A model generated the notes under the pieces. The model was given only the letters and a program-made list of their open reading frames with translations, was not told the origin of the DNA and did not search any database. The position numbers and the translations under genes were made by a program. From contig OZ021723.1 in assembly GCA_963978545.1 (NCBI GenBank), positions 6,020,273-6,084,272 on the forward strand: a DNA stretch of 64,000 nucleotides, written 5' to 3'. Position 1 is the stretch's first letter. Every line of letters starts with the position of its first letter. Shown here piece by piece: positions 1-64,000 of the stretch. Source of the DNA: Linyphia triangularis (taxonomy: Eukaryota; Arthropoda; Arachnida; Araneae; Linyphiidae).

Positions 1-190
1 AAAAACATCAAAAAAAAATTATTTCGGAAATTTTAAAACTCAATTAAAATTAAAAATATATCGCCTATTTTACTCCTGGTCGTTTAATTAACGATATACC
101 AAATTTCATCCTAATCCGTTAGGTAGTTTTTACGTGAAACGGTCCCCAAATCCGTGTGACAGAAAGTCAGTTTTATTTATATAGATATTT
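1..190 (+). repeat. probable 3' tail of a non-LTR retrotransposon (partial)
   Basis: The segment ends in text typical of RTE-like LINE tails in arthropods: a phrase on the pattern of 'aaatttcatcctaatccgtt', then a CAGAAAGTCAG-like stretch and TTTATTTATATAGAT. It is cut by the window edge and no reverse transcriptase frame is visible. The assignment rests on tail style only. Confidence 0.35.
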
Positions 191-598
191 TGTAACATTA
201 ATATATTTATAACGTAAGTTTTGTAATGTAATATAAGTGTTTGTATTAATAAAGAATTAATGACTTCCTATGGTTAACTAACCATTATCATTCTAAAAAC
301 ATTGAACTTTACCTAACTAAATATATTTTTTTAATTAAAGCTAAATGATCTAATAAGTATCTAAAAGTACATTAAGTCCCCTTTCAAATGTCTTTGGGAA
401 AAAGTTTTTATCTATTAATTCCGCCTAGATATGATAGTTTGAATAAAACACCTTATTTTAAGATTTTTTTTAAAAAAATGTTTGCTGATTTTTTCTATGG
501 TATTAACCCTCCGTCTGGCGCAAGCGGCCTGACAGGCACAGCTCTGACGCTTTCGTTTCCCCCTACCCTCATAGAGGTAGGAATCTGCCTCTCCTATA
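191..598. other. AT-rich sequence, no gene seen
   Basis: The stretch is AT-rich. A GC-richer patch near 510-560 carries an open frame (388-651) that shows no domain and runs into the following MITE fragment, so it is not called as a gene. Confidence 0.5.
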
Positions 599-835
599 GT
601 CCGAGAGGCAATTTTTGGACGCCATCGAACATCATTCTGAATTTCTTATAGAAATTGGAGAAAAGTGAGTAAATTACGAATCCACTGGTCTGCCTTGGCA
701 AAAATGGCCGAAACTGATCAAAAATCAACTTGGAATGAGTTGAATTAAAATACGATTGCCAGATATGTCATAACTTGTCAAAAAGGGAACAAACTTTTTC
801 GTCTGGCAACCCACTGCATTTTGATTTTCAGAGTG
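599..835 (+). mobile_element. MITE family A, 5' fragment
   Basis: It starts at a TA with GTCCGAGAGGCAATTTTTGG, follows the family consensus (AACATCATTCTGAA, GGCAAAAATGGCCGAAACTG, TTGCATTTTGATTTTC-like) and breaks off near 835. The full-length copies at 15748, 20991 and 31246 are about 651-658 bp, so this is roughly the left third. Confidence 0.75.
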
Positions 836-1084
836 AATATCGGCTTCTGAACTATGCACTACAATGTATAAATTTTACCAAATTTTTTGTCTTTGTTACC
901 CTGATAATAAGACACTTTAGTTTAAAGCTGAAAATTTCTTGTAATGTTTTCTAAACATAAAATGTGTTCTTTTTTTTTTAAACAAATTTCATATTTTTTT
1001 CTTTAAATATTCCTACAGTAATCATTGATTACTTTTAGAATACTAAAATTAGAAATAATGATTATAAATTTGCGATTCTTTTTT

Positions 1085-1212
1085 ATGCGCCTGTGAAGCA
1101 TATTGCTCCCGAACTCTTCGGGTTCAATATTGCGCCCGAACTCGTCGGGTTCAATATTGAGCCCGACTTATGCGACCGAACTCGTCGGGTTCAATATTGA
1201 GCCCGACTTAGG
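1085..1212. repeat. short tandem hairpin repeat (CCCGA-ACTCG-TCGGG)
   Basis: Three or four near copies of CCCGAACTCGTCGGGTTC are separated by AATATTG and GCCCGACTTA. Each copy contains the 5-bp inverted repeat CCCGA/TCGGG. The block is GC-rich inside very AT-rich DNA. No function is assigned. Confidence 0.6.
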
Positions 1213-2585
1213 GTTAAGAATACTATTATTTTTTTATAAACATTCTATGGATATATTTTTTTTCCACACTGTCTGAGGTTTAAATTAAAAAAAAAAAAAT
1301 ATTCTAAATTGGATAATTTAATCGAAAGATATTATTAATCAAAGACTTACGGGTATGGTATACCCATGTGCTTCTGAATCGGGAAGCTGCTATTATGATT
1401 CTCTTTAGGGTTAAGGGAGAAAAAGGAATCATCACAAAAAACACACACCTTTTAGAAATGTATATATATCGTGTTGGAAATCCATGTCTTATTAAAATAA
1501 GTCTAACAAAATTCTTCAATGCAGGATGCAGCAATTTTTTAAATAAATTTATGTGGCAAAATTTATCTTCGTGTCATCATTAAAATTTATATTTTATTTC
1601 GTAGTTATTAAATTGTAGAATTAATGTAATACTCAAGAACTGCATTTTCATGAAATTAATTGCAATATTTCAAAGGATGTAAATTAAATTTATGTAGATT
1701 ATTAGTTATATTCTCGCAAGTACTTATACATTTATTTTAATTAAAATGTTATTCTAGTAGTAATGCATTTATTATAATTTATAAATTAATTTTTAATGTA
1801 TTTTAATTTAATTAAAAATTTATATTTTTAATGTTATTATACGTTTTTCCTTTTTGCTACGTCTTTGTTTATATTTCTATGTGTAGTTAATACTGTATGT
1901 TACTTTAATAAATGTGTATTTAATGTTATATACAATTAAAGCATTTTAAAATTTTTTAAATAATTTGCAACATATTATGCAGCATACATATTTTCAAGGT
2001 TCCTTTATTTTAATTAAAATCATTGCAATAACTATTATATTTCGTTGAAATAAAATATGTATGCATATCAGACATTATTTTGATGCATTCTTCTTCAAAA
2101 TAATTTATTCATGGGCTGTTATGTAGGCCTAAAAAGATTTTTCTAGAATTCCATTGTTTTATCACTCTTGAACTATATGTGAGTCTCTTCTTTTGGTTTA
2201 TGAAATGTTTAGTGTAGTTAATACTTGAGTGTGTATTGTTATGTCAAATATCAAATTTTTTATGTTAATAAAAATGTATTCACTTCTTAATAAGAAAATC
2301 GGTTATTTATTTTTAATACGTCTGTTAAAGCTAAAATTCATTTGAGTAAAATTAATGCTTTTTATCAACATGAAATACATTTGAAATATGAATATTTAAA
2401 TAAAGTATTGTTATTTTAAATTTTACCATTGACGCTATAAACAAATTATTAGTTAATAGTTTTTAAACACTAAGCCTGTTATTGTTATTTTAAGAACTCG
2501 GCATAACAACCAAACACCCATTGATAACACAGCTTTTGCTTTTTAAATTATTAAACATTAACTTTGATTTTGTGTGTAGCTTATG
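1213..2585. other. AT-rich sequence without recognisable features
   Basis: Very AT-rich, with homopolymer A/T runs. The open frames on both strands near 1304-1583 overlap each other and show no domain or splice context. Confidence 0.5.
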
Positions 2586-3235
2586 AGCAAATCTGCGGCA
2601 ACCTAATTAAATCACTTTCGGTAATCCAATCGTGCTGAAACTTGGCAGATAGATTCGATGTCGATGACTCGGCATTTTATCGAATTTTGGGGGCTATCAC
2701 AGTCACTAAAAGGTCGATTTTACAAATTTTTCTGTAACAGTTTAGAAATACTTTTAAGTCCCTTTTACCGATTACTCTTGAAATTCTTTCCTGTTGACAA
2801 AATTATTTTAATTTGAATAAATAAAAGATAATTGGGCGCGAATCCATAAATTTATTAAGGAGTAAAATCCAATCAATTCAACATTGCGTTGCATAATAAC
2901 GCTATAGGTGAAATAATTTTAACAAATAATTGTTGAAACTCTTTCCCGTTGCCAAAATTGTTTTAATCAGAATAAATAAAATATATTTGAACGTGAATGC
3001 ATAAATTCACATTCAGTTTTACTAAATAAATTTAGAAACATAGTTTGACTTATATTTTGCTGATAGAAATGTTTTTAATATTTAATGATGCAAACACCAA
3101 GCACACGCTGACAGCAGAATCGGGGCTGTGTTAATGAATATAAATATTGGCAATGCATATAAAGGATTTAAATTAAAAACTTTGTTTTTATGGATTATAT
3201 TATTACAACCTGATTAGTTTAATTTTTTATGAGTA
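2586..3235 (+). repeat. dispersed repeat family B, long copy
   Basis: The copy begins at AAATCTGCGGCAACC and contains AGATAGATTCGATGTCGATG, GTCACTAAAAGGTCG, CTCTTTCC(C/T)GTTG and, at its end, TGTTAATGAATATAAA followed by GCAATGCATA. The same blocks in the same order occur at 63391-63885, and the first half at 18006-18284. The family is unnamed here. Length and order suggest a non-coding transposon remnant. Confidence 0.7.
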
Positions 3236-3510
3236 TGATACCAATTTTTAGTTAAAGAGAGTACTACCATACGAATCCTTGCGAAACTTACTCGAACTGT
3301 ATCTGGGTGCATTTTAACAACCTTTAATATACGCGAGTTATCGTTACTTGCTACTAGTTTTTATTTCATAGTTTTACTGTAGCCTTTTTAATAGTTTTTA
3401 TTATTACTTTTTTTATAGTTTTTATAACTTGTCTTGTTGAGGTTGATCCTGTCAGCATTGTATGAAGTGTTGGGGGTAAAGAAATAAATTGTTAGTCAAT
3501 GGCACGGAAT
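3236..3510. other. unassigned AT-rich spacer
   Basis: This spacer lies between repeat B and the solo LTR. No coding or repeat feature is recognised. Confidence 0.5.
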
Positions 3511-3514
3511 GTAT

Positions 3515-4304
3515 TGTTGCGTTGTACGGGTTCGAAAGATTTGACGCCAAAGCAGATCAAAACTTGCAGAAATTTATTCCAAAATAACTCTTCACAGTTC
3601 TCTTACAGCTCCAGAACGTCTCGTTCTAGTAGACACAATACAGGTCTTTTCACCTCAACAGAGCACAAAACAGCAGTTAAAAACTTGACAAACAACTGCT
3701 AAATAGTCGCAAAAGACAATGCAATACAGTTCGCTTTAGAATGCTCAGTATATCCAGTCAACTAATTCAGTGACTCAAAATCCAAGAACTAACTCAAGTC
3801 GGGAATACAGCTCTCACAATGAACGTTGAGAGACAACTAACTTCAGTCAACTATCGGACTCAACTAACAACTAGCTCCGTGACTCAAAATCAGTCAACTA
3901 CTACTAACCCTACTCACGGCCGTCCTTATATAGGTGTGGGGAACTTTCGTGAATATTCCAGAGATAGACATTTGGAGAACTTTCCAGATTGTAGTCGAAA
4001 AGTCCTTATAGTACATGGGATACATGTACCGAAAATGTCGCCAAATGGTAGCCAAGTTTGGCGACAAAAATTAGTCGCCAAAACCGTCGCCAATTTGGCG
4101 AGATTCCCATTACCATAATGTTAAATGCCCTGCCCCTTGAAACTCGCTTCCCAGAGTCACCTCTGTAAAACCCGTTATCAAGCGTTGATATCCTCACTGC
4201 AGGGAAACAAACCATTGTATTGCCTTATGCGAAATGTACAGAAATTTATCTATTTACAAAATTAGCACTACGAAATATTTACAAATATACAAAAATTCGT
4301 AACA
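3515..4304 (+). mobile_element. solo LTR (Ty3/gypsy-like), copy 1
   Basis: The element starts TGTTGCG and ends CGTAACA, giving the TG...CA boundaries and inverted tips expected of an LTR. It is flanked by the direct repeat GTAT at 3511-3514 and 4305-4308, so it is a complete solo LTR of 790 bp left by recombination. A TATA-like CTTATATAGG lies near 3924-3933. A hairpin TTTGGCGAC / GTCGCCAAA occurs near 4056-4084. A related copy lies at 19404-20308. No gag or pol sequence lies beside it. The gypsy assignment is inferred from the 4-bp duplication and tip sequence only. Confidence 0.75.
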
Positions 4305-4374
4305 GTATGTTGTCTTCGTAGTGGTCAAGCAATATGATATACTCGATCAGATCTCAAAATCATTTAAATAGTTC

Positions 4375-4445
4375 GCAATCATACATAAATGTTGGCAATG
4401 CTTATAAAGGATTGATAGTAAAAACTGCTTATATGGGGTTAATTA
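4375..4445 (+). repeat. dispersed repeat family B, short fragment
   Basis: The text around 'ttggcaatgcttataaagga' matches the 3' part of repeat B near 3150 and 63815. Confidence 0.5.
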
Positions 4446-4499
4446 CTTTCAATTACCCATATGTTAACGTAGAGTAATGAAAGATTACATTGGGGTAAA

Positions 4500-4860
4500 A
4501 AAAGTCGATTTTTCTTTCTTTTTTTACTTTCCTATACGTTTTGGAACGTACTGATCTCAAAAAACTGATTTAGATAAAATGTATGTGTGTCCGTAGTCAG
4601 CATAACTCCCAAACGGATTGATCCGAGCGGAATGAAATGGTATAGTGGTTAGCGTGCTGGCTTCTAGACCGCGAGGTTGCTGGTTCGAGTCCCTTGTTAG
4701 GCATGGGTGTTTGTAAATGCATGTTGGCTTGTCTAATGACGAATGTTTCAGCGCATTATAGCCCTCGTGTTGCTGACGGCGCCAGATAATCTGAATACAA
4801 CCAACCAACCGAGCGGTATGAAAATGGTAAATAACACCCATCCACGTTAAATTTAAATGC
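4500..4860 (-). repeat. dispersed repeat family C, interrupted by a SINE
   Basis: Contains TTTTGGAACGTACTGATCTC, a GTATGTGTGTCC stretch and CAGCATAACTCCCAAACGG. The reverse complement of a similar arrangement occurs near 40240-40400. The SINE at 4639-4808 sits inside it. Probably the tail of a retroelement. Confidence 0.5.
4639..4808 (+). mobile_element. tRNA-derived SINE, copy 1
   Basis: A tRNA-like head carries a Pol III A box (TAGTGGTTAGCGTG) and an intact B box (GGTTCGAGTCC). It is followed by a body (GCATGGGTGTTTGTAAATG ... GCGCCAGATAATCTGAA) and a tail of (CAAC)n type. The target duplication CCGAGCGGAATGAAATGG at 4623-4640 recurs with small changes at 4809-4827, so the insertion is relatively recent. 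The anticodon stem is degenerate, so this is not a functional tRNA gene. Confidence 0.85.
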
Positions 4861-5104
4861 AGTTACCATTATTCCAGTGTAATTAAAAGACGTGGGATAT
4901 TCTATACCCTTAGTTTTTTACTAGTAACAATAGCTTTTGAGAAATGGCACTTTTCTAACTTTGAACAATGAATTGTAAAATTGAGAAAAATAGAGATATC
5001 TTTTATTGCTAAGATGCGAAGTAGATAATAAATATTTTATGACGAAGTACAATTTGTCGGCACATTTCGTATGTTATATTAATTACTTCTCTATGGCCCT
5101 TTAA

Positions 5105-5812
5105 GGGGTCTGGATCTCAAAATTAAAAAAAAAAATTAAATTTGTTTTTATTATTGTAAAAAATAATAAAAGTATTTTAGAATAAAATGACAAAACAATT
5201 TTGTTTTATTATTAGTAGAACTTGAAATATATAAGTTTTTGTTATATGACAACTGTATCTCTGACATGCCATCTTGAAACTTTGAAACTGTTTCTCTCTG
5301 TAATGACTTTTTATCCCTTTTTTAAATTTAAATTCATATAACTTAAAAACTACTTGTTATAAATATATGAAACCTTCCACAATTATTTTTCCTATATATT
5401 TCTTTAATTTTGTTTTTAGGAATTGTGTATTTCGATTTAACTTTTTTTTTTTTTAAAGTTTTAGGAACTTAGCATAGTATGGAGTTTTATATAGCTTTTT
5501 CACAAAATATATATTTTTTTATTTTTTATAAATATTTTAATAAAACATCACTAAGACAATTTATGATATGAATTATAAGAAGTAATTTAAGGCAAAAATG
5601 AAGTGATTTTTTTAAAAAAAGTTTTTAAATATATCAAATTTAAGAACTGTCAAAATGTTAAAGTTTTTTAATTTAAATATAAATATCTATATTTTTTTTA
5701 ATTTGAAAATATAAAATAGTTTTTGAGTTTCAAAGCATTATACAGTAGTGCATAAAAAAAATTCAGAAAAATAATTCTAAAAATAGATTTTAGAATGTTG
5801 AGTCATGGACCC
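5105..5812. mobile_element. TTAA-flanked MITE, singleton family (P1)
   Basis: The left end is TTAA then GGGGTCTGGATCTCAA. The right end reads GTTGAGTCATGGACCCC, an imperfect inverted copy, then CTAA. About 708 bp, AT-rich, no frame. TTAA duplication is the hallmark of piggyBac-type elements, so this is probably a non-autonomous member. It abuts P2 and shares its degenerate target site. Confidence 0.6.
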
Positions 5813-5816
5813 CTAA

Positions 5817-6529
5817 GGGGACTGTTAAGTCAAAAATAAAAATTCTTCAATTTTTGTCTAAAATTCATGAAATTTTTTGTGCAGTTCAATAGCAATTAAA
5901 TGAAATACAACCCAAAATTTCAAAAATTTATATTGATTTTTTTTTCAAGAAATTAAATTTTTATTGAAAAATTTAGCGTTTTTTCCGTAATTTTAAAAAC
6001 GCTCCTTGCGATTCAATTTTTTTGCAATCTGTCTCAATTTTTTTGTACAAGCTAATCGAATATTTATTGACATAATTGTGCATGGATTTTGAATTTGACT
6101 CATTGGTTAATTATTTAAAAGTAAAACTTTGGTACAACGGCAAAAAATGTAAACTTTTTAAATAGAAGCATTACTAAAATTGCTGTAAAACAATAAAAAA
6201 ATACCAGATTCCAAAATCCATGCACAATTGTGTTCAAAATAGTATAGTAAACAATATCTCAAAATAAAAAAAATAAAAAATACATCATTTTTTGAATCGC
6301 AAGGAACAAATCGAATACCCTAAAAATCTTAAAATACACATGAAGAGAAAAATGCAATTTAAGAAGTTGAAATACATACGATTTCTTATATGCGCGTTTA
6401 CAAAAACTCAAATAATATTCTTAATTCTTCTCGGATCAGCAAAAGTAAGGTATGTACTGAAAGCTAGAATTGAAGGCTATATATTTCCACTAAAATATAA
6501 AAATAGAAATTTTTGCCTTAACAGTCCCC
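5817..6529 (+). mobile_element. TTAA-flanked MITE, family P2, copy 1
   Basis: Termini GGGGACTGTTAAG and CTTAACAGTCCCC form a perfect 13-bp inverted repeat. TTAA follows at 6530-6533 and CTAA precedes. The copy is 713 bp. A second copy in inverse orientation lies at 28735-29451. The open frame inside it (6292-6570) is repeat-derived: its mirror occurs in the other copy. Confidence 0.8.
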
Positions 6530-6533
6530 TTAA

Positions 6534-6949
6534 GCGATTAATACTCAATAGAGAATCATCTTATACATGAGAAGTCATCCTTTGACTGTTTAATCTGGAA
6601 GCTGGTAGATTAAGTCATCTTCAAATAGGAGTTTTGTGATAAGTAGCTCTTTTGGATTCAACACTTTTGAGTTTATCACCATTGAGTAAACAGCAATCCA
6701 GGAAAAGCAATCTGAAAAGTGGTCTTTGTTGTAGTAAAGACAGTTTTTTTTTTTTACTTCTTTTGATATCTTTAGTTGATGGATATGCCACAGATTATGT
6801 CAATATTCGATGCTTCACTATATCACGTGACCACGAGTTTTTTAGAGGATTTTTTGTGTGTGTGAATGTCGCTTTTAATGTAGGTGTTGTGAGTTGGTTT
6901 GTCATCTTCAAATTTTATACATGGTTTTAGGTATTCATCGTTTTTTAAT
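6534..6949. other. unassigned spacer
   Basis: Holds a 92-codon open frame (6652-6930) with a phenylalanine- and leucine-rich T-run-encoded core. No domain, no splice context and no homologous copy are seen, so it is treated as chance. Confidence 0.45.
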
Positions 6950-7620
6950 GGCTTCAATTTTGAGTTTATAGTTGTTTTTTCTTTTGGGATAGATATATCT
7001 TTTTAATATTTATTTTTCCTTTTTAATATGAAGTTTTCTTTTTTTAGTAAAGAATTGTTCTTTTTTTTTTTTTAAATGAATTTTTCCTTTTAAATATGAA
7101 ATGCTTTCGTTGGAATATGAAATTTCTTTTTTTAATATTTTTGATTTTGAATATAAAATTTCTCTTTTTTAAAAAATATTTTTCAATTTTCAGAAGTTTT
7201 TCGTTTTAGATTTTGTATTTTGAATATGAAATTTTACTTTTGATTATGAAATGTTTCCTTTTTTAATTATTTTTCAATGATGAATAGTTTTTCATTTTGA
7301 ATTTTGTATATGAATTTGTTTAATAATATTTTTCACTATTTAATATATTTTAAATTTGAATTGGTTCTTTTGAATTTGAACTTTTGTATAAACATCTCAT
7401 ATAATTGTTTTTCACTTTTTTTTTCTTTTCTTTTTTTTTTTTCTTTTTTATTATTGTATTAATTATTTTGAAAATGTTTAGTCCTAGAAATATATTTTTT
7501 TTTTGTTCAAATACATTTATGTTAGTTTTTTCACTTTTTGTTAACCATTTTTTTTTATCACTGTATTATTTATTAAAAAAAAAAAAAAAAATTGTCCTGT
7601 GAATGTATTTTTCTGTTCAA
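6950..7620. repeat. T-rich degenerate minisatellite
   Basis: The stretch repeats loose versions of 'aatatgaaatttc' and 'tttttaatattttt' with long T-runs. The period is irregular at roughly 50-70 bp. Confidence 0.5.
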
Positions 7621-8149
7621 ATGAATTTTTGTTATCGGGGCTATGCTTTTTTCTTTATTCTGTTTGTAGTTTTAATAATAATTTTCTTTCTAAATATTAA
7701 TGGTTTGATCTATTTTTAAACTAGTCAAATGCCCTGCTACAATAAAACAATTTAAACATTTAGATGGGGGGGGGGGGATATGTATCTTTTACAATATTAC
7801 ATTATTACAAACATTTTTCGGTATTTATACATACCTACATAACTAATAATTTTTATCCCTATATATTTCATACCTTTCCTGTATTGAAAAAAAAAATAAA
7901 AAATTCTTATAATTCACTGAAATTGATTCAATAAATTAAAAATAGTATCGCTAGCTGTTGATGATTAGGTATTATTAAGACAAGTTCCGTTATTATAATG
8001 ATTAGGTATTAGGTATCACATCAGTAGGGTATGGTTGATTAGGTACTGGTATTGTGATGATTAAATACTAGGTATAAATTTAATGTATCAAAAGATTATG
8101 ATTCCGTATACTGTTGCCAACCTCTGTATTTGTAATGTTGAATCCCTAA
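7621..8149. other. unassigned, with GATTAGGTAT motifs and a 12-bp G run
   Basis: A run of 12 G occurs at 7766-7777. From about 7960 the motif GATTAGGTA recurs irregularly. The same motif appears in the diverged first units of the satellite that follows, so the array's ancestral edge may begin here. Confidence 0.5.
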
Positions 8150-11100
8150 CTTTAAATAAGGAATGATTAGGTCTAGCATATGAAAACCTTTGATTTTTCT
8201 ATACTGTCAAACTAGCCTCTGTTTAATATGATAAGCAAGGAATAATTATTTGATGATTATGTGTACTTAAAACGGATTTTAATTATTTATTATGATTAGG
8301 TATAGTACTTTAAACCTCTGTAAATGATGCTTAGGTCTTGTAAAGAAACATTATTTGATTATTCTGTTTTTGTAAAAACTTGTTTTAAATGTTTATTAAG
8401 ATTAGGTATAGAACTAGTAATGATGATTAAGCCCAGTAATGAAAATTCTTATTATTTTAACTAAACCTTTCTAGTGCGATACCTAATTAGTATTAGGTAT
8501 AGCACTAGAAAGCACTGTAAATGATACTTAGGTTCAATAATGAAAACTTTGATTATTCGATTTAGGAAACACAGGTTTTTAAATGTTTGTTAGGTGTAGC
8601 ACTGGAATGCACTGTAAATGATGCTTAGGTCCAGTAATGAAAACTCTAATTATTTGATTATTCTGTTTAGGAAAACAGGTTTTAAATATTTATTATCACT
8701 AGGTATAGCACTAGAATGCACTATTAATGACGCTTAGGTTTAGTAAAGAAAACTCTAATCATTTGATTATCCGGCACAGTAAAACCAACGTGTTTTAAAT
8801 ATTTATTTTGATTAGATATATAACACTGAAAAGCACTGTAAATGATGCTTAGATCCAGCAGTGAAAATTCTAACTATTTGATTATTCTGTTTAGGAAAAA
8901 CAGGGTCTTAAATGTTTATTATCATTTGATATTGTGCTAGAATGCACTGTAAATGAAGCGTAGTCTAGTAATGAAAAGTCTAATCATTTGATTATTCAGC
9001 GCAGTAAAAATATGTATAAATATTTATTATGAATAAGTATAGTACTCGAAAGCACTGCAAATGATGCTTAGTCTAGTAATGAAAAGTCTAATCATTTGAT
9101 TATTCGGCACAGTAAAAATATGGTATAAATATTTATTATGAATAAGTATAGTACTCGAAAGCACTGTAAATGATGCTTAGTCTAAGTAATGAAAAGTCTA
9201 ATCATTTGATTATTCAGCGCAGTAAAAATATGGTATAAATATTTATTATGAATAAGTATAGTACTCGAAAGCACTGCAAATGATGCTTAGTCTAGTAATG
9301 AAAAGTCTAATCATTTGATTATTCGGCACAGTAAAAATATGGTATAAATATTTATTATGAATAAGTATAGTACTCGAAAGCAATGTAAATGATGCTTAGT
9401 CTAGTAATGAAAAGTCTAATAATTTGATTATCCGGCACAGTAAAAATATGGTATAAATATTTATTATGAATAAGTATAGTACTCGAAAGCAATGTAAATG
9501 ATGCTTAGTCTAAGTAATGAAAAGTCTAATCATTTGATTATTCGGCGCAGTAAAAATATGGTATAAATATTTATTATGAATAAGTATAGTACTCGAAAGC
9601 AATGTAAATGATGCTTAGTCTAAGTAATGAAAAGTCTAATCATTTGATTATTCGGCACAGTAAAAATATGGTATAAATATTTATTATGAATAAGTATAGT
9701 ACTCGAAAGCAATGTAAATGATGCTTAGTCTAAGTAATGAAAAGTCTAATCATTTGATTATTCAGCGCAGTAAAAATATGGTATAAATATTTATTATGAA
9801 TAAGTATAGTACTCGAAAGCATTGTAAATGATGCTTAGTCTAAGTAATGAAAAGTCTAATAATTTGATTATCCGGCACAGTAAAAATATGGTATAAATAT
9901 TTATTATGAATAAGTATAGTACTCGAAAGCATTGTAAATGATGCTTAGTCTAAGTAATGAAAAGTCTAATCATTTGATTATTCGGCACAGTAAAAATATG
10001 GTATAAATATTTATTATGAATAAGTATAGTACTCGAAAGCAATGTAAATGATGCTTAGTCTAAGTAATGAAAAGTCTAATCATTTGATTATTCAGCGCAG
10101 TAAAAATATGGTATAAATATTTATTATGAATAAGTATAGTACTCGAAAGCAATGTAAATGATGCTTAGTCTAAGTAATGAAAAGTCTAATCATTTGATTA
10201 TTCAGCACAGTAAAAATATGGTATAAATATTTATTATGAATAAGTATAGTACTCGAAAGCACTGTAAATGATGCTTAGTCTAAGTAATGAAAAGTCTAAT
10301 CATTTGATTATTCGGCGCAGTAAAAATATGGTATAAATATTTATTATGAATAAGTATAGTACTCGAAATCACTGTAAATGATGCTTAGTCTAAGTAATGA
10401 AAAGTCTAATCATTTGATTATTCGGCGCAGTAAAAATATGGTATAAATATTTATTATGAATAAGTATAGTACTCGAAAGCACTGTAAATGATGCTTAGTC
10501 TAAGTAATGAAAAGTCTAATCATTTGATTATTCGGCACAGTAAAAATATGGTATAAATATTTATTATGAATAAGTATAGTACTCGAAAGCACTGTAAATG
10601 ATGCTTAGTCTAAGTAATGAAAAGTCTAATCATTTGATTATTCGGCGCAGTAAAAATATGGTATAAATATTTATTATGAATAAGTATAGTACTCGAAAGC
10701 ACTGCAAATGATGCTTAGTCTAGTAATGAAAAGTCTAATCATTTGATTATTCGGCACAGTAAAAATATGGTATAAATATTTATTATGAATAAGTATAGTA
10801 CTCGAAAGCACTGTAAATGATGCTTAGTCTAAGTAATGAAAAGTCTAATCATTTGATTATTCGGCACAGTAAAAATATGGTATAAATATTTATTATGAAT
10901 AAGTATAGTACTCGAAAGCACTGTAAATGATGCTTAGTCTAGTAATGAAAAGTCTAATCATTTGATTATTCGGCACAGTAAAAATATGGTATAAATATTT
11001 ATTATGAATAAGTATAGTACTCGAAAGCACTGTAAATGATGCTTAGTCTAAGTAATGAAAAGTCTAATCATTTGATTATTCGGCACAGTAAAAATATGGT

Positions 11101-13476
11101 ATAAATATTTATTATGAATAAGTATAGTACTCGAAAGCACTGTAAATGATGCTTAGTCTAAGTAATGAAAAGTCTAATCATTTGATTATTCGGCACAGTA
11201 AAAATATGGTATAAATATTTATTATGAATAAGTATAGTACTCGAAAGCAATGTAAATGATGCTTAGTCTAAGTAATGAAAAGTCTAATCATTTGATTATT
11301 CGGCGCAGTAAAAATATGGTATAAATATTTATTATGAATAAGTATAGTACTCGAAAGCACTGTAAATGATGCTTAGTCTAAGTAATGAAAAGTCTAATCA
11401 TTTGATTATTCGGCACAGTAAAAATATGGTATAAATATTTATTATGAATAAGTATAGTACTCGAAAGCAATGTAAATGATGCTTAGTCTAAGTAATGAAA
11501 AGTCTAATCATTTGATTATTCGGCACAGTAAAAATATGGTATAAATATTTATTATGAATAAGTATAGTACTCGAAAGCACTGTAAATGATGCTTAGTCTA
11601 AGTAATGAAAAGTCTAATCATTTGATTATTCGGCACAGTAAAAATATGGTATAAATATTTATTATGAATAAGTATAGTACTCGAAAGCACTGTAAATGAT
11701 GCTTAGTCTAGTAATGAAAAGTCTAATCATTTGATTATTCGGCACAGTAAAAATATGGTATAAATATTTATTATGAATAAGTATAGTACTCGAAAGCACT
11801 GCAAATGATGCTTAGTCTAGTAATGAAAAGTCTAATCATTTGATTATTCGGCACAGTAAAAATATGGTATAAATATTTATTATGAATAAGTATAGTACTC
11901 GAAAGCACTGTAAATGATGCTTAGTCTAAGTAATGAAAAGTCTAATCATTTGATTATTCGGCGCAGTAAAAATATGGTATAAATATTTATTATGAATAAG
12001 TATAGTACTCGAAAGCACTGCAAATGATGCTTAGTCTAGTAATGAAAAGTCTAATCATTTGATTATTCGGCACAGTAAAAATATGGTATAAATATTTATT
12101 ATGAATAAGTATAGTACTCGAAAGCACTGTAAATGATGCTTAGTCTAGTAATGAAAAGTCTAATCATTTGATTATTCGGCACAGTAAAAATATGGTATAA
12201 ATATTTATTATGAATAAGTATAGTACTCGAAAGCACTGTAAATGATGCTTAGTCTAAGTAATGAAAAGTCTAATCATTTGATTATTCGGCGCAGTAAAAA
12301 TATGGTATAAATATTTATTATGAATAAGTATAGTACTCGAAAGCATTGTAAATGATGCTTAGTCTAAGTAATGAAAAGTCTAATCATTTGATTATTCAGC
12401 GCAGTAAAAATATGGTATAAATATTTATTATGAATAAGTATAGTACTCGAAAGCACTGTAAATGATGCTTAGTCTAAGTAATGAAAAGTCTAATCATTTG
12501 ATTATTCAGCGCAGTAAAAATATGGTATAAATATTTATTATGAATAAGTATAGTACTCGAAGCACTGCAAATGATGCTTAGTCTAAGTAATGAAAAGTCT
12601 AATCATTTGATTATTCAGCGCAGTAAAAATATGGTATAAATATTTATTATGAATAAGTATAGTACTCGAAAGCACTGTAAATGATGCTTAGTCTAAGTAA
12701 TGAAAAGTCTAATCATTTGATTATTCAGCGCAGTAAAAATATGGTATAAATATTTATTATGAATAAGTATAGTACTCGAAGCACTGCAAATGATGCTTAG
12801 TCTAAGTAATGAAAAGTCTAATCATTTGATTATTCGGCACAGTAAAAATATGGTATAAATATTTATTATGAATAAGTATAGTACTCGAAAGCACTGTAAA
12901 TGATGCTTAGTCTAGTAATGAAAAGTCTAATCATTTGATTATTCGGCACAGTAAAAATATGGTATAAATATTTATTATGAATAAGTATAGTACTCGAAAG
13001 CACTGTAAATGATGCTTAGTCTAAGTAATGAAAAGTCTAATCATTTGATTATTCGGCGCAGTAAAAATATGGTATAAATATTTATTATGAATAAGTATAG
13101 TACTCGAAAGCATTGTAAATGATGCTTAGTCTAAGTAATGAAAAGTCTAATCATTTGATTATTCAGCGCAGTAAAAATATGGTATAAATATTTATTATGA
13201 ATAAGTATAGTACTCGAAAGCACTGTAAATGATGCTTAGTCTAAGTAATGAAAAGTCTAATCATTTGATTATTCAGCGCAGTAAAAATATGGTATAAATA
13301 TTTATTATGAATAAGTATAGTACTCGAAGCACTGCAAATGATGCTTAGTCTAAGTAATGAAAAGTCTAATCATTTGATTATTCAGCGCAGTAAAAATATG
13401 GTATAAATATTTATTATGAATAAGTATAGTACTCGAAAGCACTGCAAATGATGCTTGTAATGAAAAGTCTAACTGT
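8150..13476 (+). repeat. 110-bp satellite array (about 45-48 units)
   Basis: The unit is about 110 bp and contains AAAAGTCTAATCATTTGATT, AAATATTTATTATGAATAAG, AGTATAGTACTCGAAAGCAC and TGTAAATGATGCTTAG. Units before about 8960 are strongly diverged. From 8960 to 13476 they are nearly identical. Variants are TCTAAGTAAT (110 bp) or TCTAGTAAT (109 bp), GGCACAG / GGCGCAG / CAGCGCAG, and CACTG / CAATG / CATTG. A block of seven units, about 766 bp long, near 12125-12890 restarts at 12890 with the first five unit types in the same order, so higher-order structure is present. No frame runs through it. Confidence 0.95.
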
Positions 13477-13497
13477 TGCTGATTGTCTTTTTCCAAG

Positions 13498-13563
13498 GGT
13501 GACGGGATGCCCCCTTTCTCGGCTTACGGTGCACCTCCTTTTGCGGCCATGATGTCCAAAGAG
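13498..13563 (+). CDS. candidate 66-nt coding exon, unassigned
   Basis: A GC-rich, non-repetitive 66-bp segment sits between a good 3' splice site (GATTGTCTTTTTCCAAG, AG at 13496-13497) and a 5' splice site (GAG|GTACAT at 13564). It is open in one frame only, with phase 0 at both ends: 22 codons, G-D-G then MPPFSAYGAPPFAAMMSKE. Proline, alanine, aromatic and methionine residues dominate, as in low-complexity regions of transcription regulators. It begins only 21 bp after the satellite. Its phase would fit the groucho exon at 27691, so an upstream or alternative N-terminal exon is possible. The part AYGAPPFAAMMS also loosely resembles the SP region of TLE proteins, which should lie far downstream of the Q domain. 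It may equally belong to another gene. Identity is open. Confidence 0.45.
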
Positions 13564-13734
13564 GTACATTTTGTTAGGACTAACATCCTCTAATCAGCAG
13601 CCCACTAATCACTTTAACCTCACGACTGCTTGATCGCAAACTAACACGTGTCTGCCTGCTTTCCATTGGCATTTGTTGTGCGATATTAAATTTAACATTA
13701 TTCTTTTACTTAGTATTCTTAACAGGGTTCGTAC
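13564..13734. other. intron-like spacer
   Basis: Moderately GC-richer than its surroundings, with no recognised feature. Confidence 0.4.
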
Positions 13735-13748
13735 AGTACTTAAAAGTC

Positions 13749-13937
13749 GCCGACCAAACGGTATAGTGGTTAGCGTGCTAGCTTCTAGACCGCGAGGTTG
13801 CGGGTTCCGAGTCCCGTGTTAGGCATGGGTGTTTGTAAATGTATGTTGGCTTGTCTAATGACGAATGTTTCGGTGCATTATAGCCCTCGTGTTGCTGACG
13901 GCGCCAGATAATCTGAAAACAACCAACCAACAACCAA
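13749..13937 (+). mobile_element. tRNA-derived SINE, copy 2
   Basis: Same family as the copy at 4639. It is flanked by a perfect 14-bp target duplication AGTACTTAAAAGTC at 13735-13748 and 13938-13951. The A box is intact. The B box carries an extra C (GGTTCCGAGTCC). The tail is AACAACCAACCAACAACC. Confidence 0.9.
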
Positions 13938-13951
13938 AGTACTTAAAAGTC

Positions 13952-15745
13952 CTTAAGAACCAGTTATTTTTGTTAGGTCCTTATAAAAGGGCCATTATAG
14001 TCCTTATTTTTGATTTCCCCCAAATTTTTTTTAGTTATCCCAATTTTGATTTGTACTTGGTCCAAATGGGCGCCACCAGGAAGGTGCAAAGGTGTCCATT
14101 TCATTTTAATTTGCTATTTTAAAATCTAACTATTTATGAAATTTTTATTAAGATATCCAATTGGAAAGTCAAGGTTGAAACAAAAAATTAACAGTCTTGC
14201 ACCCCTTAAGAGCCGTCTGCACCCCCCTGAAAATATTTCTGCGGTGTCCATGTTGGTCCTAATACAAGTTTGAATTTCTTTTCTATTGGAGGAGCAGTTT
14301 TATCCTTCAAGTTGCTTGCAATAGACTTATTTCTAGGAAGACTTTACTTCTTTTTACTTCAAATGTGGATGGACATTTCTTATACGTAAAAACATAGTTG
14401 TCCATGTTGTAAATAAAATTCTATTAAAACATCATTTGATTCTTTTAATATAATGTTTTGAATTTATGTGTAACAAGCAATGGATTTTGATAACTACAAA
14501 ACCATAAGACGTCATTCAAAAGATCATTAAAAAGTCTTTAAAAACTACTTATTTTTTACTTTTCATTAGCTGTATGAACTCTGCTTAAGTTAATCTGTTT
14601 TTGTCTAGTCTTTTATTGTGTTTGATAAAGGATATAAAATGTAAAATCTAACCACTAATGCCATTATGTCGTAGAGGAACGGTTCAGGAGGAAAGGTGTC
14701 CAATCTTAACTCCTCCTGGAATCTTCCCATTTCAGCATTCATGAAATAATATACAACTGTTAGAATGTAGACATCACCGCGTAATTTCATCCAAACAAAT
14801 TTCAATTGCTCTTGACTATCTTTAGTGTCACACAGAGAAATTTTTTAACGAGATTTTCATTTTAGATTATTGCTTCGTGTTTTAGTTCGGCATAAAATCT
14901 TTAAGTTGTACGTATAGGTATTGACATTTTTTTTTTTTTTTTTTTTTTAAATTTTCTATTTAAAAATGAGACCTTTGCACATTGAAAAGTACATTATTTG
15001 TTAAACTATTTTCAATATTCTTTTTTTTTTTTTTTTAATTTCATTAATTTTAATAATTAATTAACATTTATTCAATTAATTAGGCTAATTTTGAACGGTA
15101 ATTACAAAAAATCTAATTTACTCACAAATACAATATTGGTATTTAATAATGCTGAATACTCAGCTCAATGTTTTGACCCTATTAACAAAATTATGCAGTT
15201 TGTATATTTTGTGATATCTTGCTTTAGCTGAATGTATGATAAAAATCTATGTCTTTTATACAAAATCTTATCTTCAAAAATTCTATTAAAAATATATTTA
15301 TTTACCAATCACTTAGTATTTAGAGTCAAAACATTAAACAACTTATGCAGATTTTATAGCAAAAACAAAATAAAGCAATATTATTTAAACTCTAGTTATT
15401 ACTGATAGCATGAAATGCAAACTGAAGAAACTGCATTTTGAGAAAAACTTTTACAAGATCATGTTTGCTATAAAAGACTGTTATTATTATATTGATTATT
15501 ATATATTTACATTTTAGTATGCTCCTACATCATAAGGCTTTCCTTCTTTTGTGTTATTTTTATTCTGTTTTTGTGTTTAGAGGTCTCACAAATCTTTACC
15601 GATTTTTAACCTATACGTACACATTAAATTAGAAACACTTCACATAAATCTTAATGAATTGTTAACATCGAAATTTTTGTACTCTTCTTCTCTGTGATGA
15701 CAACTTGAGATATTTCTGAAATTTGGGTGCACATGATTTCTATAA
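13952..15745. other. AT-rich sequence without recognisable features
   Basis: Long A/T stretches with T-runs near 14930-14948 and 15022-15036. Small open frames (for example 14605-14805 on the minus strand) show no domain or repeat relation, so nothing is called. Confidence 0.5.
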
Positions 15746-15747
15746 TA

Positions 15748-16398
15748 GACTGAGAGGCGACTGCAATTTTTGGACTCCATCGAACATCATTCTGAATTTT
15801 TATTAGAAATTAGAGAAAAGTGAGTAGATTACGAATCCACTGGTCTGCCTTAACAAAAAAGGCCGAAACTGGTCAAAAATCGACTTTTAATAAGTTGAAC
15901 TAAATCCAATTGCCAAATGCGCATTAACTTGCCAAATAATGAGCATTTTTTTTATTTGGTAACCCTCACTCTTTAATTTTCAATTAAGAAGGTTGCAGAC
16001 GATTCGTATGTGTGGCAACGGTCTACTTGCATCTATTAAAAGGGAGCCAAGTTGGCAAAAAATATTACGTCACTTATGACGTAACTAATGTCGCCAATTT
16101 GGCTTACTTTTAAAAGATATAAGATTTCCAAGCCAGAAATCGTTTGCGCTTTTTCTCATTGAAAATCAAAATGAAGTGGGTTGCCAGACGAATAAGTTTG
16201 TTCTATTTTTCGCAAGTTATGGCGCATTTGGCAATCGGATTTTAGTTCAACTAATTCCAAGTCGATTATTGATCAGTTTCGGCCATTTTTGCCACGGCAG
16301 ACCAGTGGATTCGTAATCTACTCACTTTTCTCCCATTTCTATAAAAAATTCAGAATGATGTTCGATGGGGTCCAAAAATTGCCAGTCGCCTCTCGGAC
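15748..16398 (-). mobile_element. MITE family A, full copy 1 (inverse orientation)
   Basis: A 651-bp foldback element is flanked by TA on both sides. The ends are GACTGAGAGGCGACTGCAAT and, at the right, GCCTCTCGGAC. Long subterminal inverted repeats (GGATTCGTAATCTACTCAC against its complement) extend over about 200 bp. At the centre an inverted pair TTACGTCA-CTTA-TGACGTAA lies at 16065-16084. TA duplication suggests Tc1/mariner-type mobilisation. No transposase frame is present. Confidence 0.85.
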
Positions 16399-16399
16399 T

Positions 16400-17148
16400 A
16401 TAATGTCTTCAAATTATGGACGTGGACTATACAGCGTCGAAATATTGTTACCAGAATATTGCGTTTCAAAGGAAAAACGTATTCCATTAGGTGTTTCAAA
16501 GGGAAGATGCCCTGAATTTGTGTCTCGAATGGAAGAAAACCCAATTTAATTAATGAGTGTGACAATCAACTCGATTTGCCTTAATCAAATTCAGATTGAT
16601 CACTGAAGTAATCGAACCTGAGACCCTCTATATGTAAGTTTAGGGTTCTGCTTTTAAGCCATGAGTTTGGTTCTTTTTTTTTACTATTTTATAATTTTTT
16701 ATTTTTCTTTGTACATCGATAGGACTGTAAAATGAAATGTAGGTGTGACAATCTTGTTGTTTTGTTGGAAATATTTGGAATTAAGAAAATTGTTTTTGTA
16801 CCAGATACTTTTGTAAGTATTGAAGCCTATCACTGATTTGAATTAACATGCATTATAACTAAATTTAATCACTGCAAATGAATTAAAAACTGCATGCAGT
16901 AAGAAACACATTATTCAATTACTTTTTTTTACAAGTCAATTTTATTTCTCAGAAAATAAAATGCATACTATTTGAAGCTGAAGTTAGTAGTTAAGTCAAC
17001 AGCGTAATAAAATCCAATATGCAACCACAACGATATTATTTCCTATCAAGAGACTTAATTTCAAGAAATTAGTCTATCTGAGCCTTACTTTAGTGTGTTC
17101 GAAAAATTACTTTTTTATTACTATTAAACATGGTTACTTCCATATAGA
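16400..17148. other. unassigned AT-rich spacer
   Basis: The open frame 16289-16549 begins inside the MITE and reads out of it, without a domain, so it is not called as a gene. Nothing else is recognised. Confidence 0.45.
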
Positions 17149-17152
17149 TTAA

Positions 17153-17884
17153 AGGGGTCCAGTACCGAAATTTCTTCAAAAATCCCAATTTTTTTTTCTG
17201 ATTTAAAAAAATAGTTCATACATTCCTGAAGAGAATGATGTTTTTATCTTATTCCTCCGGTGATTAGAACGCCACAAAATTACCTGTGATTTAAACATCA
17301 CTAATGGGCTTAACACATTGAAGCGTCTGCTTAAAGTGCGTTTTTCGAGCACTAGTGTTTTTCACAGATGTTGCATATTTAAATCGATATATCTCCAGAA
17401 CCATTAACAATTGACTATTCAAATTTTTGGAGCATTTAATTTATATAGTTTTAAATATTTTTTCTTCACAGAATTTTATTTTTTTTAATTCTGTTTTAAA
17501 ATATAACATTTAGCGTAAAAGATAACATAAAAAAAGAAAAAATTTCAATATTTTAACTTTGAGAATTTTTTAAATTTTTTTTAATTCACCTATCAAAATT
17601 CTGTGAAGATAAAATTTTCTTTATATAATTATGTATTACAGAAAGCTTTCACTTTGAATTTTTTTTTATTTTTTCTTGACTTATATCAAAATACGCAAAC
17701 ATCAATTATTATGGATTTTTCTTGGTTTTTAATTTTTTTTTTTAAATAACTAAACACAATATTTAAAAAAAAAAAAAAAAAAACACTTTCTCAAAGATAT
17801 AAAAATAGTATCCCATACATAAAATAAATTTTTGACATAAAAATTTACATAAATAAAGTTTTATTTATTTTCGGTACCGGACCC
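17153..17884 (+). mobile_element. TTAA-type MITE, family P3, copy 1
   Basis: Termini are AGGGGTCCAGTACCGAAAT (after TTAA at 17149-17152) and TTTCGGTACCGGACCCC, followed by a degenerate TAAA. The internal stretch CTTATTCCTCCGGTGATTAG matches, in inverse, the copy at 57909-58619. About 730 bp with no frame. Confidence 0.75.
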
Positions 17885-18005
17885 CTAAATTGCTTTACAC
17901 ATCAAGAAATTTAACAAACAATTGATTGTTCTTATTTCTGTTTTTTTTTGTGATGATCCACTATTAAATCCTTTGTACAAACATCAATTTTGGTTGTGGG
18001 CATCG

Positions 18006-18284
18006 GACAAATCTGCGGAATCCTTAATTAACCCATTTGCCATCATATGATCGGATTGAAACTTGGAAGACAGATTCGATGTCGATGAGAATGTATTCTA
18101 TCAAGTTGTCGGAGTTATCAATGTCACTAAAAGGTCGCTTTCACACACGTTTCTATAATCTGTTTAGAATACTAATAAATGCCATTCAAGCGATCATTGT
18201 TGCAACTCTTTGCTGTTGCCAGAATTATTTTAAATCAGAAAAAAATAAAAGATAATTGGACTTGAATTCACACATTCATTATTA
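18006..18284 (+). repeat. dispersed repeat family B, partial copy
   Basis: Contains AAATCTGCGGAATCC, AGACAGATTCGATGTCGATG and CACTAAAAGGTCGCTTTCAC as in the copies at 2586 and 63391. It is cut at its 3' end by a MITE A insertion. Confidence 0.75.
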
Positions 18285-18610
18285 GTCCGAGAGGCGACTG
18301 CAATTTTTGGACCCCATCGAACATCTTTCTGAATTTTTTATAGAAATTGGAGAAAAGTGAGTAGATTACGAATCCACGAATCCGAAACTGATCAAAAATC
18401 GACTTGGAATGAGTTGAACTAAAATCCGATTGCCAAATATGTCATAACTTGCAAAAAAGAGAACAAACTTTTTCGTCTGGCAACCCTGCATTTTGATTTT
18501 CAATGAGAAAAAGCGCAAACGATTTCTGATCTCTGGCTTGGAAAATTTTTATCTTTTAAAAGTAAGCCAAATTGGCGACATCAGTTACGTCATCAGTAAA
18601 TAGGTCATTA
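18285..18610 (+). mobile_element. MITE family A, left-half copy
   Basis: Starts GTCCGAGAGGCGACTGC after TA, follows the consensus through GCCAAATTGGCGACATCAG and TTACGTCATCAG, then loses similarity just past the centre. It carries a deletion around the GGCAAAAATGGCC stretch. Confidence 0.8.
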
Positions 18611-19371
18611 GTAGATAGCTATAAAAATTAAGATGACTACTTTTTATAAAGGTTTAAGATGAATTAGCACTTTCAATGTGAGGAAAGAAGAAAAAATGTA
18701 TTTTTTAGGCATATTAAAATAAAATAAAATTTTCATGAGCTAGTCTTGATTTACGCTTTTACAAACTTTTGAAGTACAATCTCGAAGTATTTTTCAACGA
18801 TTTCTCAGATGGAAGAAATATAAATTTAATTCTGTTGCCTTCTCCTGTTTCTTGCCACCTCGCTGCGATTTGAAGTGATCAGAATGCTACATCGCATAGA
18901 AGATTAGAATCTCATTTTACGTCGTTCTTGGATACTTAAAGTGTTAGAAAAGATGTCTTCAACTCGTTTCTGGTACTTAAATCTATTTTTGTCATTGGTT
19001 TTACTTTTAAATTATTCTGCGATTTTAAAGCGGAGCTAGAAAACTTAAATTTATCTGTTTTTAACGCTGAAGATGTTTTAATTCTTGGAAACGAGTCTTG
19101 TGTTATAATTCGTTCTTGAACATAGAACAATTTATTGTATTGTTTCAGTAGTAGTCAAATTCCACTGCTATCATTTATTCTTGAACTCTGGAACTATACG
19201 AAATTTTACGAATTCAGAAAAATTGGAATTAGGCGTTGCCTGATTTCTTTTGTTAAAGTTCTTTTACATTACATACAATTTTTGGAATTAATTATTAATC
19301 CTTATAACCAAAAGTTATGTTCAATGAAACTTTATTGCAAAGATAAATTTATATTTATAATATCTGGCACG

Positions 19372-19372
<1 letters not shown>
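18611..19372. other. unassigned spacer
   Basis: Two overlapping open frames on opposite strands (18936-19130 and 19135-19476) show no domain. The second runs into the microsatellite and LTR. Confidence 0.45.

Positions 19373-19373
<1 letters not shown>

Positions 19374-19402
<29 letters not shown>
19374..19402. repeat. (TA)n microsatellite
   Basis: A pure TA run directly abuts the LTR start. Confidence 0.9.
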
Positions 19403-19403
<1 letters not shown>

Positions 19404-19408
<5 letters not shown>

Positions 19409-20308
19409 CGTGGTACGGGTTCGAAAGATTTGACGCCAAAGCAGAACAAAACTTGCAGAAATTTATTCCAAAATAACTCTTCAGAGTTCTCTTACAGCTC
19501 CAGAACTTCTTGTTCTAGTAGACACAATACAACTCTTTTCACCTCAATAGAGCACAAAACAGCAGTTAAAAACTTGACAACAACTGCTAAATCACCGCAA
19601 AAGACAATGCAATACAGTTCGCTCAGTATCTTCAGTCAACTAATTCAGTGACTCAAAATCCAAGAACTAACTTCAGTCAACTATCGGACTCGGCTAACAA
19701 CTAGCTCCGTGACTCAAAATCAGTCAACTCACTAAGTCAGGAATATAGCTCTCACAATGAACGTTGAGAGACAACTAACTCCGAATCACAACTAACTCAG
19801 TGATTCAAAATCAACTAACTACTAACCAACTCAGGTCGCGCTTATATAGGAGTGGCTGCGAACATACTTGAACCTTCCAGAGATGGACATTTGGAGAACT
19901 TTCCAGACAGTAGTCGAAAAATCCTATACATGTACATACATGGGATACATGTACCAAAAATGTCGCCAAATGGTTGCCAAGTTTGGCAAAATTTGGCGAT
20001 TTCTTGCAAAATTTGGCGATTTCTTGCAAAATTTGGCGACAAAAATTAGTCGTCAAAACCATCGCCAACTTGGCTCTATCTCGCCAATTTGGCGAGATTC
20101 CCATTACCATAATGTTAAATGCCCTGCCCCTTGAAACTCGCTTCCCAGAGTTACCTCTGTAAAACTCGTTATCAAGCATTGAGAGATTCATTGCTGGGAA
20201 ACAAACCAAGACGAACCATTGCACTGCCTTACGCGAGATGAACATAAATTTTACTATTTACAAAATTAACACTACGAAATATTTACAAATGTACAAAAAT
20301 TCGTAACA
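19404..20308 (+). mobile_element. solo LTR, copy 2
   Basis: Begins TGTTGCGTGGTACGGG and ends AAATTCGTAACA. It is about 905 bp, longer than copy 1 because it carries internal repeats such as three AATTTGGCGATTTCTTGC-like units near 19985-20040. CTTATATAGG lies at 19841-19850. The target duplication cannot be judged because the element sits in a TA run. The three overlapping frames here (up to 144 codons) are LTR sequence, not genes. Confidence 0.75.
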
Positions 20309-20988
20309 ATATATATATAATTATTTATTTTTTAGTTAGGTTGTCAACGTAAATTTTATTCACTCATTTGATGGGGGTACGGAATATCTGGAGCATGCCT
20401 GTAACCAGGATTTTTTTTCGGAGCGAATATTTGATTAAATACATGTTACAAGTTACACACAAAAAAAAAAGAAGAAAAAGAAGGGAAAGTGGTGAAAGAA
20501 GTTTCCACACAATTTGAGGGTGGGGTGGTCCCCCCTCCCCCTCATGTCTATGACCCTGATCTGAGGGGACTGGGATGTTATTATGAAATCAATTATTACA
20601 TTTTTTTTGTTCCGTCTTCGAAAAAATAAGATAACTACGAAATCTGCCTCCTCATCTAAAAAAAAAAAAAAAAAAACTGGCGTAATTGAGCTTATGTAAA
20701 AGAAATATTTACCTTAATTGCAAATCACAATTTACTCATTAACGCGGCGGCGACGTGTGTAAGTTTCTGGTGCTGCATTCTTGGTTGAATCTGACATTTT
20801 GGGGTATAGTATTTAAGAGTTTATAAAAAGTATTTTGTTTCCTGTACTATCAATGAAAAGGTGTACCATTATTATTGAAATTCGAACAAAATTTTGTACT
20901 TGTGACAGCGATGTTTCCCTAAAAGAACTTGTGGCCGGGCATGAGTGAATCATTTCACGTGAATTTACTGAACTTAGCTCCTGAATAA
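20309..20988. other. unassigned, low-complexity patches
   Basis: A-rich runs and a mixed patch GGGTGGGGTGGTCCCCCCTC near 20518. It resembles a decayed dispersed repeat but no family is assigned. Confidence 0.4.
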
Positions 20989-20990
20989 TA

Positions 20991-21648
20991 GTCCGAGAGG
21001 CGACTGCAATTTTTGGACCCCATCGAACATCATTCTGAATTTTTTATAGAGATTGGGGAAAAGTGAATAGATTAGGAATCCACTGGTCTGCAGTGGCAAA
21101 AATGGCCGAAACTGATCAAAAATCGACTGGGAATGAGTTGAACTAAAATTCGATTGCCAAATATGTCATAACTTGCCAAAAAGAGAACAAACTTATTCGT
21201 CTGGCAACCCTGCATTTTGATTTTCAGTGGGAAAAAGCGCAAACGATTTCTGATCTCTGGCTTGGAAAATTTGTATCTTTTAAAAACAAGCCAAATTGGC
21301 GACATTAGTTACGTCATCAGTGACGTAATGTTTATTGCCAACTTGGCTCCCTTTTAATAGATGCAAGTAGACTGTCGCCAGATATCTGAATCGTCTGCAA
21401 CCTTCTTAATTGATAATTAAAGAGTGAGGGTTACCAAATATAAAAAAAATGCGCTTTATTTGGCAATTTATGGCTCATTTGGCAATTGGATTTAGTTCAA
21501 CTTATTAAAAGTCGATTTTTTACCAGTTTCGGCCATTTTTGCCACGGCAGACCAGTGGATTCGTAATCTACTCACTTTTCTCTAATTTCTATAAAAAAAA
21601 TCAGAATGATGTTCGATGGGGTCCAAAAATTGCAAACGCCTCTCAGTC
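20991..21648 (+). mobile_element. MITE family A, full copy 2
   Basis: 658 bp between TA dinucleotides. Left end GTCCGAGAGGCGACTGCAAT, right end GCCTCTCAGTC. Long inverted arms and a centre with the palindromic pair TTACGTCA-TCAG-TGACGTAA at 21309-21328. It has exactly the length of the copy at 31246. No transposase. Confidence 0.9.
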
Positions 21649-21649
21649 T

Positions 21650-22511
21650 ATTGCTCTTTAGTAACTCCTGAATTTTACTATCATAGATTGAGTATGAATG
21701 TCCATATGGAGTCCCTTCTCAAAGAAGCATATATAATAAGAATTGAAGTAAAAAACTAATGTGCCTTTTTTTCTGGCTTTTCAACGTGTATAGTTTTTAG
21801 CATAGGTTAACTTTAGTAAATGTGTTTGGAACGGAAATGTCAACAAATTAATTTCCTTCCCGAAATTCTACATTTTAATTCTGAACTGTTTTTGAAATCC
21901 ACTTCAAAGCCACTAGATTTAAATTATTTGAATGTCGAATTCGCCTCTCATAAAGAGACCAACTCCTCTCTTGATGAAGTGATGATATTCCTAAGGGAGT
22001 CCCGTTTCTCCTTGGCCAAGAGACACTTGTTACGAAGCAGCCTTTGAAACAAATTGCCGCTCTCGGATCCAATTTATTAAAAGTTCCCTTTCTCACTTGG
22101 AAACGTAGTTATCGCTCGGTGTGCGCTGGACCCGGTGTCTAATTTCGGGAGGGTTACTCCGAAAAGATTAAGATTTTAAATAGAATCATAGTGGAGCTTA
22201 TTTCCTCGGTCCACTATTATAGTGGATCAGTGTGCGTTAAGTTTAATTTTGGGAATCGCGCTTGTGGCTTTAATTCAGTTTTCTCCTTCGAAGGGATTAA
22301 ATATTTGGTGAGTGAGATGTTTTCTTCCTTGAAATTTAATTTCTGTGGAATCTTTTGGGGTGAGTAGTTACTGAAAGTGAGTATGTTCATACGAATTCAA
22401 AATCGAGTTATATTCGCTATTGCATCAAGATTTTTTTTTTAATATTTAACTGTTTTATAGCAAAGAGATTTCTTTATGTTTCGAGCTTGAAAATTGAAAA
22501 TATGCGATCTG
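21650..22511. other. unassigned sequence with an opposed pair of small frames
   Basis: The stretch at 21820-22330 is less AT-rich than its surroundings. A 75-codon frame on + (21820-22047) overlaps one on - (21875-22096). No domain, splice context or second copy is recognised. A decayed transposon is possible. Confidence 0.4.
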
Positions 22512-23327
22512 CAGGATTTCCGCGAGTATGGAAGGTCAGGAAATGTCACGGAAAGTCATGAATTTGGACAATGGGTAAATTTTGTTATGGAAAGGCATGA
22601 TTTTGAGCAAAAAAGTGGCCATAAGTCATGATAATACAGTGAATTTCATGGATTTCTAAGTATTTTAAGTAAAATCCGGTAACTGCGGCGTTATAAACGC
22701 CATATATGTTTTTATTTACGTTTTGATGGAAACAACGGTCACAGTTAAAAACCTCAGCCAATGAAAACACTTCTGAACTCCAAATTTGTGACATCACTCG
22801 AGTAAGGTCTCATGGGTGAAAAAAACAAACATGAAACACACATATGAGACATGAAATTAACAGTTTTGATATGCTTGTGTTTAAATTTTTTTGATTTTTT
22901 TTCCCGTCTTCTTTCTTTTGCTATGCGTTGTTGACATCAAAACATTTGATTTTTGATTATATAATTTATTATTATTATTATTGACTTATTCTTTCTTCAT
23001 TTTTTTTATTATTATTTAAGATTGATTAGCTTTTTTAACTCTGAAATATTAAAGAATGGAAAATCATTTTTCACCTTTTCTTCTGATATGGAAGTTACTG
23101 AAACAAGGATTTTCTACTTAATTTGAAACAAAACTAAATAAAAATCATTTTATGATACATTGATTTACTTACTATGTTCCTGTTAGTAAAATTCCTATAG
23201 GTTGTTATTATTATTCCTATTATTTTTTGTCAATTGATTTCTTGAGTCATAGAAAGTTATTTGCTGTAGTCTTGGAAAGTCCTGAAAAGTCAGGGATTTG
23301 TGACCTTTAGTTTTGGCAGAAACCCTG
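22512..23327 (+). mobile_element. possible hAT-like MITE
   Basis: The left end CAGGATTTCCGCGAGTATGG and the inverse of the right end, CAGGGTTTCTGCC, agree with hAT-style termini (CAGGGTT). The GATCT at 22506-22510 and 23328-23332 may be remains of an 8-bp duplication. Internal AATGTCACGGAAAGTCATG and GTCTTGGAAAGTCCTG suit the subterminal region. No transposase frame. Confidence 0.4.
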
Positions 23328-23689
23328 GATCTAACTATAATAACCCAGATATTCAGCGTAGAAAACCAATAAAATTTCCTGTGATGGCACCCATATAAAC
23401 TTTGACCTCTGTCATATGAAAATGTCCACTGTGCACCCCCATTGCGTTGGCCGTTCGCAGGGCTGTTTTTTGTGCGTGTATAACGCGTCCATTTTTTGTG
23501 ATAAACATACCGTCTCAACGCTCTTCTAGGTTTTCACATGCGCTGAGCATTTTGCGACAGGAAAAAGTAGGTGTTGCCATTCGAAAATTTTGAGTTTCTG
23601 TAATTATAACCGTGAGCGCCAATTTGTTGCCATTCACAGAATCCTGAGTTCATATTTCTGAATAACTCTACCTGAAATCTCATCTCGAT

Positions 23690-23905
23690 CTGTTGTGTAT
23701 GGAACGGAAGCTTAACTTAAGTAATATTGGTTTTGAAGTATAAGTTTAGAGCTTTGACTTTTCATGTGCGTGTAATAACATATAAATAGTATTCATTTTG
23801 AAGTATAATTTTAAAGCTTTGACCTTCTTTGTGTGTAATAACGTAGCTTAAACAATGTTCATTTTGAAGTATAAGGTTAGAGCTTTGGCCTTTTCATGAC
23901 ATGGC
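23690..23905 (+). repeat. short tandem repeat, about 3 units of 65-75 bp
   Basis: ATTTTGAAGTATAA followed by an AGAGCTTTGAC/GCC block and TGTGTGTAATAAC recurs three times with moderate divergence. Confidence 0.7.
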
Positions 23906-24112
23906 CTTTCATTTGACGTTTTTCTCTTCAATTGTTTTCCTGCAAATTTATTCTTAAAAGTCCACACTCTTTTCTTGAACGTTTTGGGTTGTGTTTATAT
24001 CATCTTTCTTTAGCGTGAATGTTTCTTTGTACGGTGCTTTTATTTTGGGAATTTCTCTTTGTGAGATGACTAAGTTTGTAAATTATTTCCGCTTCAAGGG
24101 TTAACTAAAATA

Positions 24113-24573
24113 CAGTAGAACCAGGATTAACCGTCCCTCTTTTATCCGGAACTCTCTGTTAACCGGCAATCATTTAGTCGACATAAAAAATCTCCCAAAT
24201 GGGTAATAAATCATTTGTTCCTTTTAAAACCACAATCTTTTCCCTTGCTCTAAAGTTACATAAGTAATGATGAGGCTTTTAACTGTTTTTCTAAAGAACT
24301 GACATGGTTAGAGCAACCTTCGGATGCAGATCAAACTGAACTATTGCCTTCAAAAAGACTCCGGGATAGAGCAGCGAAACAAAGATTATCAAGATTATTG
24401 CGACAAAAACTCATTTCCAACAATTATGTCATAAAAAAAACATTAAAAGTCCTGTATTCAATAAACGAAAATCATTGACTTTTTTTTTTTTACAACTCAT
24501 TTATCCGGAATTTTCGCTTAACCGACCGACCTACCTTTGGTCCGAATTAGGTCGGTTAATCAAGATTCTGCTG
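24113..24573 (+). mobile_element. pogo/Tigger-like element, internally deleted
   Basis: TA-flanked. The left end is CAGTAGAACCAGGATTAACC. The inverse of the right end is CAGCAGAATCTTGATTAACC. Such CAGTAGAACC...(A/T)TTAACCG ends with a TA duplication are typical of pogo/Tigger elements. About 460 bp remain, including a C-terminal-like transposase remnant at 24254-24478. Confidence 0.75.
24254..24478 (+). pseudogene. probable pogo-type transposase C-terminal remnant
   Basis: An open stretch of 74 codons ending in TGA at 24476-24478 lies inside the pogo-like element. It reads ...DEAFNCFSKELTWLEQ..., then LPSKRLRDRAAKQRLSRL, a charged helical style compatible with the tail of a Tigger-type transposase. 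The DDE catalytic core and the DNA-binding domain are absent. Assignment follows from position between the inverted ends rather than from a clear motif. Confidence 0.4.
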
Positions 24574-24575
24574 TA

Positions 24576-25230
24576 GTTCATTCTATTCCATACTTAAGAA
24601 TTGAAATAAAAGAGTTGAAAAATATATTAATAAAAATGTCGTTAAAACTAGATTCCTTCATTTCATTTTTTGTTTCCCGTTTCTATATTTCCCTCCGAAT
24701 CTCTCGTATTACTTAAACGTATCCTCTTATCATTTTGTACTTTTAACTTTAATATATTACTATTTCAATTTAACTATTTCAATTATATTTACGACATCAC
24801 CTTTATATATTAAACGAACTAAAAGCAGAGATGCAGTGCTACTAAGTTCAAAGAAATTTTGTTAAAAATTATTTCATATACGTCTAATCCTCATCGACAT
24901 GTTTCAGGTTCTATTTGAAACTAAAATTATGTATGTTTATTTGTTAATATACATTCATTCACAAAAGAAATACTTTTATGGTTGTATATTCATTGATTAC
25001 AACTTCGGATTCCCACCTACAATACATGCTTAGAATTTTCGAATTAATGCTTATAGAATGTTGCTTTTTCTATCCAAGAAATCTTTGAGTATTAAGTTTA
25101 ATCTTAATATAACTTTTATTCGAAGATGGAAATTTCCATTCAGGAGAGACTTTCGCCTTTGAACTAGAGAGTGTGTTAAAATTGTTTCAAATTGATAAAA
25201 AATTGTCATTACCTGTTGCAACAATCTTAA
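24576..25230. other. AT-rich spacer, nothing recognised
   Basis: No repeats or coding features are recognised. A short minus-strand frame at 25051-25236 has no domain. Confidence 0.5.
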
Positions 25231-26162
<932 letters not shown>

Positions 26163-27236
26163 CATTACTACTCTTACATTAAATGATTAATTTTAAATAG
26201 TATAAAAATTCATATCATTTGCATACTTTACAAAAGAAATTTATAATTGCGACTATTATTTTAAATTTCGATTTCTTCAGTAAAACTATGCCGCGTTACT
26301 AAAAGTAAGGGGTCTTGTTTATAAATCCTTGCAAAAGGGCATGGTACGTATTTCATGTATTCAAGTTCACAAGTGTGTATGTATGTTTTCAAAATGAATA
26401 GATACGTTGGCGATTGTGAGAAATAGTCTCATTTCGATTGTCGTGCTGTTTGGGGGAGTTTTCTGGGATTTCTCCCATTCGAGATGCAAATGCGGGGAGG
26501 TTTCTATTTTAAAAGACTACCCTATTAAGTCGAGTGCCAAATCTAACAACGTTTCAGCGCAGTCGTTTACTTCAGGCACAAAAACATCTCTAATATAAAT
26601 AACCAACTAATCAGGTGTGCATATAGTGAGAATTAGAGTAGTTAAATAGGAGTATACTTTATTTTTCCTAATTTTATGCAATATCGTGTTTAACTGTAAG
26701 TAAAATAACTAGTGACAGTCTACTGGGAATCCATTAGATATTTATCAATTATGTCTTTGAAATGAATAGATATTAAGCCAAACTCAAGCATATGATAAAT
26801 AGTAACATCCCCTTTTAGACATCGTGGAATAATTTTAATTTTAGTTTCAATGTTGTTGTTCCAATTATGTATGTGGTAAATTTTGTATCAATATAAATGA
26901 CTTATCAATATGGTTTTAAACATAAATCATGTTAAATAGATTTTCTCTAAATAGCGGTTTAGTGGAGTTTTGTACTGAATGCTTTTAGCATTTAGCTGTC
27001 AATACTACTCAGCAATGCTCATTTTGTTTTAGTATAATAGCTTTGTCGCTTCTAATATGAATTGTTTTATACGTTCGTTGTTTCTCTTTGTTAAGTTGCC
27101 TGTATTTGTACGTTAAATATTAATTTATTTTTAAGTTAAATGTGATTTTTGTAATGTTAAATAAGATATTTATATGTTAAAAATGAATTTTATTTTATGT
27201 TAAATAGGATTTAAATGTAAATTTCTCTCTATTTTA
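26163..27236. other. AT-rich sequence upstream of the groucho Q-domain exon
   Basis: Mostly AT-rich. The patch at 26400-26590 is somewhat GC-richer with an open 63-codon frame but has no domain. No initiating groucho exon (short, encoding an M-Y/F-P start before GPPP) could be found here or further upstream. Confidence 0.5.
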
Positions 27237-27262
27237 AATGTGAATTTTTATCTGTTAAAATG

Positions 27263-27300
<38 letters not shown>

Positions 27301-27600
27301 TTAAAAATTTGAATCTCAGTTAAAAATGTGAATTTCTTTATCTGTTAAAAATTTGAATTCAATTATCTGTTAAAAATGTGAATTTCTTTATCTGTTAAAA
27401 ATGTGAATTTCTTTATCTGCTAAAAATGTGAATTTCCTTATCTGCTAAAAATGTGAATTTCCTTATCTGTTAAAAAATGTGAATTTCCTTATCTGTTAAA
27501 AAATGTGAATTTCCTTATCTGTTAAAAATGTGAATTTCTTTATCTGTTAAAAAAATGTGAATTTCCTTATCTGTTAAAAATGTGAATTTTCTTTTATTAA
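27237..27600 (+). repeat. 25-bp minisatellite next to the groucho exon
   Basis: Units of the type ATCTGTTAAAAATGTGAATT plus TCTTT or TCCTT are repeated about 11 times. An A run at about 27265-27296 interrupts the series. The array ends about 90 bp before the splice acceptor of the exon at 27691. Confidence 0.9.
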
Positions 27601-27690
27601 ATGTGAATTTTTCTCTCTCTATTTTCTATGAAAAAATTCTATTAAATATGATTCGTTTTCTGTTTGTAATGTGAATTTTTTGTGTTGCAG

Positions 27691-27791
27691 GGTCCCCCGC
27701 CAGCCGCAGGTCAGCCTTTTAAGTTCACAGTTGCGGAAACGTGTGATCGAATTAAAGAAGAATTCTCCTATTTACAGGCGCAGTATCATAG
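27691..27791 (+). CDS. gro: Groucho/TLE corepressor, Q-domain exon (GQPFKFT...LQAQYH)
   Basis: Groucho/TLE is a nuclear corepressor that tetramerises through its N-terminal Q domain and is recruited by TCF/LEF, Hairy/E(spl), Engrailed and other factors. This 101-nt exon encodes 33 codons plus 2 nt: GPPPAA, then [19 protein letters not shown] and [27 protein letters not shown] is the family signature at the start of the first Q-domain helix, and the match is very close to TLE proteins. The acceptor is TTTTTTGTGTTGCAG (AG 27689-27690) and the donor is CATAG|GTTAGT. The exon starts in phase 0 and ends in phase 2. The split serine is completed by the exon at 54316, about 26.5 kb away, unless the microexon at 43972 is included. 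The initiator methionine must lie in an exon not identified here. Confidence 0.95.
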
Positions 27792-28012
27792 GTTAGTATC
27801 GAATCCATTCAATACAATTGTCGAATGCATTCATTTAATTGAATTACTCGATGATAAACTAGTTTGAAATTTTAAATGATAATAATTCAAACTCGATGAA
27901 TCTTTAGTACTCGATAACGAGCCACTTGATGATAAACTCAACTGAAATTTCATTTCATAATTGTTTAACTTTAATGAAAATTATAAATTTATTTAACTGA
28001 AAACTTACTTGA
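27792..28012. other. start of the groucho intron, nothing recognised
   Basis: AT-rich intron sequence up to the SINE target duplication. Confidence 0.6.
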
Positions 28013-28192
28013 AGTTGGTTGTATTCAGATTATCTTTCGCCGTCAGCAACACGAGGGCTATAATGCGCCGAAACATTCGTCATTTAGACAAGCCAACATA
28101 CATTTACAAACGCCCATGCCTTACACGGGACTCGAACCCGCAACCTCGCGGTCTAGAAGCTAGCACGCTAACCACTATACCGTTTGATCGGC
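28013..28192 (-). mobile_element. tRNA-derived SINE, copy 3 (minus strand)
   Basis: On the minus strand the head reads ATCAAACGGTATAGTGG, with A box TAGTGGTTAGCGTG and a B box of GGTTCGAGTCCCG type. CTTACTTGA at 28004-28012 and 28193-28201 is the target duplication. It sits inside the groucho intron, opposite to the gene. Confidence 0.88.
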
Positions 28193-28201
28193 CTTACTTG
28201 A

Positions 28202-28730
28202 GGGGGGGAAAAATTACTTTTTAAAAATCAACTTGATATCCTTGATAATGATTTCGCTTCATGAAACTTTTACTTGAAAATGAATTAATTTAATTAAAAT
28301 GAAAATTCGTCATATGAAAATTCACAAGTTGGTTTCAATAAGAGCAAGCTTATTGGAAGAAACTGCACCTGACTTAACATTTTTATTCAGGTGTAGTAAA
28401 TGAAATTTTAGAATACATGTATGCCTACTCTTATTTAATTACAGTTAAGCCTCTTTATAATGCTACAACATACATTTATTGGTATTCAGTATCAGGTCAG
28501 ATTTTAGTTACGATAAGCATTCTAAAGTTATATCCTAAGTAACTATTTAACTACTATTATTGACATGTGGGTATCGGTTTGGTTAAAATCCATATCAATT
28601 AAGAAAGGGTAGTGCCTTTCAAAACTATTTTTTTACATTACTGCGATGTAAATTAAGGAATTAGACCACAGAACTATAACGGATGTTTATATTTATTTTT
28701 AAAATAGTTTTGACAGCGTTACTTTGACGC
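28202..28730. other. intronic AT-rich sequence
   Basis: No feature is recognised. Confidence 0.5.
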
Positions 28731-28734
28731 TTAA

Positions 28735-29451
28735 GGGGACTGTTAAGGCAAAAATTTCAAAATTTTCTATTTTTGTATTATAGTGGAAATAATATAGCCT
28801 TCAATTCTAGCTTTCAGTACATACCTTACTTTTGCTGATCCGAGAAGAACTAAGAATATTAATTGAGTTTTTGTAAGCGCGCATATCAGAAATCGTATGT
28901 ATTTCAACTTCTTAAATTGCATTTTTCTCTTCATGTGTATTTTAAGATTTTTAGGGTATTCGATTTGTTCCTTGCGATTCAAAAGTTGATGTATTTTTTT
29001 TTAATTTGGAGATATTGTTTACTATACTATTTTGAACACAATTGTGCATGGATTTTGGAATCTGGTATTTTTTTATTGTTTTACAGCAATTTTCGTAATG
29101 CTTCTATTTAAAAAGTTTACATTTTTTGCCGTTGTACGAATGTTTTACTTTTAAATAATTAACTAATGAGTCAAATTCAAAATCCATGCACAATTATGTC
29201 AATATTTATTCAATTAGCTTGTACAAAGAAATTGAGACAGATTGCAAAAAATTTGAATCGCAAGGAGCGTTTTTAAAATTACGGAAAAAACGCTAAATTT
29301 TTCAATAAAAATTTAATTTCTTAAAAAAAAATCAATATAAATTTTTGAAATTTTAGGTTGTGTTTCATCTAATTGCTATTGAACTGCACAAACAATTTCA
29401 TGAATTTTAGACAAAAATTGAAGAATTTTTATTTTTGACTTAACAGTCCCC
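28735..29451 (-). mobile_element. TTAA-flanked MITE, family P2, copy 2 (inverse)
   Basis: Perfect TTAA at 28731-28734 and 29452-29455. Termini GGGGACTGTTAAG and CTTAACAGTCCCC are the same as in the copy at 5817-6529, with the interior in opposite orientation. 717 bp. Its two overlapping open frames mirror those of the other copy and are not genes. Confidence 0.9.
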
Positions 29452-29579
29452 TTAACCGTTAAAAGTGTATAGGATTGCGATTTGTAAAAAGAAGGTGAAT
29501 TAAAAAAGTTTTATGTGTCAGTAGGTTATGTGTAACTATAATTCTGTAATTTAATATCTTATTTACATCTCAATAACAT

Positions 29580-30115
29580 TAGTATCAATATAAAGGACAT
29601 TAGTATTGGTATAAAGAACATTAGTATCGATATGAAGAACATTAGTAAAGATATGTAGAACATTAGTATCGATATAAAGATTATTAGAATCAATATAACG
29701 AATGTCTTAGTATAAAGTGCATTAGTATCGAAATAAAAAACATTAGTATCGATATATAGAACATTAGTATCGATATAAAGATTATTAGTATCAATATAAA
29801 GAATGTCTTGGTATAAAGGACATTGGTATCAATATAAAGAACATTAGGGGTATAGATATATAACACATAAAGAACATTAGTGTCAATGTATAGAACATTA
29901 GTATCGATTTATAAAATCGATGTATAGAACATTAGTATCGATATAAAGAACATTAGTATCGATATAAAGAACATTAGTATCGATATAAAGAACATTAGTA
30001 TCGATATAAAGATCATTAGTATCGATATAAAGATCATTAGTATCGATATAAAGAACATTAGTATCGATATAAAGAACATTAGTATCGATATAAAGAAAAT
30101 TGGTCTTGACATAAA
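29580..30115 (+). repeat. 21-bp minisatellite
   Basis: Units of AACATTAGTATCGATATAA plus AG repeat about 25 times, degenerate in the first half and almost perfect at 29930-30100. The minus-strand frame of ISILMF repeats is an artefact of the unit length being a multiple of three. Confidence 0.93.
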
Positions 30116-31245
30116 AAGTTCAGTATCCTCTTCTTGCAGACGATTTGAAGATCATAATATCTTTGCGGAAGAATCGTGTACTGTATGCGAGATAATATAA
30201 ACTTTTGATAACTGATTTGGATATTAAAACGATGTACTTCTTCTAATATTGACAGGTGTTAGCTCAAACGGAAATATTAACGTGGATTTTGGAATCTAAA
30301 TATTAGTACTTTAGAGAAGGGTATTTGTAATTTGATGCAAAATTTTAAGCATATATATTCAGCCAGATATTTATTCAATTAAGGTTTGAAATGTATTGTT
30401 GGGGATAAGGCGATAGATTTTAAAGCTAAAGTTGTATAGATGCGGGTATTTAAAAATTAAGAAATACTACTAATGGGATTATCTTGCATATTGTAAATTT
30501 CATGGGGTAAATAAGGAAAACAAATATAGTATGGGGTAAATAACATGGGGTAAATAAGGAAGTAACATACAAAAAGATTTTATTCACAAACATTTAAACG
30601 CCATTTGTTGATGTTTTCGTGTTGAATATGATAGTATCCGGGGTAGTATATCCATGAAATAAATATATAATAAGTAACCATTAATAATTTTAACTTGCAT
30701 TTTAATAAATTGCAAAAAAAAACCCAATAAAAATCGATATAAAGTATAAATAATTACTTCTGTTAACTATTTTTTGTTATTGTTTACATAGTTGGCATAT
30801 TCGATCGCTTCAATACCAACACACCCCACCTGCGAACAACATGTTTTATCACAAATATATAAACATAGCATGCAATACAATGACAGATAACAGTACATAA
30901 AAAAACTTTTATATACCAATGAAATGCTTTTAAGTGAATACAACAATTTTTTTTCATGGACAACTTTGGTAAGAAAATCTGCAATCACGTATTCAGTCTG
31001 TATATAATTCAGTGTAATTACATTATCCTATCATAAATCCGTGACAAAATGAAAACGCAAATTCAAATGCCTCGACATATTTGAAGATTTTGCAGACTTA
31101 ACATATTGAATAAGTATCAAGTTTGGGAAACAGTTGACATACCTAAAGATGAAACAAATTTAATAAAAAGCAAGTGGATTTATGTATCGTCTGTCTTTTT
31201 CATGTCCGTCCTGTTTTCAACCAGAAAACCATGGACTCCTTAATA
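30116..31245. other. intronic AT-rich sequence with a short ATGGGGTAAATAAGGA repeat
   Basis: Near 30500-30560 the motif ATGGGGTAAATAAGGA occurs three times. Overlapping small minus-strand frames at 30767-30988 show no domain. Confidence 0.5.
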
Positions 31246-31903
31246 GTCCGAGATGCGACTGCAATTTTTGGACCTCATCAAACATCATTCTGAATTTTTT
31301 ATAGAGATTGGAGAAAAGTGAGTAGATTAGGAATCCACTGGTCTGCCGTGGCAAAAATGGCCGAAACTGATCAAAAACTGACTTGAAATGAGTTGAACTA
31401 AAATCCGATTGCCAAATATGTCATAACTTGCCAAAAAGAGAACAAACTTTTTCTTTTGGCAACCCTGCATTTTGATTTTCAATGAGAAAAAGCGCAAACG
31501 ATTTTTGATCTCTGGCTTGGAAAATGTGTATCTTTTAAAAGTAAGCCAAATTGGCAACATCAGTTACGTCATCATTGAAGTAATGTTTATTGCCAACTTG
31601 GCTCCCTTTTAATAGATGCAAGTAGACCGTCGCCAGATATCTGAATCGCCTGCAACCTTCTTAACTGATAATTAAAGAGTGAGGGTTACCAAATTAAAAA
31701 AAAAATGCTCTTTATTTGGCAAATTATGGCTCATTTGGCAATTGGATGTAGTTCAACCTAATAAAAGTCGATTTTTGATCAGTTTTGGCCATTTTTGCCA
31801 CGGCAGACCAGTGGATTCGTAATCTACTCACTTTTCTCTAATTTCTATAAAAAAATCAGAATGATGTTCGATGGGGTCCAAAAATTGCAGTCGCCTCTCA
31901 GTC
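31246..31903 (+). mobile_element. MITE family A, full copy 3
   Basis: 658 bp between TA at 31244-31245 and 31904-31905. Left end GTCCGAGATGCGACTGCAAT, right end GCCTCTCAGTC. The centre keeps TTACGTCATCA but the second half-site is mutated to TTGAAGTAA. Confidence 0.9.
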
Positions 31904-31905
31904 TA

Positions 31906-32459
31906 TAATGAAAAGAACAACTCGCATATGTGAATGCACTTCTTTTTAAATGTTATCTAATGAAAAGAGCTCTATAAAGCAACTTGATCTATATTTAGGA
32001 TTATAAAGTGTTGGCTAGTTAGATTATTGGCTTAAGGATTGTAAAGAATTGTTGGACAGGACTTACCTAGAAGAACTCGTATTTGGTCCATCTTTTTTAA
32101 TAAGTAGGCGCCTGTGTAATATATTTTGAATTTAATTATAATCCTTTTTTATTTTTAGCACTGCAATTTACATTAATGCAGGGGTCGCATTCGCCCTTAA
32201 TTTCCTAATATTCCTTAAATTTTTGTTCCTCTCTAAAATTCCATAATTTTATGAAATTTTTCGATAATTCCTTAAAAAAAAATTAAAAACCCGAAATTTC
32301 CTCTATTTTCCTCCAAAATCCTCGGAAAAAACTCAGATAATCCTCCAGAGGAGATAATCCTTTTTTAAGATTTTAATTATTAATTATTTAATTTTTTTTT
32401 GAAAATGGGCAGTTTTCTGCCGGTATTGAAATATGTTTTGAAAAGAATGTCTATTTTAG
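31906..32459. other. intronic sequence with decayed repeat text
   Basis: From about 32178 the sequence GGGGTCGCATTCGCCC starts a stretch of CCT/AAATTT-rich low complexity that leads into the minisatellite. Its boundaries are not clear. Confidence 0.4.
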
Positions 32460-32815
32460 GAGTCTCTATCAACTTCAAAAGAAATACCCCTAAATTTTTT
32501 TTTAAATTATCCCTAAAATTTTTGAAATTACCCCTAAAATTTTAAGAAATTATCCCTAAAGTTTTTGAAATTACCCCTAAAATTTTAAGAAATTATCCCT
32601 AAATTTTTTTGGAATTGCCCCTAAAATTTTAAGAAATTATCCCTACATTTTTTGGAATGACCCCTAAAATTTAAAGAAATTATCCCTAAAATTTTTGGAA
32701 TTACCCCTTAAATTTTAATAAATTATCCCTAAAATTTTTGGAATTACCCCTAAAATTTTAATAAATTATCCCTAAATTTTTTGGAATTACCCCTAAAATT
32801 CCTACCTAATTTTTT
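32460..32815 (+). repeat. about 42-bp minisatellite
   Basis: Alternating AAATTATCCCTAAAATTTTT and GGAATTACCCCTAAAATTTT blocks make about eight composite units. Confidence 0.9.
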
Positions 32816-35642
32816 TTAGAAAACTCACTGCGTCACCTGTTAATGTTTAATGTTCATTTGTGAATATTCTTTACAAGAAGTAGACAAAAACTTGTATTTT
32901 GCTCAAATTCATTTAGAATTAATAACTTAAAATTTAATGATTTTTTTACAAATACTTTAAAAGGGATGATACATTTAACAATGCTTTTTGGATTTATGAT
33001 TTTCCGAAGTTGTTTGTTAGATGCTTCAAAAAGATCTTTTCATTACTAGAGCAAGATTTTTTTTTTTTTTGTTTAAAAGAAAGTTTAATCAATTGGGGAA
33101 AAAGTTGTACTTAAAGAAAGTGTTTTTTTTTTTACAAATTTTAATTTTACGAGCAATAAAAACAAATTATATTCCATAATAAATACATCTAAACCACACA
33201 TAGTCTACATATTAGTATTTAAAAATCATAATTCCTACTATAGACAAAATAAATCATTCCGTTTAAACTCTTTTTTTTTTTTTTAAATGTCTAGCAAAAA
33301 CCAGGTTTTTAATTTTAGAATAAAGCGCTTTAAAACCAACTTTCATACCATGTTTTAATACAGCATAAGAATTCCATCATATTTACGAAACGAAACTCAA
33401 ACCTCCGAAACCTAGAACTTGTTTTTAAAATTTCGAGAAAGAAATACTTCTCTCTCAGATACTAAGAATCAGACTGTTTATTACAGATGAAAACGACAAA
33501 CAATAATACTTCACCTCTTTTGTGTTTTTTTTTTAATTTTTTTTTATTTTATAACAATCGTTTACCTTAAATTGTTGAGATTAAATCCTTGCCTTATTTT
33601 TCAAAAAAAAACGAGTTTGCTTTTAAAAACCACTCGTTCACCCCGGCTATTGTGATGTTCACATGCGCCATTTATTTTTGTATTTCTATCCAATGGCATA
33701 TTAAACGAGGGAAAATAAAAATAAAAAAATTAATTTCATAACGTGCGTGAAGCCAGTTATTTCCAGCCCCCCCCCTTTTTTTTTTAAAGCTCCCGAACTG
33801 TGCGAAATTGTTTTCGGGATTATTGTTATTATTTATATTCATTAAACTACCTTTGTCTGTGGCCACGAAATTCCAGACTTGGAGTCGAAAACGCTTCAAC
33901 AATTCCTTATTTTTGTGCTCTTTCTCACTTATTGTCGTGGGCTATAATAATAATCCGCATTTTCTGCACATAAATTACGGTTAAGGCTCATAGGCGTATC
34001 ACGACAAACATGTTTTGGAATCGCCGAGAACATCTGGAAACGGTGGAACAAGAGAAAGCCTCTAATAATCGTTTGGGATAGCAACCTGTGATTTTCGAGG
34101 TCCTAAGGCCTCGTATAGGTTGCTGGACGTAACCCCCCTCCTCTCCTTCCCCCCTTTTTCTTGTTGAGAGATAAACTAGTATTCTCTAAAATGGAACGTT
34201 TACGTTCACGCTACGAAAAACTTTAAATGGCGCGTTTTCGTTTCGAATTTCAGCTGCAATTGAAGAAAAAAAAGTGTTATTCTTCTGCTCTGATAGAAGT
34301 GCTTACTTTCTTCTCCAAAGGCGGGGTTTTATATCTTTTGACTACGATCGCTGTTATTGTTGAAAGCGTTTTTTCCCTTAACCACATTGAAGTTGGATAA
34401 TTGCTTTTAACTTGATCGTGGCGTGTCCAGGAGTAAGTCTGTTTATTTCCAAGAATGCCATTTCTTTTAAAAGAAGATGAGAATGTGCAATGAATATGAC
34501 TATGAATGTTGAAATTATGTGTTTTCTAGATAATGCATTCCCATTTATTCCCAAAGGAATTATAATAACTACTAAAATACTGATGGCCAGGTAAAAATGT
34601 AAATATTTGTTTTTAAGGGAAATTGCTATGGCTAAGATTACTTACATCATCCAGTTATAGTTCATGCTTAAATTCTTTCAAGTGTATTATTGACTCGTAA
34701 TGAAAGTCCCAAATTCTGTTTAGCATCAGAGTACATTTTTTAATTTCTTTCATAATAGATGAATATAGACTTTATTTAGAGCCTTTATAAGAATGGAAAG
34801 TCGCAATTGCAGTAAATTCTGTGCACTTAATGCCAAACACGTAAAATAGGATACTTAATTAAAATTTAATAAATCATTCCATTCGAATTGGTATTGACTG
34901 GGACTAGCTTTCAAAACGACAATATATAGATACATATAAACCAATAAATATATTGCAAAAGAATTTAAATATTTAGAAACAATGTAGCTTTCATTAATTT
35001 TACAGTTTATTTCTATGAATGTTATATCTATCCATTTTTTTTTTGTTAAGCTATTTCTATGGAAATACTAAAAGTTCTTATTATAATTAAGGGGCTGCCA
35101 ATGAGAAGTTAGAGAACACATTAAGTAGATAAATGTTCAAGAATTATATGTTATTTGCATAAGTAAATAAGGTTATCGATAATAAAAAACATTGCATAAC
35201 AAATGAAAATGAATCAACAATGGGAACTAAAGTCAACGTCTGTTAATAATATATAGTATAATTATAATACCAATATTTCTATAGTATTTCAATGAAAGTT
35301 ATTCAAATTCAAGAGTAAATTATGTTCTTTGTTATACATATGACAAAGGCATTTCATGTGTATTCATATATGGACTATTAGATTTACAATTGCTACAAAT
35401 TGATAATTTCGTTCAATGCATTGTTGCGAATAAAATAAGAGAAAAAAAAAGGTAGTGTTACAAATCAAAGGATGAAGATTATACATTACTTTAATTTTAA
35501 TATATCTAATGTTTCAATTAATGCATCCCTCATACTGAATCCAAACTTTTATTTCCGGACCATTTAAAGATTATCAAAAACGAGACGACAAACAAAGCAC
35601 TTTTCGTGTAACGAGACAAAACATTCATTATGAAAAGTTAGT
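32816..35642. other. long unique intronic stretch
   Basis: Not obviously repetitive. It has T-runs at 33057-33070, 33123-33132 and 33270-33284 and a less AT-rich, CpG-containing patch at 33640-34460 with CCCCCCCCC at 33767-33775 and pyrimidine runs near 34130-34160. No exon with family similarity was found. A regulatory role for the patch is possible but not shown. Confidence 0.4.
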
Positions 35643-36245
35643 ATGAATTGTGCAAAACACCGACAGATCCAGTATTCTATTGTGCTTAACAGCCATGTTT
35701 GTTGTATTAACCTTTTGATTCATTCAAAGCCAATTTTCGATATTTTCCAGATCTTCCTCTTTTTTTTTCCATGCAGTCTTCAGTATACATATGCAGCAAG
35801 CAAGATTGAGAACAAAGCCTGCTCATGGCTTGTTTGCGCTCGACGAATTTTTAATCCTATCCCCAGTCTATTCAAAAGTACAATAAGACTCGAAACGCAC
35901 CCAGGTCTTGTCGTTTATTTGATAAAGAAACTATGTTTATTTAAATTGCTTGCTTTGTATAACATTCCGATGGAATATGCCATTGTTTCCCATTTGATAT
36001 TCTGTCAATCCTATCAGTCCGACTTCTTGTTTGTTCTGGGCAGAGTGATGGAATATCCCAACGAAATGGCAATTTTCAAACAAACAGTGGCGACCGCATT
36101 CAACTTGAGCCCCCCCCCCCCCCCATACCGATATCAAATTCAGGATGATTTGTTTGAAAATGGAAACTCTCGGGACAAGGAGAGAAGGAAGAAAATGTCA
36201 AGAAAGAAGTTCTTTTTTATTATTCTGATGTTTTCTCTAGAATGA
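35643..36245 (+). CDS. longest non-repeat open frame, 200 codons, unassigned
   Basis: An ATG-to-stop frame of 200 codons lies inside the large groucho intron. The text is rich in F, L, I and S, has a C-run-encoded PPPPP stretch (around codon 157) and a basic tail (ERRKKMSRKK, then hydrophobic FFFIILMF). No known domain, conserved motif or clear signal peptide is recognised. Upstream there is no evident promoter, and several alternative frames overlap on the minus strand. In AT-rich DNA a frame of this length is uncommon but not decisive, and a chance frame is more likely than a gene. Confidence 0.15.
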   Translation: MNCAKHRQIQYSIVLNSHVCCINLLIHSKPIFDIFQIFLFFFPCSLQYTYAASKIENKACSWLVCARRIFNPIPSLFKSTIRLETHPGLVVYLIKKLCLFKLLALYNIPMEYAIVSHLIFCQSYQSDFLFVLGRVMEYPNEMAIFKQTVATAFNLSPPPPPYRYQIQDDLFENGNSRDKERRKKMSRKKFFFIILMFSLE

Positions 36246-36439
36246 TAACGTTTTTTTTTTTGGTCCGAACTGTAAAATTCCCGACATTGCCGAGCGAGGT
36301 GGATGATATTTCCCCCCCACATGCAAATAGACATATAGAATATACCACTCGATACTTTGTTATTACTATAGGCGCCAACTATACGGTAGCAAAGGGGGCG
36401 GTTGCCCCCGTGCTCCACCAACAGTGAGGGGGGGGGGGG

Positions 36440-37747
36440 TGAAATGTCATCTGTAAAAATATGTTTTTCCAAAATTAAATTTTGAGTAAAAGGACATTTT
36501 GTAAGAAAAAACGTCCTAAAGAAAAAAAAAATCTAATTAAACTAAAAAGTTAACACAATATTTGTAAGCACACTGACGTTATCCACCCAAATGAGAATCA
36601 TATAACAGGGTTTCCACGGTCATTGAAAGTCATTAAAAGTGCTTAATATTTTTGAATAGTTTTTCCAAAATTAAATTTTGAGTAAAAGGACATTTTGTAA
36701 GAAAAAAACGTCCTACAGAAAAAAAAATCTAATTAAACTAAAAAGTTAACACAATATTTGTAAGCACACTGACGTATCCACCCAAATGGGAATCATAAAA
36801 CAGGGTTCCCACGGTCATTGAAAGTCATTAAAAGTGCTTAATATTTTTGAACTGGTTTTCAAGGCCTTGAAAGTGCTTGAAAATGGTTTGAGGTGAAATG
36901 TCATCTGTAAAAATGTGTTTTTCCAAAATTAAATTTTGAGTAAAAGGACATTTTGTAAGAAAAAACGTCCTAAAGAAAAAAAATCTCATTAAACTAAAAA
37001 GTTAACACAATATTTGTAAGCACACTGACGTTATCCACCCAAATGAGAATCATATAACAGTGTTCCCACGGTCATTGAAAGTCATTAAAAGTGCTTAATA
37101 TTTTTGAACTGGTTTTCAAGGCCTTGAAAGTGCTTGAAAATGCTTAGAGGTGAAATGTCATCTGTAAAAATGTGTTTTTCCAAAATTAAATTTTGAGTAA
37201 AAGGACATTTTGTAAGAAAAAAACGTCCTAAAGAAAAAAAAATCTAATTAAACTAAAAAGTTAACACAATATTTGTAAGCACACTGACGTTATCCACCCA
37301 AATGAGAATCATATAACAGTGTTCCCACGGTCATTGAAAGTCATTAAAAGTGCTTAATATTTTTGAAGGCCTGGTTTTCAAGGCCTTGAAAGTGCTTGAA
37401 AATGCTTTGAGGTGCTTAAAAGTCCTTGAAAATACTTATAGGTCCTTAAAAGTCCTTAATTTTTGCAGATGTTATGTGGCTAACTGCAAAATTTATAAAC
37501 ATACAACTCGGACTTGCTATCCCCGCGTGACCTCCACGTATTTGCACCGTATCAAAATTTTCCGACATATTTGTATTACGTATCCACCAATTTGTAACTT
37601 TTTTGGCAAAATATACTTTATTAAAAATTTATTTATTAATATGATGCCTGAAAACAATTTTCAAAGGTCCTTGAAAACATTGATTAGGTCCTTAAAAGTC
37701 ATTGAAAAGTCATTGATTTTCATTCTGTGATTTGAGTGGGAACCCTG
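36440..37747 (+). repeat. about 257-bp tandem repeat with hAT-like ends
   Basis: Four units (starts of GTTTTTCCAAAATTAAATTT at about 36463, 36659, 36917 and 37174) carry AAAAGGACATTTTGTAAG, AAGTTAACACAATATTTGTA and CAGGGTTCCCACGGTCATTG. The last is a hAT-type terminus. The right side ends GAGTGGGAACCCTG at about 37747, its inverse partner. The left terminus plus outside flank has therefore been tandemly multiplied. The 126-codon frame at 37350-37730 is repeat text. Confidence 0.8.
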
Positions 37748-40039
<2,292 letters not shown>

Positions 40040-40430
40040 ATTAAAGCATTGTTACGGGAATTTCGGAGGTGGGGATGTTTAGAACACCTTAAGAGGCATT
40101 AGCACAGAGATTTTTATCAAAATCGTTAGAGCCGTTTTTTAGTAATCATTGAAAAACATGATTTTTTCAATGGCAGCTACCTTATGCGCATGCGCGATTT
40201 TGACGAAAACCTTAATGGTGGATCCCATGGCCGCCACTAACCCTCATGCCAAATTTGAACATTGTAGGTCAATTTGTTCGGGAGTTATGCTGACCACAGA
40301 AACACACACACACACAACACTTTTTTGAAATCAGGATGTTCCAAAACGTGGAAAATTGCAAAGAAAATCGATTTTTTTTAATGAATGCCATACTTTTTTT
40401 ACCTTGTGTATATATACTTATGGGTGATTG
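40040..40430 (+). repeat. dispersed repeat family C
   Basis: Includes GGGAGTTATGCTGACCACAG, an (AC)n run, GATGTTCCAAAACGTGG and ATCGATTTTTTTTAATG. It matches, in inverse, the region around 4500-4640. Style and the inverse relation suggest a retroelement tail. Confidence 0.5.
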
Positions 40431-41370
40431 AAAGTAAAAATATGTCATTATTTATGTTACTATGTTTTATTATTATAAGTATCAAGAGTTTTAAAATTAG
40501 CTTTTAAATTATTTTGCATTGTCGACTTTCATATCTTTTCTACTCATTATCATATATATTACTTTCTATTAAACCACTAAATGAAACATCAAACATTATT
40601 CCAATGCTATTTCTCATAACAGTTACAGGAGAAATAATTGACTTTCAGCGGTTTCGTGAGTGATAATGTTTCGTATGAATTTAAAAAAAAAAAAAATGCT
40701 TTTTAGTGTAGGTGGAAATATACGAGAACAAACGAATCTACATATGTTTCAGAAGAAAATAGGTTATTCTAAATTAGTTGTTGTTGGTGAATCCACTAAA
40801 TGTTTTCGAAGACAATAGGCCATTCCTAGTTAATTGTTATTGAATCCACTAAACGTAGCAAATATAATTGGGTATTAAAAAAATGGCGATATCCTATTAT
40901 TAGTACAATTTGAATTAAAAAAGATATAAAATAAACAAGTAAAATTAGCCATAAGATTAGCTAAATGTGTAAATCATACATAATTTACAACTGGTACATG
41001 TGGACTAGTGGCTAGTTATTTAAGAAGTGCCAGTGAGCATTTTTTTGTGGAAAAATTAATCATCATATAAAAAAAACGTTCAAAAATAATATGTAAGGGT
41101 TATACTTTTCTCACCATAAATTAAAGTTATTCTCGATAAATTCTTTTTAACGATACACTTGATAAAATGAAGGTATCTCAATTCATATTGCTCATTAACT
41201 TTTTAAAAATGGATAATTCCGTTTTAAGCCTATCATCATATAGTGTTGCATAATTCTAGAAACAACACATAATACATATTTTCTAGCAATCATAACTTGA
41301 AAATCGAAGAAAAAAATGGATACGATGTCATTTAGCTTAGAGATGCCGACATCTCAAAACACTAAATTAA
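40431..41370. other. AT-rich intronic sequence
   Basis: No feature beyond partial ancestors of the tandem repeat that follows: TTTTAAGCCTATCATCATAT occurs once near 41223. Confidence 0.5.
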
Positions 41371-42447
41371 ATGAAAAAATCTGTGCTTCAATCAATAGTT
41401 ATAGTTAACTTGTTAAAAATGGATACTTCCATTTTAAGCCTATCATCATATAGAAGCATCAAGTCTCAAAACACCAAATTAAACATCTGTACTTCAATCC
41501 CGCATCCAGAACGATATAAAATTTCTCAACATTTAAACGATTCTGTGTTATGTTAAAAATCTGTACTTCAATCAATAGTTATAGTTAACTTGTTAAAAAT
41601 GGATACTTCCATTTTAAGCCTATCATCATATAGAAGCATCAAGTCTCAAAACACCAAATTAAACATCTGTACTTCAATCCCGCATCCAGAACGATATAAA
41701 ATTTCTCAACATTTAAACGAATCTGTGTTTTGTTAAAAATCTGTACTTCAATCAATAGTTATAGTTAACTTGTATAAAAATGGATACTTCCATTTTAAGC
41801 CTATCATCATATAGAAGCATCAAGTCTCAAAACACCAAATTAAACATCTGTACTTCAATCCCGCATCCAGAACGATATAAAATTTCTCAACATTTAAACG
41901 ATTCTGTGTTTTGTTAAAAATCTGTACTTCAATCAATAGTTATAGTTAACTTGTATAAAAATGGATACTTCCATTTTAAGCCTATCATCATATAGAAGCA
42001 TCAAGTCTCAAAACACCAAATTAAACATCTGTACTTCAATCCCGCATCCAGAACGGTATAAAATTTCTCCACATTTAAACGATTCTGTGTTATGTTAAAA
42101 ATCTGTAATTCAATCAATACTTATAGTTAACTTGTTAAAAATGGATACTTCCATTTTAAGCCTATCATCATATAGAAGCATCAAGTCTCAAAACACCAAA
42201 TTAAACATCTGTACTTCAATCCCGCATCCAGAACGATATAAAATGTCTCAACATTTAAACGATTCTGTGTTATGTTAAAAATCTGTACTTCAATCAATAG
42301 TTATAGTTAACTTGTTAAAAATGGATACTTCCATTTTAAGCCTATCATCATATAGAAGCATCAAGTCTCAAAACACCAAATTAAACATCTGTACTTCAAT
42401 TCCGCATCCAGAACGATATAAAATTTCTCAACATTTAAACGATTCCG
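41371..42447 (+). repeat. 180-bp tandem repeat, six units
   Basis: Units start at about 41371, 41551, 41731, 41911, 42092 and 42272 with AAAATCTGTACTTCAATCAA and contain ATGGATACTTCCATTTTAAG and CCGCATCCAGAACGATATAA. They are nearly identical. The palindromic ATGGATACTTCCAT core stands out. Confidence 0.97.
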
Positions 42448-43258
42448 TAAAGTAAAGGGAATCTCGATGATCCCGTCAATCGATTCTACGCCAAAACCGT
42501 TTTAAAACGCTTCCTTTTTTAAAAAAGCGCCATTTTCTTTTCTTCTTCGCAGTCAATACGCTCATTGTTGTCGAAGAGCTAATTATATTTCGCTAACGTC
42601 GCACCCCCGGCGGTCTCTAAAGGGGGGGGGGGGCTGCCCCCCCTCCCTGCATTTTTCTCACTCCCCCTACGCTTAATTAACGCGATCCTGCATGTTATCG
42701 GATTGGAAAGAGGAGATGGGGGGGGGGAGGGTTAAAAAAGCCATGTTTGTCCTTTTCCGCCGGATCGGCTTCCAATTGCGGAAAAGAATTGAAAAGTCGC
42801 GTTTTCCGACTCCGCGGTTCGCAAACATTTGTCGGGGGGGGGGGGGGGGGGCAGAAAAAGGGTCGAAATGGCACGCGCGTTTTTGGGTCGAAATGGTTGC
42901 ATGTTTGATAGTGCGTGTTTTTTTTTTTTTTTATTGTTTTTTTATTAATATTATTATTTTATTGTACTCTGTATTGTTTGACCTTCAATGAATATGCAGT
43001 TGTATGGTAGTTGAAATGGTTTTTATGGATCTTGCATGGTGTTTTGTTCGTTCTGGTAGTTTTCTTTGGTTGAAAATTTCCTGGTGCAAGAGCTACACGG
43101 AGTCCATGACATTTAAGAAGGTTTCAGTTACTTGCTTGTTGTATGGAAAAAAAAAAAAGATAAATAGATAAAAGAAAATCTTTAAAAGCACTTTTAACAA
43201 ATATAAGTACACTTAATTGTGTTTTTAATTTAAGTTTATTTAATACTGTTTCTTGTTG
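42448..43258. other. CpG- and G-run-rich intronic island, then AT-rich spacer
   Basis: A sharp rise in GC between about 42450 and 42930. G runs of 12 (42622-42633) and 18 (42834-42851) bases and one near 42719-42728. CpG-rich words such as CCGCCGGATCGG and CGACTCCGCGGTTCGC. No splice-bounded exon is recognised. The 99-codon frame across it lacks a domain. Confidence 0.5.
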
Positions 43259-43272
43259 CATGCTATCGTGTC

Positions 43273-43454
43273 GCCGACCAAACGGTATAGTGGTTAGCGT
43301 GCTAGCTTCTAGACCGCGAGGTTGCAGGTTCGAGTCCCGTGTTAGGCATGGGTGTTTGTAAATGTATGTTGGCTTGTCTAATGACGAAAGTTTCGGCGGA
43401 TTATAGCCCTCGTGTTGCTGATGGCGCCAGATAATCTGAAAACAACCAACCAAC
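43273..43454 (+). mobile_element. tRNA-derived SINE, copy 4
   Basis: A perfect 14-bp target duplication CATGCTATCGTGTC lies at 43259-43272 and 43455-43468. It starts GCCGACCAAACGGTATAGTG. The A box and the B box GGTTCGAGTCC are intact and it ends in AACAACCAACCAAC. This is the best preserved copy. Confidence 0.93.
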
Positions 43455-43468
43455 CATGCTATCGTGTC

Positions 43469-43971
43469 TAAAATCCGAGATGCAAGAATGCAAAACTTTG
43501 TGAAGATTTCTTAAGAGCAATCGACATTAAAACGTTTAATTTTTTTTTATAATGTAAACAAACAAGAAATCAGTAGAAAAAAATTCTTGCTAACGTATGA
43601 AAGTATGGAACTTTGCCTATTAATGCGGCAAACTTTACAGGCTGGACTTTATAGAGATAGTTACGAATCAATGGCTCTGATTATTTTGAAATAGTAATTA
43701 AGAGAAAAGATACACAGTAAAACTCCAATCGCCTTATTTTCTTTCTCAAACATAATATGCACAGTACCTTTTTATGCAATATCCTTCTAAGATTTTCCCC
43801 ACTAAAATGCAGAATTTTTTTTAGAATAGTTTAATTTGATGTTTAGTAAATAGTACATGATATGTGATGTGTATTTTAATGTTGTGTTGTTTTAATTGTC
43901 ATTCTAATCCTTAATGTGTGTTTTCTTTTCTTCTCTTTTATAACCTGTCTGTTCCGTTCACTGGTTTCCAG
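43469..43971. other. intron leading into the microexon
   Basis: AT-rich. It ends in a strong pyrimidine stretch at about 43921-43971 (TTTTCTTTTCTTCTCTTTTA, then CTGTCTGTTCC and TTTCCAG). Confidence 0.6.
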
Positions 43972-43983
43972 GGATACAGTCAG
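43972..43983 (+). CDS. gro: candidate 12-nt microexon of groucho (GGATACAGTCAG)
   Basis: The acceptor is CACTGGTTTCCAG preceded by about 40 nt of dense pyrimidines. The donor is CAG|GTGAGTGA, close to the ideal consensus. The 12 nt lie between the groucho exons at 27691 and 54316. Inserted at their phase-2 junction they keep the frame and add four residues: ...QYH-RDTV-SLKL... instead of ...QYH-SLKL.... The site would extend the linker at the start of the Q-domain helix. Microexons with strong flanking signals are a known class. Inclusion in real transcripts is inferred, not shown. Confidence 0.6.
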
Positions 43984-44580
43984 GTGAGTGATCATGATTT
44001 TCTTTTATTATTTCCTTAATGAGGAACTTGCACAAGTCAGGAAAATGAATATTTTTTGTATTTTCTAGTGTTATCCAACGAATATATTTGAGCAGTGCAA
44101 TTATTTTTTTATCTTTATGCTTTCAATTAATCAAAAATCGAGTTTGAAATCAGCCGAAATCAAAGCAAAAGTCACGTGACCAAAAACGCATAAAAAAAAC
44201 GTGACGTGTTTACGCAGAGAAAAAGTCACAAAACGAAGGAAATATCTATCTCGTTCCTTCTTAAAACAGGTTTTAGACTGGTTCATTATCTGCGCGTTGA
44301 CGTTCCACGTAAAAGTGGCTTTTTCCCGACAAATCGCTAAGTGAAAAACTAAATATTTTTTTTAACTATCTATTCGAGCTCAAATTTTTGAAAGAATGGT
44401 ATTGTTTTTCGTGATTTTTTCTCTACTTTTATTTAAAAATAAAACCAAAAAACGTGAAAGTTCCTCATTGTGATTTATTCGGTTTTATTATGCGTTAATT
44501 CCCCCCACTAGCTAAACGAAATAATTTCAAAATGAATTAATCAAAACAGAACACGATGATTTCCGACAAAGTTTCATCGG
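43984..44580. other. intronic AT-rich sequence
   Basis: No feature is recognised. Confidence 0.5.
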
Positions 44581-44582
44581 TA

Positions 44583-44814
44583 GTTACATATTATCCCGTC
44601 GACTTATGGCGAACTTTTTGTTGGTACCAAAAAGTTTTAACCATATAGCCTCCTTGGAGGTCCGGTTCGTCTCGGACCAGTGTCAGAGCGTGAAATGCTT
44701 CACCTGCGAGGTGGGTGGATCGAGCATTCGTCATGACCGACCATTTTGACGGACTAAGGAAATCCTTTTGACAAACTTTTTATCATGCCAACAGTCGACA
44801 GGATAATATGTAAG
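44583..44814. mobile_element. 232-bp TA-flanked MITE with a tRNA-like core
   Basis: Flanked by TA (44581-44582, 44815-44816). The arms GTTACATATTATCCCGTCGA and, inverted from the right, CTTACATATTATCCTGTCGA form the inverted repeat. The GC-rich interior contains AGTGTCAGAGCGTG and GGTGGGTGGATCGAGCATTC, which recall a Pol III A box and B box. No frame. Confidence 0.7.
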
Positions 44815-44830
44815 TACCGCTTTATCTTCT

Positions 44831-45944
44831 CGACACACAAACACTGCGTCTACACGATTGCAAATAGCTATAGGTCGATAATCACAGGGAAATAATCACC
44901 GACACAGTCTTATTCCCACGATGGTCAGTGTTACTTAATGTTCAGCGCAATCTCTCCAGAATTTAAAGAAAATATGCCTTTTATGTGATCTTTTAACTCG
45001 TGAATTACGCAAATCTCAAGGATGAATATTTACGTAACTATAGTAAAAAGTGTCCGAATCAAATGTACCTAACTTGGAGAGCGCTCTACACTTACAGGAC
45101 GCTCTACACTTAACGACACACAAACACTGCTTCTACACGATTGCAAATAGCTATAGGTCGATAATCACAGGGAAATAATCACCGACACAGTCTTATTCCC
45201 ACGATGGTCAGTGTTACTTAATGTTCAGTGCAATCTCTCCAGAATTTAAAGAAAATATGCCTTTTATGTGATCTTTTAACTCGTGAATTACGCAAATCTC
45301 AAGGATGAATATTTACGTAACTATAGTAAAAAGTGTCCGAATCAAATGTACCTAACTTGGAGAGCGCTCTACACTTACAGGACGCTCTACACTTAACGAC
45401 ACACAAACACTGCTTCTACACGATTGCAAATAGCTATAGGTCGATAATCACAGGGAAATAATCACCGACACAGTCTTATTCCCACGATGGTCAGTGTTAC
45501 TTAAGGTTCAGTGCAATCTCTCCAGAATTTAAAGAAAATATGCCTTTTATGTGATCTTTTAACTCGTGAATTACGCAAATCTCAAGGATGAATATTTACG
45601 TAACTATAGTAAAAAGTGTCCGAATCAAATGTACCTAACTTGGAGAGCGCTCTACACTTACAGGACGCTCTACACTTAACGACACACAAACACTGCTTCT
45701 ACACGATTGCAAATAGCTATAGGTCGATAATCACAGGGAAATAATCACCGACACAGTCTTATTCCCACGATGGTCAGTGTTACTTAATGTTCAGTGCAAT
45801 CTCTCCAGAATTTAAAGAAAATATGCCTTTTATGTGATCTTTTAACTCGTGAATTACGCAAATCTCAAGGATGAATATTTACGTAACTATAGTAAAAAGT
45901 GTCCGAATCAAATGTACCTAACTTGGAGAGCGCTCTACACTTAA
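44831..45944 (+). repeat. 283-bp tandem repeat, four units
   Basis: Units start CGACACACAAACACTGC at 44831, 45114, 45397 and 45680 and are almost identical. Internal words include ATAGGTCGATAATCACAGGG and CACGATGGTCAGTGTTAC. Each unit ends ACGCTCTACACTTAACGAC, except the last, which stops at CTACACTTAA where the next element begins. Confidence 0.97.
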
Positions 45945-46711
45945 GGGGAGTTTAAACCTTTTGACGCCAACAAAATCAGCTTTTTTTGCGTAATGTTCAA
46001 TATACTTTCAAATAAAATATACTTTATATTTTTAATTGTAATTTTTTATACAATACAATGCTTATTTTCTTCTTAAAAAAAATAACTATTTTAGACATAA
46101 ATATATTTTTTAAAAAGTTATCAAGTGAAATGTAACGATTAAAAATATAGAAAAAAAAATTTTGAACATAAATTACCCACAAGATATTTTATTACGTTTC
46201 TGGAATAAACTCAATATTAATATTGGAAATGAAAGCTAATTTATGGGTTTATTATCTAAAGCAGAATTATTCTTTTATACAATATAAAAATATTTTTATG
46301 TAAAAAATAACTTGACAATTTTAATTTTAATTTTTTTTTCTAACTATAAAGGACGTTTTATAAAAAATTTGTCATCTATATTCTTATTTCCTGCTTCAGA
46401 GAATGTAAAACTATCAAGTGCATATCCATAAATTTTTTTTAAAGGGATAGAACAATAACTTTTTTTTAATATTGTGGGAAACTTATACTCATAATTTTTT
46501 TTCTCTAAATTTTACATCATTACGTTTCACTTGATAACTTTTTAAAAAACATACTTATGCTTAAAATAATTCATGTTTTTCAAGAAGGAAATAAACATTA
46601 TGCTGCATAAAAAATATCAATTAAAAATACCGAATACTTTTTATTTTAAAGCATATCGAAAATTACGTAAGAAAAGCTATTTTTGCTGTCGTCAAAAGGT
46701 TTAAACTCCCC
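45945..46711. mobile_element. TTAA-flanked MITE, singleton family (P5)
   Basis: TTAA at 45941-45944 and 46712-46715. Ends GGGGAGTTTAAACCTTTTGA and TCAAAAGGTTTAAACTCCCC are perfect 20-bp inverted repeats. The inverted similarity continues inward loosely (AGCTTTTTTTGCGTAAT against ATTACGTAAGAAAAGCT). 767 bp with no frame. It sits at the end of the 283-bp array. Confidence 0.92.
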
Positions 46712-46715
46712 TTAA

Positions 46716-47007
46716 CAGAATGTTGAAAAGCATACGAGAAATGTAAAATTCGATAACAAGACTCACAAAGTTTTTAGGAAAAAACAAAAACAAAAAAAAA
46801 TATCAGTGCACTTCCATGTGGGCTTCTTGTATTCTCATATCCAGCCGATAGTCCAGTTCCAAACATCGCTGTATACTGTTAAAAATGTTGTTCCATCTTA
46901 CACCAAAAATTGTGTCCCTTTTAGCTACAATAAACATATGGTGCTTAGTGTTACACGATTTAAGGAAAGTTGGTACCCTCTATGCAGGTAATGTTAATTT
47001 GGCATAT
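46716..47007. other. unassigned spacer
   Basis: A 61-codon frame (46806-46991) is present, without recognisable features. Confidence 0.45.
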
Positions 47008-47322
47008 TTCATGTACCCTTTTCTCAAAAAGTAATTGACATAGAAGCCTAATATTTTTTACTGTGAATTTAGCAGACACTTGCTTATCTACTGAAGTTAG
47101 CTTTTGATTGTAATTTATTTACTTTTTTTTTCTAAATACATTTTTGTGAAAGTCACTCAAATTTGTTAAAAATCACAATTTTTTTTTTTCCCGATATAAG
47201 CCAAAACAAAAAATATTTTTAAAATAACAACAAAATATCACTTCATTATATACAGATACATAAAAGGAATATCAAAAATTTAGGAAGCTAGTTTGTGCAG
47301 TTTCTGAAAAAGGGTACATGAA
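47008..47322. mobile_element. foldback element with TTCATGTACCCTTTT ends
   Basis: The left TTTCATGTACCCTTTTCTCA and the right end GAAAAAGGGTACATGAA are inverted repeats of about 20 bp. The interior is AT-rich. The target duplication is not resolved. Confidence 0.6.
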
Positions 47323-49608
47323 TAATGAAAAATTTAATTTAAAAAAAAAAAAAAAAAAAAATGCATTTCAAAGAAAACTTTACTTATACAAATAGTTACC
47401 AATTTTGTCTTTAAAAATTATTATAAATATTTTTAGTTCAGGTATTATTACAAATAAGGTATCCTTTTAAAGGGAGGAATTTAAATTTTGATAAAAATTA
47501 ATAAACACAAAATCGATTATTTATAAATTTTAGATTACCAACTACTCTTAATTGTGCTTACGGTCCGAGGTAGCACTCTTAAATCGTAAAACTAAGCATC
47601 CAATGTTGGTTGCAGTTTAGGAGCCAATTTTTGGTGGACGGCGGAACAAAATTCTTTACAGTGTAGCATATCCGCAATGACAGTAGCAATAGCAGTTATT
47701 ATTGAGGCACAAAGGTCTTCTACATCACTGATGTTCCTTGAGTAGAGTAGAATTTGCCTATGACTTAGCGTAGCCCCCCCCCCCCCAAAAAAAAAATGCG
47801 TCTAGCTATTGAATCTCCGTGTTCTATCCATCTGTCAGTGAAAGTTGCATCCAAAAATGCATTAAGTGTAAATAGTGCATTGAATATTTTTGGTAAATTT
47901 ATAATTCCGTCTTCCGATTTAGAAGATGACAAATTTGTATTTGTCGCTTGTGGGGTTATGAAGCAAATAAAGTCAACTCCCTAAACCCGATACCAACCTA
48001 TTCATTTAACCAAAATATGTTTAATTTTTTCTGGGTGGAAAGAGAGGAAGGAGAGGGGGGGGGGGGAGGGAGTGGCCTATGTGTGTACATATGTACACGG
48101 TTTGAAGCCGTCAATTACTCACTGTTAACGAAAAACCGATAAAGCGAATGGCCCACTTAAAAAGCATTTCTAAAAGAGGAGTCTGCATTCCGAATGGGCG
48201 GGGAATGAAACAGCATCGAATTAAAAGTGGGCAGGGGCATTTTTTTACCCCTGTCCACCAGTACCCTCCCCAACCACTCACTCTGAGCAAAAAAAAAATA
48301 AAGGGTAAATTAAAAAAAAAAAAAAAAATACAAAATCTTTCTCTCTGCGTCGGGGAGGGGGTGTCTTTTAATAAGAGTCGTGTGCTGGTTCTTAGGGAGA
48401 GGGGGAAAAGGGGGGGGGGGATATTGCAAGTTGCACAAACACGTGTCGTGAACGCATTGGAGTACATGAGTTCTTGCGCTAGGGGAGAGAGGGGGGGGGG
48501 GTAGGCGTGTTTCGTCCTTTCGTTAATGAGTTTTTCTAATCGAAATGCATTTGCATCTCTTAACAAGTTTTCTCTTTTTTTTTTTTTTTTTTTGTTGTTT
48601 CTTCTGCTGCCGCTTCCTCAGACCGTAACGACTTTCTTCTCCATTAAGTATTTTGCTTCTCATAAAAACCTCCCATTCGCTTCTTTTTTAACGAATGTTC
48701 TTATTAAAAACGATGTAAGGGCGCAGCCCCAGCGAGGTTTTTTTTTCGTCCCCCCCCCCCCCTTCTCTCTGTGTATTTTTTTTTTTTATCTTCGTTCTTT
48801 AGCAGCCCTCGTCGTCATTTAGAGTATTTTTTTTTTCTGCCCCGGCTGTTTTTCATTATGGCTCGTGTCTGCGTCTTCATTTCGCGCTCCCTCCCCCCCC
48901 CCCTTCTACCGCCCTTGCCCAGAGGATTTTTTTTCCCTCTTCTTCCTCCTCTTTATAATTTTTTTTGTCTCTCCTTTCATTTAGAGACGGATATAAAAAA
49001 AAAAACGCCAGTGAAAAAAAAAAAAGAGCTTAGTCATTAATGGTTTTTAAAATACAAACATGGTTTTTTAAGATTTTAAGAGCGCAAAAAAACAAGGGTC
49101 CGCTTCGCTCCTTGCATTAAAAAAGAGGGAGGGGTAAAAAAAAAAATATGCAGTGGCAGTTTTTTTTTTCTCTCTTCCCTTCAGTTCTCCGGATCTTCTC
49201 GTGTCCTGGGGCAGTTTTTTTTTTCTGCTCAGAGGGGGGCAAGGAAGCGGGAATCCAGGGGGGAAGAAACTTTTTTTTTAAGCTCGCGGGTACGGTTTGG
49301 CAATATATTTTAATGAACCTTCTAACCGGTGGATATTAGAAAGCGCTTGATGAGAATATTTGAAGCTCGCATTTTTAAGAGGGTATAAAAAACTGAGTAA
49401 AAAAAAAAAAAACGTAAAAATAAAAGGCTTTTAACTACGCTCTTTATTTACTTATTCGGGCGGGTATCGCCAAATTCATCGGCTCCCTTCTATTATTTAT
49501 GACTAAGGTCCCTGACAATATCGATTTCCTAAAGGTGCACCTTGTCTAATGGCGCGAAATTTACTGGAAACAATTTTACAAACGCGTAATTTACTTTTTC
49601 AGTTAATT
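47323..49608. other. intronic region with many G/C homopolymers and pyrimidine runs
   Basis: C or G runs of 11-13 occur at 47774-47786, 48055-48066, 48410-48420, 48750-48762 and 48893-48903, with long A and T runs between. The frames here (up to 151 codons, in opposed pairs) are low-complexity text and not called as genes. A shift from pure AT-rich to mixed composition is clear from about 47750. Confidence 0.5.
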
Positions 49609-49615
49609 GTATATC

Positions 49616-50120
49616 CGGTAAAATCTTAGATGGGCCCACCTCTTGGCGACTTATTTCAAATCTCGCCAAGTTGACTACTAATTGAATATTTGTTATTATT
49701 ATTTTTCAATTAAAAAACGATACTTAAAGGCCAGAAATAATAATATTTTATAAAAAAAAATAATTAAGACTTACTATAAATGTGTTTGAATCCTTTGACG
49801 GCGGAGGGTACGTGTAATGATTAGCCGAATACTTGTAAAATCATAAAAACCTTCTCCCAAGAGACCAGATGCATAAATGACGGGAAAAAAATGAATACAT
49901 ATTAATCAACCAATTAGGTTTCAGAATTTCGTTGCGCATTTCGAATAGTTTTGGTTCCGAAACGCCGTTGTGATCGGACGCTCAAACAGGGCGCTCCGTA
50001 AGATTCTAGACTGTTCTCCTCCATAATCCGTCTATGGTTGCCACATTGGCGACGTTATCGCCACTCGTTTGGCGAGAATTCCAAAAGATGCCAAGAGGTG
50101 GGCTATTCTAAGATCCACCC
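49616..50120. mobile_element. foldback element with CCCACCTCTTGGC ends
   Basis: GTATATC at 49609-49615 and 50121-50127 is a 7-bp target duplication (perhaps 8 with one change). The left end CTTAGATGGGCCCACCTCTT and the inverse right end CTTAGAATAGCCCACCTCTT match well. 505 bp. The duplication length would suit a hAT- or Merlin-type mobiliser. The interior contains several TTGGCGA motifs. Confidence 0.75.
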
Positions 50121-50127
50121 GTATATC

Positions 50128-51182
50128 TTTATTAAGTATGGAAATGACCCGCACGGCATTCACTGCATATATTCTCCAGCTACAATTTAATTTCTCTGTT
50201 GTATTCAATTTGTTGGTACTCTTCCATCGCCAAATTACAGCGATACCTTATTGATACCAATAACCTCAAATCCTTTATAATTCTATAAAAAAAAACATTA
50301 TAGGGTTGTTTTAGCAATCTTACTAGCCTTGGCGCCAACTGGTACCCTTCTAACCGAAGAGTACTAATTTTTCCTTTCCCATGTAAAAATCTTTTATAAA
50401 TAGAATCGTATCTCCTCAAAAACAAATAGTCATTGTAAAAGAAAAAAAAAACCTCGCTAGGTAAAATGGTCAACCAGAAAAAGTTATGAAATTTAATATT
50501 TGCCGCTAAGCGGCCGCGTTTAATTCTTTTGAGGTGCTTGTACAGTATGTTTTATATGTTATATGTGTTTTATATGTTATATATGTTTTATATGTTATAT
50601 ATGTTTTGTATAAAGGGAGAAAAAGACATCGCTACAAAAAAAGATCGTTCAAAGATCAGTGCTAGAAGTGTGGGTCGACGCGGGATGATGCGTCCCCCAA
50701 CTTTTCAAGAAAATACCCATGCGTCCCTTTACTTCTAAAACCCCTGAAATCCCCCCCCCCCCACACTTTTAAAAACAATCATTCTACCTAAAAACTGCAA
50801 AAGAAAATTAAAATTACCTTTTCTGGCACAAGATTTTTTTTTTACTTTCAGTTTTTGAATACAATATACAATACTTGTATAAATAATAAATGACAAAATT
50901 GTGGAAAAAAATCATCCTATCACTGTCTTCCGAGTCATGCACTACGTATATAATCCAAAATTGTATAACTTTTTTTTTTTAATTTCCTACTATTTTTTCA
51001 GCTTTTATCACTCAATTTTCTTTTTTAATTTCTTGAAGTATTAAACAATTCGGACCATGGAATATTAGATAGTAGTAAAATTAGATAAACGTAGATTTTT
51101 CTTCTTAAAAAAAAATTTATCAAGCATGTAGGAAAAAGCAAAATGTAGTGACACTGACAAAAAGTGATTTATAGTTTTCAAA

Positions 51183-51215
<33 letters not shown>

Positions 51216-52290
51216 AAAAATTACGGCATATGTATATCATACTGTTAAAAAAATTTAACAAATACAGGGGGTGGGGTGCACTTGCTACCAACTTTTGGGC
51301 ATCCCCCCCACTTTTTATCTTCCACTTCTACCACTGTATAAGATACTAATTGAATAAACTTCTATAGAAATTCATATGTGGGACAACCAAAAGTTTTAAT
51401 ATTCGTAACAAATAACATTATTTTATAGAACTAGCTTTCCCAACTCTAAATTACCACCCTAACTTTTTTAAACATAATTGTCTGATATATTAAAATATAA
51501 ATTAAAATTTAATAACTTTTCATGTAATAGCTTATAAGAATTTAAGAAAGCGAATATTGAAAAGAAATTCCACTTTCTATGGAATGCTCCATTATGTAGT
51601 TTGATTTGGAAATTTTCATGCAGATTTAATGTATTTTATATCTTGCTAGGGAGTATTTTTAGGAACAGGTAAATAGTGTTTTATTAGCTGCATTACCCTT
51701 CTTTCTTTAGCAAGACCAGCTGTTCAAATAGTTCGCCAACACCATAAAGTATTATTTGTCACAGTATATTAGCATGGCTCACGTTTTCTTGAATAGTCAA
51801 CTACAATCTGCTGCCTGTAATAGTCAGCATAAAACTTTCTACGGTGAATCGATTTAATTTAATCTTCAGTGATTTATACATGTTTTAAACAATGAGTCCG
51901 TGAAGTTTTATGAAAGTTAATAGTATTAATTTTAATTTAAGTATTTTCATGATTAACTTTAAATCGTAAGTTTATCATGTAAGTTTATGATGAGTTTATT
52001 TAATGTTTTTTATTTTTGACTCTTGGAGAATAACGTTTTCGAGAGCAGTCTTCATTACATTTTTTCCATCAATTCAATGAATGTAACATTGAAGTTATAA
52101 CAATCCCTTATCTTTAATTTTCTGCTGTAATTTTAAATATTTTAAATTTAATTTAATTATCTCGTAATTTAAACGCGCACATATTTTAATGGTAGTGTGA
52201 TACGGAACATTTTCATAAATGTGTCATTTAGAATAAATTATCTGCAGGAAAATTTTTAATATTCTTGTTAAGTACTAGTTCATCGTACAG
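50128..52290. other. intronic AT-rich sequence with short repeats
   Basis: A short TATGTTATATATGTTTTA repeat lies near 50545-50610, a 12-C run at 50751-50762 and an A run near 51186-51213. The stretches at 50690-50780 and 51265-51320 resemble decayed dispersed repeats. No coding feature. Confidence 0.5.
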
Positions 52291-52293
52291 TAC

Positions 52294-52295
52294 AC

Positions 52296-52329
<34 letters not shown>

Positions 52330-53090
52330 GATTATTCCTTTAAAGGGTGAAATTTGAAGTTTTACTTTACAGAGTCAGTGAGTGAGTGAGCGTGTCAGTG
52401 AAGAGCGTAACTCTTATAGTAATATTCTCTTAAAATAACTCTTATTTATCTTATAATAACTCGTATAATAGTCTTATAATAACTCTTATAGTAATATTCT
52501 CTTATAATAACTTTTTTTTATTTTATAACAACTTCTTATAACAACTCTTATAATAACTCTTACAGTAATATTCTCTTATAATAGCCCTTATAATAACTCT
52601 TATAGTAATATTCTCTTATAATAACTCTTATAGTAATATTCTCTTATAATAACTCTTATAGTAATATTCTCTTATAATAAATCTTATAGTAATATTCTCT
52701 TATAATAACTCTTATAGTAATATTTTCTTATAATAACTCTTATAGTAATATTCTCTTATAATAACTCTTATGTAATATTCTCTTATAATAACTCTTATTT
52801 ATTTTATAATAACTTCTTATAATAACTCTTATTTATTTTATAATAACTTCTTATAATAACTCTTATTTATTTTATAATAACTTCTTATAATAACTCTTAT
52901 TTATTTTATAATAACTTCTTATAATAACTCTTATTTAGTTTATAATAACTTCTTATAATAACTCTTATTTATTTTATAATAACTTCTTATAATAACTTCT
53001 TATAATAAATCTTATAATAACTTCTTATAATAACCCTTACAATAACTCTTATAGTAATATAGTGTAGTAATAATAAGTATATAGTAATAT
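52294..53090 (+). repeat. (ATA)n tract and TAATAACTCTTATAG minisatellite
   Basis: A (TAA)n run near 52296-52326, then from about 52410 many units of TAATAACTCTTATAGTAATA plus TTCTCTTA, changing from about 52780 to TAATAACTTCTTATAATAAC types. Confidence 0.93.
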
Positions 53091-53344
53091 ATAAAAATTT
53101 ATATTCTTGTTAAGTACTAGTTCATCGTACATTACACATAATAATAAAAAAAAGATTATTCTCTTTAAAGAGTGAAATTTGAAGTTTTAATTTAAGTCAG
53201 TAAGTGATCGTGTCAGTGATGGGCATAACTCTTATAGTAATATTCACAATTCCCAAAAATTGAAAAAAATTTTACTAAAATTTTAAAAACATTAAATTTA
53301 TGACACCTGATTACTTTCCACTTTTATTTGTGAATCTTGTGTTT
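53091..53344. other. partial repeat of the 52260-52400 flank
   Basis: TGTTAAGTACTAGTTCATCG and GAGTGAAATTTGAAGTTTTA recur here after 52265-52375, so the flank of the minisatellite is itself duplicated. Confidence 0.6.
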
Positions 53345-54315
53345 AGAATCAATTTGAAAAAAAGTGTTTATGTTCTCCCTTTGAAAAACAAGTAATTATG
53401 TTCACCAGCAAAATACCTTCAATAGCTGTTTATCAATGCATTTACTGAATTCAATTTCTTTCCAGCCTGAAACTGGAATGCGAGAATCAATTTGAAAAAG
53501 TGTTTATTTTCTCCCTTTGAAAAACAAGTGCTAAATTATGTTCACCAGCAAAATACCTTCCAATAGCTGTTTATCAGTGCATTTTATTGAATTCAATTTC
53601 TTTCCAGCCTGAAACTGGAATGCGAGAATCAATTTGAAAAAGTGTTTATTTTCTCCCTTTGAAAAACAAGTGCTAAATTATATTCACCAGCAAAATACCT
53701 TCCAATAGCTGTTTATCAATGCATTTTACTGAATTCAATTTCTTTCCAGCCTGAAACTGGAATGCGAGAATCAATTGGAAAAAGTGTTTATTTTCTCCCT
53801 TTGAAAAACAAGTGCTAAATTTCGTTCACCAGCAAAACACCTTCCTAAGCTGTTTATCAATGCATTTTACTGAAATCAATTTCTTTCCAGCCTGAAACTG
53901 GAATGCGAGAATCAATTGGAAAAAGTGTTTATTTTCTCCCTTTGAAAAACAAGTGCTAAATTATGTTCACCAGCAAAACACCTTCCAATAGCTGTTTATC
54001 AATGCATTTTACTGAATTCAATTTCTTTCCAGCCTGAAACTGGACTGCGAGAATCAATTGGAAAAAGTGTTTATTTTCTCCCTTTGAAAACAAGTGCTAA
54101 ATTATGTTCACCAGCAAAACACCTTCCAATAGCTGTTTATTAATGCATTTTACTGAATTCAATTTCTTCCCAGCCTGAAACTGGAATGCGAGAATCAATT
54201 TGAAAAAGTGTTTATTTTCTCCCTTTGAAAAACAAGTGCTAAATTATGTTCACCAGCAAAATACCTTCCAGTAGCTGTTTATCAATGCATTTTACTGAAT
54301 TCAATTTCTTTCCAG
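53345..54315 (+). repeat. 142-bp tandem array that multiplies the splice acceptor of the next groucho exon
   Basis: Each unit holds about 120 bp of intron (ATCAATTTGAAAAAGTG, TTTTCTCCCTTTGAAAAA, GTTCACCAGCAAAATACC, AATTCAATTTCTTTCCAG) followed by the first 21 bases of the real exon (CCTGAAACTGG...GCGAGAA). Decoy exon starts lie at 53466, 53608, 53750, 53891, 54033 and 54174, spaced 141-142 bp. The seventh, at 54316, continues as true exon. At each decoy the text diverges after GAGAA into TCAATT. A shared AGAA at 53345-53348 and 54333-54336 suggests microhomology at the origin. Using any decoy gives the start of the exon and then an in-frame TGA after about 18 codons. Confidence 0.97.
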
Positions 54316-54379
54316 CCTGAAACTGGAATGCGAGAAGCTGGCCAGTGAGAAGACCGAGATGCAAAGGCACTACGTCATG
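54316..54379 (+). CDS. gro: Groucho/TLE corepressor, Q-domain exon (LKLECEKL...QRHYVM)
   Basis: This 64-nt exon completes the split serine from the exon at 27691 and encodes [15 protein letters not shown], then QRHYVM. The run is practically invariant among Groucho/TLE proteins and forms the continuing amphipathic helix of the tetramerisation domain. The acceptor is AATTTCTTTCCAG and the donor is GTCATG|GTAATA. It ends in phase 0 and joins the exon at 59054. The same acceptor and the first 21 bases are present six more times just upstream, so this is the only copy that carries the full exon and a donor. Confidence 0.97.
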
Positions 54380-54889
54380 GTAATATCTTTAAATAAATAT
54401 CGGTTAAAACACTAATTTAAATCTAAGGCATGCTAACATTATTTAATTAAAGCTCCCTATCGTGAGCCGAAACTGAATTAAACTTGTAAACGTACCTCAA
54501 CCTAAATGCTAATTAATTGAACCGGCTGATTGAAGTTGCCATGAGTGCATTTGTTGATTAATTTAGGATTTCAACTGCTTCCTCCATCTTTGTTAAATTA
54601 CATATTTATGAAGAGCCTAAGTTATTAAAATGACATGATTTCGAAAGGGAAGTTTTAGTGAGGCTTTAGAATTTTCAACTATTATAGTTATGGCGAGGCG
54701 TAATTTTAAACTGGAACGCCTCTTCTCTTAACGAGTGTGGGTTTCTGTACATCAGGACCAGTATTGATTTTTAAGAGGGTATTTTTACTTGGTAATTTAG
54801 CAAGTACTAGGTTGTTTTGAAACGGGACATTTTTCTTCGTGTTTGTTCTTGTGTTGAATTGGTAAATTGAGAATCAAAAAACTGATTTT
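54380..54889. other. intron, nothing recognised
   Basis: AT-rich intron sequence after the exon. Confidence 0.6.
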
Positions 54890-55990
54890 TTCTTGATGTA
54901 CTTCAAAATATTTTGTAAAACAAGACTGAGATCTAGTTTTTGAAGTTAGGTATCATCTTAGTGGTTACACCCATCGTATATTTTTTTCTTTTTGAGAACT
55001 GTCACACTAGTGATACTTTGATTCATCTAGTGTTTGAAGTTGGATCTTTTGTTCATTTGAGATATAAACACATCGTAGTATACTTTTCCTTTGTTAGGGC
55101 TTTCCCTCGATCGACACTTTGGTTGATCTAGATTTTGAAGTTAGGTCTTTACTCCTCTGAGCTATAAACACTTCGTAAACTTTTTCTTTGTTCTCAGGCA
55201 TAAACACATCATATACTTTTCTGTTGTGAGATCTTTCTTAAATTTGGTTGATCTAGTTTTTGAAGTTCGGCCTTTGCTCATCCGAGGTATAAACACATCA
55301 TATACTTTTCTGTTGTGAGATCTTTCTTAAATTTGGTTGATCTAGTTTTTGAAGTTCGGCCTTTGCTCATCCGAGGTATAAACACATCATTTACTTTTCT
55401 GTTGTGTGGGCTTTCACACTAATGAAAATTTGGTTGATCTAGTTTTTGAAATTCGGCCTTTGCTCATCCGAGGTATAAACACATTATTTACTTTTCTGTT
55501 GTGTGGGCTTTCACACTAATGAAAATTTGGTTGATCTAGTTTTTGAAGTTCGGCCTTTGCTCATCCGAGGTATAAACACATCATTTACTTTTCTGTTGTG
55601 TGGGCTTTCACACTAATGAAAATTTGGTTGATCTAGTTTTTGAAGTTCTGCCTTTGTTCATCCGAGGTATAAACAAATAATTTACTTTTCTGTTGTGAGA
55701 GCTTTCACACTAATGAAAATTTGGTTGATCTAGTTTTTGAAATTCGGCCTTTGTTCATCCAAGTAATAAACACATAATTTACTTTTCTGTTGTGTTGATA
55801 TAGTTTTACTCATCCGAATTATAAACACATCATTTACTTTTCAGTTGTGAGAGCTTTCACACTAATGAAAATTTGGTTATCTAGTTTTTGAAGTTCGACC
55901 TTTGCTCATCCGAGGTACAAACACATCATTTACTTTACAGTTCTGAGAGCTTTCACACTAATGAAAATTTGGTTGATCTAGTGCCAACCG
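54890..55990 (+). repeat. about 97-bp tandem repeat, roughly eleven units
   Basis: Units contain TTGGTTGATCTAGTTTTTGA, GTTCGGCCTTTGCTCATCCG, TATAAACACATCATTTACTT and GGGCTTTCACACTAATGAAA. Some units are shorter (89 bp). The edges are diverged. Confidence 0.95.
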
Positions 55991-56530
55991 ATGACATAAT
56001 TGTCAGTGGGTTCATTTGTAAAAATTCAAAATTTCTTTTATTCGATACACTAATGCGGACCTTGAGAAACCCACTGTAAGGCATTTTAACTTCAAATTAT
56101 CAAAATTATGTGTTTTATTTCTCAAAACTATGTATTTTATTTGCATATCAAATGGCTCTTTTTTCTAGTTCTCAGTGGTTTAAATTAACTGGCTTATTTC
56201 ATTGACAAGATTTTCATCGGATAATCTTTTGTTTAAGAATGCATTTCTTCCAGTTTAACTTAAGGAGAGTGTAAAGTTTTAATTTAGAAATGGGGCTCTT
56301 TGTAATTTTTACTTCACACTCAATTGCTATTTTCACGGGGAAATAAAATGTGCATTGTGATTGGAAATTAAAATGTCAGTTGATCAACACTACCAAATGA
56401 CGAGGTCAACATTTAAGCGGAAAACTCTAATGTCACTATTTAAATTCCAACTTTTGGTCACTTTATTTATTGCTTAATTGATTAGAATAATAAGACTCTT
56501 CATTTAATGACATTGTGCAATTGAAAATTC
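55991..56530. other. intronic AT-rich sequence
   Basis: No feature is recognised. Confidence 0.5.
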
Positions 56531-56565
56531 CTCGCATAGCATTGTAACATACAATGCTATGTGAG
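56531..56565. repeat. 16-bp hairpin, 3-nt loop
   Basis: CTCGCATAGCATTGTA, loop ACA, TACAATGCTATGTGAG: arms match at 15 of 16 positions. It lies directly beside the foldback element that follows. Confidence 0.85.
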
Positions 56566-56575
56566 AAATTTTATC

Positions 56576-56780
56576 AATGTTATGTTATCCTTTCTGTTTA
56601 ATTCTTGATATATTAACAGGACGACAATGTTTTTACTGCTGCTAATTACTTATGAAGCTATTAAGAGTATCCTAAGATTGATTTTTTTATTTCTTTGTAC
56701 CAATAAGTAATTATCAGTAGTAAAAATACTGTCGGCCTTTTAATATATCAAGAATATAACAGAAAGGATAACATGACATT
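56576..56780. mobile_element. 205-bp foldback element, about 75-bp arms
   Basis: The left arm CAATGTTATGTTATCCTTTC...TAATTACTTA pairs with the right arm TAAGTAATTA...GGATAACATGACATTG at roughly 85-90% over 75 bp. The loop is about 50 bp. It probably represents a small MITE. The target duplication is unclear. Confidence 0.75.
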
Positions 56781-57134
56781 GCGACTTTCTTTTGCTGTTT
56801 TCATTTATTTTGAAGTAATTAATTTAGAATTATCGTGATACAAAATATGAAGCGGCTAACGAGAAGCGACATGCGATAGCGTTTATTTACCTTTCTTTAA
56901 ACGAAACTCTTTATTTTCTTTATTGAGAAAACCCAATTATATTTTGCTGAATTAATGTTCAATTTATCCATTCTGAGAGGTTTCTATTTAAGTTTAATTG
57001 CTTTTCTATTTATTTACTAAAGTATCTATGTTGTTTTTTCATTATAAGTAGGATGTGAAAATAATCTACACAGTATGTGTCACGCCACTTTGAATGTCAC
57101 AATTTGGTGAAATATATATCATTTTCCCGATTAA

Positions 57135-57674
57135 GGTATACATATACATTAGGAATTGCGAAATTTTATTCCAGTCTGCGTTTTTGTTTTTTTGTTTTAA
57201 AATATTCCCGAATTTATTACCATTAAAAGGATACCATTTTCTTTCTGAGACTCAAATTACTTTTTAAATTAAAGTGGGTTTTGTGAACCTGTTTTGTATC
57301 ACGTTCATTAGTGTCGTAAACTTTAAACGCGTTTTCTGAAGAATGACATTTTGGTGTTATATGACTTTACGGCAACGGTCATAACTTCATAATAAATGGT
57401 CCGATTTACAAAATTCTAATTTTGTTTCGTAGAGAATAGTTGTATAATATCTTAAATTAGCAATAGAAATCATGCCTCTAAATTAATTACAAGTTTATTT
57501 ATGAATATTCTAATAATGTCCTAATTAGTCACTTTAATTGCAATTAGCTCATTAAAAAATTGACGGAAAAAATGTTTATGAAAATGCATCATTTTTGATT
57601 CTGATATACTTCCAAAAAGTTTAAAATTATAACCTAAAAATTACAGAAAATCATCTCAATTGTATATGTATACC
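57135..57674. mobile_element. TTAA-flanked MITE, singleton family (P7)
   Basis: TTAA at 57131-57134 and 57675-57678. Ends GGTATACATATACA and TGTATATGTATACC are perfect 14-bp inverted repeats. 540 bp without a frame. Confidence 0.85.
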
Positions 57675-57908
57675 TTAATGGTTGATCTATTAGTTTAATC
57701 CTGAGTGGTTTGAGTTTTTCCATAACACATTAGAGTGGCATAAAAATCATTAATCCCATTTTTTATTTATTTCAAAATTCGATTCAACGTTTTTGTTTTA
57801 TATAATGCGCACAAGCAACCACCACTGAAGCAAGCAATACTTTATTAGGTGGCTGTTAACGATGAAGTACCTTTTCAATTTTACAGTTACAATTACAGTT
57901 ACGTTTAA

Positions 57909-58619
57909 GGGGGTCCTGTACCGAAAATAAAAAAAAACTTTATTTATGTACATTTTTATGTCGAAAATTTATTTTATGTATGAGATACTATTTATATATC
58001 TTTGAGAAAATGTTTTTTTAAATATTGTGTTTAGTTATTTAAAAAAAATTTAAAAATTAAGAAAAATCCATAATAATTGATGTTTGCGTATTTTGATATA
58101 AGTCAAGAAAATTTTTTTTTTTCAAAGTAAAAGCTTCCTGTAATACATAATTATATAAAGAAAATTTTGTCGTCACAGAATTTTGATAGGTGAATTAAAA
58201 AAAAATATAAAAAATCTCAAAGTTAAAATATTGAAATTTTTGCTTTTTTTTATGTTATCTTTTACTCTAAATGTTATATTTTAAAACAGAAATAAAAAAA
58301 TAAAATTCTGTGAAGAAAAAATATTTAAAACTATATAAATTAAATTCTCCAAAAATTTGAATAGCCAATTGTTAATGGTTTTGGAGATATATTGATTTGA
58401 ATATGGAACATCTGTGAAAAACACTAGTGCCCGAAAAACGCACTTTAAGCAGACGCTTCAAGATGTTACGCCCATTAGTGAGGTTTAAATCACAGGTAAT
58501 TTTGTGCCGTTCTAATCACCGGAGGAATAAGATAAAAATATTATTCTCTTCAGGAATGTATGAACTATTTTTTTTTTTTTTTTTTTTTTTTTTTGAAGAA
58601 ATTTCGGTACTGGACCCCC
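57909..58619 (-). mobile_element. TTAA-flanked MITE, family P3, copy 2 (inverse)
   Basis: TTAA at 57905-57908 and 58620-58623. Ends GGGGGTCCTGTACCGAAA and TTTCGGTACTGGACCCCC. 711 bp. The interior is the inverse of the copy at 17153-17884. A long T run lies near the right end. Confidence 0.9.
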
Positions 58620-58772
58620 TTAATGAAATTACCAATACAGTTAAACAACATATACAACAATTTTAAATTCCTTTATTATATTTAGTAATAATAATTAAAT
58701 TAGTAATAATAAATAATTAGTAATAATAATTATATTTAGTAATATAATTATTCTCTTCAGGAACGTATGAAC

Positions 58773-58808
<36 letters not shown>

Positions 58809-58912
58809 ATTTTTGAAGAAATTTCGGTACTGGACCCCCTTAATGAAATTACCAATACAGTTAAACAACATATACAACAATTTTAAATTCCTTTATTATA
58901 TTTAGTAATAAT

Positions 58913-58918
<6 letters not shown>
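58540..58918 (+). repeat. about 207-bp tandem duplication of the end of MITE P3 plus flank
   Basis: The block from ATTATTCTCTTCAGGAA (58540), through the MITE end, TTAATGAAATTACCAATACA and TTAGTAATAATAATT, recurs from 58747. The second copy has the change GGAACG for GGAATG and a TTTTTGATTTTTGAAG variant. The duplication postdates the insertion. Confidence 0.92.
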
Positions 58919-58943
<25 letters not shown>

Positions 58944-59053
58944 CGTTATCATGTACATGGTATTTTAACTCTTCTCTGTTAAGTTTATTATAAATTTAAC
59001 ATGCATAGAACTGTAGAACTTTTGCTCATCAATAATGTGTTGTTTTTTTTCAG

Positions 59054-59098
59054 TATTACGAAATGTCGTATGGTTTGAACGTCGAAATGCACAAACAG
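59054..59098 (+). CDS. gro: Groucho/TLE corepressor, Q-domain exon (YYEMSYGLNVEMHKQ)
   Basis: This 45-nt exon encodes the 15 residues YYEMSYGLNVEMHKQ, the near-invariant Groucho/TLE segment after QRHYVM. Drosophila Groucho shares the valine where human TLE has isoleucine. The acceptor is TTTTTTTTCAG and the donor is CAG|GTAAGA, both strong, with phase 0 at each end. The next family segment (normally starting TEIAKRLN) was looked for in all frames to the end of the window and not found, so the following intron exceeds about 4.9 kb. The three exons together give about 70 residues of the Q domain. Confidence 0.97.
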
Positions 59099-60221
59099 GT
59101 AAGACATTTTCTTGTATTTAATTCTACTTGCTTTGAAAATGTGATTAGGTTTATCATCTCTGAAATTACGATTATCAGCAATGGATAAATTTTCTTTTCA
59201 GTAGGTATCTTTACTTTTCTAATATCTCATACGGTAGAATGTCAGTACTAAAACATGTTTTTGAATGAATTTCAGTAACCAATCAATGGTTTAAATGCTA
59301 ATTATTCAGCAGATCTAATAGCGCAGACAAGACGCAAGTTCTTGAATGATTTAATTTTTTTTATCCCTTTAAGTATTTAAATACCGCTTAGTATATGTAT
59401 AGAATAATGAACTTTCTTAGGGAAGTCTGCTCTATAAATTGTATAAATGCAGATCTAATTATATCTCTGTATTAAAAAAAAAAAAAAGCACCCTACAAAT
59501 AAAAGTACAAATATTATGAACCTTCGAACAATGCACGTATGCAAATTCTAAATAATTAGGTATTTCATATTTGTCTAAGATATAAATGTATGTTTATATT
59601 CTTAGATTTCCAAAATTTGAATTTCCAACCTCTGGAAGTTTGTCGTCGATGTCACTAAGTTGCATGGTCATACTTATTTACATGTTTTACAAAGATTTGA
59701 TATACCAATAATATTGTTTTATTTATCAAAATTCGCAATATTTTACTAAAATAGGACAAACTTGTATACATATAATTACATACAATATAATTTAATTAAA
59801 ACTTTCAAAAAGCTGTTAAAAAAAAGGATCACTGGCGAAAATAACTTTGTAGCGGAATAAATATACCCTCATGCATCTCTAGCTGGATGAATATATCCTC
59901 GTGCCGTCACAACTAGATATCCTCGCGCTTTACCTTGGGAGTTGTGTTCTATAGATTTTAAGATAGCAGTTTGAGTTTGGAGAATGGCGTATTAACTAAT
60001 AAAGTTGTTTCTTTAAACCGTTTCGTATTATTACAATCGTAAACACTTAACCATTTACAAGTTTGTTATCTCATCGACATCACTGCTATAACTTGAAATT
60101 TGACCTGCATACACGCGAAGAATGAGAAAAATCGTATGATATTAGGAAAATAGTCTAAAATAGTTTTTCTTATGTCATAACCGTTTTACACTTCTTGGCA
60201 TATATTCAGGTCATTCTGACA

Positions 60222-60254
<33 letters not shown>

Positions 60255-61107
60255 CAAAATTGAACTTTAGCTATAATCACTCTGTAGTTAAACTTTGTGG
60301 TTGTCATTGTACAGAATTATTTCTAGTTAATAATTTCGTTAATTTTACAAATTCATCTTAACATAATCTTAAAAACACAACGAGAAGCCTGACTGATCAA
60401 TCTCAGCAACAGGCGTGTAGCCAGGGGGAGGGATATGGGGTTATATCCCCTCCCGAAATTTTTCAGTTTACTATTAGAATACAAAAAAACAGATAATTTC
60501 TTTTGTTTAAAATGATAAATTTAAAATTAAATATTTTTAAATTTCTAAACATACGAAGAAAAAATACCCGTATATATTCAGCAATAGTAAAAAAAAAAAA
60601 AATGTTATAATTTGTGGAGTTATAATTTTATATTTCCTCGCGAAAAAAAATTCTGGCTACTCCCTTTCCCAGAAAGAAACAATCTGGACAATTAACCTCG
60701 ATAGCATAGTAGCGGGACTTCCCAACGAAAAAGAAAAGTTTAACAAATAACTAATTGCAAAACTCATTTCGGCAAACTGATTCTCGAAAATCGTGTCAAT
60801 ATTTCATTTAGCGATTTTTAATAGTCGACCTTCTCCAAAGAAGTGTAAAAAAAAAAGGGGGGGGGGTTCAGAAGAGGAAATAACCCTTTTTAGGGGTGCC
60901 CGACAGGGTACCAACCTTTTAGCCGAATTAACGCAAGCCTTTCAGCGTAACATCGGACGAGAGATTTTGCGCTTTCCTTGAAAGATAAGTAAAATAATAA
61001 TAAAAAAAGGACCGGTGGAATATTTGAGAAGTCTTATTTTATTTTGTATTGTATATTTCTTATTTTGAAGGCAGTAGCAGTGTATTGGGAGTAGTAGTAT
61101 TTGCATT
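59099..61107. other. groucho intron
   Basis: AT-rich with a long T run near 60224-60254 and a 10-G run at 60857-60866. Near 60412 the text AGGCGTGTAGCCAGGGGGAG resembles a widespread dispersed invertebrate repeat. No exon is recognised. Confidence 0.5.
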
Positions 61108-61320
61108 GAGAGTCTGACAATCTCTTTAAGTCGTCGCATCGGGCCTTCGTTATTTTAAGGCGGGAGACCGTGTTTGTGCCGTGAGGCGTCGGCGCCCTGA
61201 GAAAACTCGGCATCGAAATGAGAAGGGCTGGAAAGACGAGTGGGTGGAGTCGCCATGTTTGGACACGATGAGTGGCACCGTTGTCGAGTTTAAGAAATGA
61301 ATGTGTAGTGGCGGTTCTAT
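61108..61320 (+). other. GC-rich patch with an unassigned 58-codon open stretch
   Basis: GC-rich and CpG-containing (GCGTCGGCGCCCTGAG). On + the frame is open from about 61123 to a TGA near 61298 and reads ...FKAGDRVCAVRRRRPEK..., then WVESPCLDTMSGTVVEF. The minus strand is open as well. No acceptor/donor pair is convincing. It could be an exon of another gene, a promoter-type island or chance. Confidence 0.25.
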
Positions 61321-62099
61321 GGTGAATTTTAATTCAGAAGAATATATAATAAGGTTAACGGTATGTTTGAAATTAGGGATATAGGGATATATATCCTTAA
61401 TTGAAAAGAATATAGGGTTATATAAATTAAGTTATATAGGGATAATTTTGAGGGTTTTTTGGTCTTCTTACAATAAATGTGTGTGATCAACTCTGACATA
61501 TATAGCTAGTTTTAAGATAGAAATAAAAGCTTAAATTAATTATTTGAATTGAAGTTAATATGGCATCAAATTAGGATTTGAAAGCGTATGCTGTTTTGGG
61601 GATTTTCAATAATTTGTTGTGTATTTGCCTTCCAAAAGTGTCTATTATTTCTTAAAAATGTAATTTACTTGCATTTCCAATCCCGCCGTCCTATTAAAGA
61701 CTTTCAAATACAGTACATATTTATTCCTAAGAATATTTGATATCCCTCCACCTATGATATTTTACCGATAACTATTTTACGACGTGTGAAGTATTCTTTT
61801 ACTATTAAAACATATTATAGTATAATTCAAACTAAATTCTTAGCCTCGCAAAAATTGGCTATAACGTGCATACACATAACATTTATAAATTGTTCTCTTG
61901 TAATCTTGTACAATATCTCGAAGCGTGGTAAAAAATGGCGGATATCGTAGTTGGGTGTGCGAAACGCGGACCGGCATTGGAAGTAGTCTTCCCCATAACT
62001 GTTCGTTGCGAAAAGGAATCATAGTGTGCTCAATTCTGTGCCCATAGGGGAAAAAAGAAGTTTCCATTCTGTTTCCGGAGAAGCCATCTGCTCTTTCTA
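61321..62099. other. AT-rich spacer
   Basis: TATAGGGATATATATCC-type short repeats lie near 61378-61444. An 89-codon minus-strand frame at 61840-62109 has no recognisable domain. Confidence 0.45.
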
Positions 62100-62800
62100 A
62101 GCATCTCATTTGACACGTGCTGCCCCCTCCCCCTCAAGCCCCCCAAGGTTGGGAGGAGGGGGAGGGGGGGGAAGGCGAAGAAGAAGAATATTCCACCAAG
62201 GTGGGAGGTCGGGAATGGTAGACTCACGATCAAAGGACCCGACTGCATTAGAATGAATTATTGACAGTTATTTTTCATCACCCCTTCTCTCTCTGGGTTG
62301 CTTCTTTGCACTCATTCCTGGAAGAATCACCATCCCGGATGGATTCCTCCCGATCCTGGTGGAGATGTTTTTTTCCCCCCCTCCTCCCTCTACATCTTCT
62401 CCATCCTTTTCTCTTGCTCTTCCACATCTTTTTTTTTCTTTCTTCTTCTTTAGTGTTGTTGTTATTGCTCTCATCTTGCGAGTTTTCGTGTCTGCCTTCT
62501 ACGCGTTAATTTAAAACTTATTGGTGATGCGTGTTTCGGCGTTCACCCCCCTTTTTCTATCCCCCCCCCCCCCTCCTCTTCTCCCCCCGAGTCGTCGATC
62601 TTGCGCTTCTCATGCGAGAATTGTTTTTCCGGGGACGGATGTAAATGAGATGGAGGAGGGATGGGTGTGCTATCCAAGTCTTGTGAAATGTGTGTATCCG
62701 TTGCTGGAAGAATTATGTTCGCGTTCTCTCTGTGTGTTGCTGGCATCAAGATACGATACACGCATGAAAGCTCCCCCCCCCCCTTCTTTATTTACTATGG
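62100..62800. other. C/G-run-rich region
   Basis: Runs of C at 62561-62573 and 62773-62783, a G-rich run near 62157-62170 and long pyrimidine stretches. Several overlapping frames on both strands are composed of P, S, F and L and are considered compositional. Confidence 0.5.
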
Positions 62801-63390
62801 TGCCACCTGCCTATGTAATATAGGACTATATCGATTCATTCGACAAGGACTATATGTGATGTTATTGCCTTGTCTAGATTTTGACCTGGAAAAACTGTTC
62901 CTGAAAAGCACAAATAACCTTATCACTGTATCAAGACACTAATTGATTAATAACAATTGTTACTGTCTATTACGGTATTAGTTAGTGTCTATTACGGCTT
63001 TAAATACTGTGTATTGCGGCTTTAGTTACTGTCGATTACGGCTTTAGTTACAATCTATGTATCAAAAGAATAGCCACCGCCAAGTTGTCTAGCGTTGTCT
63101 ATTGCCGTGGAAAATTGACTAGCTCCATTTTCCACTGGGAATTTTGGGAGAAAGGTATATACTTTTTGTAGACTTCGGACTTCAACTTCCTGGGTGCACA
63201 TCCATATTCTAAATCGACGAGTTTTGTTTATATAGCGACTAATATCAAACAGACTTTCGGTTGGCATTTAGGCCCAATTTTACTTGATTTTACCTTTTAT
63301 TATATTTTATTATTCTCTTTGATTATTCTCGCCTTTATATTACCTTTGATTTTTTTTGTGTGTGTATCGATGGGAGGGGGGGGGGGGAGA
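62801..63390. other. unassigned spacer with short GTCTATTACGGC repeats
   Basis: Between 62960 and 63060 the words TTACTGTCTATTACGG and TGTCGATTACGGCTTTAG recur four or five times (about 28 bp). A G run lies at 63376-63387. Confidence 0.5.
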
Positions 63391-63885
63391 GAAATCTGCG
63401 GACATCTAATTCACCCCCTTGTCTTCATCCAATTGGGCTGAAACTTTGCAGATAGATTCGATGCCGATGACAATGCATTCTATCAAATTTTGTTGCCGTT
63501 ATTGTCACTAAAAGGTCGCTTTTACGGAATACTAATAAACCAACTTGCCGTCATCCAATCCCGTTAAAATAGTGTTTAACTGACCATTGTTGAAACTCTT
63601 TCCTGTTGCCAAAATTTGTTTTAATAAATAAATAATAAAATTGTTTTAAACATAATAAATTAAAGATATGTGGATCCGAGTGTGACTTTCATTTTTAATA
63701 AATAAATTTTGAGACATAGTTTGCGGATAGAAATGTTTTTGATATTTGAAATTAGATGTTAACATTAAGCACGTGCTGTTTACTGAAGCGGCGCGGCGCT
63801 GTGTTAATGAATATAAAAATTAGCAATGCATACACAGGATTTATATTAAAAACTTTTTTTATTGGTTATATTATAGTTTAATGCA
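63391..63885 (+). repeat. dispersed repeat family B, copy 3
   Basis: AAATCTGCGGACATC, AGATAGATTCGATGCCGATG, TCACTAAAAGGTCGC, GATAGAAATGTTTTTGATAT and GTGTTAATGAATATAAAA occur in the same order as in the copy at 2586-3235, with an internal deletion of about 150 bp. Confidence 0.75.
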
Positions 63886-64000
63886 ATTTCTCGCCTTTGT
63901 TCTTATTATATAACTTACATGTTCTGTGTTCAAGCTAGTTTCGTTTGGCAGACCGGTGCTCTGTACTGCTGGTTCAGAGAGACACAATAACATTTGTCAT
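63886..64000. other. window end, nothing recognised
   Basis: Short unassigned sequence. Confidence 0.5.

Follow-up and report, generated by a model that had tools for sequence, protein, structure and literature searches.

In the 64,000-nucleotide stretch of Linyphia triangularis DNA that we analysed (hereafter, the window), a tandem array of seven 142-bp units runs across the acceptor of a 64-nt exon of a groucho gene, leaving six further copies of the intron end and of the first 21 exon bases upstream of the true splice site (Table 1). We consider it likely that this structure is a neutral minisatellite expansion, which the gene would tolerate because selection of the acceptor depends chiefly on the short, GC-richer exon and on the donor at its other end.

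Table 1. Features of the groucho gene and of its tandem array, in coordinates of the window
Feature	Position	Strand	Remarks
Groucho exon Ea, upstream	27691..27791	+	101 nt; donor GTTAGT
Intron holding the array	27792..54315	+	26.5 kb; 19.1% in arrays (unit of at least 50 bp, at least 2.5 copies)
Tandem array, 142-bp unit x 7.0	53345..54336	+	TRF, unit boundaries, alignment
Unit starts	53345, 53483, 53625, 53767, 53908, 54050, 54191	+	Unit boundaries
Decoy acceptor 1 and exon-derived bases	53466..53486	+	Stop TGA at 53518
Decoy acceptor 2 and exon-derived bases	53608..53628	+	Stop TGA at 53660
Decoy acceptor 3 and exon-derived bases	53750..53770	+	Stop TGA at 53802
Decoy acceptor 4 and exon-derived bases	53891..53911	+	Stop TGA at 53943
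Decoy acceptor 5 and exon-derived bases, one substitution	54033..54053	+	Stop TGA at 54085
Decoy acceptor 6 (TTCCCAG) and exon-derived bases	54174..54194	+	Stop TGA at 54226; exon would be 206 nt
True groucho exon Eb	54316..54379	+	64 nt; (S) + 21 residues; donor GTAATA
Groucho exon Ec, downstream	59054..59098	+	45 nt; donor GTAAGA

The window contains three groucho/TLE exons on the plus strand, designated Ea, Eb and Ec. Once spliced, their 70 residues match the Pfam profile TLE_N (PF03920; E = 7.4e-38, profile positions 1-61 of 118) as well as the TLE1 structures 4om2 and 4om3, which bears out the gene identity that had been proposed from the bare sequence. Exon Eb is flanked by introns of 26.5 kb, upstream, and 4.7 kb, downstream, and its donor is weak, with a score of 4.18 and rank 304 among the 3363 plus-strand GTs by a crude matrix; all our splice-site scores come from rounded matrices, and not from a trained model. 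The same crude matrix gives 6.59 to a donor-like CCA/GTGAGA at 54345, inside Eb, above the 4.18 of the exon's own donor. Repeats also occur around exon Ea: a 25-bp minisatellite (27319-27593) ends about 100 nt upstream of its acceptor, a 69% self-match reaches to about 10 nt from this acceptor, and the 10-mer TTAGTATCGA occurs both in the donor region (27793-27802) and in the 21-bp unit of an array (29575-30115) located 1.8 kb downstream.

The 142-bp array was retrieved by TRF with a period of 142, 7.0 copies, 95% matches and a score of 1784, far above chance, and its right border lies 21 bases inside exon Eb. Each unit carries TGAATTCAATTTCTTTCCAG followed by CCTGAAACTGGAATGCGAGAA, with a few substitutions; that is, the end of the intron, with its pyrimidine tract and CAG, plus the first 21 bases of the 64-nt exon, into which only the seventh copy continues (54316-54379). 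Exact matches to CAGCCTGAAACTGG place the first exon base of the seven acceptors at the starts of the decoys and of Eb listed in Table 1, precisely where the original prediction had put them, with a spacing of 141-142 nt. The description of the copies that came with it was accurate for the tract, the AG and the single TTCCCAG (copy at 54174), although alignment of the units shows that they are not fully identical: the copy at 53608 has TATTGAA in place of TACTGAA, that at 53891 has GAAATC in place of GAATTC, and that at 54033 has GGACTGCG in place of GGAATGCG. Units 2-7 differ from each other at 2-9 aligned positions, and unit 1 differs from the rest at 12-17, gaps counted; minisatellites commonly have a diverged unit at an edge. 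With at least three units of over 10 bp that extend across the acceptor of Eb, the array corresponds to a minisatellite at an exon-intron boundary, and the conservation of the exon suggests that the splice site crossed in this way is used. Using the whole array stretch as a query against the 1.35-Gb genome, the array itself was the one match, in a search that skips very common words.

Whichever of the six decoys the end of Ea (27791) were spliced to, the reading would be (S)LKLECEN or (S)LKLDCEN and then an in-frame TGA within the same unit, at most 55 nt past the acceptor. The poison reading originally proposed for the decoys therefore holds for all six, each of which would bring the early stop on inclusion typical of a poison exon. 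Extended to the real donor, the decoy exons would measure 914, 772, 630, 489, 347 and 206 nt. By the approximate matrix, GTs that recur across units score no more than 1.57, versus 4.18 for the real donor, and those present in a single unit reach 4.51 (53392, in unit 1, upstream of its acceptor) and 2.20 (54271, in unit 7). We found no recursive (ratchet) site, in which the AG is followed by GT, because all seven acceptors read CAG/CCTGAA; likewise, the spacing of 141-142 nt does not correspond to NAGNAG tandem acceptors, which are 3 nt apart, and the sites (CAG/CCTG) lack the GT of a dual-specific site of the polyubiquitin UBC type. The six acceptors that the spliceosome meets ahead of the true one had been called equivalent, and their strengths are indeed similar, but the decoys are less special than this implies: by the crude score, 59 of the 1196 AGs in the 26.5-kb intron match or beat the true acceptor, five of them being decoys. 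What distinguishes the decoys from other AGs of the intron is that their resemblance to the true site extends over about 120 nt upstream and over the 21 bases with which the exon begins.

A second groucho gene is found about 0.38 Mb away on the opposite strand (G000:C2, about 6.44-6.46 Mb, minus strand; L021, L024 and L025). In this paralog, the corresponding exon also measures 64 nt; a single acceptor precedes it, no array covers it, and upstream a 25-bp minisatellite stops about 60 nt short of it. The deduced products of both exons agree at 21 of 21 residues, yet just 6 of 21 codons are shared, and the GC content is 0.333 in the paralog exon versus 0.524 in Eb. This silent divergence with an unchanged protein suggests that both exons are translated and have been kept for a long time, and hence that the seventh acceptor, at 54316, must work and be used correctly often enough. 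We found no retrocopy that would record the splicing, in that the seven TLE_N matches reported for the genome all fit the two intron-containing groucho genes, to which they were assigned by position, strand and exon ends, a procedure by which weaker copies could be missed.

By the crude matrix, the acceptor score fails to distinguish the seventh acceptor from the decoys; what is exclusive to it is a position 64 nt from the real donor. The sequence that follows differs as well, because bases +22 to +64 of Eb have a GC content of 0.558, versus 0.256-0.302 after the decoys and 0.308 and 0.284 in the flanking introns, and a purine content of 0.63, versus 0.47-0.49 after the decoys. With a 64-nt exon lying between introns of 26.5 and 4.7 kb, these values favour the original proposal, in which the likely discriminator is exon definition or the part of the exon past base 21. 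A role for RNA structure in hiding the decoys was discarded, because the predicted local probability that 12 nt are unpaired was similar throughout, at 0.003-0.026 for the seven acceptors, the true one having 0.011; there were also no inverted repeats of at least 20 bases in 53000-54700. In the human data presented in the available part of PMC9225289, long flanking introns go with a preference for the sites nearest to each other across the exon; where acceptors compete and both introns are long, the preference for the upstream one falls significantly, and that part does not state it to be reversed. As described there, the exon-definition acceptors resemble our array in that several acceptors of similar strength, with long introns, precede one downstream donor, although that comparison involves pairs of sites, whereas the array has six competitors that also share about 120 nt upstream and 21 exon bases with the true one.

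In the scheme that we favour, a minisatellite would have been born inside the long groucho intron and by chance would have taken in the intron end and 21 bases of the next exon. A 142-bp stretch would have been duplicated, perhaps by slippage or end joining where AGAA provided a 4-bp match, and unequal exchange could afterwards have raised the number of units to seven, the last of them still fused to the real exon. The acceptor would be chosen mainly across the exon, where the seventh copy lies 64 nt from the donor and before the GC-richer, purine-rich remainder of the exon, whereas the decoys would require exons of 206-914 nt composed largely of intron-like sequence. Occasional use of a decoy would then give an early-stop message that is expected to be degraded. 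The AGAA present at both borders of the array (left, TTTAGAATC; right, GCGAGAAGC), which had been taken as a sign of an origin by microhomology, is indeed there and is compatible with such an origin, but it is a faint hint of it, because an identical run of at least 4 bases occurs at a random pair of positions 142 bp apart with P = 0.037 (array-poor parts of the window).

In the unit alignment, we see no sign that the acceptor copies are under additional constraint or that they are decaying. The acceptor and exon-derived part accumulated 5 change events in 44 columns, versus 15 in the remaining 100 (Fisher p = 0.79; manual count on the alignment, in which adjacent gap columns were merged), and selection on the decoys was discarded on this lack of a difference in variation with the unit body. 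Likewise, the chance of finding six intact AGs without selection is about 0.66, given the divergence seen.

Tandem arrays are abundant in this region. Counting arrays whose unit has 50 bp or more and that reach 2.5 copies, the window and the 140 kb around it contain 32 arrays, occupying 16.6% of 204 kb, versus a single array (1.9%) in a 40-kb sample from four other places. The three window exons have six splice sites between them, and in such array-rich DNA it is unsurprising that an array covers one. It is not common across the genome, as none of 40 kinase exons sampled elsewhere had a repeat running over the exon, although a sample of 40 leaves room for a few per cent. We picked these manually from 139 kinase matches in order of E-value, considering matches of up to 360 nt with an open frame of less than 150 aa, and skipped five eligible ones within the part of the list covered (C3:98221717, C3:96746912 and three near-twins on C5); the ends of a match only approximate those of the exon, and repeats more than 400 nt away would escape. 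In one of them, L066, an 84-nt self-match touches the matched stretch and ends about 60 nt before the exon. The longest of the many arrays in the window has 44 copies of a 110-bp unit (8597-13456). Additionally, the open frames at 4557-4862 and 43124-43510 (minus strand) share the peptide GC.QIIWR.QQHEGYN...SSLDKPT.IYKHPCLTRDSN.QPRGLEASTLTTIPF, which is probably a dispersed repeat. Scans of the window with Rfam (gathering score) and ARAGORN (tRNAs) yielded no hits.

Neutral expansion with selection of the acceptor across the exon agrees with the non-identity of the seven units, with the array-rich surroundings and with the single acceptor of the paralog exon. Several observations nevertheless go against it: between two long introns, upstream acceptors appear in the available part of PMC9225289 as less preferred, and no more than that; the donor of Eb is weak and has a stronger cryptic donor at 54345 (4.18 and 6.59, crude matrix); the 206-nt exon of decoy 6 would be of ordinary size; and the event is uncommon genome-wide, to judge from 0 of 40 kinase exons and the 1.9% of arrays in the 40-kb sample. 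It is also conceivable, but unlikely, that the array is neutral and that 54316 is chosen by a specific exonic enhancer or a bound protein, and not by its proximity to the donor. Positions +22 to +64 include the purine-rich GAGAAGACCGAGATG, and purine-rich stretches of this motif class are bound by SR proteins; the GC and purine contents of these positions would also fit, and the paralog exon, with its other codons, has a purine-rich stretch there too. However, a fixed protein alone would keep the Eb codons purine-rich, the GC content of the paralog exon is only 0.333 versus 0.524, and an enhancer is inseparable from exon definition in the present data.

The idea that the array tunes the dose of Groucho through poison transcripts, put forward in the original prediction, received no support, because the paralog has no array and the acceptor copies show no sign of extra constraint. 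As a brake, the array would divert a share of transcripts to the decoys, whose early stops would lead to degradation, and the number of units would set the level of Groucho; the tract and AG kept in all six decoys, each leading to a TGA inside its own unit, and the plausible 206-nt exon from decoy 6 speak for it. Besides the absence of excess constraint on the acceptor parts and of the array in the paralogous groucho, the intact AGs are expected from recency alone (P of about 0.66), the array has a single match in the genome, and the unit number is likely unstable, so that we find a dose brake very improbable. We give slightly less credit still to its length-tunable version, in which each extra unit would bring one more poison acceptor, so that the number of units, which unequal exchange can alter quickly, would set how much this groucho produces compared with the array-free paralog. 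That a decoy is the usual acceptor, with the inclusion removed later, or that the array yields an alternative groucho product, would agree with the general preference for upstream acceptors (PMC9225289, available part), but every decoy path meets a TGA, the decoys lack an AG/GT ratchet, the recurring GTs of the units are weak, and the 21 of 21 residues shared with the paralog indicate that Eb is read in frame; we hardly credit it. Equally hard to credit is that the extra units are an assembly artefact, because, even though assemblies often go wrong at tandem arrays, units differ at 2-17 aligned positions and have private variants, the contig spans 111.4 Mb in an assembly of 369 contigs for 1.35 Gb, and a 1-kb array should be short for long reads.

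Our search of titles and abstract openings, which is weak evidence of absence, retrieved nothing on acceptor copies arranged in a row as they are here. The locus shows that an expanding repeat can overrun a splice site in a highly conserved developmental regulator while the exon itself stays intact. It is also a natural near-isogenic test, with seven acceptors of near-identical upstream sequence, tract, AG and 21 exon bases before one donor, of whether the acceptor is chosen by the intron (the first) or by the exon (the last), and of the role of the sequence past base 21. Among known systems, De Grassi and Ciccarelli (2009; PMC2812944, available part) described 27 intron modifications by internal tandem repeats in human segmental duplications, and in those minisatellites, as here, the repeat spans an exon-intron border. 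The units there, 30 bp on average, belong to young paralogs, and their effects on transcripts had RNA support, whereas the unit of the groucho array has 142 bp and bears the acceptor of a conserved exon. The array of the polyubiquitin gene UBC (PMC10809524, available part) likewise contains a splice-site sequence once per tandem unit, although the UBC sites are donor and acceptor in one and delimit coding units, whereas a groucho unit contributes just an acceptor, and what is repeated there consists of intron and 21 exon bases.
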